DNA of 64,000 bases from Fibrobacter sp. (GTDB lineage Bacteria > Fibrobacterota > Fibrobacteria > Fibrobacterales > Fibrobacteraceae), in assembly GCA_017530965.1 (NCBI GenBank), contig JAFXLS010000053.1:1-64000 (forward strand), read 5' to 3'. Shown here piece by piece: positions 1 to 64,000 of this stretch. The notes under the pieces were generated by a model. It worked only from the letters and a program-made list of their open reading frames with translations. It searched no databases and was not told the origin of the DNA. Every line of letters begins with the position of its first letter. Position 1 is the first letter of the stretch. Position numbers and translations under genes: made by a program.

Positions 1-763
1 AGATTTCCACGCTCGTGTTCACGCTCACGGCCTCGTCCATGGAATACCAGTGGCCCTTTCCTTCGATTGTCAGCAGGCGCACTTCTACATTGTCGGTGCA
101 ACCGCTCCAAATTTCAAGAGACGCGGCAGAGCCCGGCTTGGTCGACGGATACGGCTTGATCTTCTGCGAATTGCTGGAGCACTTCTGCGCGTTTACCCAG
201 CCCTTGAGGGTGTTCACGGTGCTGTTGTAGTTCACCACGTCGTCGCTCGTGCCATGCGTATGCATAATCGGCATCGCGCGCTTGGGCGAATTCACTCCAC
301 CGCCACCCGAAACAGGCGCGATGGCCGCAATCATGTCGCCCATCTTGTTTGCCGCATGGTAGCTCATCATGCCGCCCATCGAAAATCCCGAAACATATAC
401 ACGGTTTTTATCTATTCCGTATTTTTGATACATTTCGTTGATGATCGCCTTCAAGAAATTGACATCCTTGTCGCCGCCAATGTCCCATGCCTTGTTTTCG
501 CCATTCGGGAATACCACCACGAAGCGCGCGGTATCGGCAATGGATTCCCACTTCGCCGCATTCTTCTGGTAGGGGGCATCCTGATTCATGCCATGCATCT
601 GAATGATAAGCGGGCGATTCTTCTCGATACCCGACGGAGCATACACGAGCATGCTACGGTTCGCACCGTTCACATTTATGTTGTCCGCCACCGCATTGCC
701 CGCAAGCAAGGCGACACTCGTTAAGGCAAGCACCATCTTGCCTTTGAAACCGAAGCATCTCAT
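1..763 (-). CDS. Secreted CE1/PHB-depolymerase-type esterase (3' end outside window)
   Basis: Probable exported esterase, for example a feruloyl or acetyl esterase, of the alpha/beta-hydrolase group that also includes polyhydroxybutyrate depolymerases. The start at 763 gives a signal peptide (about residues 1-26, ending AVA). An oxyanion-type segment QMHG follows near residue 55, the nucleophile elbow is GFSMG (Ser128), a likely acid is in GTSDD (Asp174/175), and the likely catalytic His is in GKGHWYS (His238). The reading frame runs off the left edge, so any C-terminal module is unseen. It is the last visible gene of the minus-strand hemicellulase cluster and probably follows the GH43 gene in one transcript. 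Its substrate cannot be read from sequence; the neighbours suggest acyl groups on arabinoxylan. Confidence 0.8.
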   Translation of the reverse strand, partial: MRCFGFKGKMVLALTSVALLAGNAVADNINVNGANRSMLVYAPSGIEKNRPLIIQMHGMNQDAPYQKNAAKWESIADTARFVVVFPNGENKAWDIGGDKDVNFLKAIINEMYQKYGIDKNRVYVSGFSMGGMMSYHAANKMGDMIAAIAPVSGGGGVNSPKRAMPIMHTHGTSDDVVNYNSTVNTLKGWVNAQKCSSNSQKIKPYPSTKPGSAASLEIWSGCTDNVEVRLLTIEGKGHWYSMDEAVSVNTSVEI

Positions 764-797
764 AACTCAAAACTCCTTATGATAGCAGCTACGCCGC

Positions 798-858
798 AAT
801 GTGTAACGACTAATTGCAGGCACCCCATTACACATTCCACACTTCACATTACACACTG
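798..858. repeat. Heptad (7-bp periodic) repeat with inverted ends
   Basis: Short intergenic tract with 7-bp periodicity: TTACACA, TTCCACA, CTTCACA, TTACACA in succession from about 828. AATGTGTAA at 798-806 is the exact reverse complement of TTACACATT at 828-836, so the tract can fold back on itself. Related tracts occur at 16519-16552 and 51829-51920. Confidence 0.65.
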
Positions 859-3183
859 TTACTTCGTTACCATAAAGCGACGAACCATCCCATTCTTCGC
901 CCTAATCAGGTACACGCCCTTTTCCGAAACCATGGAGCGCACCTTGGATTGGGCTTCGCTTGCACTTGCTGCAAACACGGTTCCCACAAAGCTTCCGTTC
1001 AAGCCGTACACACGGTAAACCTGTTCGGTCTGCACATCGTAACGAACCGCATTGGCAATCCCCGTCGGATCAATCGGTTCCGGATCCGTCGCGTCCTTAC
1101 CCTTTACGAAGGTAAAGTAGTCGATATCGAGCCAGGAGCCCACCACCGTAAAGCGGAGTACATGTTCGCCAGCAGGGAGCGTCACGTTGGCCTGCACCTT
1201 GTTGTAGTCGTCATAATTCTCTTCGCCGGAACTTGCCGCAGGCACCGCGATTTCTTCGGTGAGGTCCTTGCCGTCTAGGGAGAGTTTGAAACTCGAGGTG
1301 GAACCCGCAGCAGCGACTGCCGCGAACATGGTGTAGTCCCCCGCTTCCTTCACGTTCACGGTGTATTCAAGCCAGTCACCTTCGCTGTTGTAGCCCACAA
1401 TAATTCCAGTCGCCTTCTTGTAAAGGTCAACACCCGTACCTGCGCGGTAGTCGCTGTCGCCATGGTTTTCGGAATCGCCATCGTAGTAAGAGGTACCGTC
1501 CTTGCCCTTGCCCGGCACGTCAAAGTTTTCTGCCTCAATCTTGCCTGGGAGCGCAACGGCGGGGCAGTTTTCACCTGCGGCGCAGAACGGAGTCTGCGGA
1601 ACAGGTTCAGAACCAGCGCCATCAAGGTAAATTTCATCGTTCGCATCAACACCGACCTTGAACCAGTCAAAGTCCGCATAGCCGCCCGCCTGCTTTGTTG
1701 CAAAATTGAAGAGGCCCCAGCGCACTCCCACGAACATGTGGAGGTCGTAATTGAGCTTCACGTCGCTACCAATTTTTGACCAGGTGTTGCCATCGGTGCT
1801 GTAGTAGAAGTATGCAGTACCGCGGTCAATCGGCAAGTCGAAATCGATACGCAGGTAAACCTTGGAACCCGAAATCGCCTTGCTGTCCTTCAGGCTTTCA
1901 CCATCCTTGTTTCCGGTGTACATCACCACCTTGTAGCTGCCGCCATCCTTGGCAAGTGCCACAAAACCCTTGTCGTCCTGCAGGGCAACGAGGCCCGCCA
2001 TGTCGCCATCCTTCATGCCGGTGCCATCGACAAGCGTACGGCCAGAACTCTTCGGGCCGAAGGAGCGCTGGGTCAGTGTATTCTTCGCAGTCACCACGCG
2101 GCTATCGGTGCGGCTCGTAGTAATGCGGTAGAAGCCCGGATTTGCAGACAAACTCCAGTTCTTGTTATCGGGATTGTGGTTGAACTGCCATTCAAGAGCA
2201 AGTTCGCTGGATTCAAAATCATCGCTGGTGACCATGCCATAGCCCGGGAGCGGGGATTCCGGCAGGTCAATCGTGGAGGGAGCCTTGCTTCCGCTGGTCG
2301 GAACCGGCCAACCGTCTTTCCATTCCATCGGGACAAGGTGCGACATGCGCCCAACCGGGCCGGAATCGCGGAACAAAAGTGCATACCACTTGCCATCGGG
2401 AGTATCAAAAATGCCACCCTGCGCAACACCGTTATCAGAGAGGAAATACCTTCCGCTATAACCGGAAAGCAGGCTCTTGGAACGGTAAACAATTTCGCTA
2501 CGGCTCTTGCCCGCCGGCCAGGAAATCGTGAACAGGTAGTATTCGCCGTTCACCTTTTCCATGTGCGAGCCTTCCTGCTGCACGTAGTAGTTGCTGGTGC
2601 CGGTCACCTGGTTGATGCTAACACCGCCGAGCTTGCCGCTCTTGCCGCCGGCCTTTACACCGCTTGCGTCGTCGTTCAGCTGCACGTAGCTAATCTGGTC
2701 GCCGCTGCCGTAGAACACCCAAACGGTGCCGTCGTCATCGAAGAAGAGGGACGGATCGTGATAGAACGGGAGTTGCACTTCGCTCCACTGGCCGCTTTCC
2801 ATGTCGGCGGTTTTGTACAAATGCGTCTTGCCTGTCGTGTAGGACGGGGTCAGCACGTAGAAGAATCCCTTGTGGTAACGGATGCTCGAAGCCCAAGAGC
2901 CCTTACCGTAGGCGTCCTTGCCGCCATTCAGGTTCTGCTGGTCGTTGTTGGTGAGCGTCTGGTAGGCATAGCCCACCGTGCGCCACTGGGCCAAATCGGT
3001 GCTCTTGAAAACGGGCACGCCCGGGGCAAAATGCATGGTTGTCGTCACCATGTAATAGGCGTCGTCAACACGGACAATCGAGGGGTCCGGGCTATCGACA
3101 TACATAATCGGATTGTTGACTGTTACAGCGTAAACTGCACAAGAACTAGCGAGGGCAATGCCCAAACCTTTAAGCCATCCCAT
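859..3183 (-). CDS. GH43 xylosidase/arabinofuranosidase with CBM6 and C-terminal module
   Basis: Secreted five-bladed-propeller glycosidase likely to remove xylose or arabinose from xylan. Signal peptide about 1-20. In the GH43 domain (about 24-310) the catalytic triad is visible: Asp33 in SPDPS (base), Asp143 in YHDPS (pKa modulator) and Glu204 in QQEGSH (acid). HFAPGVPVFKS near 51-61 is typical of the xylosidase-like GH43 subgroup. A concanavalin-like beta-sandwich domain follows (about 320-515), then a CBM6 (about 545-690, with WLEYTVNV and DIDYF motifs) and a C-terminal module (about 705-774) shared with its neighbours. The start is supported by AAAAGGAG just upstream. Its precise specificity is not certain. 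Confidence 0.88.
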   Translation of the reverse strand: MGWLKGLGIALASSCAVYAVTVNNPIMYVDSPDPSIVRVDDAYYMVTTTMHFAPGVPVFKSTDLAQWRTVGYAYQTLTNNDQQNLNGGKDAYGKGSWASSIRYHKGFFYVLTPSYTTGKTHLYKTADMESGQWSEVQLPFYHDPSLFFDDDGTVWVFYGSGDQISYVQLNDDASGVKAGGKSGKLGGVSINQVTGTSNYYVQQEGSHMEKVNGEYYLFTISWPAGKSRSEIVYRSKSLLSGYSGRYFLSDNGVAQGGIFDTPDGKWYALLFRDSGPVGRMSHLVPMEWKDGWPVPTSGSKAPSTIDLPESPLPGYGMVTSDDFESSELALEWQFNHNPDNKNWSLSANPGFYRITTSRTDSRVVTAKNTLTQRSFGPKSSGRTLVDGTGMKDGDMAGLVALQDDKGFVALAKDGGSYKVVMYTGNKDGESLKDSKAISGSKVYLRIDFDLPIDRGTAYFYYSTDGNTWSKIGSDVKLNYDLHMFVGVRWGLFNFATKQAGGYADFDWFKVGVDANDEIYLDGAGSEPVPQTPFCAAGENCPAVALPGKIEAENFDVPGKGKDGTSYYDGDSENHGDSDYRAGTGVDLYKKATGIIVGYNSEGDWLEYTVNVKEAGDYTMFAAVAAAGSTSSFKLSLDGKDLTEEIAVPAASSGEENYDDYNKVQANVTLPAGEHVLRFTVVGSWLDIDYFTFVKGKDATDPEPIDPTGIANAVRYDVQTEQVYRVYGLNGSFVGTVFAASASEAQSKVRSMVSEKGVYLIRAKNGMVRRFMVTK

Positions 3184-3285
3184 ATAGTACTCCTTTTACT
3201 GAGCGCACCACCGCCCATGCAAATTTCATCATTCTAAAATTACCCTAAAAACGGGTCAAAAAGCCCCGACAGGCCTTAAGTTCTT

Positions 3286-3300
3286 TTGACAAATTGTCAA
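3286..3300 (-). promoter_or_regulatory. Palindromic operator candidate, hemicellulase motif 1
   Basis: Perfect palindrome TTGACAAATTGTCAA, 103 bp upstream of the GH43 start at 3183 and just past the terminator of the preceding CE6 unit. It matches motifs at 5184, 9826, 12205 and 58267 in sequence, position and spacing, which suggests one shared regulator. Confidence 0.55.
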
Positions 3301-3321
3301 GAACGTTTTTCCCCAAAAAGC

Positions 3322-3347
3322 AAAAAACACCCCTAAAACAGGGGTGT
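3322..3347 (-). terminator. Rho-independent terminator of the CE6 unit
   Basis: Inverted repeat ACACCCC (3327-3333) with GGGGTGT (3341-3347). Read on the minus strand the hairpin is followed by a T run. It lies downstream of the CE6 gene and the 27-codon ORF. Confidence 0.8.
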
Positions 3348-3376
3348 CAAACAAGGAGAGAGAGAGAGTTTAAATT

Positions 3377-3460
3377 TTAGCCGTATAGAAATCCTAGCAC
3401 GACTGCAAGAACAGAAAAGACAGCAATCTGCTTAATGACCACGATTTCATTACTTTTCAT
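3377..3460 (-). CDS. Candidate 27-aa small membrane protein
   Basis: Small open reading frame whose ATG at 3460 overlaps the last codons and stop of the CE6 gene (stop at 3450) in another frame, which would allow translational coupling. The product starts MKSNEIVVIKQ and continues with a hydrophobic stretch (IAVFSVLAVVLGFLY) long enough for one membrane helix, then ends in Gly. An AAAGGTGG segment upstream could serve as ribosome binding site. The CE6 terminator follows the stop, so the ORF would lie on the same mRNA. No family is recognised, and such a short ORF could be chance. Confidence 0.4.
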   Translation of the reverse strand: MKSNEIVVIKQIAVFSVLAVVLGFLYG

Positions 3461-5111
3461 AGGTCACCACCTTTTGCTTAATGCCCATCTTGCCGGCAGA
3501 GCGAACCAAATACACTCCCTGACGGATACCCTTGACACCGTCCTTGACCATGCGGACAGCAGCATCCATGCCAGCAGCCTTGAAGCTTGCCACATGCTTG
3601 CCCTGCATATCGAACAGGTTGAAGTTGCTTTCCGCTTCGGTCATCAGGTTCAAGCCTTGTGCAATGGAGGTCGTAGAAGAAGCCTTGAATTCCACGTAGT
3701 CGATATCAATCCAATCGTTAGTGATTTCGATTTTCAAATCGTGCTTGCCAGCCTTCAGAGTCGCCTTGCCGCCGCTCACCGTGGTAAAGGTCTCAAAGCC
3801 ATTGCCTTCGTTAGCGATTTCGGTACCGATCTTGGTATCGTCCATGTAAAGGACGAAACTACCTGTGCCATTATCACCAGCGACGAGTGCCGAAATTTCG
3901 TATTCGCCATCAGCTTCCACGTTCACACTATACTTGAGCCATTCGCCCTTCTGGCAGTGGCCAACGACCAGGCCCATGTTGGGCTGATAAATATCAACGT
4001 CGTTCTTGCGGAACTTGCCGCCTTCGTTGCCCTTGCTCAAATCGTAGTAACCCTTGTCGGCACCGCCCTTGTTGTATTCTTCAACTTCGATAGTACCCGG
4101 AATCTTTGCGGGCGCATCGCCATACGGGCCATATTCCTCAGGCGGTTCGTCGGGAACCGTAGACTGGCTCGGATCAACCAGGTCAACTGCCGGAGCATCC
4201 GGATCAATGGTCTTGTCGATGAGCTGGAGCATTTCATGAACATAGCGGCGGCCAAGTTCAATGACGCCTTCACGGCCAAAGTGGTAGGGATCCTTGCCGT
4301 TACCCTTCAGGCCCTGAGAAGAGGCCAAGCCAAACTTCTTGAACTTGCTCTTCAGCTGAGCGATACCGCCGTTCTTGCTGTAGCAGCAGCTACCCTGGCC
4401 AGAGTTACCCGTAGGGTCGTTCATCATTTCGCCAGCAACAAACGCAACTTCGTTTTCATCCAAATCAAGAGCGTTTACAATGTCCTTGTAGGTCTTGTAT
4501 ACATTGTTCTGCCATTCGGTGCCAGCGCCATCGGTTTCTCCCTGGTGGAAAATAAAGCCCTTGATGACGCCCACTTCCTTAGCCTTCTTGCCCAAGTCCA
4601 CAATTCTCTGATAAGGGTTAGAATCGTAGTCCTTTGCCCAGCTCTGGATGTAGCTCGCAGCAGAATTGAAATAAGCCTGGTACTGGTCCTTGTCAAAAGC
4701 CTTGATGCTCACAGCACCGATTGCCACTGGGATAATACCCACGGTAACGCCCGGCAGGGAATCGACCATGGCGCGACCGAAGTAATCTGCCGGAGAAAGG
4801 TTTTCGAAGGGGTGGAACATCGGCGGAATTGCCGGATACCATTCACCGGTCTTGATAGACTGAGTGGTGCTACCGCTACGCTGGCTAGCATTTGCATTGT
4901 GCGAGGCAAGCATCAAGAAATTCTTCGGATTCGTAGCCTGGTCCACAGACGGAACAATTGCACCGTTGCCCGCCATGTTAGACTGGCCATAAGCGATATA
5001 AATATGGAAATTGGGGTTCGGCGCGGCATTGGCAATGGATGCGAGCATCACAAGCCCGCCAATAAGCCACAATGCCGGGGTCAAAAACTCAGAAACTTTT
5101 TTAAAATCCAT
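3450..5111 (-). CDS. CE6 acetylxylan esterase with CBM6 and C-terminal module
   Basis: Secreted SGNH-type esterase that should remove acetyl groups from xylan. Signal peptide about 1-30. The CE6 domain covers about 35-300: GQSNM (42-46) holds the nucleophile Ser44, FHQGETDG (188-195) is a conserved block, and DPYHF (274-278) carries the likely catalytic His277. After a Pro/Asp-rich linker (about 303-335) comes a CBM6 (about 337-480, GEWLKYSVNV and WIDIDYVEF), then the C-terminal module (about 485-553, with GVYLVRS near the end). The architecture matches the characterised Fibrobacter Axe6 esterases as I recall them. AAAAGGAG precedes the ATG. The gene has its own upstream palindrome and downstream terminator. 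Confidence 0.9.
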   Translation of the reverse strand: MDFKKVSEFLTPALWLIGGLVMLASIANAAPNPNFHIYIAYGQSNMAGNGAIVPSVDQATNPKNFLMLASHNANASQRSGSTTQSIKTGEWYPAIPPMFHPFENLSPADYFGRAMVDSLPGVTVGIIPVAIGAVSIKAFDKDQYQAYFNSAASYIQSWAKDYDSNPYQRIVDLGKKAKEVGVIKGFIFHQGETDGAGTEWQNNVYKTYKDIVNALDLDENEVAFVAGEMMNDPTGNSGQGSCCYSKNGGIAQLKSKFKKFGLASSQGLKGNGKDPYHFGREGVIELGRRYVHEMLQLIDKTIDPDAPAVDLVDPSQSTVPDEPPEEYGPYGDAPAKIPGTIEVEEYNKGGADKGYYDLSKGNEGGKFRKNDVDIYQPNMGLVVGHCQKGEWLKYSVNVEADGEYEISALVAGDNGTGSFVLYMDDTKIGTEIANEGNGFETFTTVSGGKATLKAGKHDLKIEITNDWIDIDYVEFKASSTTSIAQGLNLMTEAESNFNLFDMQGKHVASFKAAGMDAAVRMVKDGVKGIRQGVYLVRSAGKMGIKQKVVTYEK

Positions 5112-5183
5112 AACACACTCCTTTTATACCCTATAAGTTATCCAAAAAAATTGGCTTTTTTATGTAAAAAAAGCCGAAACCTA

Positions 5184-5198
5184 TGGATAAATAGTCAA
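5184..5198 (-). promoter_or_regulatory. Palindromic operator candidate, hemicellulase motif 2
   Basis: On the minus strand this reads TTGACTATTTATCCA, 73 bp upstream of the CE6 start. It keeps the TTGAC-N5-RTCMA form of the motif at 3286. Confidence 0.5.
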
Positions 5199-5221
5199 CA
5201 GGCAACATGCAAAATCAAACG

Positions 5222-5246
5222 AAAAACCCGCTAAAAAAGCGGGTTT
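5222..5246 (-). terminator. Rho-independent terminator of the GH43-GH30 unit
   Basis: Inverted repeat AACCCGC (5225-5231) with GCGGGTT (5239-5245). On the minus strand a T-rich run follows. It lies 34 bp beyond the GH30 stop codon. Confidence 0.85.
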
Positions 5247-5279
5247 CGGTTAATCAAAATTTACTTTGGCCGTCAGGGC

Positions 5280-7367
5280 TTATTTTGTCACCTGAATGCG
5301 CGTGATTTGTCCTGCGGCAGACTTAGCCAAGTAGGCGCCACCGCACCGTACCAGCCCCGTAGTGGCATTCTTCAGTTCCAGTCCGTTCGAGGCACGCACC
5401 ATGCCGATAAAGCCACCATTCATATCGAAAATACGGTAATTTTGGGCGGCCGTCGGCATATTTAGGCGAGCACTTGCGATTCCCGTATTGCAATCTTCGC
5501 AGGGCTTATCGAACTTGAGGTAGTCAATATCGAACCAAGAGGTCGTCACTTCCAGGCGGAGAATGTGTTCGCCTGCAGGGAGCGTCACCTTGGCCGTGAC
5601 ATTCTTAAAGTCATCCCAGCTGGAACCAGAAACCGGCACTTCGGCAACAAGGTCTCCATCAATCGAAAGCGTAAAGCCCGGATCCGAATTACCCGTCGCG
5701 ACAGAAGCGGTCATGGTGTATTCGCCAGCTTCTTTCACATTCACGGTGTATTCGAGCCATTCGCCAGCCTGGTTGTGGCCCACCACGACAGCGCCAGAGG
5801 ACTTCTTGTAAATATCGACGCCCGTATCTTCACGAACCTTGGAGCATTCAGCAGTCTTGTCTTCGTCGGTGCATGCATGGTTTTCGGAATCGGCATCGTA
5901 ATAGGTCTTGTTTTCCTTGCCGGTACCCGGAACGTCAAAATTTTCGGCTTCGATCTTGCCCGGGAGTTCCACAGCCTTGCCACCGAACGGTTCGCGCGGC
6001 ACAGGTTCTGCCGGAGTGCCAACGCCCACGAGCGTTACAATGCAGTCCTTGTTGCTTGTGTTACCCGGATCCATGGTAATGGTCACAGAACCGTTCTTGG
6101 CTTCGACTTCGCCTTCATACTTTGCATTCTTCGCTTCACTCGTGGTATACACGTGGAAGGATTCTACATCGGAGCCCTTCACGTTCACCGTCACGCTCTT
6201 GGTATTTTTATAATCGCGGTTTACAAGCACCACAATCACAGAGTCGCCTTCGGAGCTCTTGTATGCGCTAGCGAACAAATTGGCTTCAGGCTTTTGAGTA
6301 GCACCCACGCGGATTGCACCCGGACGAATGAATCGTGCGTACTGGCTCATAATGTAACCGCGCTTAGAAACCTTACCGATTTCGTTCTGCGGAATCTGAA
6401 GTTTGTTGCCAAAGTCCTTTTCCATAATCAGGCCATAGCAACGACGGATGTACCACCAAGTGTACTGATTGAAGTTACCGATGGCAAGTCCGCGGAACAT
6501 TTCGTAAGCAACGTCCATGGCGCGCACGGTATCCAACTTGTTCTGGTTCGCCTGGTCACCGGTACGCATCACAGTACGCCAGTAGTTACCACTGCCCTGG
6601 CTTTCGGTGTAGTGTTCCGTCATCCAGCGTTCCACATTCTTCTGGTCAGCAAGGCTGTACTGGAAGAAGTTATCGCCGGTAGAAGCTTCAGAGGCGTAGA
6701 AGTGCGCACCGAGAATGTCCCAGTTCTTAAGGGCACTGGCATCGTTCAGCACCTTGTTGTAAAGGTTCTTGTCGTAGCGGAAAGATTCCGTCGAAATCAC
6801 CTTCGCACCGTTCTTGCGCATCTTATCGGCGTAGCCCTTGGTGAAGTTGTAGATTTCATCTGCGCTCCAGCAAGCCCATTCACCGCACCAGTCCGGTTCG
6901 TTACTGATAGAGATTGCATACAGAGGAACGCCCTGGTTCTTCATGTAGTCATTAAAGCTATTCAGGTGATCCACATACTTCTGGTAGTTAGACGAAGACA
7001 TGTGCTGGTTGGCACCTGCATAAGGAGAAGTCCACGGAGTTGCATACAAGATGAAATCATCGCCTGCAACGGCCTTCGCATACTTTGCGGCCTGAACTTC
7101 CTTGTTAAAATCGTTAGAACTTGCATACACCGGAATACGCAGCGTATTGAGGCCAATCTGGCCATCGCCCGTACCGAAAGCAAGCTTGGCATCGGCTTCG
7201 GAAAGTCCGCCACCGCCTTGCCACTGGTTATGCACCATGCCACCGAAACCACGAATGACCTGATGCTCTTCGGTCACGTCAACATTGACTGTCGCCGCCG
7301 AAACCAAACTCCAGATGCCCGCCATCCCAACGGCGACACCTAATCCCTTCACCAATTTTACACTCAT
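5280..7367 (-). CDS. GH30_8 glucuronoxylanase with CBM6 and C-terminal module
   Basis: Secreted endo-xylanase of the subfamily that cuts xylan next to (methyl)glucuronic acid branches. Signal peptide about 1-24. The (beta/alpha)8 and side beta-domain covers about 26-450: Glu157 in SISNEPDW is the acid/base and Glu251 in WMTEHY the nucleophile. WWYIRR at 304-309 corresponds to the arginine motif that binds glucuronate in this subfamily. A CBM6 follows (about 463-620, WLEYTVNV and WFDIDYLKF), then the C-terminal module (about 640-695). It lies 102 bp after the GH43 gene at 7470 and has no TTGAC palindrome of its own, so it is probably its operon partner. RBS AAGGAG precedes the ATG. Confidence 0.9.
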   Translation of the reverse strand: MSVKLVKGLGVAVGMAGIWSLVSAATVNVDVTEEHQVIRGFGGMVHNQWQGGGGLSEADAKLAFGTGDGQIGLNTLRIPVYASSNDFNKEVQAAKYAKAVAGDDFILYATPWTSPYAGANQHMSSSNYQKYVDHLNSFNDYMKNQGVPLYAISISNEPDWCGEWACWSADEIYNFTKGYADKMRKNGAKVISTESFRYDKNLYNKVLNDASALKNWDILGAHFYASEASTGDNFFQYSLADQKNVERWMTEHYTESQGSGNYWRTVMRTGDQANQNKLDTVRAMDVAYEMFRGLAIGNFNQYTWWYIRRCYGLIMEKDFGNKLQIPQNEIGKVSKRGYIMSQYARFIRPGAIRVGATQKPEANLFASAYKSSEGDSVIVVLVNRDYKNTKSVTVNVKGSDVESFHVYTTSEAKNAKYEGEVEAKNGSVTITMDPGNTSNKDCIVTLVGVGTPAEPVPREPFGGKAVELPGKIEAENFDVPGTGKENKTYYDADSENHACTDEDKTAECSKVREDTGVDIYKKSSGAVVVGHNQAGEWLEYTVNVKEAGEYTMTASVATGNSDPGFTLSIDGDLVAEVPVSGSSWDDFKNVTAKVTLPAGEHILRLEVTTSWFDIDYLKFDKPCEDCNTGIASARLNMPTAAQNYRIFDMNGGFIGMVRASNGLELKNATTGLVRCGGAYLAKSAAGQITRIQVTK

Positions 7368-7469
7368 CTTTTACTCCTTATGTACACTGTTCTCCACCAG
7401 AGTTCTTTCCCAAAGGAAGGGCACCCCCACTCGAGGGTGTCCTCCTGGTTGGATGTGTTTATGGGAAAC

Positions 7470-9731
7470 TTAACGGGCCGTGCGCACCTTTGCAACCATC
7501 CCGTTGCTACGGTTACGAATCAGGCAGACACCAACTGCCTTTTCTGCACCCTTAACAGAACCGCTCTTCCAAAGCTTGCTTGCTTCGTCCATGTTGTGGG
7601 CAACAAAGCTTGCAACCTTCTTGCCATCCAAGCTGAACACATCATACTTCGAAACCATTGTCGTATTCAGCTTAACCTTGCCAGAAACAGCCGTGGTAAC
7701 ATCCGGATAAGAATCGGCGGCATTCTCGCCCTTTTCGATATTGAAGTAGTCGATATCGAACCAGGAACCGACAACCGTGAGTCTCAAGACCTGTTCACCG
7801 GCATCCAGCTTGATTTTGGCCTTGACCTTGTTGAACTCATCGTAATTATCTTCGCCTGCAGATGCAGCCGGAACCGAGATTTCTTCGGTAATATCCTTGC
7901 CACCGACAGAGAACTTGAAGCTAGAAGTGCTACCTGCAGCTGCAACAGCCGCATAGAGCGTATAGTCACCGGCCTCGGCCACATTAATCGTATATTCGAG
8001 CCATTCACCTTCGGTATTGTAACCCACCACGACACCCGAAGCCTTCTCGTACAGGTCTACGCCCGTACCTTCGCGGTAGCTAGAGTTACCGTGGTTTTCG
8101 GAATCGGAATCGTTGAAGGAATCCACATCGCCACCGCGACCAGTGCCCGGCTCGTCAAAGTTTTCAGCCTGAATCAAGCCCGGCACAGCCCACGCCTTGC
8201 CACCAAAGGCGCTCTGCGGAGTCGGCGGAGTGGTACCGCTGCCTTCAAAGCCCCAGGCCTTGATTGCCATGGTAGAATCTTTAGAGCCCTTGAACACCAG
8301 GAACACCTCATCCACAACGCCCTTGAGGCCTTCCACGTCGCAAGAAGATTCGGCATAAGTGCTCTTGTTACCCGTGTTCTTCAAAGTACAAGTGCCAGCA
8401 AGCGTACCCGTCGCAGAACCCGTGCGGATTTCAATCTTGTTGTCATCGGCAGCGCTACCGGCCTGAACCGTAAAGCCCGTAGCGGCCGTACCGAAGTCCA
8501 CGCCCGACACGCGAATCCAAGATTCCTTAGTCGAAAGCGGAAGCAAAACATAATCGGTCACCTTGCCCAAAACGAAGTTGGAACGGCTACGGACACCCTT
8601 CTGCTTGGAGCTGGTAAGAGCCGGATACCAATCATACGGATCGAAATTCGCAATCTGCTTCGGACCTTCCTTGGTGAAGGTCAATTCCTTCATGGTGCCG
8701 TCACTATTGTAAGTGAATTCATCGACACTTACGCTACGGTGGTAAGCCGGATTCGGATTGGCCTTGCCATCTTCGGCAGGAATCTTTTCCAAGCCATCGT
8801 AACCGTTGGCGATGCGGCGGTCATGGTAAGCCACATACCAGTGTCCCTTGAATTCAGCAATACCGTGGTGGTTATTATTGTTCGCGTTGATGTTCTGCCC
8901 GTTGATGCTCGGGTTGCCCATGAAGATTCCCTTATAAGTGTAAGGGCCCATGGGTTTATCGGACATGCCGTAGGCAATACGCAAGTCGGCCGTACTGTAA
9001 GAGAGATAGTACTTGCCCTTGTACTTGTGGATGTAAGAAGCTTCCATCGCCTTCGGGCCACCGATCTTCAGGTGAGTCTTGGAACTCACATCGAAACCCT
9101 TCATATCGGAGTTGAACTTGTAGATATTGAAGATGTCGTTGTTATTGTCGGCAGCCGGACGGCTATCGCTGCTACCGCCACCAAAGGTGAAGTAGCCCGT
9201 GCCGTCGTCATCAAAGAAAATACCCGGGTCAAAGCACCAGCCGATGCCGTCGCAGTCCGCAAGGCCGCCACCCCAGTTGTTGATGAGTTTTTTGTTGCCC
9301 GAGACAGGGTTCGTCCACGGACCGGCAATACTGTCGGCAGAGATGAGGCCCACGCCGCCACCACCGCCATCGGGGAACACGATGTAGAGTTTTCCGTCCT
9401 TGGGGTTCACGGCGATGTCGGATGCCCAGATATCACCGATACCGTCCACCTTGCGCGCATCGTAAATGATGCCGAAGTCGGTCCAGTTCTTCATATCCTT
9501 AGTACGGAAGCCGTACAGGGCCTTGATGCTGTAGCCGTTGGCATTGTATGCCGCCGGGTCATCGGAGTCGGTAATCACGTAGAAATAGGTGTCGTCGGCA
9601 GCGGCACCCGGGTCTGCCAAGTAATGATAGCTAGAAATCGGGTTGTCTGCCAAGCCAAAAGCGGCAAGTCCCGCAACCATGCAAACAGTCTTTTTAAGAC
9701 CGAAAAGTTTCCAAACATTCCTATAATCCAT
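7470..9731 (-). CDS. GH43 arabinofuranosidase-type enzyme with two CBM6-like modules (copy A)
   Basis: Secreted GH43 enzyme, probably removing arabinose from arabinoxylan. N-terminal signal about 1-28. In the GH43 domain (about 30-345) the likely triad is Asp40 (LADPG), Asp168 (CFDPG) and Glu230 (MEASYIH). A first CBM6-like domain follows (about 365-505, VSGVDFGTAATGFTV and KIEIRTG). A canonical CBM6 covers about 525-665 (WLEYTINV, WFDIDYF), and the C-terminal module about 690-753, with GVCLIRN. It is closely similar along its whole length to the next gene upstream (9859-12114), a tandem duplicate. Whether it is an arabinofuranosidase or a xylosidase is inferred. Confidence 0.87.
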   Translation of the reverse strand: MDYRNVWKLFGLKKTVCMVAGLAAFGLADNPISSYHYLADPGAAADDTYFYVITDSDDPAAYNANGYSIKALYGFRTKDMKNWTDFGIIYDARKVDGIGDIWASDIAVNPKDGKLYIVFPDGGGGGVGLISADSIAGPWTNPVSGNKKLINNWGGGLADCDGIGWCFDPGIFFDDDGTGYFTFGGGSSDSRPAADNNNDIFNIYKFNSDMKGFDVSSKTHLKIGGPKAMEASYIHKYKGKYYLSYSTADLRIAYGMSDKPMGPYTYKGIFMGNPSINGQNINANNNNHHGIAEFKGHWYVAYHDRRIANGYDGLEKIPAEDGKANPNPAYHRSVSVDEFTYNSDGTMKELTFTKEGPKQIANFDPYDWYPALTSSKQKGVRSRSNFVLGKVTDYVLLPLSTKESWIRVSGVDFGTAATGFTVQAGSAADDNKIEIRTGSATGTLAGTCTLKNTGNKSTYAESSCDVEGLKGVVDEVFLVFKGSKDSTMAIKAWGFEGSGTTPPTPQSAFGGKAWAVPGLIQAENFDEPGTGRGGDVDSFNDSDSENHGNSSYREGTGVDLYEKASGVVVGYNTEGEWLEYTINVAEAGDYTLYAAVAAAGSTSSFKFSVGGKDITEEISVPAASAGEDNYDEFNKVKAKIKLDAGEQVLRLTVVGSWFDIDYFNIEKGENAADSYPDVTTAVSGKVKLNTTMVSKYDVFSLDGKKVASFVAHNMDEASKLWKSGSVKGAEKAVGVCLIRNRSNGMVAKVRTAR

Positions 9732-9797
9732 ATGGACTCCTCAGAAGGCAAAAACACACCAAACCTTCACAATCTTAAATTATCCTCAAAAAACGCC

Positions 9798-9825
9798 AAA
9801 AAGACGCCCCTAAGGGCGCTTTTTA
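9798..9825 (-). terminator. Rho-independent terminator after GH43 copy B
   Basis: GC-rich inverted repeat GCGCCC/GGGGCG with a TTA loop. T-rich sequence follows on the minus strand. It directly abuts the palindrome at 9826. Confidence 0.75.
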
Positions 9826-9840
9826 TTGACTATTTGTCCA
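9826..9840 (-). promoter_or_regulatory. Palindromic operator candidate, hemicellulase motif 3
   Basis: TTGACTATTTGTCCA on the plus strand, a near palindrome 95 bp upstream of the GH43 start at 9731. It shares the CTATTTRTCCATAGG extension with motif 2, in the opposite orientation, as expected for a dimer site. Confidence 0.5.
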
Positions 9841-9858
9841 TAGGTTTATCTATGAAAA

Positions 9859-12114
9859 TTAACGAAGGGCGCGAACTTTCGCAACGGCGCCGGTGCTACG
9901 GCTACGGATCAGGCAAACGCCTTCCGTCTTCAGAGCACCCTTGACCGAGCCGCTCTGCCAAATCTTGGAAGCTTCGGCCAAGCTATGGGCTACAAAACTT
10001 GCGATTTTTTGGCCATTCAGGCTAAATACGTCAAATTTCGTAACTGTCGGGACACCCAATTTCACGTCTGCGGAAACAACCCTCGTACCCATGGGTTCCG
10101 AATCCTCGGCATCCTTGCCTGCCACGAAGTTGATATAGTCGATGTCCATCCAGTCGCCAGTCACCGTAAAGCGGAGGATATGTTCACCGGCAGGCAACTT
10201 CACGTTGGCCTTCACCTTGTTGTAATCATCGTAATTATCTTCGCCGGAGCTTGCCTGGGGAACCGCAATTTCTTCGGTAATGTTGTCGCCATCAATGGAA
10301 AGCTGGAAACTAGATGTTGCGTTGGCGGAAGCAACGGCAGCATACAAAGTGTAATCCCCCGCTTCCTTCACGTTCACCGTATATTCCAACCATTCCCCGG
10401 CCTGGTTATAACCTACGATATAACCGGTTGCCTTCTTATAAATGTCAACGCCTGTGCCTTCGCGATAGTTGGTTTCGCCATGGTCTTCAGCATCGTTTTC
10501 GTTATAGGAATCCATTCCTGCGCCACGGCCCGTACCCGGAATATCGAAGTCTTCCATTTCGATTTTACCCGGAATGGCAAAGGCGACACCCTTGAACGGC
10601 TTCTGCGGTTCCGGCGGAGTGGTTCCGCTACCTTCGAAGCCCCAGGCCTTGATGACCATGGTAGAATCCTGAGAACCCTTGAACACGAGGAACAGCTGGT
10701 CCACGATTCCTTTGAGGCCTTCCACATCGCACTTGTTTTCTGCGTACTTACTCTTGTCGCCCGTATTCTTGAGAGCGCAAGTACCAGCGAGCGTACCCGT
10801 CGCAGAACCCGTGCGGATTTCAATCTTGTTGCCGTCCGCAGCGCTTGCGGCTTCAACCGTAAAGCCCGTCGCGGCCGTACCGAAGTCTACGCCACTTACA
10901 CGGAGCCAGGCTTCCTTGGAAGAAAGCGGGAGCAGCACGTGTTCGGCCTTCTTGCCCTGAACAAAGTTGGAACGGCTACGGATACCCTTCTGCTTGGAGC
11001 TGGTAAGAGCCGGATACCAATCGTACGGGTCGAAATTCTCGATCTGCTTCGGGCCTTCGTCCGTCACCTTCACCGTCTGAATCGTACCGTCGGCATTGTA
11101 GAACATTTCATCCACAGAGACGCTGCGATGGTAGCCTTCGTTCGGCTTCGGCTGACCGTCATCGGCCGGGATAATTTCGAGGCCATTGTGGCCCTTCGCG
11201 ATACGGCGGTCATGGTACACCACATAGGAATGTCCCTTGAATTCGGCAATACCGTGGTGGTTGTTGTTGCCGTTGATGCTCCTGCCGTTCATGCTCGGGT
11301 CGCCAAGAATCGTACCCTTCCAAGTGTAAGGTCCCATCACGTTGTTGGACATACCATAGTCAATCGTAGGAGCACCCTGCTGCCAGCCGGTACTGTAAGA
11401 GAAGTAGTAAGTACCCTTGTGCTTATGGATGTACGACGCTTCAAGCATCTTGCGGGTCGGCAAATTGTTCACCTTCACATGAGAACCGTTGCCCACCGGA
11501 GCATCCTTCGCATCGTTCAACTTGACAATATCAAAGTTGTCGGTATTCGGGCGACTCGTACTTTCGCCACCGCCCCATGTGACATAGGTCGTACCGTCGT
11601 CATCGATAAAGATGCCCGGGTCAAAGCACCAGGAAACGCCATCGCAGCCGATAATGCCACGGCCACCGACCAGCTTGTCCTTGCCCTGGCCCACGGCGTT
11701 TGTCCAAGGACCGTCAATTGCCGGAGCCTTGATGTAGCCAATGCCGCCGCCACCGCCATCGGGGAACACGATGTAGAACGTACCGTCATGCACCGCGATG
11801 CCAGACGCCCAGATGTCGTTAATGCCGTTCACCTTGCGTGCATCGTAGATAATGCCGTAGTCGGTCCAGTTCTGCATATCCTTGCTGCGGAATGCATAGA
11901 GGGCGTAAATCTTGTAACCATTGGAATTGGCAGGCGCCGGGTCGTCGGAGTCCGTGATGATGTAGAAGTATTCATCATCGGCAGCGGCACCGGGGTCAGC
12001 CAGATAGTGATAAGTAGAAATCGGATTATCCGCAAGACCAAAAGCAGCAAGTCCTGCGACCAGACAAGAGGCCTTTTTCAGGCCGGAAAATTTCCAAACA
12101 TTCCTAAACGCCAT
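9859..12114 (-). CDS. GH43 arabinofuranosidase-type enzyme with two CBM6-like modules (copy B)
   Basis: Paralogue of the gene at 7470 with the same domain order: signal (about 1-28), GH43 (about 30-345; Asp40 in LADPG, CFDPG, and Glu in LEASYIH), CBM6-like (about 365-505), CBM6 (about 525-665, WLEYTVNV and WMDIDYINF) and C-terminal module ending GVCLIRS. The start at 12114 (MAFRNVWKF) is chosen over 12156 because it aligns with copy A (MDYRNVWKL) and AAGGAGT lies just upstream. The copies differ mainly in loops of the catalytic domain (for example NNNNHH versus NNHH and an extra GWQQGAP in copy B), which may mean different side-chain specificity. Confidence 0.87.
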   Translation of the reverse strand: MAFRNVWKFSGLKKASCLVAGLAAFGLADNPISTYHYLADPGAAADDEYFYIITDSDDPAPANSNGYKIYALYAFRSKDMQNWTDYGIIYDARKVNGINDIWASGIAVHDGTFYIVFPDGGGGGIGYIKAPAIDGPWTNAVGQGKDKLVGGRGIIGCDGVSWCFDPGIFIDDDGTTYVTWGGGESTSRPNTDNFDIVKLNDAKDAPVGNGSHVKVNNLPTRKMLEASYIHKHKGTYYFSYSTGWQQGAPTIDYGMSNNVMGPYTWKGTILGDPSMNGRSINGNNNHHGIAEFKGHSYVVYHDRRIAKGHNGLEIIPADDGQPKPNEGYHRSVSVDEMFYNADGTIQTVKVTDEGPKQIENFDPYDWYPALTSSKQKGIRSRSNFVQGKKAEHVLLPLSSKEAWLRVSGVDFGTAATGFTVEAASAADGNKIEIRTGSATGTLAGTCALKNTGDKSKYAENKCDVEGLKGIVDQLFLVFKGSQDSTMVIKAWGFEGSGTTPPEPQKPFKGVAFAIPGKIEMEDFDIPGTGRGAGMDSYNENDAEDHGETNYREGTGVDIYKKATGYIVGYNQAGEWLEYTVNVKEAGDYTLYAAVASANATSSFQLSIDGDNITEEIAVPQASSGEDNYDDYNKVKANVKLPAGEHILRFTVTGDWMDIDYINFVAGKDAEDSEPMGTRVVSADVKLGVPTVTKFDVFSLNGQKIASFVAHSLAEASKIWQSGSVKGALKTEGVCLIRSRSTGAVAKVRALR

Positions 12115-12204
12115 AGGGACTCCTTGAAGGCAAAAACACCAAGCCTTCACAGACAAAATTACCCTCTAAAAAGCGTTTTTGGACATTTCAAAAAGCACTT
12201 TCCA

Positions 12205-12219
12205 TTGACACATTATCCA
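12205..12219 (-). promoter_or_regulatory. Palindromic operator candidate, hemicellulase motif 4
   Basis: TTGACACATTATCCA on the plus strand, 91 bp upstream of the GH43 copy B start. It fits the TTGAC-N5-RTCMA pattern of the cluster. Confidence 0.45.
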
Positions 12220-12237
12220 TGGCTCCAAAACAAAGAA

Positions 12238-12257
12238 TGGCGGGCCAACGCCCGCCA
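12238..12257 (-). terminator. Rho-independent terminator after the lipoprotein gene
   Basis: Perfect 8-bp stem TGGCGGGC (12238-12245) with GCCCGCCA (12250-12257) and a 4-nt loop. A T-rich stretch follows on the minus strand. Confidence 0.8.
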
Positions 12258-12301
12258 TAATGCTTGTCATTGCACCTGGTGCAACCATTTTTAGATGAAA
12301 A

Positions 12302-13627
12302 CTATTCCAAATCTTTAACACCGTAGATCGTGATATCGTCGAGCCACAGTTCGTAAGGAGCGCCTTCCGTCACGCCACCACCGAAGAAGTTCAGGTTCGT
12401 CACATGATCCTTCACGGCATCCCAACCGATATTGCCACCGATATTGTGTTCATCGGGTTCAATCAAGTCTTTCGGGGTCACCACGAAACGCTGCCAGGTC
12501 GTATCAAGTTCCAAATGCACCCAAGCCTTACCGTTTTCGTAGCCAGTGGTATCGAGAGCGATGGAATCGAGAAGCACATCGAACGAGACGCTGATCCACT
12601 GGGAAGAATCACTGAGGCCCGAGCGAGCCCAGAACACCACTGAATCAAGCTCACTCATATCAGTCATTTCGTTCAAGGCGCGTCCCATCAAGGCCCAGTT
12701 GGCATTGGAATCATTCTGGTACACGAAATGAGCAGACATGCCCTTACGGCCAGCCACGTTCCTTTCGGCATCCAGTTCCGCATCAGCATACCTAGACCTA
12801 GAAATATACCAGCCATAAGTGCTGTCTTCGAAATCTTCGAACAAGGTTACGGGGTAAACCGGAGTCGTATCTTCCGGAGTTGTATCCGGCTGGACAATCA
12901 CGATCTTCTTCTGACCGATTTTCACGTTCTCCGACGTCCTGTCAGATTCAACTCTCGTATTGCGGGCACCCACCGACATGAAATTGCTAATCGTCGATGT
13001 TTCGCCGTCCATATCGGTAACCTGATATGTGCGGTACACAAATCCCACCACGCTCAAGACACCTTCAGGAACACTGGGGAATTCAAATTTACCGGCAGAG
13101 TCAGTTTCAACAAAGTAATCGAGACCCTTGATAGCCACCGTCACGGACGACACGTTCTCAGGCATGTAAACCTGGCCCGAAATCGAACCCGTAGGAGCCA
13201 TCTTGATAGACACGGTGTCGCGAGTACTGTCACCAACAACCACAGGCTTAAATGCCTTAAAGGAATCATCGCGGGCTTCCACGGTATAGTTACCGGGTTT
13301 AAGCTTCGGAAGGTTCAACTGGCCCTGGTCGTCGGTTTCCAGGTTCAAGACGCCAACAGAAGAATCAGATTCGACAACCGGCGATCCCGGTCCGTCGTAA
13401 TCCTTACTATATGCCATATCGTTTGCACCCGCCAAAAATTCGGACGGACGCACATAAACCTTGGTACGGGCCGCGGGCAAGCCATCGTCCTTCTGCACTG
13501 CAAGTACAACAGCAACAGAGTTCTCCGTTTCAAGCGAAGTACCCGCGCCGTTCGTCTCGCCGCTAGTGCATGCCGCAATGAGCGAACCCATCGCTGCCAA
13601 ACCTATATGCCACACCCATTTCTTCAT
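12302..13627 (-). CDS. Lipoprotein with carboxypeptidase-regulatory-like and carbohydrate-binding-like domains
   Basis: Predicted lipoprotein: signal peptide with lipobox LIAAC (lipid Cys about residue 20). After a low-complexity Thr/Glu stretch come one or two beta-sandwich repeats of the carboxypeptidase regulatory type (about 45-215, with GSISGQVYMPENV and DSAGKFEFPSVPEG). A Thr-rich linker (about 235-255) follows, then a C-terminal jelly-roll domain resembling CIA30/CBM11-type binding domains (about 260-441, FEDFEDSTYGWY and LWLDDITIYG). No catalytic motif is seen. The ATG overlaps the stop of the TIGR02147 gene by 4 bp (ATGA), so the two are co-translated. Likely role: surface sensing or binding linked to that regulator; this is inference. 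Confidence 0.7.
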   Translation of the reverse strand: MKKWVWHIGLAAMGSLIAACTSGETNGAGTSLETENSVAVVLAVQKDDGLPAARTKVYVRPSEFLAGANDMAYSKDYDGPGSPVVESDSSVGVLNLETDDQGQLNLPKLKPGNYTVEARDDSFKAFKPVVVGDSTRDTVSIKMAPTGSISGQVYMPENVSSVTVAIKGLDYFVETDSAGKFEFPSVPEGVLSVVGFVYRTYQVTDMDGETSTISNFMSVGARNTRVESDRTSENVKIGQKKIVIVQPDTTPEDTTPVYPVTLFEDFEDSTYGWYISRSRYADAELDAERNVAGRKGMSAHFVYQNDSNANWALMGRALNEMTDMSELDSVVFWARSGLSDSSQWISVSFDVLLDSIALDTTGYENGKAWVHLELDTTWQRFVVTPKDLIEPDEHNIGGNIGWDAVKDHVTNLNFFGGGVTEGAPYELWLDDITIYGVKDLE

Positions 13628-14487
13628 TTGGACTCCCTTTTGTCGCCCTCCACAGAATCAACGGTACGGACACCGCCCTTGCGCGCAATCGGATAAAAAG
13701 CCATCGAAAGCTGCATTACCCGGTCGGGGTTCTTGGCACTGTCCACCCTCTTTTGGACAAGCCGCCTAAATTCTCTAAGCATATCACCCAAATCATCAAA
13801 GCAAGACTGGTCCACGGACAATGTAAGAGTAGAAATATTTCTTTCGTCAACAGGAATATTGTCAAGCGCATCGCTAGCCAAAGAGAGCACTTCTTTTTGA
13901 AAATGACGCACTGCAAGTTTCTTTTCAGGGCCGCCCGCCGTCAAATGGGCGTCCGTCACGGCAAGTTTACCCGAAGCCATCTTCTTTACCAAGCCAACTT
14001 CCAGCAAGGTATCGATTGCTTCTTGAGCCTGGGCCTCGGTAATCGGGGGGCACAGGTCCCGGGAAATCTGCTTCACATTTACAACGCCACCGTTCAGTTC
14101 CAGGTAAGCACGCACGGCCGGGATCCACCAATTTTGGAGCAACTTGAGCTCGGCGGCCTGCAGACTGTGGCGATCCACGTCACGAAGATCAAGGGCCTTG
14201 GCCATCAATTCTTCGCGTTTGCCCTTGTCCTTGGTTACTGCAGCGGAGAAGAGCAGGTCAAAGTATTCGGCCTCGCGACCGGACAGATTCAGGATTTCTT
14301 TCGCGGCAGGGAGCGCATGAGCCGGAAGGTGCTGCTTTTTCTGCAGCACGCGATAAAGGTAGCTGGAATCCAACCCCAGCTTATCCCCCATCATACGGTA
14401 CGAATAGAAAGGCATCTCAGCCTTTCTGCGATCGTAGTACTCCTTCAGGAAGTCGCGATAATCCGATATGTCAGAAAACGTAACCAT
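13624..14487 (-). CDS. TIGR02147-family (DUF4423-like) transcriptional regulator
   Basis: Cytoplasmic protein of the TIGR02147 family, expanded in Fibrobacter and known from few other lineages. N-terminal helical DNA-binding region about 1-70 (YRDFLKEYYDRRKAEMPFYSYRMMGDKLGLDSSYLYRVLQ-type XRE-like start). The middle and C-terminal part (about 90-287) is all-helical with a winged-helix-like stretch (QISRDLCPPITEAQAQEAIDTLLEVGLVKK about 138-168). Its own promoter region contains inverted TTTTACCC/GGGTAAAA arms. It overlaps the lipoprotein gene by ATGA. Its target genes are unknown; its place directly before the xylanase cluster makes that a candidate regulon. Family assignment is fairly sure, function is not. 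Confidence 0.8.
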   Translation of the reverse strand: MVTFSDISDYRDFLKEYYDRRKAEMPFYSYRMMGDKLGLDSSYLYRVLQKKQHLPAHALPAAKEILNLSGREAEYFDLLFSAAVTKDKGKREELMAKALDLRDVDRHSLQAAELKLLQNWWIPAVRAYLELNGGVVNVKQISRDLCPPITEAQAQEAIDTLLEVGLVKKMASGKLAVTDAHLTAGGPEKKLAVRHFQKEVLSLASDALDNIPVDERNISTLTLSVDQSCFDDLGDMLREFRRLVQKRVDSAKNPDRVMQLSMAFYPIARKGGVRTVDSVEGDKRESK

Positions 14488-14491
14488 AATT

Positions 14492-14558
14492 TTTTACCCG
14501 TATATTTACAATAATAAAATAGACTTTGCAGGTAAAGAAACATATACCGAGGGTAAAA
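14492..14558 (-). promoter_or_regulatory. Inverted repeat flanking the TIGR02147 promoter
   Basis: TTTTACCC followed by GTATA at 14492-14504, and TATAC, CGA, GGGTAAAA at 14543-14558. The two arms are reverse complements apart from a 3-bp insert. They bracket the region where the minus-strand promoter must lie, as an autoregulatory operator would. Confidence 0.4.
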
Positions 14559-14585
14559 TTCGCATGGACGTTTTATCCAAGTGCA

Positions 14586-14603
14586 TTGTGACATTGGTCA
14601 CAA
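14586..14603. promoter_or_regulatory. CRP/FNR-type palindrome
   Basis: TTGTGAC-ATTG-GTCACAA, a perfect 18-bp palindrome that contains the TGTGA-N6-TCACA form of CRP-family sites. It lies between the divergent TIGR02147 and zur promoters, about 100 bp from the first and 140 bp from the second start codon. Confidence 0.45.
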
Positions 14604-14664
14604 AATGACCCAAATGGGGCAAATTCCCCCAAAAAAAGGAATCGAGGGTTCTTGCCAAGCGTAA

Positions 14665-14711
14665 ATTGCAAATCATTCGCAATTTTACTATATTTGCGAA
14701 TCGTTCGCAAA
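14665..14711 (+). promoter_or_regulatory. zur promoter with two Zur-like boxes
   Basis: Two related 19-bp palindromes: ATTGCAAATCATTCGCAAT (14665-14683) and TTTGCGAATCGTTCGCAAA (14693-14711), centres 28 bp apart. A -35 TTGCAA (14666-14671) lies in the first box. A -10 TATATT (14689-14694) follows after 17 bp and touches the second box. Bound repressor would block polymerase. Zinc as effector is inferred from the operon that follows. Confidence 0.7.
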
Positions 14712-14727
14712 TTCAACATTTTGAGAA

Positions 14728-15120
14728 ATGGAATATAAAACTCAAACTCGACAGATGATCATGGACTACATGGCTGAAAATCCCGACCGGATTTTCAAGG
14801 CCTCCGAACTAGCCCAAAGCCTGTCTGAAGTTTCATTGAGTACTATATATAGGAACCTTTCCAGGCTCGAAAAAGCCGGAATGATCCAGATTGTCGGTGC
14901 CGCCGAGAACAACGAGTTGCAGTACCGCTATACGGGTCCCGGCCGCTGCGAAGAAAAAATGCATCTCGTCTGCAAGGAATGCGGCAAGTTCTTTCACCTG
15001 GAAGGACCCGCCCTCAAGGTGCTGCAGCTTTCGGTACAGCGCAGCGGATTCGAACTGGACCAGCAACAGTCCGTGTTGCTCGGCCGCTGCTCCGGCTGTT
15101 CGCGGAGGCGTCATGGTTAA
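14728..15120 (+). CDS. zur: Fur-family regulator, probably Zur (zinc uptake repressor)
   Basis: 130-aa Fur-family repressor. Winged-helix domain about 1-80 (ELAQSLSEVSLSTIYRNLSRLEKAGMI is the typical recognition region), then a dimerisation domain with the structural zinc pairs CKEC (about 87-90) and CSGC (about 125-128) and the MHLVC histidine ligand region. It is the first gene of a unit with ZnuABC homologues, so zinc is the likely signal and autoregulation through the two upstream boxes is likely. Its stop overlaps the next start by 8 bp. Slightly shorter than usual at the C-terminus. Fur or Mur specificity cannot be excluded by sequence alone. Confidence 0.82.
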   Translation: MEYKTQTRQMIMDYMAENPDRIFKASELAQSLSEVSLSTIYRNLSRLEKAGMIQIVGAAENNELQYRYTGPGRCEEKMHLVCKECGKFFHLEGPALKVLQLSVQRSGFELDQQQSVLLGRCSGCSRRRHG

Positions 15121-15379
15121 AGCTCTCTTCGACAAGTTGCTGGTATTTTTAGCATCGCTCTACGTGGCCAAGCATCTGGAACACCATTGCCACGGCGAAC
15201 ATTGCCACGTGTGCCACCACATTCACCGCTGTCTGGAACTGATTTCAGTCTGCATGGAACTGGTAGTGGCGTCTTTCGAACTTGCTTTACGGTTTTTCTA
15301 TTTCAAATTAGTTTGCTTTAAGGCGGCGGTTTCGTCGTCGACAACTCTTGTTTCACAGAAAGTCCTGCTGCTGAATTGA
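15113..15379 (+). CDS. Small His/Cys-rich protein in zinc operon (DUF2946-like)
   Basis: 88-aa product starting MVKALFDKLLVF. After a short hydrophobic N-terminus comes a dense metal-ligand cluster at about 21-40 (HLEHHCHGEHCHVCHHIHRC), followed by hydrophobic stretches (about 41-75). The H-x-x-C-x-x-C pattern recalls small DUF2946-type proteins found with metal transport genes, though this match is by eye. The start overlaps zur by 8 bp, indicating coupled translation. A second protein of similar layout is at 18501. A periplasmic or membrane zinc-handling role is inferred, and the family is not certain. Confidence 0.6.
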   Translation: MVKALFDKLLVFLASLYVAKHLEHHCHGEHCHVCHHIHRCLELISVCMELVVASFELALRFFYFKLVCFKAAVSSSTTLVSQKVLLLN

Positions 15380-15459
15380 TGGTTGCCCTCGGCACGGCAA
15401 GTGCCACGGAGAATAAAGCATCAATTCAAATTTTGGCCCGATTGGGTAAAGGACTTATA

Positions 15460-16521
15460 ATGAAGAAAATTGCAGCATTTGCAATGTTGGTTTTGACAGC
15501 AGCCTTAGCGCTTGTTGCCTGTAGTGCGGAATCGAACGAGAAAGCTCCTGCACAAAAGAAGGTTTCCATTGTCGCGACGATTTATCCGCAGTATGACTGG
15601 CTGAAGAACGTTCTCGGAAGCCGCCTGGATTCCGTGAACCTGAATCTGCTTATCAAGAACGGCACCGACTTGCACAGCTACAAGCCCTCGGCACAGGATA
15701 TCGCAGCGATTGCAAGCGCCGACATGGTAGTGTACGTAGGTGGTGAATCCGACGAATGGATCGAGAAAGCGCTGAAAGCAACGCCGAAGGAAGGCCGCGT
15801 TCAGGTGAACCTGATGGAAGCTTTGGGTGACCGCGTCAAAGAAGAAGAAGTCGTAGAAGGCATGCAGGCCGAAGAGGAACACCACCATGAACATGGTGAA
15901 GAAGCCGAAGAACACGAACATGAGCACCATGAGCATGCCGAAGAACATGAGCACGAGCACCATGAACATGCAGAAGAAGCCGAAAATGACGAACATATTT
16001 GGCTCTCGCTGAAAAACGCAGAAATACTGGTGAGAACTCTTGCAGACGCCATCGCTAAAGTGGATACGGCACACGCCACTGAATACCACATGAATGCAGC
16101 CCTTTACGTTGCAAAGATTAGCGCACTGGACGCCCAATACCGCGCCGCAACGGACAGCGCCGCTCTCAAGACAATTCTCTTTGGCGACCGTTTCCCGTTT
16201 CGTTATCTGGTGGATGATTACGGCATTAAGTATTTTGCCGCGTTTGTTGGCTGTTCCGCCGAAAGCGAAGCAAGCTTCGAGACGGTAGCCTTCTTGGCAG
16301 GCAAAATGGATTCGCTCGCGCTCCCCGCGATTTTTACGATTGACGGAAGCAACGGGAAGATTGCGCGCGCGATTCTTGACGCCAGCAAGAAGTCGAAGGA
16401 CACCCCGGTACTCTCGTTGAATTCGATGCAGTCGGTGACAGATGCACAGATGCAATCCGGCACAGACTATCTGAGCATTATGCAGTCGAACCTGGAAGTG
16501 CTGAAGAAAGCTATTAAATAA
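15460..16521 (+). CDS. znuA: Zinc ABC transporter substrate-binding lipoprotein ZnuA
   Basis: Cluster A-I (ZnuA/TroA) solute-binding protein that delivers Zn2+ to the ZnuBC permease. The start at 15460 (MKKIAAF) gives a signal with lipobox ALVAC (Cys21); an upstream in-frame ATG at 15376 would place 28 odd residues before it. Zinc-ligand candidates are His72 (GTDLHSY) and His179 (NDEHIW), plus acidic and His residues in the C-lobe. A very His/Glu-rich loop at about 141-179 is typical of zinc rather than manganese binders and may act as a sponge or sensor. It is followed by znuC after a heptad-repeat junction. Confidence 0.93.
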   Translation: MKKIAAFAMLVLTAALALVACSAESNEKAPAQKKVSIVATIYPQYDWLKNVLGSRLDSVNLNLLIKNGTDLHSYKPSAQDIAAIASADMVVYVGGESDEWIEKALKATPKEGRVQVNLMEALGDRVKEEEVVEGMQAEEEHHHEHGEEAEEHEHEHHEHAEEHEHEHHEHAEEAENDEHIWLSLKNAEILVRTLADAIAKVDTAHATEYHMNAALYVAKISALDAQYRAATDSAALKTILFGDRFPFRYLVDDYGIKYFAAFVGCSAESEASFETVAFLAGKMDSLALPAIFTIDGSNGKIARAILDASKKSKDTPVLSLNSMQSVTDAQMQSGTDYLSIMQSNLEVLKKAIK

Positions 16522-16552
16522 TGTGGAATGTGTGATGAGTAATGCGAAGACC
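16519..16552. repeat. Heptad repeat at the znuA-znuC junction
   Basis: 7-bp periodic tract AATGTGG, AATGTGT, GATGAGT, AATGCGA immediately after the znuA stop. It supplies the znuC start codon region. It is the reverse-complement type of the tracts at 798 and 51829. Confidence 0.55.
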
Positions 16553-17191
16553 CTTATCAAATGTCGCCAGCTGACTCTCGGTTACGGGAGCAAGGACCTG
16601 GTACGCGATTTGGACTACGATGTAAATGCAGGTGACTACCTGTGCATCGTGGGCCGCAACGGTTCCGGAAAGACGACTTTCTTAAGGGGAATCGCGGGAC
16701 TGTTGAAGCCGAAATCGGGAGTCATCGAACTTTGCGATGGTTTAAGCCGAAATCAAATCGGCTACCTGCCGCAAATGACGATCGTGCAAAAGGATTTCCC
16801 TGCCTCGGTGGAAGAAATCGTACTGTCGGCATTCCAGGGAAAGCATCGCCTGTTGCCCTTCTACAGAAAGGCGCACCGGGATCGCGCCATGGAATGCATG
16901 GCGCTAACCCGTACCGAAAGCCTCGCAAAATCTTGCTTCCGCGAGCTTTCGGGGGGCCAGAAGCAGCGCGTGCTTTTAGCGAGGGCCCTGTGCGCCGCCG
17001 AACGCCTGCTGCTTCTCGATGAACCGGTAACAGGCCTCGATCCAGAATCTACAGAAACGATGTACCGCATCATCGAAAACTTGCACCAGCAAGGGATGAC
17101 CGTCGTCATGGTCACCCACGACGTGGATACCGCTCTCGATGACGCCACCCGCGTACTGGACTTCAACACCATTTCGGTGAAGGGAAAATAA
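16535..17191 (+). CDS. znuC: Zinc ABC transporter ATP-binding protein ZnuC
   Basis: 218-aa ABC ATPase. Walker A GRNGSGKTT (about 39-47), Q-loop at YLPQ, signature LSGGQKQR, Walker B LLLLDEP and switch His in VTHD are all visible. It powers import through ZnuB. The start at 16535 (MSNAKTL) is preferred over ATG 16523 on homology, because ZnuC proteins begin shortly before the first strand. No good ribosome site is present in the repeat-like upstream sequence, so translation may depend on coupling to znuA. Confidence 0.92.
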   Translation: MSNAKTLIKCRQLTLGYGSKDLVRDLDYDVNAGDYLCIVGRNGSGKTTFLRGIAGLLKPKSGVIELCDGLSRNQIGYLPQMTIVQKDFPASVEEIVLSAFQGKHRLLPFYRKAHRDRAMECMALTRTESLAKSCFRELSGGQKQRVLLARALCAAERLLLLDEPVTGLDPESTETMYRIIENLHQQGMTVVMVTHDVDTALDDATRVLDFNTISVKGK

Positions 17192-17193
17192 TC

Positions 17194-18045
17194 ATGCCGG
17201 AACTTCTTGAAAAACTTTCGTTCTACCTGGATTTCCCTTTTGTACGCTACGCGATTATCGTAGGCGTTCTCGTGTCGCTTTGTTCGTCGCTGTTGGGCGT
17301 GACCCTGGTACTCAAGCGTTACTCCTACATCGGTGATGGTCTTTCCCATGTCGCCTTCGGCGCGCTCTCTATTGCAGCCGTACTCAAGATTACGAACAAT
17401 ATGCTGCTGATTTTGCCGGTAACAGTGGCGGTAGCCGTACTCTTGCTCTGCACGGGCAAAAACGCACGCATCAAGGGCGACGCAGCCATCGCAATGGTTT
17501 CGGTCGGAGCCCTTGCCATCGGTTATCTATTGATGAACGTTTTCTCGACTTCGGCGAATATTTCAGGTGACGTTTGCACGACGCTTTTCGGTTCCACCTC
17601 TATTCTGACGCTTCGGGTAGAAGAAGTCTACCTGTGCGCCGCACTCTCGATTGCTGTCCTCGCCGTATTCATTCTTTTCTACCACAAGATTTTTGCCATC
17701 ACTTTCGACGAGAATTTTGCGCAGGCGACTGGTGTCAACACGACGATTTTCAACTTGCTGATCGCTGTCATCGTGGCCGTCATCATCGTTCTCGCCATGA
17801 ACTTGGTAGGCGCCCTCTTGGTGTCGGCCCTGGTGGTGTTCCCGTCGCTTTCGGCCATGCGCGTTTTCAAGAGTTTCTTCGCGGTAACGGTTGCATCGGC
17901 CATCATCTCGGTCGTGTGCTCGCTTATCGGAATCGTCGTCGCGATTCTTGCCGGGACTCCTGTAGGTTCGACTATCGTGGCGGCAGACATTGTGGCATTC
18001 GGTCTCTTCTATTCGATCAGCCTGATTCAAGGCAGAGGTGTTTAA
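17194..18045 (+). CDS. znuB: Zinc ABC transporter permease ZnuB
   Basis: 283-aa integral membrane permease of the ABC-3 family with about 8-9 hydrophobic helices. The family motif region GDGLSHVAFGALS (about 47-59) and the C-terminal NLVGALLVSALVVFPSLSA stretch are typical. It starts 2 bp after the znuC stop and its end overlaps the next gene (GTG at 18038). It forms the channel of the ZnuABC importer. Confidence 0.93.
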   Translation: MPELLEKLSFYLDFPFVRYAIIVGVLVSLCSSLLGVTLVLKRYSYIGDGLSHVAFGALSIAAVLKITNNMLLILPVTVAVAVLLLCTGKNARIKGDAAIAMVSVGALAIGYLLMNVFSTSANISGDVCTTLFGSTSILTLRVEEVYLCAALSIAVLAVFILFYHKIFAITFDENFAQATGVNTTIFNLLIAVIVAVIIVLAMNLVGALLVSALVVFPSLSAMRVFKSFFAVTVASAIISVVCSLIGIVVAILAGTPVGSTIVAADIVAFGLFYSISLIQGRGV

Positions 18046-18472
18046 ATTGTTCAAAGTAGTTCTTGCCGTTCTGCTAGCCTTTGCGGCCTTGTTTGCAAAG
18101 GAGCCCGGCGGTAAAGAGAAATACGACATTGACATTTCCCGCATGAGCGGGACCATGGTCTATGGGCAAGTTTACCAAATGGTCACGTACCCAAGCAAGT
18201 ATCTCGGAAAGCATATCAAAATGAAGGGCTTCTTTTCGAGCTATTACGACGAAGAACTAGAACGGCGTTTTTACGGTTGCGTCATTCAAGACGCTCTCGC
18301 CTGTTGTTCGCAAGGGCTCGCCTTCGAACTTGCAAAGCCGCGCGAATTTCCGAAGGAATACCCCGCCGAAGGGGACGTGATTACGATTACAGGCGACTTC
18401 GATTTTGAAAGCGACGAAGGGGGAGGAGGCTTCCCCATCATCCGCAACGCCGAAATGCAGACCGAAAAGTAA
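18038..18472 (+). CDS. Exported OB-fold-like protein with CCSQG motif, zinc-operon linked
   Basis: 144-aa protein starting at a GTG that overlaps the znuB stop. Cleavable signal about 1-20 (ending LFAKE). The remainder is a small beta-rich domain with YPSKYLGKHIKMKGFF (about 51-66), CVIQDALACCSQGLAFEL (about 82-99) and GDVITITGDFDF (about 113-124). It resembles the OB-type domain of exported proteins such as the TIGR03943/YcgQ group, where a Cys pair lies before a glycine. The Cys-x6-Cys-Cys arrangement could bind metal. It is conserved in position next to ZnuB here. Function unknown; a zinc chaperone role is inference. Confidence 0.6.
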   Translation: MFKLFKVVLAVLLAFAALFAKEPGGKEKYDIDISRMSGTMVYGQVYQMVTYPSKYLGKHIKMKGFFSSYYDEELERRFYGCVIQDALACCSQGLAFELAKPREFPKEYPAEGDVITITGDFDFESDEGGGGFPIIRNAEMQTEK

Positions 18473-18500
18473 ATTCATTGTTTTTTACTGGAATTTTTAA

Positions 18501-18767
18501 GTGAAGTTTTGGAAGACCATAATCGTTGCATTGGTGGTGGCGGGGTTACTCTCGATTGCCCAGCACCATCATGACGACTTTGACGAGCATGACGATTGCC
18601 TAGTCTGTGCGCTGGTGCAGAATGGTCTTGACGTGGCAAGCGGTACCACGGACGTCGCCGTAATTCTAGTAGTTATCGGCGAACTGGTAAGTGAAATCCG
18701 CATTTTCAGGACAAACCCGCGTTTTCACTTTTCAAGACCGCGCGCCCCTCCCGCTCTCTCCACATAA
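18501..18767 (+). CDS. Small His/Asp/Cys protein (DUF2946-like)
   Basis: 88-aa product from a GTG start at 18501. A single hydrophobic segment (about 4-19) is followed by AQHHHDDFDEHDDCLVCALVQNG (about 20-42), a probable metal site, then a second hydrophobic stretch (about 48-67) and a basic Pro-rich tail. The layout echoes the 88-aa protein at 15113. It lies 28 bp after the CCSQG protein in the zinc unit. No strong ribosome site is seen, so the exact start is uncertain. Confidence 0.5.
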   Translation: MKFWKTIIVALVVAGLLSIAQHHHDDFDEHDDCLVCALVQNGLDVASGTTDVAVILVVIGELVSEIRIFRTNPRFHFSRPRAPPALST

Positions 18768-18914
18768 TCCGTTAAAACCTTAACCGCAATATCCTGCTTT
18801 TTGCCTTGCGAAAAATCGCCAGGTGTTTTGGAGTATTGTCCGCAAAATTTTTCGCGGATAGGATTGTTGTACACAAAAGCCGTCCATTATGACGGCCGAT
18901 TAAACGAGAGAAAC

Positions 18915-19502
18915 ATGAAACTGATCCAAACCCTTTCCTTTGCCATTTTTGGCATCATCCTCAGCGTATTCTTTGCCGCCTGCGGCGACAGCAACAGCGC
19001 CTCGACCGACCAGCACGAACATTTTGAAGCCGAAGGCTGGAACCTTTATTGGGGCGACTGGCAGCTTGCCTACAGCGTTTACCGCGGCAAGGCCGATTCT
19101 TCCATCGAAGTGATGCACGTGAACGCAAACTGCATGAGCGAACATATCCACGTGAAATTCCTTGACGACAACAAGAAAGAAGTGGAACCCCCGACAGACG
19201 ATGAACATTCCCTCGCCTGGGAAATCGCCGACGAAAAAATTCTTGACGTACACTCCTGCGGCAGCTGGGGTTTCCATCTGAAGGGTGTCAAGGAAGGCGA
19301 AACGACTTTGATTCTGAAGGTGAACCATCACGACCATGCCGACGCTCGCACGCCTGCCATCCGCGTTGTCGTAGACAAGGCTTTGGACGCCGAGGAATGC
19401 CCGTTCCATGAACATCATCACGACGATGACGATGAAGACGAAGATCATGATCACGACCACGAACACCACGATCATGAACATGAGCACGAACATGAAGATT
19501 AG
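18915..19502 (+). CDS. Periplasmic lipoprotein with His-rich C-terminal tail
   Basis: 195-aa predicted lipoprotein: lipobox FFAAC, lipid Cys23. The central domain (about 35-155) is beta-rich with EHIHVKFLDDN and VHSCGSWGFHLKGVKEGETTLILKV, like an Ig-fold binding domain. The last 33 residues (about 163-195) are almost only His, Asp and Glu, a strong metal-binding tail. The start at 18915 is chosen because it gives a clean lipoprotein signal. Its end overlaps the TonB receptor start by 11 bp, so it probably hands zinc on from that receptor. No named family is recognised. Confidence 0.65.
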   Translation: MKLIQTLSFAIFGIILSVFFAACGDSNSASTDQHEHFEAEGWNLYWGDWQLAYSVYRGKADSSIEVMHVNANCMSEHIHVKFLDDNKKEVEPPTDDEHSLAWEIADEKILDVHSCGSWGFHLKGVKEGETTLILKVNHHDHADARTPAIRVVVDKALDAEECPFHEHHHDDDDEDEDHDHDHEHHDHEHEHEHED

Positions 19503-21507
19503 CCTCATTAGGGCTGCCATGGGGAGCCTCCTTCTGGGAGGCTTCCTTCACTCTTCTTTTGCCCAAATTGCAGGGCCGGATTCAGCCCAAGATTTTGTAC
19601 AGGATTTAGGAAGTTCGGTAGTGCAGGCGGAAAGCCCCGCGCATGCGATTTTAGAAGGCCTCCGCGAAGATGACGATTTAAAAGGCGACAAACTCGAACG
19701 CGCTATCTCTACAACTATTGCCGAAACCATCAAAAACGAGCCCGACGTAGCCATCCGTTCCATGGGTCCTGCCGCCGCACGCCCCGTTATCAAGGGCCTT
19801 TCGGGGAGCCATGTCGAATTGACCGAAGACGGCGCCTTTTGTGGAGACATGAGCGCCACCTCGCCCGATCACGCCGTCGCATCGGAAGTTTTAACCGCAC
19901 ACCGATTGCGAGTATTGCGCGGACCGCATATTTTGGCGCATTCATTTTCAGCCGCGGGCGGCGTAGTGCAAGTAGAACGCAACGACATTCCCTTTGGCGA
20001 TACCCTTTTTCACGGTTATGTCACGGGGTATTCTGAAAGTGCTCAGTCGGGATACGCAACAGCGGTAGGCGTCAACACGCAAGTTACAGGCGCATCACTC
20101 AAAGGAGAACTTTCAGCCCGCCGCATGGGCGACATGGAAACGCCCGATGGCACGCTGAAAAATACAGATATCGAAAACGGGAGCGGCGCCGTGGGCGCCG
20201 CGCACGCCTTGGGGCGTTTCCGTTTCGGAGCCTCTTACCGCTGGTTCAATAGCGACTACGGCATTCCCGGCGGCTTCATTGGCGGGCACCCGAACGGCGT
20301 GGACATTGAAATGTGGAAACGCGACTTAACGCTGCGGGGGCTTTACGTGCCGGCCAATGACGCCCGCGACACGCTAGATGTCACGCTTCGCATCAATCGT
20401 TATCACCATAAGGAATTTGAAGGAAAGAAGGGGGCGGTGGGGGCCGAGTTTGCTGTTAATCAGGAGAACTTGCGCTTAGAAAAACTCCTGGCAAGTCTCG
20501 GTCCCCTTTTTGGAATTCGCCTAGGAACAGAATTGGAACGCCGCTGGATTGAAATGGGCGGCTACGTATTCACGCCACCGACTCAGTCGTATGCAGGTTC
20601 CGCGTTTGCGGTCGCGAGCGCGAGTGGGTGGCGTGGGCTTGAAATTACAGTGGCCCTGCGACTCGGCGGAGCGATCTTTCGCCCGCATGAAAGCGTCGTC
20701 GCCGACAAGGGAACAATCGAAGATCGCAATTTTGCATTGTGGGCATTTGACGTGGAATTTTCGCAGCGCGTCGGTGTGGGCAAATTCTTGACGCTCGATT
20801 TGTTCAGGACCACACGGGCGCCCACCATCGAAGAATTATACAACCAAGGGCCGCATCTCGCCGCTTACACCTACGAGCGTGGCAACCACAAGCTGGACGC
20901 CGAAAGCGGCTACGGCAGCGAACTGGAATACCGCTCTTACGGCGATTTATTCAACTGGCGCGCGGCCGCTCACGCTACCTATTTCTTGAACTATCTCGCG
21001 CCCCGCGCTACAGGTGACACCAACTGGTCGCAGCTGCTCCCTATCTATCAAGTCAGCGGAGACGAGGCATTCCTTTTTGGCGGGAGCGTCTCCGTCGAAA
21101 CCGCGGCAGAACGCGGCATACACGCGACAGCCTCCGCAAGCTATGTGCGTGGCATGTACCGCAACGGCAACGATGCCAAAAACAAGTGGAGCGACATGCC
21201 GCAAATTCCGCCCCTCAAGTTCCACGGAGAATTCGCCTACCTCTGGGAACATGTGCGACCATCCATCTACACGGATTTCGCCCTCGCCCAGCACAAAGTC
21301 GATAAATACGAAGAACGCACCCCCGGCTACATCACCTTCGGCCTATCAGCAGAAATCCGCTGGGAACTCGCACTCGCGCATTACAGTCTCGTTTTCCGCG
21401 CCGACAACCTGCTAGACGCCGATGTTCGCAATCACCTTTCCCGCCTGAAATCGGTGATGCCCGAAAAGGGCCGCAATTTTAGCGCACTCGCAAAAATTGA
21501 ATGGTAA
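19492..21507 (+). CDS. TonB-dependent outer-membrane receptor, ZnuD-like
   Basis: 671-aa outer-membrane receptor, likely for zinc. The start at 19492 (MKISLIRAAMGSL) gives a signal peptide ending SSFAQ. The plug domain (about 50-180) contains RPVIKGLSGSHVELTEDG and LRVLRGPHILAHS. The barrel (about 180-671) has alternating aromatic strands and ends with GRNFSALAKIEW. The zinc context and the His-rich lipoprotein directly upstream, with an 11-bp overlap, support a ZnuD-type role. The substrate cannot be proved from sequence. RBS placement inside the His-tail codons suggests translational coupling. Confidence 0.83.
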   Translation: MKISLIRAAMGSLLLGGFLHSSFAQIAGPDSAQDFVQDLGSSVVQAESPAHAILEGLREDDDLKGDKLERAISTTIAETIKNEPDVAIRSMGPAAARPVIKGLSGSHVELTEDGAFCGDMSATSPDHAVASEVLTAHRLRVLRGPHILAHSFSAAGGVVQVERNDIPFGDTLFHGYVTGYSESAQSGYATAVGVNTQVTGASLKGELSARRMGDMETPDGTLKNTDIENGSGAVGAAHALGRFRFGASYRWFNSDYGIPGGFIGGHPNGVDIEMWKRDLTLRGLYVPANDARDTLDVTLRINRYHHKEFEGKKGAVGAEFAVNQENLRLEKLLASLGPLFGIRLGTELERRWIEMGGYVFTPPTQSYAGSAFAVASASGWRGLEITVALRLGGAIFRPHESVVADKGTIEDRNFALWAFDVEFSQRVGVGKFLTLDLFRTTRAPTIEELYNQGPHLAAYTYERGNHKLDAESGYGSELEYRSYGDLFNWRAAAHATYFLNYLAPRATGDTNWSQLLPIYQVSGDEAFLFGGSVSVETAAERGIHATASASYVRGMYRNGNDAKNKWSDMPQIPPLKFHGEFAYLWEHVRPSIYTDFALAQHKVDKYEERTPGYITFGLSAEIRWELALAHYSLVFRADNLLDADVRNHLSRLKSVMPEKGRNFSALAKIEW

Positions 21508-21533
21508 CACAAATCAAACCACAAAGGAGAACC

Positions 21534-22676
21534 ATGAAAAAGAACAAGAAACCCGTCATCCTCATTACCGGATATTTGGGCTCCGGCAAGACCACGCTCT
21601 TGAACAATATTCTCAAGCAAGAGAAACGAAAAGTCGCCCTTATCGTCAACGACATGGGAAGCATCAACGTCGATGCCGAAATTCTGAAAAAGAACGGCTC
21701 GAACGTGGCCGAATGTCCGATGTTCGAACTGCAAAACGGTTGCATTTGCTGCACGCTGCGCGACGAATTTATCGAACAAGTCGAAAAGATTTCCAAACTG
21801 GATTCTATCGAAGTCGTATTCGTCGAGGCCTCCGGCATCAGCGATCCCGGCGCCGTCAGCGCAAGCTTTTTGGCCTACGAAGAAGACAATCCCGACACAA
21901 ACGTTTACCTGACCTCCATCGTGACCGTCGTCGATGCCGACCGCATCTACCGCGAATTCCTCAGCGACTTGAAACATAAAAAAGAACAGCGGGACCACCT
22001 CGCCGACCAATACGATCTTTCCCAAGAAGAAATTTCCACATTGATCGTAGACCAAATCGAATTCTGCAACTTCATCGTCTTGAACAAGTGCGATTTGCTC
22101 AGCGAAGACCAACTCAAAGAAGTCGAATCCATCGTGCGGGATTTCCAGCCCCGGGCACCGATTATCCATTCGGTAAACGGAGACATCGATATCGACAAAA
22201 TCATGACGACCAAGCCCTTCAACTACAGCCAAATCGAATCGTCTTCGGCCATACAAAAAGCCACTGCAAGCCTGCTGCAATCCGGACGTCGGCGCGACAG
22301 CTGCGTAGACGAATACGGGATTTCATCCTTCGTTTTCGAGACCAGGCAACCGTTCAACAGGACCCGCTTCATGGATTTCGTCAATAACCGCTACCCAGCA
22401 GAACTAATCCGCTCCAAAGGTTACATCTGGTTCTCGGACGCGAGCAGGGACGTTCAACTGTTCGAACAGGCCGGCCGGAATTCCTCGGTCATGCCCGTAT
22501 CCTTTTGGATAGATGCCCTTCGTGAAGATCAAAAGCAAGCCTACCTTGCCGAAAATCCAGAAGTCCGGGAAAACTGGGATTCCCGCTACGGCGATCGCGA
22601 AAACCAAGTTGTCTTTATTGGCAAAGGTTACAATAAAGATACCATTCGAATGGAGCTTGAAAAATGCCTTGACTAA
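21534..22676 (+). CDS. COG0523 (CobW-like) GTPase, zinc metallochaperone type
   Basis: 380-aa G3E GTPase. Walker A GYLGSGKTT (about 11-19), metal motif GCICC (about 70-74), Walker-B-like EASG, NKCD guanine motif and a CobW C-terminal domain (about 270-375, with YIWFSDASRD). Such GTPases are induced by zinc shortage and are thought to deliver zinc to client enzymes. The ATG at 21534 follows a clear AAAGGAGA. It is the last gene of the zinc unit and is followed by a terminator. CobW, nitrile hydratase activator and zinc branches are hard to separate by eye; the context favours zinc. Confidence 0.85.
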   Translation: MKKNKKPVILITGYLGSGKTTLLNNILKQEKRKVALIVNDMGSINVDAEILKKNGSNVAECPMFELQNGCICCTLRDEFIEQVEKISKLDSIEVVFVEASGISDPGAVSASFLAYEEDNPDTNVYLTSIVTVVDADRIYREFLSDLKHKKEQRDHLADQYDLSQEEISTLIVDQIEFCNFIVLNKCDLLSEDQLKEVESIVRDFQPRAPIIHSVNGDIDIDKIMTTKPFNYSQIESSSAIQKATASLLQSGRRRDSCVDEYGISSFVFETRQPFNRTRFMDFVNNRYPAELIRSKGYIWFSDASRDVQLFEQAGRNSSVMPVSFWIDALREDQKQAYLAENPEVRENWDSRYGDRENQVVFIGKGYNKDTIRMELEKCLD

Positions 22677-22687
22677 CCACAAATAAA

Positions 22688-22721
22688 AGCACTCTCCCGG
22701 TCATGTGACCTTGGGAGTGCT
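22688..22721. terminator. Hairpin terminator between convergent genes
   Basis: AGCACTCTCCC (22688-22698) pairs with GGGAGTGCT (22713-22721), with one bulged T, and ACTTTTT follows on the plus strand. It ends the zinc unit and may also serve the convergent gene. Confidence 0.75.
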
Positions 22722-22726
22722 ACTTT

Positions 22727-24175
22727 TTACACTTCATCATGGTTTACTACTTCCCAATAGCCGGTTTTATCACTACCAACACGTTTCAAAATTCCCATTT
22801 TTTGAAGTTTTGACACATTATCAGTAATTGTTGTACGACCTAATCCCAATAATTTGGAAAGTTCCGCCAATGTGACATTGGAATTCTCAGACATTTTTTC
22901 CAAGATATTCATTTGGTTCTTTGATAATTTTACAGTCCGGTTTACAGTCCGATTTACAGTCCGATTTACAGTCCGATTTTCTGCATCCTTCCCCTCATTC
23001 AGCTCAAAAGGCGTCACATTTATCCGGTTAAAGGGAATCGTCACCACAATAAAATTTCGTTCAATTCGAATAGATTCTCGGCCATACGCCCCGACAATTT
23101 TGGGTACCCCACGCCCCGATCGTTCGCTAAGGCGAAGCTGAAGGAATATGGAAGCAAGGACCTCGTTGACTGGGATGCTTATCCCGTTGAAAAAGCCGTC
23201 TACATCCTGCTCAAGCGCCAACCCGCCATGCGAAATAATCTCGATGCGATCCGTAAAAACGCTTATCATGGGGGCGTTCAAACCCAGCCATTTGTTGTGA
23301 ATGAACGCATTCAGAATGGCTTCGTGAAAAGCCTCGTAATCGAAAAGCGGAATATCCTTTCTCTCGGAAATGCGGCCGCGTTCATCCGCCTGGATTATGT
23401 TGATAGCGTCTCCGTATTCCAGAATTTTATCCATCGCGTACAGAATGCAGGAATTGCCGTATTCCTTAACCGAGAACAAGGTGTCAGCCTTGCTCCGGCC
23501 GCTGAAAACAGAGACACGAATCGGAATGTCATTCTTATCCGAGAGAAGCAACGCCATAATGTTATAGCGGCCATCGACAGTCAAAAGCTTGAGCGATTTC
23601 TTGAAAGTATCCTTTCGGAGTTCGATTCCCTTCGCCCCATAATACATGAACAGCTTTTCGAACGTCAGTTCCTGCGCATAATCAGGGGCCGCCGCATTGA
23701 CAATGGTTGGAATGCCGTTAGAAAGAACATTCAAAAGACGAATTTCCCATTCAGGGAATTTCGAAAGTTTCTCTTTGCTGGAGCCAATCCGGATAAAAGC
23801 CTGAGACGAAAATTTCGTCGGAACGGATTTTGCCGCAGGGACACTCAACAGAACAATTCGCTTTCCATCAACCTGCACTTCCTCGACTTCAAACGCGACA
23901 CTCGGTTTCAGGTTACGGGCCAGATAGTGCTTATAGGGCTCGTGATCAATGTCTTTGTCGAAATTAACGGCTGTACCGATAATTTCATGCGAAGCATCGT
24001 CTACACCCCAAACGACATAACCGTATTCACGCCCACATAGGGCCGCCCCGTTGGAGATTGCAGAAATATACTCTCCGATTTCATCTTTCGAGAACCAGTT
24101 ACCTTTAATGTCTAGCCACTCGTATTCATGGGGAAGAGAAACCAAGTTCCTAACAAGGTCTTCAGATTTTGCCAT
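22727..24175 (-). CDS. AlbA_2 / divergent AAA_4 protein with NRTV repeat and C-terminal HTH
   Basis: 482-aa protein of the COG2865 type. The N-terminal AlbA_2 (Schlafen-like) nucleic-acid-binding domain covers about 10-135 (EWLDIKGNW, NGAALCGREYGYVVWGVDD, FIRIGSS). The central ATPase-like domain covers about 230-390 (EAFHEAILNAFIHN, RSGRGVPKI). A linker of four NRTV units lies at about 403-418, then a winged HTH (about 422-480, LAELSKLLGLGRTTITDNVSKLQKMGIL). Such proteins act as transcription regulators, and Schlafen-like members also occur in defence loci. RBS GGAGG precedes the ATG. It lies at the edge of the island with hamAB and the type ISP gene on the same strand. Role not established. 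Confidence 0.75.
   Translation of the reverse strand: MAKSEDLVRNLVSLPHEYEWLDIKGNWFSKDEIGEYISAISNGAALCGREYGYVVWGVDDASHEIIGTAVNFDKDIDHEPYKHYLARNLKPSVAFEVEEVQVDGKRIVLLSVPAAKSVPTKFSSQAFIRIGSSKEKLSKFPEWEIRLLNVLSNGIPTIVNAAAPDYAQELTFEKLFMYYGAKGIELRKDTFKKSLKLLTVDGRYNIMALLLSDKNDIPIRVSVFSGRSKADTLFSVKEYGNSCILYAMDKILEYGDAINIIQADERGRISERKDIPLFDYEAFHEAILNAFIHNKWLGLNAPMISVFTDRIEIISHGGLALEQDVDGFFNGISIPVNEVLASIFLQLRLSERSGRGVPKIVGAYGRESIRIERNFIVVTIPFNRINVTPFELNEGKDAENRTVNRTVNRTVNRTVKLSKNQMNILEKMSENSNVTLAELSKLLGLGRTTITDNVSKLQKMGILKRVGSDKTGYWEVVNHDEV
22929..22976 (-). repeat. In-frame 12-bp tandem repeat (4 units)
   Basis: Four units of TTTACAGTCCG(G/A) head to tail, inside the AlbA_2 gene, encoding NRTV each. 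The units are nearly identical at the DNA level, so copy number could change by slippage without frameshift. Confidence 0.85.
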
Positions 24176-24475
24176 ATAGCCTCCAAGTAGTCACAATAAG
24201 TGACGTCACAGATTGCGACCGGTTGATGTTTAGAGGCGCCTTTCGCATTCCGCAATCGCAGAAAAAAAAGGCGCATTTCTCCATTGGACAGAGAAACACG
24301 CCGCGCATTAATGTACCTATTATCCGAAAAACTGGCAAGGGGCGCAGAAAAATTTTACATAGGCGTTCCCCGGCACAAAAGGCCGGGTCGGGCTATACTC
24401 GCTTCGCTCACGGAGCCTTGCTTATGCAAGTCTCCGCCCTTACGGGTAACTATCCCTAACGCGGATGAACAAAAA
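24176..24475. other. Non-coding gap with several hairpins
   Basis: No convincing gene in about 300 bp; short frames on both strands have no family resemblance. Visible structure includes CCCGGC/GCCGGG with a 7-nt loop near 24370 and CTTGC-TTAT-GCAAG near 24420. A GCGGATGA/TCATCCGC stem (24461-24468 with 24476-24483) lies at the right border, over the stop of the reading frame that follows hamB. GC content is higher than in hamB beside it, suggesting a junction or a repeat element. Confidence 0.4.
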
Positions 24476-24631
24476 TCATCCGCATAATTCTAAAAGGAAT
24501 CTGCCCTCTCTAAGTTTTATCTTCAATTCTTTTTCAACACCTGTAAAATTATCCGCACTTATTGTCAACTTAAATTCTTTTTCAACCAAACCAAAAGATG
24601 TGTACCCATCATAATTATTTATCGCGTTGCC
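24476..24631 (-). other. 51-codon in-frame extension after the hamB stop
   Basis: Directly after the hamB TAA (24632-24634) the same frame stays open for 51 codons to a TGA at 24476. It has protein-like composition (starts GNAINNYDGYTSFGLVEKEF, ends FLLELCG) and no ATG. A 20-bp near-direct repeat encodes VEKEFKL and VEKELKI. It may be a tail cut off by a nonsense change, a readthrough region or the remnant of another gene. Confidence 0.35.
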
Positions 24632-26680
24632 TTAAATACTCTTTTGAACCAATTTCAAAATTCTTTTTTCAAAAGGTTGCAAATCTACTGTATCTGCAGA
24701 GAAATTTTTGATAGTTAACATCAAGTCATCTATCTCTGCATCTTTCTCCACTTCCACAGGCAATCTAGAATAGATTTGAATAGGCAACCCAAGTTCTTCA
24801 AACGCACTAGCAAAAGTTTTGTCAAAATAATTCCGTATTTTTTGAATGTAAAAGGAATAATCACCAGATTTTAATTCGTATGACGAAAACACACTATTTT
24901 GAATGTCGTTTAAAGCATTAAGACACATTGGTAAGATGTAATCGCACCAATTTCTCACAAATTTTAAGCAATCCTCTATTCCCTCATCAATATTATCCAA
25001 AGTTGCATTTTTTATTTGATCCTTTATAAATAAGGCAAAATTTGATGAGTTTTGTAAAGCCTTTAATCTATATGCTAATTGCTTGCTTGAAACAACACCG
25101 TTTCCCCTTTTTGCTGGGCATAAAAATGAAAAAATCAGTTCGGAAATACAATCAACTTGATCTTTATTTGGCAAATTATTCCAACTTAACAAGTCATAAT
25201 AATTGAGAGAATTTATTCGTATTTTATCCGCACAGTCTAATAATTGCTGAGGCTGGATGCCATTATGTTTTTTTATTATTTCATAGGGCAATATTTGCTG
25301 GGCGTGCAAGTATTTTAACCTTTCTTTAGCAGCTTCTGAAAGATCCGATTCTTCCATTCCTAAAAGCAATGTTTCGGGCATATCTTTTTGTTCACCCAAA
25401 ACAGGGATATCTACAATCGGTAAAGATTCTTGAAAAACGTAATCATCCTTTAAATAAATATTGCCCACAAAATGCTTGAACATTCGTCCGGCTCTGCCAC
25501 GAATGTTATTAAAAGTAAATAAATCAAATTTTTTTGAAGCAATTTTATTGTCATAGATTATCATATTTTTAGCAGAGGTATTTACACCTTCGATAATCGT
25601 GTTTGTAGATAACAAAAATTTTATTTTAGAACAATTAAAAAGGTGCAATATATACTGAGAAATTGCTCTTGGAAGTCCTGCATGGTGATAGCCAATTCCA
25701 TATCTCAATAAATCTACAATAATCCAGTCTTTCGAATAATTGATTTCAAGCCATTCGATAAAATCCTTTAACTCTAAGTTATCCTCTTGCAAAGGCAATT
25801 CAGCTTTGATTTCTTTTGCCAACTGGTTAATACTATTGCTTGATTTGCAAAAGATTAATGTTTGACCTTCTAAATTTTTGCACAGAGTCGGCACATCAGA
25901 GGGGCAACCATGAATTCCCATCTGATAAACGTTCACTGCAACCGTTTTAAAGTCTGTTTTTATGAATTTGTATTCTATTTGCTGCTCATTTGTTTTTTTT
26001 ATCGACTCTATGTTGGGTCCAATCATAAAGAATTGGCATTTTTCTTTTAACAATTTATAAAAGGCTTCGTTTAGAGCAATAGATCTATTCTCACCGGCCG
26101 CATTTAATTTATAAAACTCATCTATTACAAAAAAATCTATTTTCTTGTCAAAACTTGTTTCAAGAAAACGTTCTTGTGTAAAAATGCATATGTTCTTTTC
26201 CTCAAATTTCTGGGATGGAAACGATATAACTTTGTAATATTGAGAAAAATTCTTTGCTATCCGTTCTCTAGTTTCTTCAATTAGAGCAATTGACGGAACG
26301 ATTATGACTATGTTGGAATACTTCTGAGAAGCAATAACAGCGTCAATTAAAAAACTTTTGCCGAAACTTGTGGGAGCACTTAATATTACGTTTTCGCCAT
26401 CAAGAAGTAATCTGTACACTTCGCCTTGTTTACCATGAAGAACACAGTTCTCCATTCCTATAGGTTTATGCAATTCCAACAAAATCTTTTGATGTAAATC
26501 GCAAGATTCCTCATCCGTCATATATAGATACAGCCCAGCCTTTTCAAGCAAGCTATTAACAACAGGGGTCAATTGAGAGGCAAAAGGTTGATCTATAAAT
26601 TTAATTAAGTCCTCTCGACCTTTATCTATATCGGTTAAGAGTTTTTGGCTTATATTTTTCAAATCATCAAAAGCAGACAT
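24632..26680 (-). CDS. hamB: Hachiman defence helicase HamB
   Basis: 682-aa superfamily 2 helicase of the Ski2-like kind and partner of HamA in the Hachiman anti-phage system. Motif I APTSFGKS (102-109), motif II DEFY (187-190, a DExH variant), motif V region STNTIIEGVN and motif VI RGRAGRMF are present. A helical C-terminal half (about 420-682) follows. Its ATG shares one base with the hamA stop (TAATG). The DNA is visibly AT-rich compared with the flanking core genes, as expected for recent transfer. In described systems the helicase senses phage-induced DNA changes and releases the HamA nuclease. It seems short for the family, and the same frame continues after the stop. Confidence 0.85.
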   Translation of the reverse strand: MSAFDDLKNISQKLLTDIDKGREDLIKFIDQPFASQLTPVVNSLLEKAGLYLYMTDEESCDLHQKILLELHKPIGMENCVLHGKQGEVYRLLLDGENVILSAPTSFGKSFLIDAVIASQKYSNIVIIVPSIALIEETRERIAKNFSQYYKVISFPSQKFEEKNICIFTQERFLETSFDKKIDFFVIDEFYKLNAAGENRSIALNEAFYKLLKEKCQFFMIGPNIESIKKTNEQQIEYKFIKTDFKTVAVNVYQMGIHGCPSDVPTLCKNLEGQTLIFCKSSNSINQLAKEIKAELPLQEDNLELKDFIEWLEINYSKDWIIVDLLRYGIGYHHAGLPRAISQYILHLFNCSKIKFLLSTNTIIEGVNTSAKNMIIYDNKIASKKFDLFTFNNIRGRAGRMFKHFVGNIYLKDDYVFQESLPIVDIPVLGEQKDMPETLLLGMEESDLSEAAKERLKYLHAQQILPYEIIKKHNGIQPQQLLDCADKIRINSLNYYDLLSWNNLPNKDQVDCISELIFSFLCPAKRGNGVVSSKQLAYRLKALQNSSNFALFIKDQIKNATLDNIDEGIEDCLKFVRNWCDYILPMCLNALNDIQNSVFSSYELKSGDYSFYIQKIRNYFDKTFASAFEELGLPIQIYSRLPVEVEKDAEIDDLMLTIKNFSADTVDLQPFEKRILKLVQKSI

Positions 26681-27537
26681 TATTCCTGAAGTCCTTTTAA
26701 TTTTTTATCAGCAAAAGAGATGAGTTCTTGTTTATCTGCTAAAGGAACTAAAAAAACATGGAGCTTTATATTTAACCCTTGGCATTTTTGTTCAAGGAAG
26801 CGAAACGCAGCATTGCATTCATTTGCAATATCTTTTTCGAATGATTCATTAAATTCTGTATGTTTGCTATACACATCCGTGTTATAGGTGATTAAAATGG
26901 GAATGCATATTCGTTTTCTTATTTCATCCAATGACACCCTGTCAGAAATAAGCTCCTTGAATTTAGGAGACAATTCCCAAGCATTGTCTATTTTCCCCTC
27001 AACAAACATAAACTCATTTCTTAAGAATCCAGCTTCCAAATGCTGATGGATTTCCGCTACAACATCGCTAATAGCACTTTTATAATCTGAATAAAACTTT
27101 GCCTCACCTAACCATATTTCATAGTCATCATCAATTTCAACTAAATGGACCGCATCAAATCCTTTCACAGTATCATTGGCTGATGTTTTATAAAAAACTT
27201 TACTTACCGCTGGCTTTGAATCAAAAAATTCCCTTATCAATGCATGCAATAGGATTTCGCCAAACTCGCCTCTATTTTCTTTCTTAATAGTTGTATATAC
27301 ATGATTGGCTGCTTTTTTCAACAACCTTTTTCCTGTCGCACCATTAAAATTTGCGTATTCTGAAAACTTTAATGCGAATTCAGGAAGCCACTCTATTAAA
27401 TATTCCGCAAAGTCTTTTACACGCCATTTACCACTTTCGTAATCAGAGCACGATAAAGTTTTACCAGGAACGCTTTCACTGGCTAGTTTGTGGAATATAA
27501 CCCTTAAGAAGCTTTCTGGCTTATCCTCAAAGCTCAT
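26680..27537 (-). CDS. hamA: Hachiman defence nuclease HamA (DUF1837)
   Basis: 285-aa DUF1837 protein, the effector nuclease of Hachiman. The core RGEFGEILLHALIREFF (about 89-105) is followed by Asp128 (GFDAVHLV) and WLGEAKFY with Glu145 and Lys147, a PD-(D/E)xK-type active site. It is directly upstream of, and overlapping, the helicase gene hamB, the diagnostic order of this system. The gap of 54 bp after the type ISP gene suggests readthrough from it. The ribosome site is weak. AT-rich DNA like hamB. Assignment rests on these motifs plus the helicase partner. Confidence 0.87.
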   Translation of the reverse strand: MSFEDKPESFLRVIFHKLASESVPGKTLSCSDYESGKWRVKDFAEYLIEWLPEFALKFSEYANFNGATGKRLLKKAANHVYTTIKKENRGEFGEILLHALIREFFDSKPAVSKVFYKTSANDTVKGFDAVHLVEIDDDYEIWLGEAKFYSDYKSAISDVVAEIHQHLEAGFLRNEFMFVEGKIDNAWELSPKFKELISDRVSLDEIRKRICIPILITYNTDVYSKHTEFNESFEKDIANECNAAFRFLEQKCQGLNIKLHVFLVPLADKQELISFADKKLKGLQE

Positions 27538-27591
27538 AATACTTTAACCTAAATGTCGTTACTTTTTAACGAATATAATAAACCATACAGC

Positions 27592-30500
27592 CTAGAACTT
27601 CAACTTTGGCAGGTTCTTGACTATTTTCATGGTTTCAAGGCTTACGGTGATGATGCGTAAGACAAGATTGAAGATGTATTTGGGGTCATTGTGTTCCAAA
27701 GCCCAGTCGTTGGGGTCGTTTACGATGCCGCTCGCCTTGTCGGTGGTGATGGCGTAGCGTTCCATTATCCACTCAATGGCAGATTTGCCGTTCACTACAT
27801 ATTCGTAGGCTTCGAGCGGAATGTTTGCAATGGCAACCTTTTCGTTATAAATGATGCGGCTCTTGTCATCGACATTTTTGGCTTTGCCCTTGCTGTCGTA
27901 GCCGGATTTCTTGGCAAATCGCATCTGGCGCACCTTATACAGGGATTCAGGGGCTTCGGCGCTATAAAAGCTCTTGATGTCTGCCGCCATACCACTAAAC
28001 ATCGGGAGATCGGAGGAAACCTGGTTCGATGAGACGATGATCGCCTTGTAGGGTTCGGCGGTTTCGTAGTTCAGGTGGATTTCGGCGAGCTTGCGGCCTG
28101 CTTTGCTGAATGCCCAAAATTCATCGGCGGTATCGACAAGCGGGATGCGCGGGAGCATCTTTTTGAGGTCGGCTGCGAACTCGGTGCGGTATTCCTCAGA
28201 ATGAAGGAAACCGTATACATAGTAGAAGATGTCTTCCTTCTTGATTTTGGGCTCGCCGTATTGGGTGCGTGCTTGCTTCAGAATGTAATCGCTGACGGCA
28301 TCCTTACGGACGTAATCACCTGAAGCAAATAAATCATTTCCTTCGGGCTTCTCATAATAATAGAGTGGGAAGCACTGAGCTTTATCGACAACTTGCAAAT
28401 CGGTTATATTATTTAAGATAAAAACGGAAAAGGGCTTTTGTTGTCCGACGCCTGAAACCGCAATCGCTATATTTGACATGTCTGATTTCGGGAATAATCT
28501 TGGCAACATATATTGCATAGCATTAAAGTCTTTGTGGAAGCAAAGGTTTTGCTTGCAAAAAGGCCTGTACGTGGAAACGTAATAAACATCAGAAGGAATG
28601 TTCATTAAACGTTTTTTTTCAAGCAGTTGCTTCAAATTTCTATTCCACGAAATATGTGTTGGATTTGAATCTACCCAACTATCAATTGTATTTGCTTTTG
28701 GGGTTTCTTTTATATATCGTTCAACTTCGCCGTTATATGCATGTTGCATTTTCTCAACATTTTGCTTCAATGCATTTTTTGAGAAGTTATACGCCCATGC
28801 ATCTCGTCCTGTTGCCAATCCAAGAGAATTTGTCAAAAACCAGCTTTTACATGCTGCATCATATTTTTTCTCAGGCTCAATAGAGATCCATTTCCCGAAT
28901 GCGGCATTACGCTGATTAATCCAGTCTCCATGTTCATTGGGATGTAATACATCCATCTGCAAATGAGTTATGCTCTCAGTTTCCTTGATTATCCGCAGTT
29001 TGTCTTCGCGGGTCAGATAGTCGCCAATATCATAGTATTTGATAACAGCTTTATTTGGGGCCGCATCGTTACTGGCAGGGTGTTTTACAAGGATTGTGAT
29101 AGATACGGGGGTGCGACTACCACTGCCGAAGATTTTGCCCCCCTCTTTTCGAGAGAGTTCGCCACTGGTGCGCTGATTTCCGCGTAGGTTAAACACATAT
29201 ATCTTGTTAAATTCTTTTTCCAAACTTTTGCGGAAACCGTCCATTCCATTGGAATCTATCCAACTGCCATTGGTGATAAAACCTATTACGCCGCCATTTT
29301 TTGAGTCAATGCGGTCCGTAGCCCAGCGGAATGCTTTTATATAGCTATCGTACAAGGCTTTGACTGATGTCGCAGAGCTACTTTGAGCGTATAATCTTTC
29401 AATACGACTATCTAAATCAGGATATTTTTGATTTTGAGCGTCATCGTTTCCTGATTTCTGCCCCACAGAATACGGCGGATTCCCAATCACCACCTGGATG
29501 GGCACTTTCTTTTGGGCTCTTGCGCGGGGGCCGTTTACCGGGAATATATCTTCGCCAAAGTCTTCTTGGTGGGATTTTTCGCCCAACTGGAAACTGTCTG
29601 TCAAGCAAATCCCTTCAAACGGGGTGTAGTCGCAGGCGCCCATGACATCGTGATAGGCGTTTTCGATGTTCACGCTTGCAATGTAATAGGCCAACAGCAC
29701 GATTTCGTTAGTTTTAAGTTCCTTCTTGAACTTGCGTTCCAAATCCTTCTTGTTGATAAGACCGCTCTGAATTAGGCGCGTCATGAAGGTGCCCGTCCCC
29801 GCAAACGGGTCGATAATGTTCACGTTCTCGTCGGTGAGTTTGCGGTTAAATTCCTGCCGCAATACATCGTCTACGCTATGGAGGATAAAATCGACGCATT
29901 CCACCGGAGTATAGACAATACCTAGCTTTTCGACGGTCTTGGGGAGCGCACTCTTGAAGAACTTGTCATAGAGTTCGATAATAATTTTCTGCTTGCCATC
30001 GGCGCTTTCTACACCCTCGGCGCGGAGCTTTACGCTCTGATAGAACTTTTCAAGGCTGCTCTTATCCACATCGTCGGTGGTGCTTTCCACGGCATTGATG
30101 ACGCGCTGCAATGCCCTAGAAACGGGGTTATTCTTTGCGAAGTCGTAGTCCTCAAATAGCGCCTCAAAAACGGGTCTTGTTATCAGGTGTTGCGAAAGCA
30201 TTTCTATCGCCTGTTCCTCGTTTACGCCGGGGTTCAGGTTCTTTTTCAACGCCGTCAGGAACTTGTCAAACTGCTTTTTGGGGTTGCCATCGACGGCGAT
30301 AAGCCTGCGAATGCGGTCTTCGTGGCGCTTGGCAATGTCTGCCACGTCCTTTGCCCAGTCTTCCCAATAGCGGCGACTGCCGACCTTTTCCACCATCTTG
30401 GCATAAATGGCGCCCTGCAATTCCTTGAATTTTAGCTCCAGCTGGTCTTGGAGTTCCTGTTGTTGCATCCGTTTTGCGGGGTCTATGGTTTCCGTTTCTG

Positions 30501-33048
30501 TTTGTCTGTGATTGATGCCGTCCGAAATCCCGATTCGCCTACTTGGGTTCGTTCCTGGAGTGCTGAACTGGATTTTGTTTACCATCGCATTGAAACGGTC
30601 ATCATGAGCACGCAGGGCGTTCAGGATCTTCCAGACCACCTTGAAACGATCATTGTTGTTCAGGGCGTCTTCGGCTTTTTCGCTTGCGGGGACAATTACC
30701 GGAATAATGATGTAGCCGTATTTTTTGCCGGGAGCCGTTCGCATGACACGGCCCACGCTCTGCACCACGTCCACTTCGGAGTCGCGGGCGCTCAGGAACA
30801 GGACTGCATCGAGGCTCGGAACGTCCACGCCTTCGCTCAAACAGCGGACATTGTTCAAGATACGGCATTCGCCGTCTTCGATGTCAGCCTTGAGCCACGC
30901 CAGTCGCTCATCACGGGCTGAGGCGCCCATACCGCCATCAATGTGCATGGCCTTGGCGCGGACCGTCTGCTTTTGGGCTTCGGGTTTAAGCGCTTCATAA
31001 TAGGAGTCTTCCAGGTCGTTGATAAGGGTCGTGACTTCTTTGGATATCTTGATGTTCTGTGAGAACGCCACGGCGCGTTTCATCGGTTGTGGGTCCGTTT
31101 CCCTTAACTGGTGGTCATCTACCAGCGTAATCTTGGAAAGCGCGTTAAAACACCCGATGAGCTTCGCCTCGTCATCAGAAAGGACCTCGCCCGAGTCGGT
31201 TGCAAGCGACATCTGTAAACTATCGGTCATTGCCAAAGGGTCGATGGTAAGTACAAGCACCTTGTAATCGGAGAGAAGCTGTTTTTCGACGGCTTCACCA
31301 AAGCCGATGCGGAACATTTCGTCGCCGTAGAGCTTCGTATCGTCCATGGAACAGATTTCCACAGATCCTTCTTCGGCCTTCTTTTTGCTCGATTCGCTGA
31401 AAAGGCGCGGGGTCGCGGTCATATACATGCGTTTTTTCGCACGTAGAAACTTATTGTCGTGAACCTTGACGAAGTTCGACGCCTCGGTGCCTAATTGGGT
31501 GGCGCCCGTGGTACGGTGGGCTTCATCGCAAATAATCATGTCGAACACAAACTGTTCGCCCATTTTCTTTTGCGCCTTGGAAATCACGTCAATGGATTGA
31601 TAGGTGCTGAACACCACCGTCATGCCGCCTTTTTTGTATTTGGCGACTTCCAGCTGTTGGACTATCGTAGAGACGTTTGTAGATGCAGGGAGGGCCAAAT
31701 CCGTGATGCTGTAGCCATCGCCCTCGTTTTCGTTCTTGTGCGCGGTCCTAGAAACGCCGGAGTCGCTGCAAATACAGATAGGCTTGATGGGGTCGCTTGC
31801 ATCGGCGGTCCATTCGCGGAGGGTCTGCCCCAAGAGCGCAATGGAGGGAACTAGGAACAGGATAGTACCTTTACTGTCGGTTTCCTTTTCGGCAATGCAG
31901 AGCGAAGTGTAGGTCTTACCCGTACCGCACGCCATAATGAGTTTGCCGCGTTCGTGGGACTCGTCCTTGAAGTATTCGTGGACCTTTGCAATGGCCTCTT
32001 TTTGGTGATCGCGGGGCGCCTTTTTCTTGACTTGGGCTTTCTCGCCGCTCGCGCCCTTATCCAGGCGTTCCCAGTCCACCATGGCGTTTTCAAGTTCCAG
32101 GAGGCCCACGCGGTGAAACTCCGGATCCTGGTTTTCGAGGGAGTTCAAAGCCTCCCTGTTGAACCCCTGTTCGGTGGTGTCTAGCCACAGGCGGAACGCA
32201 AAGCGCACCTTGTTCCCGTCTTTGTCGTGGAAAGTCTTGCCCGAAGTCGCAAGGAACGTGTCGACGGCGGGTTTGTCGATTTTAGCGTCTGCTTTATAGC
32301 ACTTGCACTGGATTGCCCAATAACTTCCACCCGTCGTTTCAGCCACCAGGTCGATGCCTACGTCCTTGCCGCCGAACTGGTCCTTTGCAAAGAACTCGTT
32401 CCATAGCCACACATTCGTGAGGCTGTTCGCGTAAACGGGATCTGTCTGCAAGTAGCGCTTCATCAGCATTTCGAACTTGTTGCCCTTTTCGCGTTCTGAA
32501 ACGCTTTCGGCGCGATACTTGTCGAGAATACGGGTGAATGTGGACTTATAGGCGCCTCTGAAATCTATCTTAGGTTCGTTCTGCCCCAGGTGCTCCGAAC
32601 CTGGCATATAACGCAGGCCAAGACCGCCCGGAGAGTTGAGCCATTCCGATTCGGGCCACAGCTTAAACTCTATGATGTGGACCCCGTACTCGCCATCAAA
32701 CACGTCCATATCGCCAGTTAGGACTTCTCCGATAATTTTCCCGCTGCCGTTTGTCTTGGCGAATAGCTTACGGGCTTTTTTGCAGGCGCCTTCAAACTCA
32801 TTACGGGCGGCTTCCTGTTCAGATGCTGATTTCTTTTTGATGGACTTGTTTAGCTGTTTTTCCCAGTAGACGATTTGGCTTTCGAGGTCTTTTTCTGATC
32901 CAGCGGATTTGGAAACAGCGAGGGCAAGTCGCTTGTTTGCGAACGTCTTCGCGTTGGTTCGAAATTCGAAGGTCTTGACACCAGTGAGCAAAAGCTCCAC
33001 AAACGGAGAGCGAACAACGAAGTATTGGAGCGGCTTATCCTGCTGCAT
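27592..33048 (-). CDS. Single-chain type ISP restriction-modification enzyme with N-terminal ASCH domain
   Basis: 1818-aa protein that should both methylate and cut DNA, like the LlaGI/LlaBIII group. Order: ASCH (PUA-like) domain about 5-150 (FVELLLTGVKTFEFRTN; KIIGEVLTGDMDVFD), not part of the usual enzyme. An Mrr-type nuclease follows at about 180-300 (GIDLVAE with Asp233; IQCKCY with Gln247 and Lys249). The SF2 translocase covers about 340-800 (Walker A ACGTGKT, DEAH box in ICDEAHR, QSVGRVMR). Then come a helical coupler and an N6-adenine methyltransferase (about 1030-1330; DPFAGTGTF, GNPPYS), and a target-recognition region to the C-terminus. The extra length over the roughly 1570-aa LlaGI comes largely from the ASCH part. 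No frameshift is seen. It may share a transcript with hamAB. Confidence 0.9.
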   Translation of the reverse strand: MQQDKPLQYFVVRSPFVELLLTGVKTFEFRTNAKTFANKRLALAVSKSAGSEKDLESQIVYWEKQLNKSIKKKSASEQEAARNEFEGACKKARKLFAKTNGSGKIIGEVLTGDMDVFDGEYGVHIIEFKLWPESEWLNSPGGLGLRYMPGSEHLGQNEPKIDFRGAYKSTFTRILDKYRAESVSEREKGNKFEMLMKRYLQTDPVYANSLTNVWLWNEFFAKDQFGGKDVGIDLVAETTGGSYWAIQCKCYKADAKIDKPAVDTFLATSGKTFHDKDGNKVRFAFRLWLDTTEQGFNREALNSLENQDPEFHRVGLLELENAMVDWERLDKGASGEKAQVKKKAPRDHQKEAIAKVHEYFKDESHERGKLIMACGTGKTYTSLCIAEKETDSKGTILFLVPSIALLGQTLREWTADASDPIKPICICSDSGVSRTAHKNENEGDGYSITDLALPASTNVSTIVQQLEVAKYKKGGMTVVFSTYQSIDVISKAQKKMGEQFVFDMIICDEAHRTTGATQLGTEASNFVKVHDNKFLRAKKRMYMTATPRLFSESSKKKAEEGSVEICSMDDTKLYGDEMFRIGFGEAVEKQLLSDYKVLVLTIDPLAMTDSLQMSLATDSGEVLSDDEAKLIGCFNALSKITLVDDHQLRETDPQPMKRAVAFSQNIKISKEVTTLINDLEDSYYEALKPEAQKQTVRAKAMHIDGGMGASARDERLAWLKADIEDGECRILNNVRCLSEGVDVPSLDAVLFLSARDSEVDVVQSVGRVMRTAPGKKYGYIIIPVIVPASEKAEDALNNNDRFKVVWKILNALRAHDDRFNAMVNKIQFSTPGTNPSRRIGISDGINHRQTETETIDPAKRMQQQELQDQLELKFKELQGAIYAKMVEKVGSRRYWEDWAKDVADIAKRHEDRIRRLIAVDGNPKKQFDKFLTALKKNLNPGVNEEQAIEMLSQHLITRPVFEALFEDYDFAKNNPVSRALQRVINAVESTTDDVDKSSLEKFYQSVKLRAEGVESADGKQKIIIELYDKFFKSALPKTVEKLGIVYTPVECVDFILHSVDDVLRQEFNRKLTDENVNIIDPFAGTGTFMTRLIQSGLINKKDLERKFKKELKTNEIVLLAYYIASVNIENAYHDVMGACDYTPFEGICLTDSFQLGEKSHQEDFGEDIFPVNGPRARAQKKVPIQVVIGNPPYSVGQKSGNDDAQNQKYPDLDSRIERLYAQSSSATSVKALYDSYIKAFRWATDRIDSKNGGVIGFITNGSWIDSNGMDGFRKSLEKEFNKIYVFNLRGNQRTSGELSRKEGGKIFGSGSRTPVSITILVKHPASNDAAPNKAVIKYYDIGDYLTREDKLRIIKETESITHLQMDVLHPNEHGDWINQRNAAFGKWISIEPEKKYDAACKSWFLTNSLGLATGRDAWAYNFSKNALKQNVEKMQHAYNGEVERYIKETPKANTIDSWVDSNPTHISWNRNLKQLLEKKRLMNIPSDVYYVSTYRPFCKQNLCFHKDFNAMQYMLPRLFPKSDMSNIAIAVSGVGQQKPFSVFILNNITDLQVVDKAQCFPLYYYEKPEGNDLFASGDYVRKDAVSDYILKQARTQYGEPKIKKEDIFYYVYGFLHSEEYRTEFAADLKKMLPRIPLVDTADEFWAFSKAGRKLAEIHLNYETAEPYKAIIVSSNQVSSDLPMFSGMAADIKSFYSAEAPESLYKVRQMRFAKKSGYDSKGKAKNVDDKSRIIYNEKVAIANIPLEAYEYVVNGKSAIEWIMERYAITTDKASGIVNDPNDWALEHNDPKYIFNLVLRIITVSLETMKIVKNLPKLKF

Positions 33049-33053
33049 GAAAA

Positions 33054-33070
33054 ATCCTTTTTAAAAGGAT
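33054..33070 (-). promoter_or_regulatory. 17-bp palindrome over the ribosome site of the type ISP gene
   Basis: ATCCTTTT-T-AAAAGGAT, starting 6 bp upstream of the ATG. The AAAAGGAT arm contains the ribosome binding site, so it could be an operator or an RBS-masking hairpin. Confidence 0.45.
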
Positions 33071-33130
33071 CCTTCTCTTAAGCGCACAGCATGTCTTCGC
33101 GTAAAAAAAGGCGTGGAGTCGCAGTGCCTA

Positions 33131-33249
33131 TCTAGTCTGCGGGCTACCACACCCTTCTACACAATAAGCACAAACGACCCACGCCCCAATAGGGACGTGA
33201 GCGCTCGTCTTATCCTCGTGTAGATTGAAAGTGGTAGTTTCAGACTAGA
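33131..33249. repeat. 119-bp imperfect palindrome (long hairpin), possible ncRNA or mobile element
   Basis: Nested complementary blocks share one centre near 33190: TCTAGTCTG/CAGACTAGA (33131-33139 with 33241-33249), CTACCAC/GTGGTAG (33144-33150 with 33231-33237), TCTACAC/GTGTAGA (33156-33162 with 33218-33224), ATAAG/CTTAT, ACGA/TCGT and CACG/CGTG, then a CCC/GGG tip. About 39 pairs in one extended stem. It lies 83 bp upstream of the type ISP gene in a roughly 400-bp gap without a convincing gene. Confidence 0.6.
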
Positions 33250-33343
33250 GAATAAGAGACGAATCTCGAAATTTTCCTGTCGCCCAATGCAGTGAAGCAA
33301 GGGGCTATGTCTATGGAGAAATGTAGTATAATCGCTATAATGG

Positions 33344-33367
33344 ATTGCTTCGCCTTCGGCTCGCAAT
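33344..33367. repeat. REP-like short palindrome
   Basis: ATTGC at 33344 and GCAAT at 33367 enclose GCTTCGCC-TTC-GGCTCGC, a compact GC-rich stem of the REP type. Sequences ending in GCTCGCAATGACG are common bacterial intergenic repeats. Other copies were not found in this window. Confidence 0.4.
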
Positions 33368-33464
33368 GACGTAAAAAAGGTGATTCCGGCACGGGGGTCT
33401 TAGTAAACAATTTTTTTATTCCTGGGGTTCTCGCAGGGGCCTAAAAAAAGATATATTGTGTCCC

Positions 33465-34757
33465 GTGAAAAAGTTTTCGGCTAAATTGATGACGTTGCTC
33501 ATTTTTGCAGGAGTTGCGTTATCCCATGCAATTACGGCAGTTCCCATTAGCGGCATCAAGGCTTCCGCCACCCTGCCGGATTATGGTCAGAACACCTTCC
33601 GGCCCGAAAACATGGTCATGAAAAAGTACGTGCACCCCTTTTATCAGGTCTGGGGAGCCAAATACAATGACAAGTCGATTACCCTGGAATTCCTGGTAGA
33701 AGCCCAGCGTCTGGATCAGATTACCCTATACAATGGGTTCATGCGAGATTCTGCCTCTTACGTGAACAACAGCCTTGCCAAAAGCATCAAGATTTACCTG
33801 AACACCTCGGACAATCTTGTAAAGGTGGCCACCCTCGCAAAGCCCAAATGGCACGGGTACAAAAATCCCCACGCCGACATCATCGTTTTTGACAGGCCTT
33901 TGAAGAATGTCTTCAAGATTATCATCGAAATCGAAGACATTTATCCGGGAAAGCTTTACCCCAACGTGTGTATCGCCCTGATCAAGTTCTGGGGATTCCC
34001 CAAGATGCCCCGTAAATTCCAGACAGGGCAGATGACGGACCCCCGCGATGGCCAAGTCTACAGAACCATTACCATAGGCGACCAGACTTGGATGGCTCAG
34101 GACATGCGATACAAGACTCCTGGAAGCCGCACTTTTATAGGGGATTCTCCCAAAATCAAGCAGCCTTCCGATGCCGGCCTCGAATACCCTGAATCGGACA
34201 TCGAAGGAATTTGCCCCGAAGGTTGGCGCTTGCCGAAGGCCGCCGAGCTGGAAGACCTGAAAACGAATCTTCCCGAAAACGCCTCTTACGACGACCTATT
34301 CTCGGCTGCCTACCGGAGACCTTTCTATTCCATCCAGGAAGTTGAAAAACAGAGCGGATCCCAGGCCTACTCCACGGATGCCGAATTATTCTTCTTCCCG
34401 ACGAATGCCACCGGGCTGAATTTCTCCACTCTGACACGCCACTATTACGATGGCGAATGCACCGAAGAAGCCGGCGAAACCTACGCATTTTCTTCATATT
34501 GGACCAAAGACGCAAAAGATATTCCCCTTTGGCCTGACGAAAACGGCAACGTGGAAGTCAAGCACCTGAGACACTACCGCTTTGGTGGTACTGATTACTG
34601 CGAAGCCATGCTTTGCCACGAAGACTACCATTTCGTACGCTGCCTGGAAGGCTCCGATACTCTGGAAGAATCCACCAGCGAGAGCTCCGACAGCGGCGAG
34701 AGCGTCGAAAGCAATGAAAGCGGCGAAAACGGCATCACAGGCGAAAGCCAGGAATAA
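33465..34757 (+). CDS. Secreted FISUMP-domain protein with N-terminal glycan-binding-like domain
   Basis: 430-aa exported protein. The GTG start at 33465 (MKKFSAKLMTLL) gives a signal peptide ending ALSHA; a TATATT -10 box ends only 8 bp upstream, so the mRNA may be leaderless. The first domain (about 25-180, QVWGAKYNDKSITLEFLV, VFKIIIEIEDIY) is a discoidin-like sandwich of the kind called NADase-type glycan-binding. The FISUMP domain (about 195-390) shows DGQVYRTITIGDQTWMAQDM and CPEGWRLPKAAEL. The last 35 residues are a Ser/Glu-rich tail. FISUMP proteins are abundant in Fibrobacter surface proteomes but their function is unknown. Confidence 0.75.
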   Translation: MKKFSAKLMTLLIFAGVALSHAITAVPISGIKASATLPDYGQNTFRPENMVMKKYVHPFYQVWGAKYNDKSITLEFLVEAQRLDQITLYNGFMRDSASYVNNSLAKSIKIYLNTSDNLVKVATLAKPKWHGYKNPHADIIVFDRPLKNVFKIIIEIEDIYPGKLYPNVCIALIKFWGFPKMPRKFQTGQMTDPRDGQVYRTITIGDQTWMAQDMRYKTPGSRTFIGDSPKIKQPSDAGLEYPESDIEGICPEGWRLPKAAELEDLKTNLPENASYDDLFSAAYRRPFYSIQEVEKQSGSQAYSTDAELFFFPTNATGLNFSTLTRHYYDGECTEEAGETYAFSSYWTKDAKDIPLWPDENGNVEVKHLRHYRFGGTDYCEAMLCHEDYHFVRCLEGSDTLEESTSESSDSGESVESNESGENGITGESQE

Positions 34758-34818
34758 TCCCTCTAAAAAACACAAGCCATCAAAAAGAGACTCTTGGAAG
34801 AGCCATCAAATTTTTCTA

Positions 34819-34852
34819 TTTTTATGCATAAAACTAAATAAATGCATAAAAA
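34819..34852 (+). promoter_or_regulatory. 11-bp inverted repeat upstream of metH
   Basis: TTTTTATGCAT (34819-34829) and ATGCATAAAAA (34842-34852) are exact reverse complements separated by 12 bp, 24 bp before the metH start. It is AT-rich, as in an operator overlapping a promoter. No cobalamin or SAM riboswitch pattern is recognised here. Confidence 0.4.
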
Positions 34853-34876
34853 CGTAAAAACACGGCGGTTCGTGCC

Positions 34877-37800
34877 ATGGAAAAGAAAATGACTCTACGC
34901 GAAGCTTTTGAAAGCAAGATGATGCTGCTCGATGGCGGTATGGGTTCTGTCATTCAGACTTACGGCATCAAGGGCGCGAACAACGACATGCTCTCCATCG
35001 AAAAGCCGGATATCATTCTCGATATCCAGCGCCGCTATGTCGATGCGGGCGTGGATTGTCTAACCACGAATACGTTCTCTAGCCAGCGCGTCAGCCAGCA
35101 CGAATACCACCAGGAACATCGCATTGCCGAAATGAACCGCGCCGCCGTGAAAATCGCGAAGCAGGCCGCGGCAGAGGCCATGGAAAAGTATGGCCGCCAG
35201 GTGTACATTCTGGGCGACGTAGGCCCCACAAGCAAGATGCTCTCCATGAGCGAAGACGTGAACGACCCCGCGAGCCGTAGCATTACTTTTGACGAACTCG
35301 AAGACGCCTACCTGGAACAGATTCAGGTGCTGATTGAAGAAGACGTCGATGCGATTCTGATCGAAACAATTTTTGATACGCTGAACGCAAAGGCCGCTGC
35401 AAGCGCATTTGTGAAGGTGATGGAAGCGCGAGAAAAAGCTGCGGGCGACAAAGCCGCGGACCTCAAGCCTGTGGAAGTCATGTTCTCCATGACGGTGAGC
35501 GACGCCTCGGGCCGTACACTTTCGGGTCAGACGGTGGAAGCATTCGCCGTGAGCGTGATGCACATGCACCCGCTTTCGATTGGCCTGAACTGCGGTCTCG
35601 GTGCCGACGGCATGGTGCCGTACTTGCGCCGCATGGGCAAGGTCGCGCCCTGCTACATTAGCTGTCACCCGAATGCGGGGCTGCCGAACCAGTTCGGCGG
35701 TTACGATGACACGCCCGAAGACATGGTGCGCCTCATGGGCGTTTACCTGGACGACAAGCTGGTGAACATGATCGGCGGTTGCTGCGGAACGACGCCGGAA
35801 CACATCGCCGCGATGCGCAAAATGCTCGACGCCCTGCCGGCCGATTACGAACGCCGCAAGCCCGCGCCCAAGTATGCGACGAGCCCGCTGCTCCGCCTCG
35901 CCGGTTTGGAGCCGCTGTTCAAGGAACAGGTGCGCCCGAGCAACGGCGCCGACAGTTGCAACGCCGAAGATTTTGTAAAGGTGGGCGAACGCTGCAATGT
36001 GGCAGGCTCCAAGAAGTTCCTCCGCCTCATCAACGAAAAGAATTACGAAGAAGCGCTCGACATCGCCCGTAAGCAAGTGGAAGACGGCGCCGACGTGATC
36101 GACGTGAACATGGACGACGGCCTCTTGGACGCCACCGCCGAAATGCAGACCTTCTTGAACTTGCTCGCATCAGACCCGGCCATCAGCCGCGTGCCGATTA
36201 TGGTGGACTCTTCCCGTTTCGAAGTCATCGAGGCTGGCCTCAAGTGCGCCCAGGGCAAGTGCATCGTGAACTCCATCTCACTCAAGATGGGTGAACAGGC
36301 ATTTATCGATCACGCGCGCACCATCAAGCGCCTCGGCGGTGCCGTCATCGTGATGCTCTTTGACGAAGAAGGTCAGGCCACCAACTACGAGCGCCGTGTG
36401 GAGATTGCCGCCCGCGCTTACGACATCATGGTCAAAAAGCTCGGCTTCGACCCCTCCGACATCATTTACGATCCGAACGTTTTGACAGTCGCTACGGGCA
36501 TGGCAGAACACAATGCCTACGCCATTGACTTTATCCGCGCGGTCCGCTGGATTATGGACAACCTGCCCGGCGTGCGCATTTCAGGCGGTCTCTCGAACCT
36601 TTCCTTCGCTTTCCGTGGCAACAACTACCTGCGCGAAGCAATGCACACCACGTTCCTGCATTACGCGATTCCGAACGGCATGGGCATGGCCATCATGAAC
36701 CCGAGCGCAATTATCGAATACAAGACGATTCCGCTCGAACTCCGCATGGCCATTACCGAAGTCATCTACAATACGGAACCGGATGCCAGCGAAGCGCTCA
36801 TCGAAATTGCAAGCCGCATGACCGCAGCAGCCGCTGCCGCCAAGGAAGCGGGCACCAAGTACGACCCGAAGGCGATTTTCGCCATGAGCACAGGTGCAAG
36901 CTCCTCTGACGACAACGCCAGCGCTGCCGCCGAAGCAAAACCCACCACCCCCGAAGAACGTTTACAAGAAGCGCTCCTCAAGGGAACATCCACGACGCTT
37001 CAGCCCGACTTGATGGAACTCATCAACCGTGGCGACAGCCCCGTGAGAATCATCTCTGGCCCGCTCATGGACGGTATGAACGAAGTCGGCCGCCGATTCG
37101 GCGAAGGCAAGATGTTCTTGCCGCAGGTGGTGAAAACTGCACGCACCATGAAGAAAGCGGTGGAAATTTTGCAGCCCTATATTGAAGCGGGCAAAGACGC
37201 GAACGCATCGAGCCGCGGCAAAATCGTGATTGCGACAGTGAAGGGCGATGTGCACGATATCGGCAAGAACATCGTCTCCGTGATTATGGCCTGTAACGGC
37301 TACGAAATGGTGGACCTCGGCGTGATGGTTCCCGAAGATGTGATTGTGAAGGCGGTCATCGAAAACAAGGCCGACATTTTGAGTCTCTCCGGACTGATTA
37401 CGCCGTCGCTCGAAGAAATGTGTACTGTCGCGAAGGCCATGCAGGATGCAGGCCAGCGCATTCCGATTATCGTGGGTGGTGCTACAACCTCGCCCACGCA
37501 CACCGCCGTAAAGATTGCTCCATGCTACGACGGCCCCGTATTCCACGTGCGCGACGCCGCGAGTAACCCGGGTCTCGCCCAGAAACTTTTGGATCCGGCA
37601 ACTAGCGAGACTACGATTCGCGAAAACCGTGAAGAACAACAGCGTATCCGCGACAAGCAAAACGGCATTCAGACCGAAGCCGCAAGCGCCATGGCCGCAG
37701 CCGAAAAGACTCCCGAAGAACGCCGCTATCAATGCGACTGGAGCAAGTACCAGCCTGTGGAACCGCCGTTCATGGGCGAAAGCAAGCTCCCGCCGATTCC

Positions 37801-38530
37801 GCTCGAAAAAGTCATCCCGCTTATCAGCTGGGAATACTTCTTCTTCACTTGGAAAATCAAGCCCGAAGAGGAAGAAGCCAAGAAGCTCAAGGCCGACGCC
37901 GAAGCGCTCATCAAGTCGCTCACGAAGCCCGAATATGCACTGCGTGCCATGCAGGCGTTCTACCCTGCTGCCGGTACGGCAAGTTCAGTCATCTTCAACA
38001 CGGGCCGTACCGGCACCGACTCCGACCTAGTCGAAGTCGCCACGGCACGCCAGCAGAATCCCGAAGGCACTTGCCTCGCCCTCTGCGACTACGTTGCACC
38101 CGCGAATGCGAACACCGCAAGCGTCTTCGCCGCTCCCGCCGGTAAAGATGTATTCCGCGACATCGTGGGCGCCTTCGCCGTCACCGTGAGCGACGCCTTC
38201 GTCAAGCGCCTCGAAAAGCTGAAAGCCGAACAGGGCGGCAGCGACTACGACGTGCTCCTGATGCAGACTGTCGCCGACCGCCTGGCCGAAGCCGGCGCCG
38301 AATACTTGAGCAAGGAACTCGAACGCACCAACAACTGGAAGGGCATCCGCCCGGCCGTCGGCTACCCCGTGCTCCCGAACATCAAGGAAATCTTCAACGT
38401 CGCGAAACTCATCGATTTCAACAGCGTGGGCATCAGCCTCACCGAAAACGGCGCCATGTACCCGCAGGCCTCCGTAAGCGGCCTCTACATCAGCCACCCC
38501 GAAATCGACTACTTCCACGTGAAAGTGTAA
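34877..38530 (+). CDS. metH: Cobalamin-dependent methionine synthase MetH
   Basis: 1217-aa cytosolic enzyme that transfers a methyl group from methyl-tetrahydrofolate to homocysteine through cobalamin. Full domain set: homocysteine domain about 5-325 with zinc ligands in GLNCGLG and GGCCGTT; pterin-binding domain about 360-620 (VGERCNVAGSKKF, DVIDVNMDDG); B12 cap and binding domain about 690-940 with the base-off His in GDVHDIGKN; C-terminal AdoMet reactivation domain about 960-1217 (RPAVGYPVLPNI). An Ala-rich linker (about 645-690) separates pterin and cobalamin parts. It stands alone with its own promoter region and a downstream terminator. Start ATG 34877; an alternative ATG four codons later is possible. 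Confidence 0.96.
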   Translation: MEKKMTLREAFESKMMLLDGGMGSVIQTYGIKGANNDMLSIEKPDIILDIQRRYVDAGVDCLTTNTFSSQRVSQHEYHQEHRIAEMNRAAVKIAKQAAAEAMEKYGRQVYILGDVGPTSKMLSMSEDVNDPASRSITFDELEDAYLEQIQVLIEEDVDAILIETIFDTLNAKAAASAFVKVMEAREKAAGDKAADLKPVEVMFSMTVSDASGRTLSGQTVEAFAVSVMHMHPLSIGLNCGLGADGMVPYLRRMGKVAPCYISCHPNAGLPNQFGGYDDTPEDMVRLMGVYLDDKLVNMIGGCCGTTPEHIAAMRKMLDALPADYERRKPAPKYATSPLLRLAGLEPLFKEQVRPSNGADSCNAEDFVKVGERCNVAGSKKFLRLINEKNYEEALDIARKQVEDGADVIDVNMDDGLLDATAEMQTFLNLLASDPAISRVPIMVDSSRFEVIEAGLKCAQGKCIVNSISLKMGEQAFIDHARTIKRLGGAVIVMLFDEEGQATNYERRVEIAARAYDIMVKKLGFDPSDIIYDPNVLTVATGMAEHNAYAIDFIRAVRWIMDNLPGVRISGGLSNLSFAFRGNNYLREAMHTTFLHYAIPNGMGMAIMNPSAIIEYKTIPLELRMAITEVIYNTEPDASEALIEIASRMTAAAAAAKEAGTKYDPKAIFAMSTGASSSDDNASAAAEAKPTTPEERLQEALLKGTSTTLQPDLMELINRGDSPVRIISGPLMDGMNEVGRRFGEGKMFLPQVVKTARTMKKAVEILQPYIEAGKDANASSRGKIVIATVKGDVHDIGKNIVSVIMACNGYEMVDLGVMVPEDVIVKAVIENKADILSLSGLITPSLEEMCTVAKAMQDAGQRIPIIVGGATTSPTHTAVKIAPCYDGPVFHVRDAASNPGLAQKLLDPATSETTIRENREEQQRIRDKQNGIQTEAASAMAAAEKTPEERRYQCDWSKYQPVEPPFMGESKLPPIPLEKVIPLISWEYFFFTWKIKPEEEEAKKLKADAEALIKSLTKPEYALRAMQAFYPAAGTASSVIFNTGRTGTDSDLVEVATARQQNPEGTCLALCDYVAPANANTASVFAAPAGKDVFRDIVGAFAVTVSDAFVKRLEKLKAEQGGSDYDVLLMQTVADRLAEAGAEYLSKELERTNNWKGIRPAVGYPVLPNIKEIFNVAKLIDFNSVGISLTENGAMYPQASVSGLYISHPEIDYFHVKV

Positions 38531-38556
38531 AATAGCGCTCATTCCCTTTTCAACTC

Positions 38557-38580
38557 AACCCGCATTCGTTGCGGGTTTTT
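38557..38580 (+). terminator. Rho-independent terminator of metH
   Basis: AACCCGCA (38557-38564), a TTCGT loop and TGCGGGTT (38570-38577), followed by TTT. Confidence 0.88.
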
Positions 38581-38639
38581 CAACGTAAATGAGCTCAAAC
38601 ACCCCCGGCGACACAGCCGTTTTTTCTAAAAAGAGATTA

Positions 38640-38664
38640 TTTTAAAAACAGGTTGTTTTTAAAA
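38640..38664 (+). promoter_or_regulatory. 25-bp palindrome over the GH44 ribosome site
   Basis: TTTTAAAAACA (38640-38650) and TGTTTTTAAAA (38654-38664) are exact reverse complements around GGT. The right arm runs into the AAAAGGG ribosome site 10 bp before the ATG, so it could be an operator or an RBS-masking hairpin. Confidence 0.45.
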
Positions 38665-38673
38665 GGGTGTTTT

Positions 38674-40458
38674 ATGAAAAGTATTCTGACCGCGTTCTCC
38701 ACGAAGGCAAGTCTCGCCACCGTGCTCATCGCAAGTGCAGCGACATTGTCCTCCGCCGCCATCGACATCACCATCGACACGCAAAAAGGCATCAAAAAAA
38801 TTTCACCGTATCTATACGGGCGCAACATTGATAAAATCAGCGATGGCGACCCCGAAGTGAATGAAGAAGAAACCGCTTTCATCAACCAGATGCTCGAAGC
38901 GGGCATTCACTTTTTACGCGCAAACAACGGCAACAACGCCACACGCTACAACTGGCGCCACAAAATGACCGTTCACCCCGACTGGTACAACAACGTTTAC
39001 TCTCACGACTGGGCAATTACCGCACAAAAAGTCCTTGACAAAATGCCGGGTATCGACGCCATGTACGCCTTCCAACTCACTGGTTTCGCCGCCAGCTCCA
39101 CCGACTACAACTTTGGCGACTGGAACTGGAAACAAGAGCACGGATTCTACGCGACCTCGACACTCGACCTTGCAGGTGGCGGCGAAGTTTCCGACGATGG
39201 CGAAATACTCATCAAGGCGGGCGACGCCTCGCTCTACAACATGGAATGGCCCGCCGACTCCACCGTCGCCATCATCCCGTACTGGCGTGACGAACTCAAG
39301 TTCGACATGAGCCGCTTTAAATACTGGAGCATGGACAACGAAATGGAAATCTGGCGCGGCACGCACTCCGACCTCGACTTACCCGTAACCGGAGATTTTC
39401 TTGTAGAACACTACATCGAAGTCGCAAAAAAAGCTCGTGCGCAATGGAAAGACATCAAGCTCACCGGACCTGTTGCCGCAAACGAATGGCAATGGTGTTC
39501 CGTCGCCTCGTATAACGAACAGGACCGTCCCAAAGGCCCCGATCGCAATTACTGCTGGCTCGAATACTTTATCATGAAGGTCGCCGAAGAACAAAAGAAA
39601 TCGAATGCACGCCTTCTCGATGTTTTCGACATTCACTGGTATCCGAGTGAAAAAGATTACGAATCGCGCGTGAACTGGCATCGAGTTCTATTCGACACCA
39701 CCTATAACTATCCCGGAGCAAACGGGATCAAGATGGTAAACGGCGGCTGGGACAACGACAACCAAAAGGAATACATTTTCAAGCGCATTAACGACTGGCT
39801 CGACAAATACTTCGGCAAGAATCACGGCATTACGCTCGGCATTACCGAAACCGACCTGAACGATTCTGATCCTATGGTGACAGCGCTCATCTATGCGTCT
39901 TTCCTCGGAACCATGCAGGACAACGGTGTCGAGATTTTCACCCCGTGGACATGGGGCGACGGCATGTACGAAACGGTGCACCTGTTCAGCCGCTACGGCC
40001 ATCCGAACCGCGTGCAGTCCACCTCCAGCAATGACTCGCTGGTGTCCGCCTACAGTTCCATCAGCAACAAGGGCGACTCGCTCACGGTCATCTTCGTGAA
40101 CCGCGCAGAAAAGGACGCACAAGAAATCAACCTCGATCTTGCGAACTTCGCCTCCGACGGAACAGTCAAAACACTCACCTTGCAAAATCTCCAAGGCGAA
40201 ACGTTCGTTTCGCATACAGAAAACGCTCTACAGGCAGGATCCGCGACAGCCACCGGCAACAAGGTTGCGCTCAAGCTCCCCGCAAAGTCAATTACCGCAG
40301 TACTGCTCACTACGTCAACGCCGACCGTCGTTGACGGCATTAGGCCAAAAGTCACGATTCGACCTGCGCCCCAATACGGAACCACAAGGCGCTTCGACAC
40401 CAAGGGCCGAAACGTAACCCACACCCGCACAAGCCCCGGCTACTACATTCTGCGATAA
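38674..40458 (+). CDS. Secreted GH44 endoglucanase/xyloglucanase
   Basis: 594-aa extracellular glycosidase of family 44, acting on beta-1,4-glucans such as cellulose or xyloglucan. Start ATG 38674 after AAAAGGG; signal peptide about 1-29. TIM-barrel plus beta-domain cover about 30-540. The characteristic YLYGRN is near 46-51, the acid/base Glu223 is in SMDNEMEIW, and the nucleophile Glu392 is in GITETD. The C-terminal 45 residues are Pro/Arg/Thr-rich and end GYYILR, echoing the GVYLIR-type ending of the xylan enzymes. No CBM. It stands alone and has no TTGAC palindrome upstream. Confidence 0.9.
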   Translation: MKSILTAFSTKASLATVLIASAATLSSAAIDITIDTQKGIKKISPYLYGRNIDKISDGDPEVNEEETAFINQMLEAGIHFLRANNGNNATRYNWRHKMTVHPDWYNNVYSHDWAITAQKVLDKMPGIDAMYAFQLTGFAASSTDYNFGDWNWKQEHGFYATSTLDLAGGGEVSDDGEILIKAGDASLYNMEWPADSTVAIIPYWRDELKFDMSRFKYWSMDNEMEIWRGTHSDLDLPVTGDFLVEHYIEVAKKARAQWKDIKLTGPVAANEWQWCSVASYNEQDRPKGPDRNYCWLEYFIMKVAEEQKKSNARLLDVFDIHWYPSEKDYESRVNWHRVLFDTTYNYPGANGIKMVNGGWDNDNQKEYIFKRINDWLDKYFGKNHGITLGITETDLNDSDPMVTALIYASFLGTMQDNGVEIFTPWTWGDGMYETVHLFSRYGHPNRVQSTSSNDSLVSAYSSISNKGDSLTVIFVNRAEKDAQEINLDLANFASDGTVKTLTLQNLQGETFVSHTENALQAGSATATGNKVALKLPAKSITAVLLTTSTPTVVDGIRPKVTIRPAPQYGTTRRFDTKGRNVTHTRTSPGYYILR

Positions 40459-40470
40459 TTTTTATATATT

Positions 40471-40500
40471 CCCTTTAAGTGCATACAACTTAAAGGGTTT
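40471..40500 (+). terminator. Hairpin between GH44 and the DUF975 gene
   Basis: CCCTTTAAGT (40471-40480) pairs perfectly with ACTTAAAGGG (40488-40497) and TTT follows, so it may end the GH44 transcript. A TATATT box (40465-40470) abuts it, and AAAGGG in the right arm is also the ribosome site of the next gene, so a regulatory role is equally possible. Confidence 0.55.
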
Positions 40501-40503
40501 TAT

Positions 40504-41283
40504 ATGGAAAACAAGGAAGAGATTCAAGTCGAAGAAAACAACACCGATGTTTTTGAAGACCGCGAAGAAGCAATGGCAACATCAGCTGCAGAAATCAGAG
40601 CTTATGCCCGCGAGGCATTACACGGCAAATGGGGCTACGGCATTATCGTCTGGCTCTTGGCGCTGCTACTTAACACACTAATTTCCCTACCAGAATATCT
40701 CGTAGACGATGGAAACTCCTTTGGCGACATTTGGAGCATTATTTCAACAGCCTTTAGTTGGTGCATGTGGTTTGGCGTCATGGCATGTTTCCTCGATGTC
40801 GCTCGCAAACTACCCAAATCCTACAATCGTCTTTTCACGGGTTTCCGTAGTCTCAAATTCTTTTTCAAGCTTGTCATTACAGAGGCATTGCAGCTTATAT
40901 TCCTTATCTGCTGGTACCTTCTCCTTATTGTCCCAGGCATCATTAAATATTATTCTTACGCAATGACCGAATTCATCCTTTTGGATCACCCGGAATACGG
41001 CCCCTTGCAGGCAATCACCGAAAGCCGAAAGATGATGGACGGCCACCGCATGCAACTTTTCATTCTCGGCCTTTCTTTCATTGGTTGGTTTTTCCTCTGC
41101 TTCGTCACGCTCGGCATCGCCACTTTATGGGTAATCCCCTACTACAACGCGGCTAGAGCAAAGTTCTATTTAGATGTCAAGGCAAAGTACGAACAGAAAC
41201 TCACCACCTCGCCCATTCAAGAAGCGGAAACGGTTCCTGCCGAACCTGTCGAAGAAGAAAAAAGCTTCGAAGTCGAAGAATAA
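40504..41283 (+). CDS. DUF975 family membrane protein
   Basis: 259-aa integral membrane protein. An acidic cytosolic N-terminus (about 1-30) precedes several helices between about 40 and 220, including a typical LLFVPGIIKYYSY-like segment (LLIVPGIIKYYSYAM, about 142-156) and MTEFILLDHPEYGPLQAITESRKMMDGHR (about 156-184), the DUF975 signature. The tail is Glu/Pro-rich. The family has no known biochemical function. The next gene is convergent, with only 9 bp between stops. Confidence 0.8.
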   Translation: MENKEEIQVEENNTDVFEDREEAMATSAAEIRAYAREALHGKWGYGIIVWLLALLLNTLISLPEYLVDDGNSFGDIWSIISTAFSWCMWFGVMACFLDVARKLPKSYNRLFTGFRSLKFFFKLVITEALQLIFLICWYLLLIVPGIIKYYSYAMTEFILLDHPEYGPLQAITESRKMMDGHRMQLFILGLSFIGWFFLCFVTLGIATLWVIPYYNAARAKFYLDVKAKYEQKLTTSPIQEAETVPAEPVEEEKSFEVEE

Positions 41284-41292
41284 AGTTTATAA

Positions 41293-42180
41293 CTACTTCT
41301 CGACCACAATCAGCTCAGGCACGCCACGGCCCGGAAGCGGCTTGAAGATTTTCACGTTGGTCTGCACCGCCGGGCCGCCAAAGGCCTTCATTTCGCACAC
41401 GAACAAGTAATTCGTACCGGCCACCACCTGGGTCGACACACTCAGCGGTTTGAGTCCCAGGTAAGCGTAATCCTTGGTCGCCTCGGCAAACACGGCAGAA
41501 TCTTCTGCAGCAAGCGGGCGCTGTTCCGAGTAGCCTCCCAGAAGCATTTCGTCAGTCTTACCCGTTTCAAGATCCGCAAAGAAAGTTTCCACTTCGGCGC
41601 GAGCCACGGAATCACCGTTCTCCGCCGTGATTCGCTTGTTCGAAATCCCAAAAGCGAGAGTCACGTTCGCATTCGGCTCAAGCGTCTTGAGTTCTTCGGC
41701 AGAAGCCTTGCGGCCACCGCTACCGTATGTGCAGAAAGGCACCACCACCTTGCCGCTCAAATCGTTGGAATCCAGGAAGGTGAAAATGGGCGGAGTAAAA
41801 GTTCCAAACATAATCGGGTAGCCCAAGTACACCGTATCGTACTTGTCCAGTTCCACTTTCGCATTTTCAAGGGCGGGCCACTGCCTGGTATCGCGCTGAG
41901 CCTTCACCGCAGCAATCGTGCTGTCGTAGGTCGACGGGTAAGCCGTCACGAGTTTGAGTTCCACGGCATCGGCGTTCTTTGCCTTCTGGAAAATTTCGGC
42001 AAGCTTTTTAGTTGCACCATTCTGCGAAAAATACACCACCACAGACTTGGTAGCGGGCGCCACCACTTCGGCGGATTCCGTCTTAGGCGCCGGTTTGGAT
42101 TCCTGCTCATTGCAGGCGGTAAACACCATCGAGGCCGCAAATACAGACATTGCGGCAGTCAACTTCATCTTATTAAGCAT
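41293..42180 (-). CDS. Exported flavodoxin-like lipoprotein with C-terminal cystatin-like domain
   Basis: 295-aa predicted lipoprotein: signal with lipobox VFTAC. After a Pro/Glu linker comes a flavodoxin domain (about 45-205): the phosphate-binding loop SQNGATKK (about 53-60), YLGYPIMFGTFTPP and FCTYGSGGRK for the FMN. The last part (about 225-295, YLGLKPLSVSTQVVAGTNYLF, LPGRGVPELI) resembles a cystatin-type fold with a QVVAG-like loop. A flavodoxin outside the cytosol with such a domain is unusual; a redox role or an inhibitor-like binding role is guesswork. GGAGAA precedes the start. It lies 13 bp after the HD-GYP gene and may be co-transcribed. Confidence 0.72.
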   Translation of the reverse strand: MLNKMKLTAAMSVFAASMVFTACNEQESKPAPKTESAEVVAPATKSVVVYFSQNGATKKLAEIFQKAKNADAVELKLVTAYPSTYDSTIAAVKAQRDTRQWPALENAKVELDKYDTVYLGYPIMFGTFTPPIFTFLDSNDLSGKVVVPFCTYGSGGRKASAEELKTLEPNANVTLAFGISNKRITAENGDSVARAEVETFFADLETGKTDEMLLGGYSEQRPLAAEDSAVFAEATKDYAYLGLKPLSVSTQVVAGTNYLFVCEMKAFGGPAVQTNVKIFKPLPGRGVPELIVVEK

Positions 42181-42193
42181 AGTGTTCTCCTAT

Positions 42194-44452
42194 TTAGCTT
42201 TTAGCCTGTTCCGGTGCTGCACCGTTATTACCGCTCGGAGCAGAGGCATTTGCGGCCACATTCGTTGCAGAGGCATCGGCTGCACCATCTTCCGGCTGCG
42301 GCGGCAGTTTGGTTCTTGCGCCGTAAAGTTTTTCCGAAATGTGCGTAAACGCTTCCACGATATCCGGGTCAAAATGTTTGCCCGCACCTTCGGTAATAAT
42401 CGCCATCGCCTTCTCGTAGGTAAAGGGCTTCTTGTACACACGTTCTGCCACAAGAGCGTCGAACACGTCGGCCACAGCCATGATTCTTGCTGACAGCGGA
42501 ATTTCTTCGCCCTTGATATGGGTCGGATATCCCGAGCCGTCCCACTTTTCGTGGTGGTAATGGGCCATGTCAATAGATTCGACCATGTAGTCCGCATCGA
42601 TCGTATCGCCAGCATCTTCCACCATCTTGGTCAGGATCTTCCAGCCTTCGGTGGTATGGCTCTTCATGATAGTGAATTCTTCGTCGGTGAGCTTGCCCGG
42701 CTTATTCAAAATCAAGTCAGACACGGCAATCTTGCCAATGTCATGTAACGGAGCGGCGCGCTTAAGCTTTTCGATGTAGGCATCCGTGAGCACATCCGCA
42801 AACTTGCCTTCGGCCTTGAGCTGGCGGGCAATCGCTTCCACATATTCGGCCGTCTTCTTGATGTGGTTACCCGTGCTCTTGTCGCGGGCTTCAACCACTT
42901 CAGCGAATTCCATAATGATGATTTCCTGCATGCGCCGGATACGTTCGTTCTGCTCCTGCACACGCTGGATAAAGTTATAGGTATCGCTGGCCATCGTGTA
43001 GATAGACTCATAAAGATGCTCAATTTCGTCATTGGTATTAACCCCGATTTTTCCGAGGCGTTCCACGCTGTCCCTAATGCTTTCCAGATCTACCGTTTCG
43101 GTATCCAGCATGCTTGCGCGAGTGGTGTTGGCAGCAATCTTCATGGCGGCAACGGACATCTGGTTCATGGGAATCACTACACCGCGTTTCACCAGTTCCA
43201 GCACAATGCTCATGATGATAATGGAAAGGCCGAAGAACAGCGAAAGCATCTTGATGAAGAATACCGCTTCTTCGCGAACAATTTTCTCCATCGAAATATC
43301 AGCAGCAACATAGGCGACCGTCTTGTTCGAAGAATTGCGGATAGGCCTATAGACCGTCAACAACCAGCCATACTTGTCGTCAGAAATAATCGGTTCAATT
43401 TCGCCACCCGCCAAGAGCGTCGGCAAGTACGGTTCAAAACTCGGATCGAATTCCACCACATCGCCCGGTTTACCCCCCGGTTCACCATCGGTATCCAGGT
43501 CGAACACCACATGGCAACCATCTTCTCGAATCTGGTACACGTACAGGTACTTGGTCTGGGGGAAGCTTTCCCTAATAGAGTACAATATTTTACTGATAAA
43601 GGCGTAATCTTCGACTTCATAGCCTCGATTCATATAATCGTCAATCTTGTCAGGATTGATAGCCGTAGATGCAGCCCTGGTCACACCGTTTGCCACATTG
43701 ATGAAGCTATTGATGGAGTTTTCACGGTACAGGAAAAAGCCGATTGTACTGGCAAGGCCGCCCAAAAGCACTTCGGCGACAATCACCATGTACACCACCT
43801 TGCGCAGCAAGGAATAGCGGACCATCTTCTTCACGACTTCGTTACTGTTCACTCGGAGGAACACACGATTCAAGTGGTTCTTGATGACACGAGGAATAAA
43901 GCGGAACAGGAACACCGCCGCAACAACCACGACACCCTTGTCAAAGAAGTCCAGCACAATGTCGGCACAAAGTTGCGAACTAAACGTGCTCCAACCGAAA
44001 ACTTCGTGGAAGGCAATGGCGAAGGGCGCCGAAACGCCTTCGCCAAAATTGAACCCGAACAAGAAATAGGTAAAGATCGAACCGATACCGCCACCGATCA
44101 AGGCAAACGATACAATCACCACAAACAGTCGCGGAATATTCTTGAAGAACCGCTGATGGTAAAAGAAGGTTGCCAGGGCCGCAATGAAAATGCTAATGAC
44201 CCCATAGAACATGGTCACCGGGTCCGAAATCCCGTTGATGGCGTTGGAGGCAAAACCGACTATAACCGCAGGAAGGTTGCCGCCGAGCATGGCGGTAAGA
44301 ATTGTCCCCAGGCAATCCAGGTAAAGAGGCAATTCCAGGGTCAATGCAATTTTTGCCGGCAAAACGTTAAGCAGCAAACCCGCAATGATTAGCAGAATTA
44401 CACTTTTTAAGCTAGACCCTTTTTCAAAATCAATCTTTCTCATACGGTCCAA
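42194..44452 (-). CDS. Membrane sensor HD-GYP phosphodiesterase
   Basis: 752-aa protein, likely a cyclic-di-GMP phosphodiesterase. The N-terminal part (about 15-200) has about 5-6 membrane helices resembling ECF-type S components (YLDCLGTILTAMLGGNLPAVIVGF). A large extracytoplasmic Cache-like sensor covers about 225-400. After another helix come a HAMP/coiled-coil region and the HD-GYP domain (about 520-710): HDIGKIAVSD and HHEKWDGSGYP are intact, so activity is expected. The Ala-rich C-terminal tail (about 725-752) is low complexity. The TTG at 44452 has AAGGA 4 bp upstream; an in-frame ATG at 44443 is the alternative start. Confidence 0.87.
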   Translation of the reverse strand: MDRMRKIDFEKGSSLKSVILLIIAGLLLNVLPAKIALTLELPLYLDCLGTILTAMLGGNLPAVIVGFASNAINGISDPVTMFYGVISIFIAALATFFYHQRFFKNIPRLFVVIVSFALIGGGIGSIFTYFLFGFNFGEGVSAPFAIAFHEVFGWSTFSSQLCADIVLDFFDKGVVVVAAVFLFRFIPRVIKNHLNRVFLRVNSNEVVKKMVRYSLLRKVVYMVIVAEVLLGGLASTIGFFLYRENSINSFINVANGVTRAASTAINPDKIDDYMNRGYEVEDYAFISKILYSIRESFPQTKYLYVYQIREDGCHVVFDLDTDGEPGGKPGDVVEFDPSFEPYLPTLLAGGEIEPIISDDKYGWLLTVYRPIRNSSNKTVAYVAADISMEKIVREEAVFFIKMLSLFFGLSIIIMSIVLELVKRGVVIPMNQMSVAAMKIAANTTRASMLDTETVDLESIRDSVERLGKIGVNTNDEIEHLYESIYTMASDTYNFIQRVQEQNERIRRMQEIIIMEFAEVVEARDKSTGNHIKKTAEYVEAIARQLKAEGKFADVLTDAYIEKLKRAAPLHDIGKIAVSDLILNKPGKLTDEEFTIMKSHTTEGWKILTKMVEDAGDTIDADYMVESIDMAHYHHEKWDGSGYPTHIKGEEIPLSARIMAVADVFDALVAERVYKKPFTYEKAMAIITEGAGKHFDPDIVEAFTHISEKLYGARTKLPPQPEDGAADASATNVAANASAPSGNNGAAPEQAKS

Positions 44453-44484
44453 TACATCCTTCTTAGCACTCTTAAAATAATTAA

Positions 44485-44510
44485 AAATAGGACCCTTGCC
44501 GGTCCTATTT
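44485..44510 (-). terminator. Rho-independent terminator of divIVA-DUF167 unit
   Basis: AAATAGGACC (44485-44494) pairs with GGTCCTATTT (44501-44510). A T-rich run follows on the minus strand. The DUF167 stop codon lies inside the stem. Confidence 0.8.
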
Positions 44511-44726
44511 TATAATTTCCACTATTTTTTTGTTGTTTGTAGCCCCCGAAACCACCGAAACATCCCGTTTATGCACATGAAAGTGTTCTGCCAGGAGTTC
44601 GCAGATGGCCTCGTTCGCCGCTCCATCCACAGGTGGGGCCTTGACTTCCACCTTGTAACTGCCGTCGGGGAGTTCTACCACGCTTTCGCGTTTGCTCCGG
44701 GCGTGCACCTTGATATTTATTTTCAT
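44505..44726 (-). CDS. DUF167 (YggU-like) small protein
   Basis: 73-aa cytosolic protein of the DUF167/YggU family. VKAPPVDGAANEAICELLAEHF (about 29-50) and VSGATNNKKIVEI (about 58-70) are the conserved parts. Function unknown in general. Its frame starts 10 bp after the DivIVA-domain gene, with which it is probably co-transcribed, as is often seen near cell-division genes. Confidence 0.88.
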   Translation of the reverse strand: MKINIKVHARSKRESVVELPDGSYKVEVKAPPVDGAANEAICELLAEHFHVHKRDVSVVSGATNNKKIVEIIK

Positions 44727-44736
44727 AGGCTAGGCC

Positions 44737-45246
44737 TTAGGCAAGCACATTTCCCGGGGCAGCCGGGCGAGTCCTAAGCTCTTCTTGCATGCGCTGGTCA
44801 TTTTCCATGGCAGAAAGCAGGTCTTCCTGGCCCTTGATAAGCGCACGGCAGCGGATAAAGTAGTTTGTACGCAACTGCTTCAGCTGTTCGATTTCCATGC
44901 GGAGTTCTTCGGCCTCTTTCTTGGTGGACTCCACCTCGCGGACCGCTCTGGCCTTCGCTTCGGCAACGATGATTTCTGCTTCTTTTTCGGCGGTCGCCTT
45001 GACTTCGTCAACCGTCCTCTGCATGGTCACCACGGCATCCTGGATCGTCTTTTCGATTTGGCGGTAATAATTTACGCGTTCTTCGGCAACCTTCAAACGT
45101 TCGGTAAGGTCGGTCTTGTCTCTGGACATCTGTTCGAATGCGTTAGCAGCAGTTTCCAAAAAAGCCTTGACTTCTTCGGGATCAATTCCACCGAAATTTT
45201 TCTTGTGGAAGTTCTGGTTTCGGATATCCAAAGGTGTAAGTTCCAT
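44737..45246 (-). CDS. DivIVA-domain coiled-coil protein
   Basis: 169-aa protein with an N-terminal DivIVA-like segment (MELTPLDIRNQNFHKKNFGGIDPEEVKAFLETAA, about 1-34). A long Glu/Ala/Lys-rich coiled coil covers about 40-150, with a Pro tail. Such proteins mark poles or septa and recruit envelope factors. The start at 45246 is preferred because the longer frame (45312) adds 22 residues that do not fit the family, and the domain normally begins within the first residues. It is the first gene of a two-gene unit with DUF167. Confidence 0.85.
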   Translation of the reverse strand: MELTPLDIRNQNFHKKNFGGIDPEEVKAFLETAANAFEQMSRDKTDLTERLKVAEERVNYYRQIEKTIQDAVVTMQRTVDEVKATAEKEAEIIVAEAKARAVREVESTKKEAEELRMEIEQLKQLRTNYFIRCRALIKGQEDLLSAMENDQRMQEELRTRPAAPGNVLA

Positions 45247-45408
45247 ACTAAAACCTGCAAAAAATTTGATATTTGCCGCCTTTAACGACACCCGAAATAT
45301 AACAACTTGCAAAGAACGCTGTCAATGTCACAAAAAAATAAGATACAAAATGGAGAATACCCTGCACCCGTTTTCCAAGAATCATGTTATATTTTATTAA
45401 CAGCGTTT

Positions 45409-46497
45409 ATGATCAAGTTTCTAACAAACTTCTGGGGGGCGCAGGACACACTAGAACGTAAAATGTTCTGGTCTATTTTGGTGGTCGTTACCGTGGTAGC
45501 CACCTGTTCTGCCGTCTTTACCATTTACGAGGGCATCAATGCCTCCGCATCTTTGGCCAGCCTCGGATGCGCGTTGCTTTGTTTTATCATCGCCTTTGTA
45601 GCCGTAAAGACCTCGCTGTACAACCAATGCTACCTAGTCATGTGCTGTGCGCTCACCTGTTTCTTGATGCCCCTCCTGTTCCTTTTCTGCGGAGGCATCA
45701 CCAGCGGCATGCCGCTGTACTGCATCACCTCCATTGCACTGATTGCCTTTGCAGTCCAGGGTCGCGCCAAGAACATTTCCTTCATCATCTCACTGGCAAT
45801 CCAGGCAGCCACCATCTACTGGTCCTGGAAAAATCCGAATATTGTATACACCACGCTTGACCGCGACGGTTCTTTCCTTGACATCCTGGTCACCCATATC
45901 CTGACAAGCATCACGCTCTTCGCCGTAGGATCCTTCTCCCTGATGGCGTACGTGCAGGAACGCGAAAAAAGGGAAAAGCTGGTGGCGCGGCTAGACTACC
46001 TGGCAGTCAGGGATTCCCTTACGGGACTCTACAATCGCAGGTACTTGCTCAAGTTCTTAGAAGAAACAGTCTGGAAACACCGCAACGATTACTTTATCGC
46101 CATGTTCGACCTGGACAACTTCAAACAAGTTAACAACAAGTACGACCACACCTTCGGCGACAAGGTGATTTGCGCCGTAGGCGAACTGATTCAGAACGTC
46201 GGAGATGAATCCGCTGGCGAATGCGTCGCCCGCTATGGTTGCGAAAAATTCATCTACCTCATTAACGCCGACTCCGAAGTAGAAGCGTACTCGAAGGTCG
46301 AATCTATCCGCAAGGCCGTACGCCAGATATCCTTTGAAGAACACCAGGAACTGCAACTCACCATCAGCGGCGGGCTGCTCCCCTGCAGCACCAAATCGGT
46401 TGCCGACGTGAACCAGCTCCTTTTCCGAGTCGACGAGCTCGTGGTTTCTGCCAAAAACCAAGGCAAGAACCAGATTCGCAACACGGTGGAAAACTAA
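45409..46497 (+). CDS. Membrane GGDEF-domain protein with degenerate active site
   Basis: 362-aa protein. About six membrane helices cover about 20-190, followed by a GGDEF domain (about 205-355, RDSLTGLYNRRYL, FDLDNFKQVNNKYDH, GDKVI). The signature loop reads YGCEKF instead of GGDEF/GGEEF, so diguanylate cyclase activity is doubtful; it may bind nucleotide or regulate a partner. The start at 45409 is supported by a TATATT -10 box (45388-45393) that leaves a leader of under 10 nt. Longer starts at 45325 or 45307 would lie upstream of that promoter. Confidence 0.8.
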   Translation: MIKFLTNFWGAQDTLERKMFWSILVVVTVVATCSAVFTIYEGINASASLASLGCALLCFIIAFVAVKTSLYNQCYLVMCCALTCFLMPLLFLFCGGITSGMPLYCITSIALIAFAVQGRAKNISFIISLAIQAATIYWSWKNPNIVYTTLDRDGSFLDILVTHILTSITLFAVGSFSLMAYVQEREKREKLVARLDYLAVRDSLTGLYNRRYLLKFLEETVWKHRNDYFIAMFDLDNFKQVNNKYDHTFGDKVICAVGELIQNVGDESAGECVARYGCEKFIYLINADSEVEAYSKVESIRKAVRQISFEEHQELQLTISGGLLPCSTKSVADVNQLLFRVDELVVSAKNQGKNQIRNTVEN

Positions 46498-46540
46498 GTT
46501 TTTCTATCTTTACCTCTGAAAAAAATTAAAGAGGTCCATT

Positions 46541-46801
46541 ATGACATTCGAAGAAATGTACGCACTGGCCTGCCAGCGCAAGAAAGACATGCCCGAAGGT
46601 AAGGGCACCACGGAACTTTTCAAGAAAGGTCCCCACGGCATTGGCAAGAAGCTTGTCGAAGAAGCCGCCGAAAGCTGGATGGCCGCTCGCTTTGAAAGCC
46701 GCGACGCCCAGTGCCTGGAGCTTTCTCAGGTGCTTTACTATGTGGCCGTAATGATGGCCGAAAAAGGTCTCACCCTCGAAGAAGTGTACGCTAAACTATG
46801 A
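46541..46801 (+). CDS. hisE: Phosphoribosyl-ATP pyrophosphatase HisE
   Basis: 86-aa enzyme for the second step of histidine synthesis (PR-ATP to PR-AMP). It has the all-alpha NTP pyrophosphatase fold: KKLVEEAAESWMAA (about 37-50) holds the metal-binding Glu residues, and DAQCLELSQVLYYVAVMMAEKGL (about 56-78) the second helix pair. It overlaps hisG by 4 bp (ATGA), so the two are coupled. It is an unfused HisE, not HisIE. Confidence 0.9.
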   Translation: MTFEEMYALACQRKKDMPEGKGTTELFKKGPHGIGKKLVEEAAESWMAARFESRDAQCLELSQVLYYVAVMMAEKGLTLEEVYAKL

Positions 46802-47637
46802 TTAAGGTAGCTCTTCCCAACAAGGGCATGCTCTTTGAGCCTACCCAGGAACTTCTGAAGGCTTGCGGTTACAAGGCCTCCAAGCCCTACAAGACTTTGA
46901 CCCAGCTCGACACCAAGAACGGAATCGAATTCTTCTTCTTGCGTCCGAGCGACATTCCCATGTACGTGGGCCGCGGCATTATCGATGCCGGCATCACGGG
47001 TATCGACTTTAACGCCGAAGCCAAGAGCCCGGCAGTCAAGGTTCTCGACTTGCCCTATGGCGCATCCAAGATGTGCGCCGCCGTGCCCAACGATAGCCCG
47101 GTGCAGTCCCTTGACGAACTCAAGAATTCTACGATTGCTACAAGCTTCCCGAACATTGTGGAAGGTTTCTACAAGAAGCCGATGGACTTCGTGGTGCTAG
47201 AAGGCGCCGTCGAAATCTCCGTTAGCCTCGGCGTAGCAGACGCCATTGTCGACGTGGTGGAAACCGGCACGACCTTGAAGCAGGCTGGACTCCGCATCGT
47301 GGGCGAACCGCTCTTCCGTAGCAACGCAGCCCTCTTCTGCAACCCGCAAAAGACCGAACTGGAAGAAGTCAACACGCTGATCCGCCGCATCGAGGGCAAG
47401 CTGGTTGCCCAGTCGTACATGATGATCGAGTACGACTGCCCGGCAGAACTCCTCCAGAAGGCATGCGAACTCACGCCGGGCCTCGATGCCCCGACAGTGA
47501 CCAAGCTCCACGGCCGCGAATGGTACTCCGTAAAGGCCATGGTCCCGCAAGAAGAAGCAAACGCCATCATGGACAAGCTTTGGGACGCCGGTGCACGCAG
47601 CATCCTCCTGTTCGGTATCAAGAGCGCCCGAATCTAA
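46798..47637 (+). CDS. hisG: ATP phosphoribosyltransferase HisG (long form)
   Basis: 279-aa first enzyme of histidine synthesis, joining ATP and PRPP. The catalytic domain covers about 1-205 (PNKGMLFEPTQELL; YVGRGIIDAGITG; the PRPP-loop region VDVVETGTTLKQAGL). The C-terminal ACT-like regulatory domain covers about 208-279 (LVAQSYMMIEYDC; WYSVKAMVPQEEANAIMDKLWDAGARSILL), so it is the HisZ-independent, histidine-feedback form. The start overlaps hisE, and the EAL-HDOD gene begins 3 bp after its stop, suggesting readthrough into unrelated genes. Confidence 0.95.
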   Translation: MIKVALPNKGMLFEPTQELLKACGYKASKPYKTLTQLDTKNGIEFFFLRPSDIPMYVGRGIIDAGITGIDFNAEAKSPAVKVLDLPYGASKMCAAVPNDSPVQSLDELKNSTIATSFPNIVEGFYKKPMDFVVLEGAVEISVSLGVADAIVDVVETGTTLKQAGLRIVGEPLFRSNAALFCNPQKTELEEVNTLIRRIEGKLVAQSYMMIEYDCPAELLQKACELTPGLDAPTVTKLHGREWYSVKAMVPQEEANAIMDKLWDAGARSILLFGIKSARI

Positions 47638-47640
47638 GAC

Positions 47641-48876
47641 ATGCAAACACTTGCTTACTTAGCACGCCAGCCTATCCTCGACCGCGAGGGTAAGATTTAC
47701 GCCTATGAGCTCCTGTTTCGCGATTCGCCCGAAAGCGATATCGCGATTATCGCAAGCGATGTGCTCGCCACGGCGCAAGTGCTCGAAAACGTGCTGAACA
47801 ACATCGGTATCGAACGCCTGATCGGAAAGAACAAGGCGTTCGTGAACTGCAGCCGCAACATGCTGCTGGACAACCTGTTCGGTCTCTTGAACCCCAAGTA
47901 CTTTGTATTGGAAGTCCTCGAAGATGTCGAAGTGGACGAGGCCATCGTCAAGGCCGTCCAGCGCTACAGGGCCCTGGGCTTTGAACTGGCGCTCGACGAC
48001 TTCATCTTCAACGATGAATTCATCACCCGCTTCAAGCCGCTATTCCCCTACATTTCTTACGTCAAGATGGACGTGGTGGACAACTCGCAAGAATCCATGA
48101 ACGCGGCCGCCACCTTCTTCAAGACCATGGGAGTCAAGCTCCTGGCCGAAAAGGTGGAAGACGAGTCCACCTTCAAGCGTTGCGAAGAAGCTGGCTACGA
48201 CTACTTCCAGGGTTTCTTCTTTGCAAAGCCCGAACTGGTGACCGGTCGTAAAATCGACGCCACCTCGGCAACACTATTGCAGCTCTTGCTCCGCATCAAG
48301 TCCCGCCCGAGCCTCGAAGACATGGTCGAAAGCCTTTCCAGGCACGAAGACATCGCCCAGAACCTGTTGCGATTTGTGAACTCCGACTCCGAGGCCAAAC
48401 ACAGCCGCATCGACAACGTCAAGGACGCCATCGTGTGGGTCGGCATGCGCCGCATCCAGGAATGGCTAATGCTCATGCTGTACGCCCGTCCGGAACTGGG
48501 AATGACTCCGCAGGCATCGCCCCTGTTCCAAAATGCAAGCCACCGTGCGAAGTTCATGGAAAGCCTCGCCCGCACCATCGACGAAAACGACGATGACTTC
48601 TGCGCCAAGGCCTTCATGGTGGGGCTCATCAGCCGCATGGACGCTCTCGTACGCGCCCCGCTCGAAACCATCTTGCCGGACGCCCCTACCGACGACGAAA
48701 TGCAGGACGCCCTCTTGAACCGCACGGGCCGCCTCGGCACACTGCTTCGCCTGGCCGACGCCGTGGAACTCGACGACCGCGATTCCATTCAGACTTGTCT
48801 CAAGGAAGAAGGCATCCACTTCGCCCAGCTGAAACTCTGCATCAACGAATCCTACAGTTTTGCCAATGAACATTGA
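47641..48876 (+). CDS. EAL-HDOD (YuxH-type) signalling protein
   Basis: 411-aa cytosolic protein with an N-terminal EAL-like domain (about 3-205) and a C-terminal HDOD domain (about 210-400). The EAL signature is altered (YAYELLFR) and the DDFG loop reads LDDFIFND, so cyclic-di-GMP hydrolysis is unlikely, as usual in this family. AEKVEDE and YFQGFFFAKP are conserved EAL-fold parts. Likely a signalling scaffold. Its stop overlaps recR, and it lies 3 bp after hisG. Confidence 0.85.
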   Translation: MQTLAYLARQPILDREGKIYAYELLFRDSPESDIAIIASDVLATAQVLENVLNNIGIERLIGKNKAFVNCSRNMLLDNLFGLLNPKYFVLEVLEDVEVDEAIVKAVQRYRALGFELALDDFIFNDEFITRFKPLFPYISYVKMDVVDNSQESMNAAATFFKTMGVKLLAEKVEDESTFKRCEEAGYDYFQGFFFAKPELVTGRKIDATSATLLQLLLRIKSRPSLEDMVESLSRHEDIAQNLLRFVNSDSEAKHSRIDNVKDAIVWVGMRRIQEWLMLMLYARPELGMTPQASPLFQNASHRAKFMESLARTIDENDDDFCAKAFMVGLISRMDALVRAPLETILPDAPTDDEMQDALLNRTGRLGTLLRLADAVELDDRDSIQTCLKEEGIHFAQLKLCINESYSFANEH

Positions 48877-49462
48877 ACCGCAAAGCCTTGAAGCGTTAAT
48901 CGGGGAATTTTCATCGCTCCCTGGAATCGGGCAAAAGACCGCCCGAAGGCTTGCGTATCATATTCTTTCTAAAAACGAAGGGGACGTGGAACGGTTTTCG
49001 GAAAACCTGCTGAACGCCAAGAGAAACGTTCACCCCTGCCCGCGCTGCTATGCCTTTACCGACGAGGACCTTTGCCCTGTGTGCAAGGCCCGCGAAGGCG
49101 CCAAGTGCATTTGCGTGGTAGAAAAAAGCTCCGACATCGTACCCTTCGAACGTTCGGGAATCTACAAGGGCACCTACTTTGTACTGGGCGGAGTCATCTC
49201 GCCCCTGGACGGCGTCGGCCCCGAGCACCTGCATCTACCCGAACTGGTGAAGCGCATCAAGGACGAGGGTATCGAAGAACTTATATTTGCATTAGGTTCT
49301 AGCCCCGAAGCCGACAGCACCGCACTCATGCTTGACCACATGCTGGCAGGCGTAAATGTCAAGCGCACGCGACTGGCCCGCGGAATCCCCATGGGTTCGG
49401 ACCTTGAATTTGTAGACGAAGTCACCATGCTCCGCGCATTCGAAGGGAGAGTCAGCTTATGA
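48866..49462 (+). CDS. recR: Recombination mediator RecR
   Basis: 198-aa RecFOR pathway protein that helps load RecA at gaps. A helix-hairpin-helix (LPGIGQKTARRLAYHIL, about 18-34) is followed by a zinc finger CPRC/CPVCK (about 55-73) and a Toprim domain (about 78-175, VVEKSSDIVPFERSGIYKGTYFVLGG), with the C-terminal helix LEFVDEVTMLRAFEGR. The ATG at 48866 overlaps the end of the EAL-HDOD gene by 11 bp, and its stop overlaps engB (ATGA). Confidence 0.95.
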   Translation: MNIEPQSLEALIGEFSSLPGIGQKTARRLAYHILSKNEGDVERFSENLLNAKRNVHPCPRCYAFTDEDLCPVCKAREGAKCICVVEKSSDIVPFERSGIYKGTYFVLGGVISPLDGVGPEHLHLPELVKRIKDEGIEELIFALGSSPEADSTALMLDHMLAGVNVKRTRLARGIPMGSDLEFVDEVTMLRAFEGRVSL

Positions 49463-50142
49463 TCGAAAACGCTCCGAAAGGGACAAAGGCGAATTTACCG
49501 CCAAAGACGGTCCACCACAGCCCTGTTATGGTGGGAGACTACAAGATTGTCTCTGCCGAATTCGTCAAGGGTTCTACCAGCATCAAGCACCTCCCCGAAG
49601 AACGCTTACCGCAAATAGCCTTCCTCGGACGCTCCAACGTGGGCAAATCTTCGCTCATGAACGCCCTGATGGGTCGAAAAGACCTTGTAAAAGTGGGCAG
49701 AACCCCCGGAAAAACCCGCGAATTGAATTTTTTCAAAGTCAACGGGAAGTTTTTTCTAGTAGATTTACCAGGTGTAGGCTTTGCAAAAGTCAGCAACAGC
49801 AAACGCGACCAGATGGCAGACTTTATCCGCGAATACGTGGAAAAGTGTAAGGACCTGAAAGGACTCGTTTACCTGGTAGACGTGCGCCACGGCGGCCACG
49901 CTATCGATATCGAGACGGTCGAAGCCATTCGGGCTACCGGTTGCCCCGTACTGATTGTTGCCAGCAAACGCGACAAGGCCAACCAGTCGGAACTTGCCAA
50001 AGGACTCCGCAGCATCAAGGAAAAATTCGGGCTAGACCAGAATCCCCTGAGCGTAAGTTCTTTAAAGAAATTCGGGCTGGGGGAATTGTGGCACAACATT
50101 TTGGAAGCGATCGAACAAAACGATGAAAATAAGGATTCGTAG
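49459..50142 (+). CDS. engB: Ribosome-biogenesis GTPase EngB (YsxC/YihA)
   Basis: 227-aa GTPase needed for late 50S subunit assembly. The extended N-terminus (about 1-48) precedes the GTPase: G1 GRSNVGKSS (about 56-64), G2 region GRTPGKTRELNFF, G3 DLPGVG and G4 SKRDK. It overlaps recR at its start and the MlaE gene by 20 bp at its end, so it is part of a tightly packed unit. Confidence 0.94.
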   Translation: MIENAPKGTKANLPPKTVHHSPVMVGDYKIVSAEFVKGSTSIKHLPEERLPQIAFLGRSNVGKSSLMNALMGRKDLVKVGRTPGKTRELNFFKVNGKFFLVDLPGVGFAKVSNSKRDQMADFIREYVEKCKDLKGLVYLVDVRHGGHAIDIETVEAIRATGCPVLIVASKRDKANQSELAKGLRSIKEKFGLDQNPLSVSSLKKFGLGELWHNILEAIEQNDENKDS

Positions 50143-51001
50143 AAACTGGCAGAGGTTCACGCTCCCCGCAAGGGCGTTTCATTTGCTGGGCTTGTTCTTG
50201 TTGCGCCGCCCCTTCGGCCAACAAATTGCCTTGTTCTGCAGGGCTGTCGCTAGTGTATTTTCTAAAAATCGCAATCTCAAGACCGACTCCCGTAACATCA
50301 TCATGCAGACGTTCTTTACGGCAGTCGAAATTTTCCCTATTCTCTTTATAGTGGCCACCTTATTCGGAACCATCGTCATCATCGAAGTGATTTCAATGAT
50401 GAGCAAGATCGGTTTTGCCGACTTTGTGGGTAGCATGATCGTGGTGGTGATTATCCGAGAACTGGGTCCCATTCTCACTGCATTCTTGATTGCCGGCCGA
50501 AGCGGGTCTTCCCTCACCACCTATATCGGAAGCATGGTCATCAATTCCGAAGTAGACGCCCTGGCCACCATGGGTGTCAACCCCATCCGTTTCCTGGTCA
50601 TGCCCAGCCTGATTGGCGGTTGCATCGCCATGTTCATCATGAACATTTTCTTTAGTGCCAGCGCCATTTTTGCAGGCTACCTCGTTACCAAAGGCGCCAT
50701 CATCATTACAGGCAACATGATGAACATTCAGCTCACCTGGTCTTACCTGAGCACCGAAATCCTGAACGCCATTACGCTGACCGACTTTATTTTCACTATT
50801 CTAAAGCCCCTTGCATTCGGAGCAATCATTACCACCAATGCCTGCTACCAGGCTCTGAACATCCAGCGCGATGTGCGCCAGGTGCCCAAGGCGGTATCCC
50901 GTTCCGTAATCAAATCGTTCCTGTACGTTGTCGTCGCCGATGTGATTCTTTCCATATTCTATTTTGTTGACTACATGAACAACCTTTCGACGCTGATCTA
51001 A
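50123..51001 (+). CDS. mlaE: MlaE-family ABC permease
   Basis: 292-aa membrane protein of the MlaE/YrbE family (lipid transport between membranes). About five helices. The family core RELGPILTAFLIAGRSGSS (about 112-130) and NSEVDALATMGVNP (about 139-152) are clear. It overlaps engB by 20 bp and shares a base with mlaF (TAATG). A substrate-binding MCE (MlaD) gene does not follow, so it must be elsewhere if needed. Confidence 0.9.
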   Translation: MKIRIRRNWQRFTLPARAFHLLGLFLLRRPFGQQIALFCRAVASVFSKNRNLKTDSRNIIMQTFFTAVEIFPILFIVATLFGTIVIIEVISMMSKIGFADFVGSMIVVVIIRELGPILTAFLIAGRSGSSLTTYIGSMVINSEVDALATMGVNPIRFLVMPSLIGGCIAMFIMNIFFSASAIFAGYLVTKGAIIITGNMMNIQLTWSYLSTEILNAITLTDFIFTILKPLAFGAIITTNACYQALNIQRDVRQVPKAVSRSVIKSFLYVVVADVILSIFYFVDYMNNLSTLI

Positions 51002-51816
51002 TGTTTGACGAAGCCCTAAGAATGGAAGATATCCACCTCGCCTACAATGACCTTGTAGGAGCCATGTTCTCCAAGCCGAGAATCTTGGGGTATTTCAGAG
51101 GTGTCGAAATGGACCCGCAAAAGGAGCTGATTTCCAACGTCAACCTTTCGGTGATGCGTGGCGAAACAGTTTGCATCGGCGGGCCATCTGGTCAGGGAAA
51201 GAGCGCCCTTCTAAGAATCATCGCAGGGCTGACTCGCCCCACCCGCGGAAACATCTACTACTTCGGTGAATACATCCCGCCCGAAAAGCTGACAGCCTTG
51301 GAAGTGGCCAAGCGCCAGGTGGGAATGGTATTCCAGAACGGGGCACTGATTTCTAACCTCAAGGTCCGTGACAACATTGCCCTGCCGCTCCGTTACCACA
51401 AAATGGGAACGGCCTCCGAAATCGAAGACAAAATCAACATGGCCATGGACCTGATGCGTGTGCGCGACGAAGCGGACCTGTACCCCCATATGCTCAGTAC
51501 AGGCATGCAAAAACGTGTAGCCATCGCCCGCAGCTGGGCCATGGACCCTAAGCTTTTGTTGATGGACGAACCTACTGCAGGCCTCGATAACTACAACCGC
51601 CGCAATCTGCTGCCGCTGATCGACAACATGCGTACGTTGTTCAAAACCACGATCCTCATCGTGACCCACGACTTGATGATTTCCAAGGAACTGGACTGCA
51701 ACATTTGCTTTTTGCACCGCAAGACCTTGACCGAGCCCAAGCCCTTTGAATACTGGCTCAACTCCGACACCGACATTTCCAAAGAACTATTCCGAGATCT
51801 GCGCACTAGCGGGTAA
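51001..51816 (+). CDS. mlaF: MlaF-family ABC ATPase
   Basis: 271-aa ATP-binding protein partnering MlaE. Walker A GGPSGQGKSA (about 60-69), Q-loop MVFQNGALISNL (typical MlaF), signature LSTGMQKR with a degenerate STGMQ, Walker B LLLMDEP and switch VTHD. The N-terminal 30 residues extend beyond the usual family start. Likely energises phospholipid trafficking in the envelope. Followed by the heptad repeat, with no clear terminator. Confidence 0.9.
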   Translation: MFDEALRMEDIHLAYNDLVGAMFSKPRILGYFRGVEMDPQKELISNVNLSVMRGETVCIGGPSGQGKSALLRIIAGLTRPTRGNIYYFGEYIPPEKLTALEVAKRQVGMVFQNGALISNLKVRDNIALPLRYHKMGTASEIEDKINMAMDLMRVRDEADLYPHMLSTGMQKRVAIARSWAMDPKLLLMDEPTAGLDNYNRRNLLPLIDNMRTLFKTTILIVTHDLMISKELDCNICFLHRKTLTEPKPFEYWLNSDTDISKELFRDLRTSG

Positions 51817-51828
51817 AGCCGCTTCGCG

Positions 51829-51920
51829 GCAATGAGCAGTGTATAGTGAGTAATGTGTAGTGAGTAATTATATACACTTTACACTTCACACCTCACACTT
51901 TACACCTCACACTTCACACT
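51829..51920. repeat. Heptad repeat array with inverted halves
   Basis: About 13 consecutive 7-bp units. The left half is AATGAGC, AGTGTAT, AGTGAGT, AATGTGT, AGTGAGT; after AATTATA the right half is TACACTT, TACACTT, CACACCT, CACACTT, TACACCT, CACACTT, CACACTT. The right half is roughly the reverse complement of the left, so the DNA or RNA can form a long stem. It lies between mlaF and the pyrC promoter. Confidence 0.75.
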
Positions 51921-51924
51921 TTTC

Positions 51925-51938
51925 TATATTTTCTCACA
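51925..51938 (+). promoter_or_regulatory. Leaderless-type promoter of pyrC
   Basis: TATATT (51925-51930) ends 7 bp before the pyrC ATG, so transcription would begin at or next to the start codon. No ribosome site is present. The -35 would fall inside the heptad repeat. Confidence 0.5.
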
Positions 51939-52939
51939 TGCTTCTCCCTTTACCAGACGATTTTCATGCACACTTGAGACAGGGCGAATTGATGCCCGGT
52001 TACGTTCGCGACTTGGTCCAGCAATTCGGCCGTGCCATCATTATGCCCAACACCGTGCCCGCCATGACTTCTGCCAAGGCTATCGCCGAATACAAGGCCC
52101 AGATTCTGGATGCGGCAAAGGCTGTGCGTCCGGACTTTATCCCCCTCATGACTTTCAAGCTGAATCCGAACTATACTGAACAGGATTTGAAGGACATGAT
52201 GGCCGTGGGCGTAGTGGCAGGCAAGTACTACCCCGCCGGAGTCACCACCAACAGCGCCGACGGCATCAGCGATTTCGAAGGAATCTTCCCCGTGGTCGCC
52301 ATGATGGAAAAGCTCGGCCTTGTGCTGTGCGTGCACGGCGAAGAACCGGGTGAATTCTGCCTGGACCGCGAGCCCGCCTTTATCAAGCGCGTCGAGACTC
52401 TAGCCGCAAAGTTCCCGAAGCTCAAAATCGTCTTTGAACACTTGAGTTCGGCGAAGTCGGTCGAGGCAGTCAAGCGACTCCCCGCGAACGTGGCCGCCAC
52501 CTTCACGGTACATCACCTGATGATGACTCTCGACGATATCGTCGGGGACGCCCTCAGGCCGCACCATTTCTGCAAGCCGCTGCCGAAGCGGCCTGAAGAC
52601 CGTGCCGCCATCCGCGAAGCCGCCTTCAGCGGCAACCCCAAGTTTTTCCTCGGCACGGACTCTGCCCCGCACCAGCTGGGCAAAAAAGAATGTCCGTGCG
52701 GGGCAGCGGGCGTCTACAGCGCCCCGGTCGCCATCCCGCTCTTGGTTCAAGAATTCGAAAGGGCTGGCCACCTCGACAAGCTCCCGAATTTCATCGCCGG
52801 ATTCGGCGCCGACTTCTACGGACTTTCGCGCACGACCAAGCAGATTGAAGTCGTCCACGAAAAATGGACCGTCCCCGCTATCGTAAACGGAGTGGTTCCC
52901 CTCGCTGCCGGCCAGACGCTGGAATGGAAGCTCGTTTAA
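51938..52939 (+). CDS. pyrC: Dihydroorotase (class II) PyrC
   Basis: 333-aa zinc amidohydrolase for the third step of pyrimidine synthesis. Metal ligands DDFHAHLR (about 7-14), the carboxylated Lys in VAGKYYPAGVTTNS (about 92-105), HGEEPG, FEHLSS, HHL and GTDSAPH are all visible. The ATG at 51938 is the real start; an upstream in-frame ATG at 51860 would only add residues encoded by the heptad repeat. Probably transcribed from the adjacent TATATT box. Confidence 0.95.
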   Translation: MLLPLPDDFHAHLRQGELMPGYVRDLVQQFGRAIIMPNTVPAMTSAKAIAEYKAQILDAAKAVRPDFIPLMTFKLNPNYTEQDLKDMMAVGVVAGKYYPAGVTTNSADGISDFEGIFPVVAMMEKLGLVLCVHGEEPGEFCLDREPAFIKRVETLAAKFPKLKIVFEHLSSAKSVEAVKRLPANVAATFTVHHLMMTLDDIVGDALRPHHFCKPLPKRPEDRAAIREAAFSGNPKFFLGTDSAPHQLGKKECPCGAAGVYSAPVAIPLLVQEFERAGHLDKLPNFIAGFGADFYGLSRTTKQIEVVHEKWTVPAIVNGVVPLAAGQTLEWKLV

Positions 52940-52955
52940 TTTTTATATTTGCGCC

Positions 52956-53720
52956 ATGCCAGCCGTTTCTCGCAAATACCTTGTAGGCCTCGTGGGCCCT
53001 GACGTTCTCGAAGCCGCCGAAAAGGACCTGTTCCATCCGGTTCGCCTGGATTTGGACTGCTGCGACGCCATCGAAATCCGTTACGATTTCTTTGACGAAT
53101 CGGTTTGGGATTCCCTTTCGGAAAGAGTCCGGCACGTCGTGCCCGACAAGTTGCAAATCGGCACCATCCGCCTTAAACGAGACGGAGGCAAATTCGCCGA
53201 CGAACGCGTCGTGGAACGCATGGACCTGTGGAAGAAAATCCTTTCGGGCAAGCAGGTTCCCGAATGGCTGGACCTGGAACGGGACTGCCTTAGCGACTTC
53301 AAGACCCTGAACGACATGGCCTTCCCCATCGGCGTGGGCCTGATTATTTCGGAACACAACTTCGAGCGCATCCCCAACGACATTGAGCTGGAAACCTTCG
53401 CCGACGACGTAAAGCGCGTAGGTGCCCAGGGCTTGAAGATTGCCGCCATGAGCAATTCCGATGTTGACTGCGACCGCCTGTATAAGTTTGCAAAGAAATT
53501 CGGCAAGAAATTCCAGATGTTCGCCGCCTTCGGCATGGGCGAAACTGGCAAGGTCAGCCGCCTTTGGTCTCTGAACCAAGGAGCGAACCTCACCTACGGT
53601 TCTATCGGCCATTCCGAAGCTCCCGGACAAATCGAAGTCTCCATTATGCGCCGGGCCCTGGATCAAGCCGAAAATATGCACTCCGAGATGGAAATTTTGG
53701 CCTTTTTGAATCAGTTTTAG
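52956..53720 (+). CDS. aroD: Type I 3-dehydroquinate dehydratase
   Basis: 254-aa (beta/alpha)8 enzyme of the shikimate pathway. EIRYD (about 40-44), the catalytic His in ISEHNF (about 129-134), the Schiff-base Lys in LKIAAM (about 158-163), and GSIGHSEAPGQ near 215 support the call. TATATT at 52944-52949 ends 6 bp before the ATG, pointing to leaderless mRNA, although readthrough from pyrC (16 bp upstream) is also possible. Confidence 0.9.
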   Translation: MPAVSRKYLVGLVGPDVLEAAEKDLFHPVRLDLDCCDAIEIRYDFFDESVWDSLSERVRHVVPDKLQIGTIRLKRDGGKFADERVVERMDLWKKILSGKQVPEWLDLERDCLSDFKTLNDMAFPIGVGLIISEHNFERIPNDIELETFADDVKRVGAQGLKIAAMSNSDVDCDRLYKFAKKFGKKFQMFAAFGMGETGKVSRLWSLNQGANLTYGSIGHSEAPGQIEVSIMRRALDQAENMHSEMEILAFLNQF

Positions 53721-53819
53721 CCTTTTTTGATATTTTTTCGTTCCAATAAGGCTTTTTTCGTCCAAACGGCGTTTATTTTTGCTAAATATCCATATTGAAA
53801 ACATCAAAAGGAATTCATT

Positions 53820-54284
53820 ATGCGTCTTTCCGAAAGGTTTGTCGACAATTGCATTCTGATCAATTCCAAGAGCACGTCCAAGGAAGAAATCTTGAACGAA
53901 CTCGTGGATACGCTCTGCAGTGCCTACAAATTGGAACACCGCAACGAAATTTTCGATGCCGTCTGGACTCGCGAACAAAGCCGTTCTACCGGTATCGGTT
54001 GCGGACTGGCAGTCCCCCACGCCAAGATTGACTGCGTGGACCGCATGTGCATGGCAGCCGCCACTATCGAAGGCGGGCTGGATTTCGCCTCTTTTGACGG
54101 AGAACCGGTTTACCTGATCATCTTGATTGTAAGCCCCGGCAACACCGTAGGCCCCCACCTGAAGGCTCTCTCCTCCGTAAGCCGTCTTCTGGCCGACGGC
54201 GGTGTCCGCAAGGACCTGATTGCCTCCAAGGACCCGGCAGAATTCCTGACCATTCTCCGCGCCGCCGAGGACAAATACCTCTAA
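53820..54284 (+). CDS. PTS IIA-like (PtsN/fructose type) protein
   Basis: 154-aa single EIIA domain of the mannitol/fructose/PtsN family. The phosphorylatable His is in GLAVPHAKID (about 61-70), with IILIVSPGNTVGPHLKALSSVSRLL (about 100-124) as the second motif. Without other PTS genes nearby it is more likely a regulatory EIIA(Ntr)-type protein than a sugar importer. The tRNA-Val gene follows with its own promoter. Confidence 0.85.
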   Translation: MRLSERFVDNCILINSKSTSKEEILNELVDTLCSAYKLEHRNEIFDAVWTREQSRSTGIGCGLAVPHAKIDCVDRMCMAAATIEGGLDFASFDGEPVYLIILIVSPGNTVGPHLKALSSVSRLLADGGVRKDLIASKDPAEFLTILRAAEDKYL

Positions 54285-54289
54285 TCCCC

Positions 54290-54318
54290 TTGACAGGCTA
54301 GAAAAAGTTTTCTATAAT
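54290..54318 (+). promoter_or_regulatory. Sigma-70-type promoter of tRNA-Val
   Basis: TTGACA (54290-54295), 17-bp spacer, TATAAT (54313-54318): a full consensus promoter 12 bp before the tRNA. Confidence 0.9.
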
Positions 54319-54330
54319 TGCGCCTACCTC

Positions 54331-54405
54331 GGACGGTTAGCTCAGTTGGTTTAGAGCGCTGCTTTCACACGGCAGAGGTCACTGGTTCAAATCCAGTACC
54401 GTCCA
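54331..54405 (+). tRNA. tRNA-Val (anticodon CAC)
   Basis: Cloverleaf: acceptor GGACGGT pairs with ACCGTCC, D-arm GCTCAGTTGGTTTAGAGC, anticodon loop TTCACAC with CAC at 34-36, and T-loop GGTTCAAATCC. The discriminator is A. CCA is not encoded (CGA follows). Confidence 0.95.
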
Positions 54406-54409
54406 CGAA

Positions 54410-54438
54410 AAAAGATCCCATTCAACGGGGTCTTTTTT
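54410..54438 (+). terminator. Rho-independent terminator of tRNA-Val
   Basis: AAAGATCCC and GGGGTCTTTTTT enclose a short loop, directly after the tRNA. Confidence 0.9.
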
Positions 54439-54493
54439 GTTATCTTGTCACCATTCAACGCAACGTTTCAAGGTCCACGAGCATCTAAAAGGC

Positions 54494-55798
54494 ATGATCA
54501 ATACCAAAGTCCTCATTTCTGCATTCCTTACGACAGCCGCCCTCGCAACGGCGACTTTTGCCGAAAGCACCTGGACATTGGAGGACTGCCTCAAGCAAGC
54601 CAAGAAGGCCAGCCTCAAATTGGAATCCGCAAAGCTCCGGGAACAATCTGCCGACATTTCTATCAAGCAGGCCAAGACGGGAAACTACCCCACCGTGAGC
54701 GCAAGCATCCAGAACACGCTCTACGACCATCCCTTTGTCTATAACGAGGACCATTACCGCCTGAACCTCGGTATTTCCGGTTCCTACACCCTTTGGGACG
54801 GCGGCGCCACCAGCCTGAACGTGGAGTCCAAGACCCTTACCAAAGAAGCGACGGCCCTTGCCACCCAGCAGACCGAACGCAGCGTGCAAGAAAGCGTCCT
54901 GAACGCCTACATGAGCCTCTTGGCCGCCAGCGAAAACCTGCGCACCGCCGACGCCTCGGTGGAACTGGCCCAGGCAGAATTCGAGCATTACAGCAAGCTT
55001 TACGAAGCAGGCTCCATTACCAAGAAGGACCTGACCCAGTCCCAGTCCAACGTACTGCAAAAGCAGACATCGCAGCTCACGGCCCAGCTCTCGGTAAGTA
55101 CAGCCAAAACGACCCTCAGGCAGCTTCTGGAACTGGAAGACAACGCCGAATTCCAGGTGGTCGCTCCCGAAGCCAATATTGAAAGCCCCGATTCCCTTGA
55201 ACCGCTGCCGACCTATGAACAGCTCAAGGCCGACGCCCAGAACGCCCACCCCGGATTGAAATCCGACAGCGTCTCCGTTCGCGCCGCCCAAAAGAACACG
55301 CAGGTCGCCGGCAAGGGAAGCTCCATCACCGTGACCCTGGGAGCCAATTCCAGCACAGGATTGCAGGCCTGGCAGTCCAAGGCATACAAGGACCAGCTCA
55401 AGTACGGCTGGCAGAATTCCATTACCTTGGGCATCAACATTCCCATTATCGATGGCGGCGCCACCACAAGTAAAGTCCTGCAGGCACAGGTCAACGAAAC
55501 CGAATCCCAGGTGAGCCTCAAGGAAGACTTGAAGACCCTCGAAAACAATCTGGAAAAACTTTACCTGAACGCCGTCAGCGCCGACATGCAGTGGAAGGCG
55601 GCCATTCTCCAGGTGCAGGCCGAAGCCGAAGCCCTCACCGTGGCCGAAGAACAACGCAACGCCGGTGCACTCACCTATACGGATTTCCTGGCCCAGAAGA
55701 ACAACCTGGAAAAAGCCAAGATCACTCTCACCAACGCCAAGTACACCAGCCTGCTTTCCCGCAAACTGCTGGATCTTTATCAAGGCAAGCTGGATTAA
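54494..55798 (+). CDS. TolC-family outer-membrane efflux protein
   Basis: 434-aa outer-membrane channel component. The start at 54494 (MINTKVLISAFL) gives a signal peptide ending TFAES. Two OEP repeats follow (about 30-225 and 240-425), Ala/Glu/Gln-rich with predicted long coiled helices (TLEDCLKQAKKASLKLESAKLREQ, FEHYSKLYEAGSITKKDL, EEQRNAGALTYTDFLAQKNNLEKAK). No adaptor or pump gene is adjacent; the next gene is a convergent MATE transporter 2 bp away. Confidence 0.9.
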   Translation: MINTKVLISAFLTTAALATATFAESTWTLEDCLKQAKKASLKLESAKLREQSADISIKQAKTGNYPTVSASIQNTLYDHPFVYNEDHYRLNLGISGSYTLWDGGATSLNVESKTLTKEATALATQQTERSVQESVLNAYMSLLAASENLRTADASVELAQAEFEHYSKLYEAGSITKKDLTQSQSNVLQKQTSQLTAQLSVSTAKTTLRQLLELEDNAEFQVVAPEANIESPDSLEPLPTYEQLKADAQNAHPGLKSDSVSVRAAQKNTQVAGKGSSITVTLGANSSTGLQAWQSKAYKDQLKYGWQNSITLGINIPIIDGGATTSKVLQAQVNETESQVSLKEDLKTLENNLEKLYLNAVSADMQWKAAILQVQAEAEALTVAEEQRNAGALTYTDFLAQKNNLEKAKITLTNAKYTSLLSRKLLDLYQGKLD

Positions 55799-55800
55799 TT

Positions 55801-57525
55801 TTAGTTCCGGTCAAAACGGAATACGTGACGGTTATAGCTGGAAGTCAGCAAATAGCATTTGTCTTCTTGCACCGTCATGAACATGTTCACAAGGTACATG
55901 CGCAAGTCTGTCACCCGCTGTTCGAAGTCAGTCAAGTCCATCAGGACTCCGTCATCTTTAATGACCACCGTCAAGTTATCGGGTTTCAGGTTCACGTCGA
56001 TTTCCACAAAAATCTTCTTGCCCTTGTTCCGTTCGTAAATCACCATTCCCAATTCTTCCAGAATCAGCATGGCCTTGATTCGAACGTCCGAGCTGACGCT
56101 GCGGCGAGTCAACAGTTTGCTGAACTTGTTACGGTAGGCAATCAGGTTCCCGGGAGTAAGCTCCATGTCATGCATGTGCCAATAATTGCCGATAGAAAAT
56201 TCCTTCAGTTCCAGCGGGAAATGTTCCCTGCCATGAATCAGCAGATGGATACAGATGCTTAGGGCCAGCGCCGCAAAGGGAGCCACCCCGAAACCGATCC
56301 ACAGGGCGCCATCGCCAAAGAGGACATGGAGACCGACCACACTGAAAAAGGGACAAACGAACATCACCAAAGAAATAAAGAGGAACGAAAGCAAGGGCAG
56401 TTCATGTACGTGGTAACAGGCGTAAGTCTTGACCACGGCCAGCGGGAAAAGGCCCACGGCGCAAGCCCTGATTGCAAACGTAGCCTCACCGGCCAGGGGT
56501 TCGGAATGGATACCGAAAAGCCGGGTCAAGGCGGGTGCAAAAATCAAGAGGAACGCCGTAACCAGCAAGCCTTCCTTAAGAATCGACCAGTTGACAAACC
56601 TCATGGTCTGCAAGATTCCCTTGCCGTTCCTTTCGCCACGGTAAATGTTGATGAGGGGTTCAGCGGCAAGCCAAATGCCGTTGAAGATAACGCTCACCTC
56701 CACAATTTCGTACACAATGGAAAGCACGGTCAGCTTGTCCGTACCGAAATGCTGGACGAAGTAGAAATTCAACAGGGCCGCAAGCAACGAGAAATAAAGG
56801 TACTCGCAGGCTTCCGCCATGCTAAAGCGGAAAGTCCGCGCCGCATCGGCAATCTTGAAATGCCATACAAACCGGAGGCTGTTGTTCTTCCTGAAAAAAT
56901 GCATGCAGAGCACGGCAATACTAAGCACCACCGAAAGCAGGGTGCCAAGCGCAATCCCCGACATGCCCATGCGGGTACAGAGCAGGCAAGAAAGCACGAT
57001 GTTTCCGCCAAGGAGCACGGCGTAAGACGCATTGCAAATCCTGGTATCGCCATCGGCAAAGATCATCTCTTGCAAGACATTGCAAAAGGGCATGAAAAAG
57101 GCTATTCCCAGGAACCAGCCGTAGAATTCGTCTACATATTGCAACAGCTCCGGATCCACGTTCATAAAGCGGAACATGACGCCCTTTCCAAAAGCGAAGA
57201 GAATCACCATCAACGTTCCCACCAGGAACGACAACAGGATGCTCTGACCGAAGAACCTGTTCGCGCGGTCCCTGTTCATGCGGCCAAGCTCTATGGAATA
57301 GCAAGCCAGGCTCCCCACGGCCACAAGGGCGTTCAGGAAAAAGATAAAGGAGAACAGGGGCGAAAAGAAGGAGATGGAAGCCAGCGCCTTTTCACCAAGG
57401 AACTGGGCAGCGACAATCTTATCCACAAAGACATTGGCGATTTCGGCACAAACCGAAATCGATGCCGTCATGAGCATGGCGCGAAACCGCTTCCCGGAGA
57501 AAGTCTTTTTAATAAGCATCTTCAT
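55801..57525 (-). CDS. MATE-like transporter fused to a HATPase_c domain
   Basis: 574-aa protein. The N-terminal MATE/MOP-type transporter covers about 1-440 with about 12 helices (ISVCAEIANVFVDKIVAAQFLGEKALAS, FADGDTRICNASYAVLLGGN). The C-terminal cytosolic domain (about 445-574) resembles the GHKL ATPase of anti-sigma/histidine kinases: an N-box-like ILEELGMVIYERN (about 497-509) and a G1-like VVIKDDG (about 528-534). No His-kinase dimerisation domain is seen. It may be a transporter whose activity is set by ATP or a partner protein. Convergent with the TolC-family gene. Confidence 0.8.
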   Translation of the reverse strand: MKMLIKKTFSGKRFRAMLMTASISVCAEIANVFVDKIVAAQFLGEKALASISFFSPLFSFIFFLNALVAVGSLACYSIELGRMNRDRANRFFGQSILLSFLVGTLMVILFAFGKGVMFRFMNVDPELLQYVDEFYGWFLGIAFFMPFCNVLQEMIFADGDTRICNASYAVLLGGNIVLSCLLCTRMGMSGIALGTLLSVVLSIAVLCMHFFRKNNSLRFVWHFKIADAARTFRFSMAEACEYLYFSLLAALLNFYFVQHFGTDKLTVLSIVYEIVEVSVIFNGIWLAAEPLINIYRGERNGKGILQTMRFVNWSILKEGLLVTAFLLIFAPALTRLFGIHSEPLAGEATFAIRACAVGLFPLAVVKTYACYHVHELPLLSFLFISLVMFVCPFFSVVGLHVLFGDGALWIGFGVAPFAALALSICIHLLIHGREHFPLELKEFSIGNYWHMHDMELTPGNLIAYRNKFSKLLTRRSVSSDVRIKAMLILEELGMVIYERNKGKKIFVEIDVNLKPDNLTVVIKDDGVLMDLTDFEQRVTDLRMYLVNMFMTVQEDKCYLLTSSYNRHVFRFDRN

Positions 57526-57658
57526 CTAATTTAACAAAAAAAGGGCAAATTCCAAAAATAAACACCGGATGTTGCGCCCCTGAAACAGCGGGCGTTTCTT
57601 TTTGCATTGCCTTGGCGGAAACAACCCGTTTTGGCATCAAGGCACCCAAATTCAAAAG

Positions 57659-57675
57659 TTGGCACGCCTTTTGCT
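57659..57675 (+). promoter_or_regulatory. Sigma-54 promoter of hsp20
   Basis: TTGGCACG-CCTT-TTGCT matches the -24/-12 consensus, with GG (57661-57662) and GC (57673-57674) separated by the required 10 bp. It lies 85 bp before the hsp20 ATG. Repeats of TGCCTTG/CAAGGCA around it could be activator sites. Confidence 0.8.
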
Positions 57676-57759
57676 GTTAAGGGGGTGTAAACAAAAACAG
57701 GGTGCCAAGCCAAGGCAAACTACCAAAGCTCGGGCCCACAACCAAAAGAGGTTAAAATT

Positions 57760-58131
57760 ATGACACAGCTTTTCCCGAACACTTTCTACGGCATCCAGAA
57801 CTTCCTTGACAACTTGAACGCGGCCAACGCCCAGAACGAATGCTGCTACACCCCCAAGGCCGACTACTACGAAGTCGAAAACGGCTTCATGCTCGAAGTC
57901 GAAATCCCGGGCGTCAAGAAGGAAGATTTGGACGTCCAGGTCGAAAAGAACATCATCACCGTCAAGGCAACCCGTGCCCGCAAGGATGGCAAGTTCACCT
58001 ACGAACGTAGCTTCCGCCTGGCCGACGACATTGACACCGAAAACATCAAGGTCAGCCTCGAAAACGGCGTTTTGTCCTTCGCCTTGTCAAAAAAGCAGGC
58101 CGCAGCCGCCCGTAAATTGACAATCGACTAA
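57760..58131 (+). CDS. Small heat-shock protein Hsp20
   Basis: 123-aa alpha-crystallin-type chaperone that holds unfolding proteins. Short N-terminal arm (about 1-28), then the alpha-crystallin domain (about 29-120): KADYYEVENGFMLEVEIPGVKKEDLDVQV, ITVKATR, YERSFRLADDID and the consensus ENGVLSFALSKK. RBS AGAGG upstream. A sigma-54 promoter precedes it and a terminator follows, so it is monocistronic. Confidence 0.93.
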   Translation: MTQLFPNTFYGIQNFLDNLNAANAQNECCYTPKADYYEVENGFMLEVEIPGVKKEDLDVQVEKNIITVKATRARKDGKFTYERSFRLADDIDTENIKVSLENGVLSFALSKKQAAAARKLTID

Positions 58132-58222
58132 GCCCCAAAAGGAGCAAAAAACACACGAAAAACGCCTCCAAAAAGGCAAAAAACGTGTAAAAATTAATTT
58201 TCTCATCATACTCCTTCCCCCC

Positions 58223-58246
58223 AAAAGGCCCCGAAAGGGGCCTTTT
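58223..58246 (+). terminator. Rho-independent terminator of hsp20
   Basis: AAAAGGCCCC-GAAA-GGGGCCTTTT, a perfect 10-bp stem with a GNRA loop. Confidence 0.92.
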
Positions 58247-58266
58247 CTTGTGTAAATTTTTTGTTA

Positions 58267-58281
58267 TGGACAATTTGTCAA
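58267..58281 (+). promoter_or_regulatory. Palindromic operator candidate, hemicellulase motif 5
   Basis: TGGACAATTTGTCAA, 94 bp before the esterase ATG. It is the reverse-complement form of the motif found upstream of four xylanase units 46-55 kb away. Confidence 0.55.
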
Positions 58282-58374
58282 TGCGCCCCAGAAATTTTCA
58301 AAAACAAATTATCCAGCTAAAACTATTTTTAGGGATCAAAGGCTAAAGAGTATTTTGGGCCAAAAGGAGTAAGT

Positions 58375-59874
58375 ATGGGAAAACAGTTCTCTACGCTGTT
58401 GTCTGCAGCACTTGTCGCTGCATTGTGCGGCAGCGCTTCAGCATACACATTGAACGGCACTGTCTTGACTAAAGACAACAAGGCCATCCAAGGCGCAGAT
58501 GTCAAGCTTCTCAAGAGGAACAAGGCAACTACGACCGACGAACAGGGAAAATTCACCTTCGAGGAAACGTCAACGCATTTGAACACTGCCCGTAGCGCAG
58601 GAAGTTTCAGCATGAGCAACGGCGTCCTAAATTTTGCCCAGAACGGGAACTCCCCCGTACAGGTCAAGATTTTCGACATGGTCGGTAACCAGGTCTTCGC
58701 GCAGACCTTCCAGGGAGCAGGTTCCGTGGACCTGAATTCCGTTATCGAAGCTAAGGGCACCTACATGGCACGCGTCAAGCTGGGTTCCACCCAGGAAACC
58801 TTCCGCTTCAACGCCTCCGGCAATTTCTCGGGCTATGTCAAGCAGAACCGCCAGGCCCTCATGAAACTGGACGACGATGCCGATACATTGAGCATTGCAA
58901 AAGAAGGCTACGACAGTCTCAGAATCTACCTCCCGACTCTGGACACATCGCTGAACATCAAGCTTAACGAAGTTTCTTCTGAACAGACGTATGCTTTCGG
59001 TTACGCCCTCGGCAACACCCCGCGCCCGAGTAAGGGCTGCGGCACGACGTCAAAGTTGCAGAAGACCAAGAGCGTCGAAAACGGCGACCATTTCGAAATG
59101 AACGTCAACGGCGAAACACGTGATTACTTCATCACCCTGCCCAAGAACTACGACAACAAGAAACCTTACAAGTTGCTCTTCGCCATGCACTGCATGGGCT
59201 CTAACGCCGAAGACTTCGTCCACCACTATGCGGACCAGGACCATCCGTCTCCGTACTACGGCCAGCAGAAACTCGACACCGAAGGCAACTACATCTTCGT
59301 TTCTCCGCATGGCGATACCGACGGTATGCCGTGGAGCGTATCTAGCGACAAGGACCACAAGTTCATCAACCAGTTGCTTACGACTCTCGAAGAAAACTAC
59401 TGCATTGACACCAGCCGCGTGTTCATGACGGGCTTTAGCTTCGGCGCCATGGTCACGAACTCCATGGCCCAGGACATGCAAGACCGCCTGCGCGCAGTCG
59501 CTGTCTATGCAACCGCCGACTACAACATCTACTTGCCGAAGAACAAGGGTTTGCCCATCGCTTGGATGGCAGTCCACGGCAAGAACGACGGTACCTGCCA
59601 ATATAACCGCGCTCGTGACAGCGCACTCAAGCGCATCCTCAAAAACAACGGCAAGGCCGATGCAGATGGCAACTTCACCGATGCCAGCGCAGAAAAGCCG
59701 AAGGAAGTCGGAGGCAGCGGACACCTCTGCTATGATTTCACTACCGTCGACGAACGCTTCCCGGTCAAGTTCTGCAGCTGGAATGGTCAGCACCAGTGGA
59801 CCGCTTACGACAACGGCAACTGGCAGAACACTTGGGTTCCTGAAGAAGTTCACAAGTTCTTCGAACAGTTCTAA
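58375..59874 (+). CDS. Secreted CE1/PHB-depolymerase-type esterase with N-terminal beta modules
   Basis: 499-aa exported esterase, feruloyl or acetyl type. Signal peptide about 1-23 (ending SASA). A carboxypeptidase-regulatory-like domain covers about 24-75 (LNGTVLTKDNKAIQGADVKLLKRN). A beta module at about 98-150 (VKIFDMVGNQVFAQTF, KGTYMARV) resembles the C-terminal module of the xylan enzymes but sits inside the protein. The esterase covers about 235-499: MHCMG, GFSFGA with the nucleophile Ser (about 363), HGKND, and GQHQW with the likely catalytic His. RBS AAAAGGAG is strong. The shared palindrome upstream links it to the xylanase cluster. Different in sequence from the esterase at 1-763, though of the same type. 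Confidence 0.85.
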   Translation: MGKQFSTLLSAALVAALCGSASAYTLNGTVLTKDNKAIQGADVKLLKRNKATTTDEQGKFTFEETSTHLNTARSAGSFSMSNGVLNFAQNGNSPVQVKIFDMVGNQVFAQTFQGAGSVDLNSVIEAKGTYMARVKLGSTQETFRFNASGNFSGYVKQNRQALMKLDDDADTLSIAKEGYDSLRIYLPTLDTSLNIKLNEVSSEQTYAFGYALGNTPRPSKGCGTTSKLQKTKSVENGDHFEMNVNGETRDYFITLPKNYDNKKPYKLLFAMHCMGSNAEDFVHHYADQDHPSPYYGQQKLDTEGNYIFVSPHGDTDGMPWSVSSDKDHKFINQLLTTLEENYCIDTSRVFMTGFSFGAMVTNSMAQDMQDRLRAVAVYATADYNIYLPKNKGLPIAWMAVHGKNDGTCQYNRARDSALKRILKNNGKADADGNFTDASAEKPKEVGGSGHLCYDFTTVDERFPVKFCSWNGQHQWTAYDNGNWQNTWVPEEVHKFFEQF

Positions 59875-59902
59875 AATTCCTACACACACACTCCAACCTC
59901 AA

Positions 59903-59930
59903 GGGTTCGCCAACAACGGCGAACCCTTTT
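59903..59930 (+). terminator. Rho-independent terminator of the esterase gene
   Basis: GGGTTCGCC (59903-59911) and GGCGAACCC (59918-59926) with a 6-nt loop, then TTTT. Confidence 0.92.
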
Positions 59931-59962
59931 GTTATAAGACCGCTCGGCTCTATCGCCAAAAA

Positions 59963-59983
59963 AGCTCGCTTAAAAAGCGAGCT
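59963..59983 (-). terminator. Rho-independent terminator of glmM
   Basis: AGCTCGCTT and AAGCGAGCT flank AAA. On the minus strand a T-rich run follows. Confidence 0.88.
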
Positions 59984-60016
59984 CAAAATGAACAAAGAAA
60001 AAATCAAATAGTCGAA

Positions 60017-61357
60017 CTAGATGAGTTTTTCAACACGAGTACAAAGCGACTCTGCTTCTTCTGCGGAAGGAGCTTCGGCAATCACGCGGATGACGGGCTC
60101 GGTGTTGCTGGCGCGCACATGCACCCAGGACTTTTCCTTACCGAGCCACAGGCCGTCGCGTTCGTCCATTTCCCAGCCGGCGAATTCAGCCTTCACCTTC
60201 GGCAAGATTTCAGCCACGGACTTGTTGCCAAGTTCGAACTTCTTCTTGGGCATGGCATAGGACGGATTTTCGGCCACGAACTTTTCGGGACCACCATTGT
60301 GATGGGCCATCCAGCTGAGCACGAGAGCGGCTGCCACCAGGGAATCGCGGCCATAGTGCAGGGCCGGGAGAATCACGCCTCCGTTTCCTTCGCCACCGAT
60401 GACGCAACCCTTTTCGATCATTTGCAGGCTCACGTTAATTTCGCCCACCTTGGCACGGCTAAATTCGCAGCCGTACTTTTCGGCCACATCCTGGTTCATG
60501 CGGCTGGTAGAAAGGTTCACGCAGACGCCACCCTTCTTCTGGCTAAGCACTTCTTCGGTGGCAATGGCCAGCGTATATTCTTCACCGATACTTTGTCCTA
60601 AACCATCGACGAGGGCGCAGCGGTCCGCATCGGGATCCACAGCAAAGCCCACTGCACAGCCGTTTTCCTTCACGGCCTTGCGAAGGTCACCCAAGTTTTC
60701 GGGAATGGGTTCGGCGCCGCGGGGGAAGGTGCCATCGGGTTCGCAATGCACACGTACCACACTACAACCAAGTTGTTCTAACAAACGAGGTACAATGTAA
60801 GACCCTGCACCGTTCACGGCATCTACAGCCACCCTGAAATGCTTGGACTTGATGGCTTCCACGTCTACAAAAGGAATCTTGAGGGTGCCATCCACATGCA
60901 CGCCATCGGCATCCTTCATGAACTCGTACTTGCCCATGTTACGGTAATCGGGGTAATCAAAGTTGTCGGCATCGGCGAGTTCAAAAAGTTTCTTCACGTC
61001 GGCGGGACCAAGGAACAAGCCCTTGTTATTCAAGAACTTGAGGGCGTTCCATTCAAGGGGATTATGGCTTGCCGTAATGATAATGCCGGCATCGGCCTTC
61101 AATTCGGTGGTGAGGATTTCCACAGAGGGCGTCGTGGAAAGGCCCACTTCTACGACATCTACGCCAGAGAGACGGCAAATGCCCGCCACGAACTGGCTAA
61201 TGGCATCACCGGTAGGACGGCTGTCGCGACCGATCACCACACGCTTTGCGCCTGTAATCTGCAAAAAGGCGCTCACATGACTCTTTAGGACCTGGGGGGT
61301 AAGGGTATCGCCCACGATTCCGCGGATACCCGAAATAGAACGCATAAGCTTGGACAT
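60017..61357 (-). CDS. glmM: Phosphoglucosamine mutase-type hexose mutase
   Basis: 446-aa alpha-D-phosphohexomutase. Phosphoserine loop TASHNP (about 96-101), metal loop DPDADRC (about 243-249), sugar loop GEGNGG (about 326-331) and phosphate loop RASNTEPVIR (about 417-426) are present. Length fits GlmM (glucosamine-6-P to glucosamine-1-P for cell-wall precursors), but a phosphomannomutase/phosphoglucomutase role cannot be excluded, because the metal loop is DPDADR as in many ManB/GlmM proteins. RBS GGAG precedes the ATG. Divergent from the GGDEF gene. Confidence 0.85.
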   Translation of the reverse strand: MSKLMRSISGIRGIVGDTLTPQVLKSHVSAFLQITGAKRVVIGRDSRPTGDAISQFVAGICRLSGVDVVEVGLSTTPSVEILTTELKADAGIIITASHNPLEWNALKFLNNKGLFLGPADVKKLFELADADNFDYPDYRNMGKYEFMKDADGVHVDGTLKIPFVDVEAIKSKHFRVAVDAVNGAGSYIVPRLLEQLGCSVVRVHCEPDGTFPRGAEPIPENLGDLRKAVKENGCAVGFAVDPDADRCALVDGLGQSIGEEYTLAIATEEVLSQKKGGVCVNLSTSRMNQDVAEKYGCEFSRAKVGEINVSLQMIEKGCVIGGEGNGGVILPALHYGRDSLVAAALVLSWMAHHNGGPEKFVAENPSYAMPKKKFELGNKSVAEILPKVKAEFAGWEMDERDGLWLGKEKSWVHVRASNTEPVIRVIAEAPSAEEAESLCTRVEKLI

Positions 61358-61474
61358 TGGAAACTCCGTTTTTTACCCCTAATTATAAAAAAATTTAGAC
61401 CCCCTCCTCCTTTTTTTGTACACAAATTATAAACTTTTTGCATTTTTTTAATTATATTAATAATGGGGTTTTCT

Positions 61475-62629
61475 ATGGAACAAACATTCGAACTGACAGC
61501 AGTCTATGCGACTAATCTTTTCGGCATTGTCTTACTAGGGGTTCTGCTAGCTGGCAATGTCTGGCGTTTTCACGAAAGGGGAGCTGAAAACGCCTTTCTC
61601 CAGTTGTTGCTGCTTTTCACGTTCTGCACCTGCGTTCTCGATCCCATTGCCTACACTGCCGACGGTCGCCCCGGAACCATCGCCCGAATTTTCGTTTACG
61701 GCAGCAATGGCCTTCTGTACCTCACCAACATGTTCAGTTGTTTTTTCTGGCTTCTGTTCCTCGCCGAACACATGAACTTCCGCTTTTCCTCCATCCACCG
61801 AAATATCCTGGGGTTTACAGTCGTTACGGGACTCGTCCTTGTAATCCTGAATAACTTCGTCCCCATCATCTTCGACATTTCCGCAAACAACGTTTACGTC
61901 CGCAAGTACTTCTGGATCTACACTATCATCGATTACGGCTTCCTGCTGGACAGCCTTATCATCTATTTCATCTGCAAGCACAAAGGCGGCATTCTCAAGG
62001 CATTCCCCATCTGGATTTATTTTTTCCCCTTAATTGCAGGTACAATCGCCCAGTCCCTTTTCTACGGCATCTCGGCAATTTCTGCTTGCACCGCCATTTC
62101 TATCGCCGGCGTATTCGCATCCCTCCACAGCGAACGCGTGTTTAGGGACAGGCTTACCGGTGCCTACAACTACACCTACCTGGAAATCCTCGAACGGGAT
62201 TACAAGAAGAAGCAGAAAAAACTGCAAGTCTCAGGCATCCTGGTCAACATCAACAACTTTAAAAAAATCAACCTGGATTATGGAAGGTTCACCGGCAACA
62301 AGGTTCTTGTCAAGATGACCAAGATCCTGAACCGGGCCGTGGGCGAATTGGGAATCATCGTTCGCTATTCCGGCGACGAGTTCATCGCCTTCATCAATAC
62401 CACCAACGAAATGGCCGTTAGCATGTGCATTACGCGCATCAAGACGAGCCTTAACGAAATCAACACCTTCAGCAATTCCTACAAGCTTTCCACCTGCATT
62501 TGCAGCCAGAGCTACGACCCGTCCAAGAGCATGAACGATTTCGTAGACGAAATCACGCGGTCCATGCAAGAAGAAAAGACCAGCTATTACACGCAGCTGC
62601 AATACAGCCACCGCGAAGCCAATGGATAA
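61475..62629 (+). CDS. Membrane diguanylate cyclase-like GGDEF protein
   Basis: 384-aa protein. Seven or so membrane helices cover about 8-200, followed by a GGDEF domain (about 220-375, RDRLTGAYNYTYLEILERD, RYSGDEFIAFI). The signature is SGDEF, which is compatible with activity, but the NFKKINLDYGRFTGNKVL helix lacks the usual D-x-F-K-x-x-N-D order. TATATT at 61453-61458 makes ATG 61475 the likely start; ATG 61463 (four codons longer) lies at or before the predicted start of transcription. Convergent with the helicase gene. Confidence 0.78.
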   Translation: MEQTFELTAVYATNLFGIVLLGVLLAGNVWRFHERGAENAFLQLLLLFTFCTCVLDPIAYTADGRPGTIARIFVYGSNGLLYLTNMFSCFFWLLFLAEHMNFRFSSIHRNILGFTVVTGLVLVILNNFVPIIFDISANNVYVRKYFWIYTIIDYGFLLDSLIIYFICKHKGGILKAFPIWIYFFPLIAGTIAQSLFYGISAISACTAISIAGVFASLHSERVFRDRLTGAYNYTYLEILERDYKKKQKKLQVSGILVNINNFKKINLDYGRFTGNKVLVKMTKILNRAVGELGIIVRYSGDEFIAFINTTNEMAVSMCITRIKTSLNEINTFSNSYKLSTCICSQSYDPSKSMNDFVDEITRSMQEEKTSYYTQLQYSHREANG

Positions 62630-62637
62630 TTTCAGGG

Positions 62638-64000
62638 CTACTTCAGCGCAGCCTTGATTTCTTCAATAGAATTTACGACCGTCTGCTTGTTGTTCCAGAT
62701 ACGGGCGAAGCTCTTGCCGTAGTGTTCCACCACAATACGGTTGTCCAGAATCAACACCTTGCCTGAGTCTTCTTCCGAACGAATCAGGCGGCCAAGCCCC
62801 TGACGCAGTTCCATGTAGGCTTCGGGTACAAAGTATTCCTTAAAGGAGTTCTTGCCTTCGGCCTTCATCTTGTTGCTGATGCCAGCCACCAGCGGATCCA
62901 CCGGATTGGGGAAAGGCAGTTTCGGAATCACCAGGAGCTTAAGGGCATCGCCCGGGAAGTCCACACCTTCCCACAGGCTCTGGCAACCCAACAGGCATGC
63001 ACCACGGGACTTGCGGAACATGGCCACGAGACCATCCAGGGAGCCGTCCACGTGCTGGCACAGGAGCAGCTTGTTCTTTTCGGCAAAAAGCGGCGCCAAA
63101 GCCGTCTGGGCCTTCATCATCGCCGAAATACTGGTAAAGAGCACCATGGTGTTTTCTTCCACTTCCGGGAGCACTGCGCAAAGGGTCTCGTTCACCGCGT
63201 CGTTGTACTCAGGCAGCGAGGGCTTGGGCAGATACTTGGCCAAAATGACGGAGCGGCGATCGTCCTTGTTTGCAGCTTCGGTGTAGACGCGCAAGAAAGG
63301 AGTCTTTTTGCCGTTGAGGGAATCCATACCCATCTTCTGGACAAAGTAGTTCAAATCGCCCTGCACCGAAAGGGTTGCAGAAGTAAAGGTGGCCGACTTG
63401 ATCCAGGGATAGAATTTTTCTTTCCAGGTGGCGCTGGCATCCAGCGGACTTGCATGGAGCTTGATCGTATGGGGATTGAAAGGTTCTTCCATATAGAAGG
63501 CCCAATCATCGCGGCCAGCCTTCACCACGAACTCAAAGTCCTGCAAGAAACGGGAAAGTTCTGTCATGCGGCCGTTAATGTCGCTCAAGAGGCCCGAAAG
63601 GTTCTTGTTGGCGGCAAGGGACGAAGCCAGGCTTTCTGCCTGCCTGATGGCGTTCAAGCCCTGTTCCATAAAGGCAGCAGGGTCGGCTTCGTATTCGGCC
63701 ATAATGCCCGAAGTGTAGGTAAATCCGTTGCGGGTTTTCTGCTTGGCAAGCTTCTTGCCAATCTTCATGAAGAACCGGTGCAAGGCCTTTTCCGTTTCCG
63801 AAAGGGATTCGGTCAGGTTCACGCAACTTGCATGGAGTTCCGTTTCTTCTACAGGAATATGCTTTTCCAATTCGGCAACAAGGCCGTCGCGGTTTTCTAC
63901 TTCGTGCCCCCTGGAAGGAACCAGAGTCTTGATAATGTTGCGCAGGGCGAAGAACGAAATGGTGCGGCCAAAGGCCTGGCGACTTACCTGTGGGAGCCTA
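62638..64000 (-). CDS. dinG: DinG/XPD-type ATP-dependent DNA helicase (5' end outside window)
   Basis: C-terminal part of a superfamily 2 helicase of the DinG/YoaA group; the frame is open to the right window edge, so at least 453 codons are present and the Walker A part lies outside. Visible: the FTSATL motif (SATFTSATLSVQG), NTMVLFTSISAMMK, GCQSLWEGVDFPGDALKLLVIPKLPFPNP, and motif VI MELRQGLGRLIRSEEDSGKVLILDNR. It unwinds DNA in repair or R-loop removal. A TTG at 63870 is not taken as the start because the upstream sequence continues the family-like frame. Confidence 0.88.
   Translation of the reverse strand, partial: RLPQVSRQAFGRTISFFALRNIIKTLVPSRGHEVENRDGLVAELEKHIPVEETELHASCVNLTESLSETEKALHRFFMKIGKKLAKQKTRNGFTYTSGIMAEYEADPAAFMEQGLNAIRQAESLASSLAANKNLSGLLSDINGRMTELSRFLQDFEFVVKAGRDDWAFYMEEPFNPHTIKLHASPLDASATWKEKFYPWIKSATFTSATLSVQGDLNYFVQKMGMDSLNGKKTPFLRVYTEAANKDDRRSVILAKYLPKPSLPEYNDAVNETLCAVLPEVEENTMVLFTSISAMMKAQTALAPLFAEKNKLLLCQHVDGSLDGLVAMFRKSRGACLLGCQSLWEGVDFPGDALKLLVIPKLPFPNPVDPLVAGISNKMKAEGKNSFKEYFVPEAYMELRQGLGRLIRSEEDSGKVLILDNRIVVEHYGKSFARIWNNKQTVVNSIEEIKAALK

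What the first reader, a model, noticed from the sequence alone, without database searches (positions are those of the whole stretch)
27592..33048. ASCH domain fused to a single-chain type ISP restriction-modification enzyme
The first 150 residues are an ASCH (PUA-like) domain placed before the Mrr nuclease, translocase, N6-adenine methyltransferase and recognition region. Described type ISP enzymes such as LlaGI start with the nuclease. ASCH relatives bind nucleic acid or modified bases, so this part could sense modified phage DNA or RNA, or gate the nuclease. The fusion, next to Hachiman, is the best candidate here for a new defence architecture.
Basis: partly seen in the sequence, partly recalled or inferred. 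Interest (0 to 1): 0.75.

Follow-up and report, generated by a model that had tools for sequence, protein, structure and literature searches.

The report
Restriction enzyme carrying an ASCH domain
A rumen-type Fibrobacter carries a one-piece restriction enzyme with an extra nucleic-acid-binding (ASCH) domain in front of its nuclease; free-standing versions of the same domain lead many unrelated restriction operons in related bacteria, which suggests a portable helper for restriction systems.

Summary
The ORF at 27592-33048 (minus strand, 1818 aa) is a complete type ISP restriction-modification enzyme (residues ~168-1818) preceded by an ASCH domain (~1-150). Evidence for ASCH: the GxKxxExR motif, the profile match, and a fold match to EOLA1 and ASC-1/TRIP4. 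Pfam's own cut-off is not reached.

The fusion is rare: among ~80 type ISP relatives only Fibrobacteraceae have it. It is real: four genomes share it, under purifying selection. It is dispensable: a fifth has a clean in-frame deletion of the ASCH codons that keeps the leader and first eight residues.

Going further, the same ASCH subfamily occurs as a ~150-aa gene in 13 more Fibrobacteraceae genomes. In 10 of them it lies just upstream, same strand, of restriction genes of unrelated kinds (DpnII/Dam, C5-methylase with MutH-like nuclease, type I, type III-like, McrB/LlaJI-like). The pocket motif is constant while the partners' methylation chemistry is not, so ASCH probably does not read the host mark.

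Best guess, inferred only: it reads or removes phage base modifications that would block restriction. Hachiman adjacency is real but not conserved. Verdict: new variant of a known kind.

The parts
27592..33048 (-). whole ASCH-type ISP restriction-modification protein, 1818 aa
   Evidence: ORF and translation
32599..33048 (-). ASCH domain, residues 1-150
   Evidence: motif, profile-profile match, fold match to EOLA1 and ASC-1/TRIP4
32959..32982 (-). GVKTFEFR = GxKxxExR pocket motif, residues 23-30
   Evidence: G, K, E and R invariant in 15 of 15 aligned family members
32746..32901 (-). K/E-rich helical hairpin inserted in the ASCH barrel, residues 50-101
   Evidence: two helices H52-69 and H75-99, mostly pLDDT above 90
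32539..32598 (-). linker, residues 151-170; free-standing relatives end at its beginning
   Evidence: alignment A1
32047..32448 (-). Mrr-family nuclease, residues 201-334
   Evidence: Pfam Mrr_cat_2 1.7e-38; D and QxK motifs
30736..32022 (-). SF2 translocase, residues 343-771
   Evidence: Pfam ResIII and Helicase_C; GTGKT, DEAH, QSVGRVMR
29998..30369 (-). type ISP coupler, residues 894-1017
   Evidence: Pfam ISP_coupler 1.3e-47
29179..29979 (-). N6-adenine methyltransferase, residues 1024-1290
   Evidence: Pfam N6_Mtase and Eco57I; DPFAGTG and NPPY
27664..28839 (-). C-terminal specificity domain, residues 1404-1795
   Evidence: Pfam Type_ISP_C 3.6e-107
33049..33208 (-). leader and presumed promoter region, shared with L116 (fused) and L002 (ASCH deleted)
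   Evidence: about 87% identity over 106 bp; alignment
26680..27537 (-). HamA of an adjacent Hachiman system; neighbour, not part of the conserved unit
   Evidence: Pfam HamA 8.8e-62; PADLOC
24632..26680 (-). HamB of the adjacent Hachiman system
   Evidence: PADLOC HamB 2e-217

Best explanation
This is a working-looking type ISP restriction-modification enzyme that has absorbed a Fibrobacteraceae-specific ASCH protein which normally sits as the first gene of R-M operons. SHOWN: the domain is ASCH; it is fused in frame in front of the nuclease; the pocket motif is invariant; the fusion is conserved in four genomes and lost cleanly in another; free-standing copies lead R-M operons of unrelated kinds. 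INFERRED: the ASCH pocket binds a flipped-out, probably modified, base or nucleotide of incoming phage DNA, and either marks that DNA for the attached nuclease/translocase or removes the modification, so that phages whose modified bases would hide restriction sites are still cut. Because it serves R-M systems of several methylation chemistries, it more likely deals with the phage's modification than with the host's own methyl mark. Reading versus erasing cannot be decided from sequence.
For: ASCH identity. Fusion in four genomes, one in another genus, with pN 0.10-0.21 against saturated synonymous change (pS 0.73-0.93) in the ASCH part. Free-standing relatives in 13 genomes; in 10 of them R-M genes follow on the same strand: DpnII/Dam (L102), C5 methylase plus MutH-like nuclease (L109, L111, L114), type I HsdM/HsdS (L113), type III-like helicase + DUF4391 + N4/N6 methylase (L112), McrB_N/LlaJI (L104, L106), C5 methylase plus PADLOC type II REase (L105), C5 methylase (L103). 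In six, the next gene starts within 27-72 bp. Five of the 13 genomes have a C5 methylase within about 3.5 kb, though such genomes hold mostly one to four of them in ~3.5 Mb. Control: only 2 of 30 canonical ASCH genes of the same phylum lie within 1.5 kb of such genes, against 8 of 13 here. K, E and R of the motif are invariant across partners with N6A, 5mC and N4/N6 chemistry. Precedents: BapA, an ASCH-like protein, strips glucose from 5hmC so that the glycosylase of its operon can act, widening the phage range (PMC13160076); the PUA-superfamily EVE domain is the modification sensor of VcaM4I (PMC7897488, abstract); the EOLA1 motif residues line a base-sized cavity (PMC6803910).
Against: No ligand, substrate or phage phenotype is known for this subfamily, and no experiment was possible. 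Loss of ASCH in L002 and L005, and the disrupted free-standing copies in L113 and L114, show it is dispensable. Several free-standing loci share one chromosomal hotspot (MarR/LMW-phosphatase flank: L104, L105, L107, L109, L111), so they are not fully independent. The R-M query set of the 8-of-13 comparison came from those same loci. L110 has UvrD and AIPR, not R-M; L107 and L108 show no R-M, but the contigs end. The good AF2 model used phage ASCH rows in its alignment, so it does not test ASCH homology independently.
Confidence: 0.4

Rival explanations
1. ASCH is a regulator of R-M expression, working like an R-M controller protein: it binds the operon's promoter or mRNA and times restriction against modification. 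In the fusion it became part of its target.
For: The free-standing gene is the first gene of the operon, before any kind of R-M. HTH-ASCH fusions and a suggested regulatory role of ASCH are described (PMC7641849). A role in expression explains indifference to methylation chemistry.
Against: The fused copies have different upstream regions: window, L116 and L002 share one, L115 and L117 do not, so no common operator is seen. No HTH is attached. A single-chain R-M enzyme with built-in methylation needs timing less. The R-M genes near L104 have their own HTH gene.
Confidence: 0.2
2. ASCH is a passive passenger: a hotspot gene that serves as a homologous anchor behind which R-M cassettes are swapped, and that was fused by loss of a stop codon.
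For: Several loci share the same flanking genes while the R-M content differs; near-identical C5 methylases stand behind clearly diverged ASCH genes (L109 versus L111); broken copies exist (L113, L114); in-frame loss in L002.
Against: Purifying selection on the ASCH codons, synonymous change saturated; pocket motif invariant in 15 of 15; fusion kept in four genomes including another genus and in different surroundings; R-M association also seen away from the hotspot (L112, L113, L114, fused L115-L117).
Confidence: 0.2
3. ASCH is an enzyme acting on RNA or free nucleotides (RNase like Z. mobilis ASCH, or amidohydrolase like YqfB), giving a second effector beside DNA cleavage, for example an abortive response.
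For: ASCH proteins with RNase and with N4-acylcytidine amidohydrolase activity are known (cited in PMC7641849; PMC6972931). The K/R-rich helical insertion could hold RNA (sequence; helices).
Against: The YqfB nucleophile (Thr24 in KxxTxR) is a glutamate here (KTFEFR), so that triad is not met. Fusion to a DNA translocase and partnership with R-M genes point to DNA.
Confidence: 0.15

Closest known systems
Type ISP restriction-modification enzymes (LlaGI, LlaBIII)
   Same: Single chain with Mrr nuclease, SF2 translocase, coupler, N6A methyltransferase and TRD in the same order
   Different: LlaBIII aligns from its residue 12, i.e. it begins with the nuclease; this one has ~165 extra residues forming an ASCH domain in front
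ASCH linked to type I R-M (Bell et al. 2020, PMC7641849)
   Same: ASCH and EVE proteins beside type I R-M, and an ASCH-HsdS fusion in Methanohalophilus, predicted to confer modification specificity
   Different: Here another ASCH subfamily in Fibrobacteraceae, fused to a type ISP enzyme, and free-standing before R-M operons of several types
BapA of the Brig3 operon (PMC13160076)
   Same: ASCH-like protein encoded with a DNA-targeting defence enzyme
   Different: BapA is shown there to remove glucose from glucosyl-5hmC; no such activity is known here and sequence kinship was not tested
EOLA1/CXorf40A and ASC-1/TRIP4 ASCH domains
   Same: Same fold and the same GxKxxExR motif
   Different: Eukaryotic proteins; the helical insertion, fusion and genomic setting differ
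PUA-superfamily modification sensors fused to nucleases (EVE-HNH VcaM4I, YTH-McrB)
   Same: A PUA-like reader fused to a restriction nuclease
   Different: Those are modification-dependent type IV enzymes; this enzyme has its own methyltransferase and specificity domain

Membership tests
Type ISP restriction-modification | single polypeptide with Mrr nuclease, SF2 translocase, coupler, N6A methyltransferase and C-terminal specificity domain in that order | tested here: met
   Pfam and PADLOC; LlaGI and LlaBIII matches
Type ISP restriction-modification | catalytic motifs of nuclease, ATPase and methyltransferase present | tested here: met
   D..QxK, GTGKT, DEAH, QSVGRVMR, DPFAGTG, NPPY
Type ISP restriction-modification | nuclease at the N-terminus (usual layout, not a strict criterion) | tested here: not met
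   ~165-residue ASCH domain in front
Type ISP restriction-modification | asymmetric site, ATP-driven translocation, cleavage when enzymes converge | not testable with these tools
   needs biochemistry
ASCH superfamily | GxKxxExR motif | tested here: met
   GVKTFEFR at 23-30; the four motif residues invariant in 15 members
[quoted passage not shown]
   AF2 model pLDDT 79; top five PDB matches all ASCH-fold; the alignment assumed ASCH homology
ASCH superfamily | Pfam PF04266 gathering score | tested here: not met
   13.7 bits against 21.2; diverged, with a helical insertion
YqfB-type amidohydrolase | Lys21-Thr24-Glu74 triad with Arg26 (KxxTxR) | tested here: not met
   KTFEFR has Glu at the Thr position
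Modification-dependent (type IV) restriction | cleaves only modified DNA, no own methyltransferase | tested here: not met
   own methyltransferase and specificity domain present
Hachiman, adjacent | HamA and HamB present | tested here: met
   no HamAB relative seen near fused copies L115 and L116

The most novel reading that the evidence does not exclude
A lineage-specific ASCH protein is a portable, R-M-type-independent accessory that extends restriction to phages with modified DNA, by reading or stripping the modification. It works as a separate operon-leading protein for type I, II, III-like and McrB-like systems, and as a fused domain in type ISP.
Probability: 0.33. Interest if true: 0.8.

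Novelty: new variant of a known kind. Interest (0 to 1): 0.55.

Why it matters
Base modification is a main way phages escape restriction. An ASCH module shared by R-M systems of many types in one bacterial family, sometimes fused and once cleanly deleted, would be a general add-on against that escape, and the natural fused and deleted pair makes it directly testable. ASCH domains are widespread, but their functions are largely unproven.

Tried and rejected
AF2 on the three fusion sequences alone: pLDDT 45, discarded. Canonical viral ASCH of the 'SIKPE' type as guide rows: misaligned at the insertion, not used. tblastn of the domain in plasmids and phages: none. Viral contigs with the family profile: no relative. 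PHROGs and PADLOC with the domain: nothing useful. BFVD fold search: nothing. Rfam on 24000-34000: nothing, so no known RNA in the leader. Laying the whole genome in the Python box was not available, so the background rate of R-M genes was estimated from PF00145 counts. 'Special link with Hachiman' rejected: not seen near other fused copies. 'The N-terminal part is standard in type ISP' rejected. 'Chance or mis-called start' rejected: four genomes share it and selection preserves it. 'YqfB-like amidohydrolase' rejected on the missing threonine.

Full report
WHAT IS THERE. The reported coordinates hold one ATG-started ORF of 1818 codons on the minus strand. Residues ~168-1818 are a canonical type ISP restriction-modification enzyme: Mrr nuclease, SF2 translocase, coupler, N6-adenine methyltransferase and ISP specificity domain by Pfam, REase_MTase_IIG over 168-1818 by PADLOC, LlaGI and LlaBIII by PDB sequence search. 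All catalytic motifs checked are present. LlaBIII aligns from its own residue 12 to query residue 168, so about 165 residues are extra.

THE EXTRA PART IS AN ASCH DOMAIN. Alone it scores weakly against Pfam ASCH (E=0.1, 13.7 bits, below the 21.2 cut-off), but ASCH is the only family that all 15 members of its own family match (best E=4e-4). The motif GVKTFEFR fits GxKxxExR and its four motif residues are invariant in the family. Profile-profile comparison with true Fibrobacter ASCH proteins gives 87% probability, E=4e-6, against at most 1.2% for reversed and shuffled controls; against phage ASCH proteins 53%, controls at most 0.5%. A profile search of PDB sequences ranks EOLA1 and its mouse homologue first (E=0.015). 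AlphaFold2 with phage ASCH rows gave pLDDT 79, pTM 0.71, with a long helical hairpin (about residues 52-99) inserted in the barrel; the top five PDB fold matches are EOLA1/CXorf40A and ASC-1/TRIP4, the rest noise. The guide rows assumed ASCH homology, so the model is support, not an independent proof; a three-sequence model failed.

HOW WIDESPREAD THE FUSION IS. Of ~80 type ISP relatives in the genome collection only Fibrobacter sequences carry this domain; nearly all others begin with the nuclease. Within 111 Fibrobacteraceae genomes, 11 have an ISP gene and four of those have the fusion: the window, G086/L116, G094/L115 and, in another genus, G108/L117. The ASCH codons are under strong purifying selection (pN 0.10-0.21 with pS 0.73-0.93).

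A NATURAL DELETION. In the ISP tree the two close relatives without ASCH (L002, L005) fall among the fused ones; the within-clade branches are short, but the L117/L005 pair is well supported. In L002 the protein starts MPQDKPLQ-NKSSFTRILDKYR, that is, the first eight residues of the fused form (MPQDKPLQYFVV... in L116) joined directly to the start of the ISP part, behind the same leader as the window and L116. The simplest reading is an in-frame loss of the ASCH codons from a fused ancestor. It rests on one MAG. It shows that the domain is not required for the ISP reading frame to persist.

FREE-STANDING RELATIVES LEAD R-M OPERONS. The same ASCH subfamily occurs as a ~150-aa gene in 13 further Fibrobacteraceae genomes. 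Reading their surroundings: DpnII with Dam (L102, 51 bp gap); C5 methylase with MutH-like nuclease (L111 directly, L109 and L114 after a SEC-C protein); type III-like helicase, DUF4391 and N4/N6 methylase (L112, 27 bp); type I HsdM/HsdS (L113, 72 bp; this ASCH copy is disrupted); McrB_N and LlaJI-like nuclease (L104, L106); C5 methylase with a PADLOC type II restriction enzyme (L105); C5 methylase (L103, with a KilA-N gene between). L110 has UvrD and AIPR genes instead; L107 and L108 end at contig borders. That is 10 of 13 with R-M genes downstream on the same strand, six with the next gene within 27-72 bp. Background: mostly one to four C5 methylases per ~3.5 Mb genome (nine match pieces in G102), yet five of 13 lie within about 3.5 kb of the ASCH gene. 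Only 2 of 30 canonical ASCH genes of the same phylum are within 1.5 kb of such genes, against 8 of 13 here; the query set came from these loci, so this is indicative only. Several of the loci share one hotspot with changing R-M content, so the cases are not all independent.

WHAT IT MOST LIKELY DOES. The partners use N6-adenine, 5-methylcytosine and N4/N6 chemistry, while the ASCH pocket motif does not change. A reader of the host's own mark is therefore unlikely. A shared job is more plausible: handling phage base modifications that hide restriction sites, by recognising or by removing them. The nearest precedent is BapA, an ASCH-like protein that strips glucose from phage 5hmC so that its operon partner can act (PMC13160076); other PUA-superfamily domains sense modified bases in restriction enzymes (PMC7897488, PMC11037411), and an ASCH-HsdS fusion was predicted to confer modification specificity (PMC7641849). 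This is inference; a regulatory role, an RNA-directed enzyme and a passive hotspot passenger remain open. A YqfB-type amidohydrolase is disfavoured because its threonine is replaced (PMC6972931).

NOVELTY. ASCH next to type I R-M, ASCH-HsdS and ASCH-nuclease fusions, and ASCH in BREX proteins have been described (PMC7641849, PMC10853773, PMC12839542). I found no description of ASCH on a type ISP enzyme nor of one ASCH subfamily leading R-M operons of several types, within the open-access library searched. I rate it a new variant of a known kind.

Noticed in passing
L052 (Slackia) and L059 (Adlercreutzia), first ~275 residues of their type ISP proteins: A different N-terminal fusion on type ISP enzymes: 50% identical between the two, matches PADLOC candidate PDC-S61 (2.5e-73) and a PD-(D/E)XK model, so possibly a second nuclease in front of the Mrr domain.
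   Followed up: partly
window 24632-27537: Complete Hachiman pair HamA/HamB, 54 bp downstream of the ISP gene on the same strand.
   Followed up: partly
window 22727-24175: Schlafen/AlbA_2 protein with RecG-like C-terminal part and winged helix, next to the defence genes.
   Followed up: no
window 15379-22676; L103 and L108: A zinc-uptake-like region (ABC genes, TonB-type gene, ZigA-like CobW GTPase) flanks the defence genes here and also flanks free-standing ASCH loci in L103 and L108, on its other side. Possible defence hotspot; ABC and TonB gene names judged by eye.
   Followed up: partly
window 33049-33208; L116 4528-4633; L002 7751-7853: Conserved leader with GC-rich inverted repeats and T runs before the ISP gene, no Rfam match.
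   Followed up: partly
L113 9707-10114 and 18541-18915: A type I R-M locus with two ASCH genes: a disrupted copy of this subfamily and a canonical ASCH.
   Followed up: no
L054 14830-15351: A canonical ASCH gene about 2 kb downstream of a type ISP gene in Paenarthrobacter.
   Followed up: no
L102, L103, L107, L108: KilA-N domain genes, identical in several genomes, recur beside free-standing ASCH genes.
   Followed up: no
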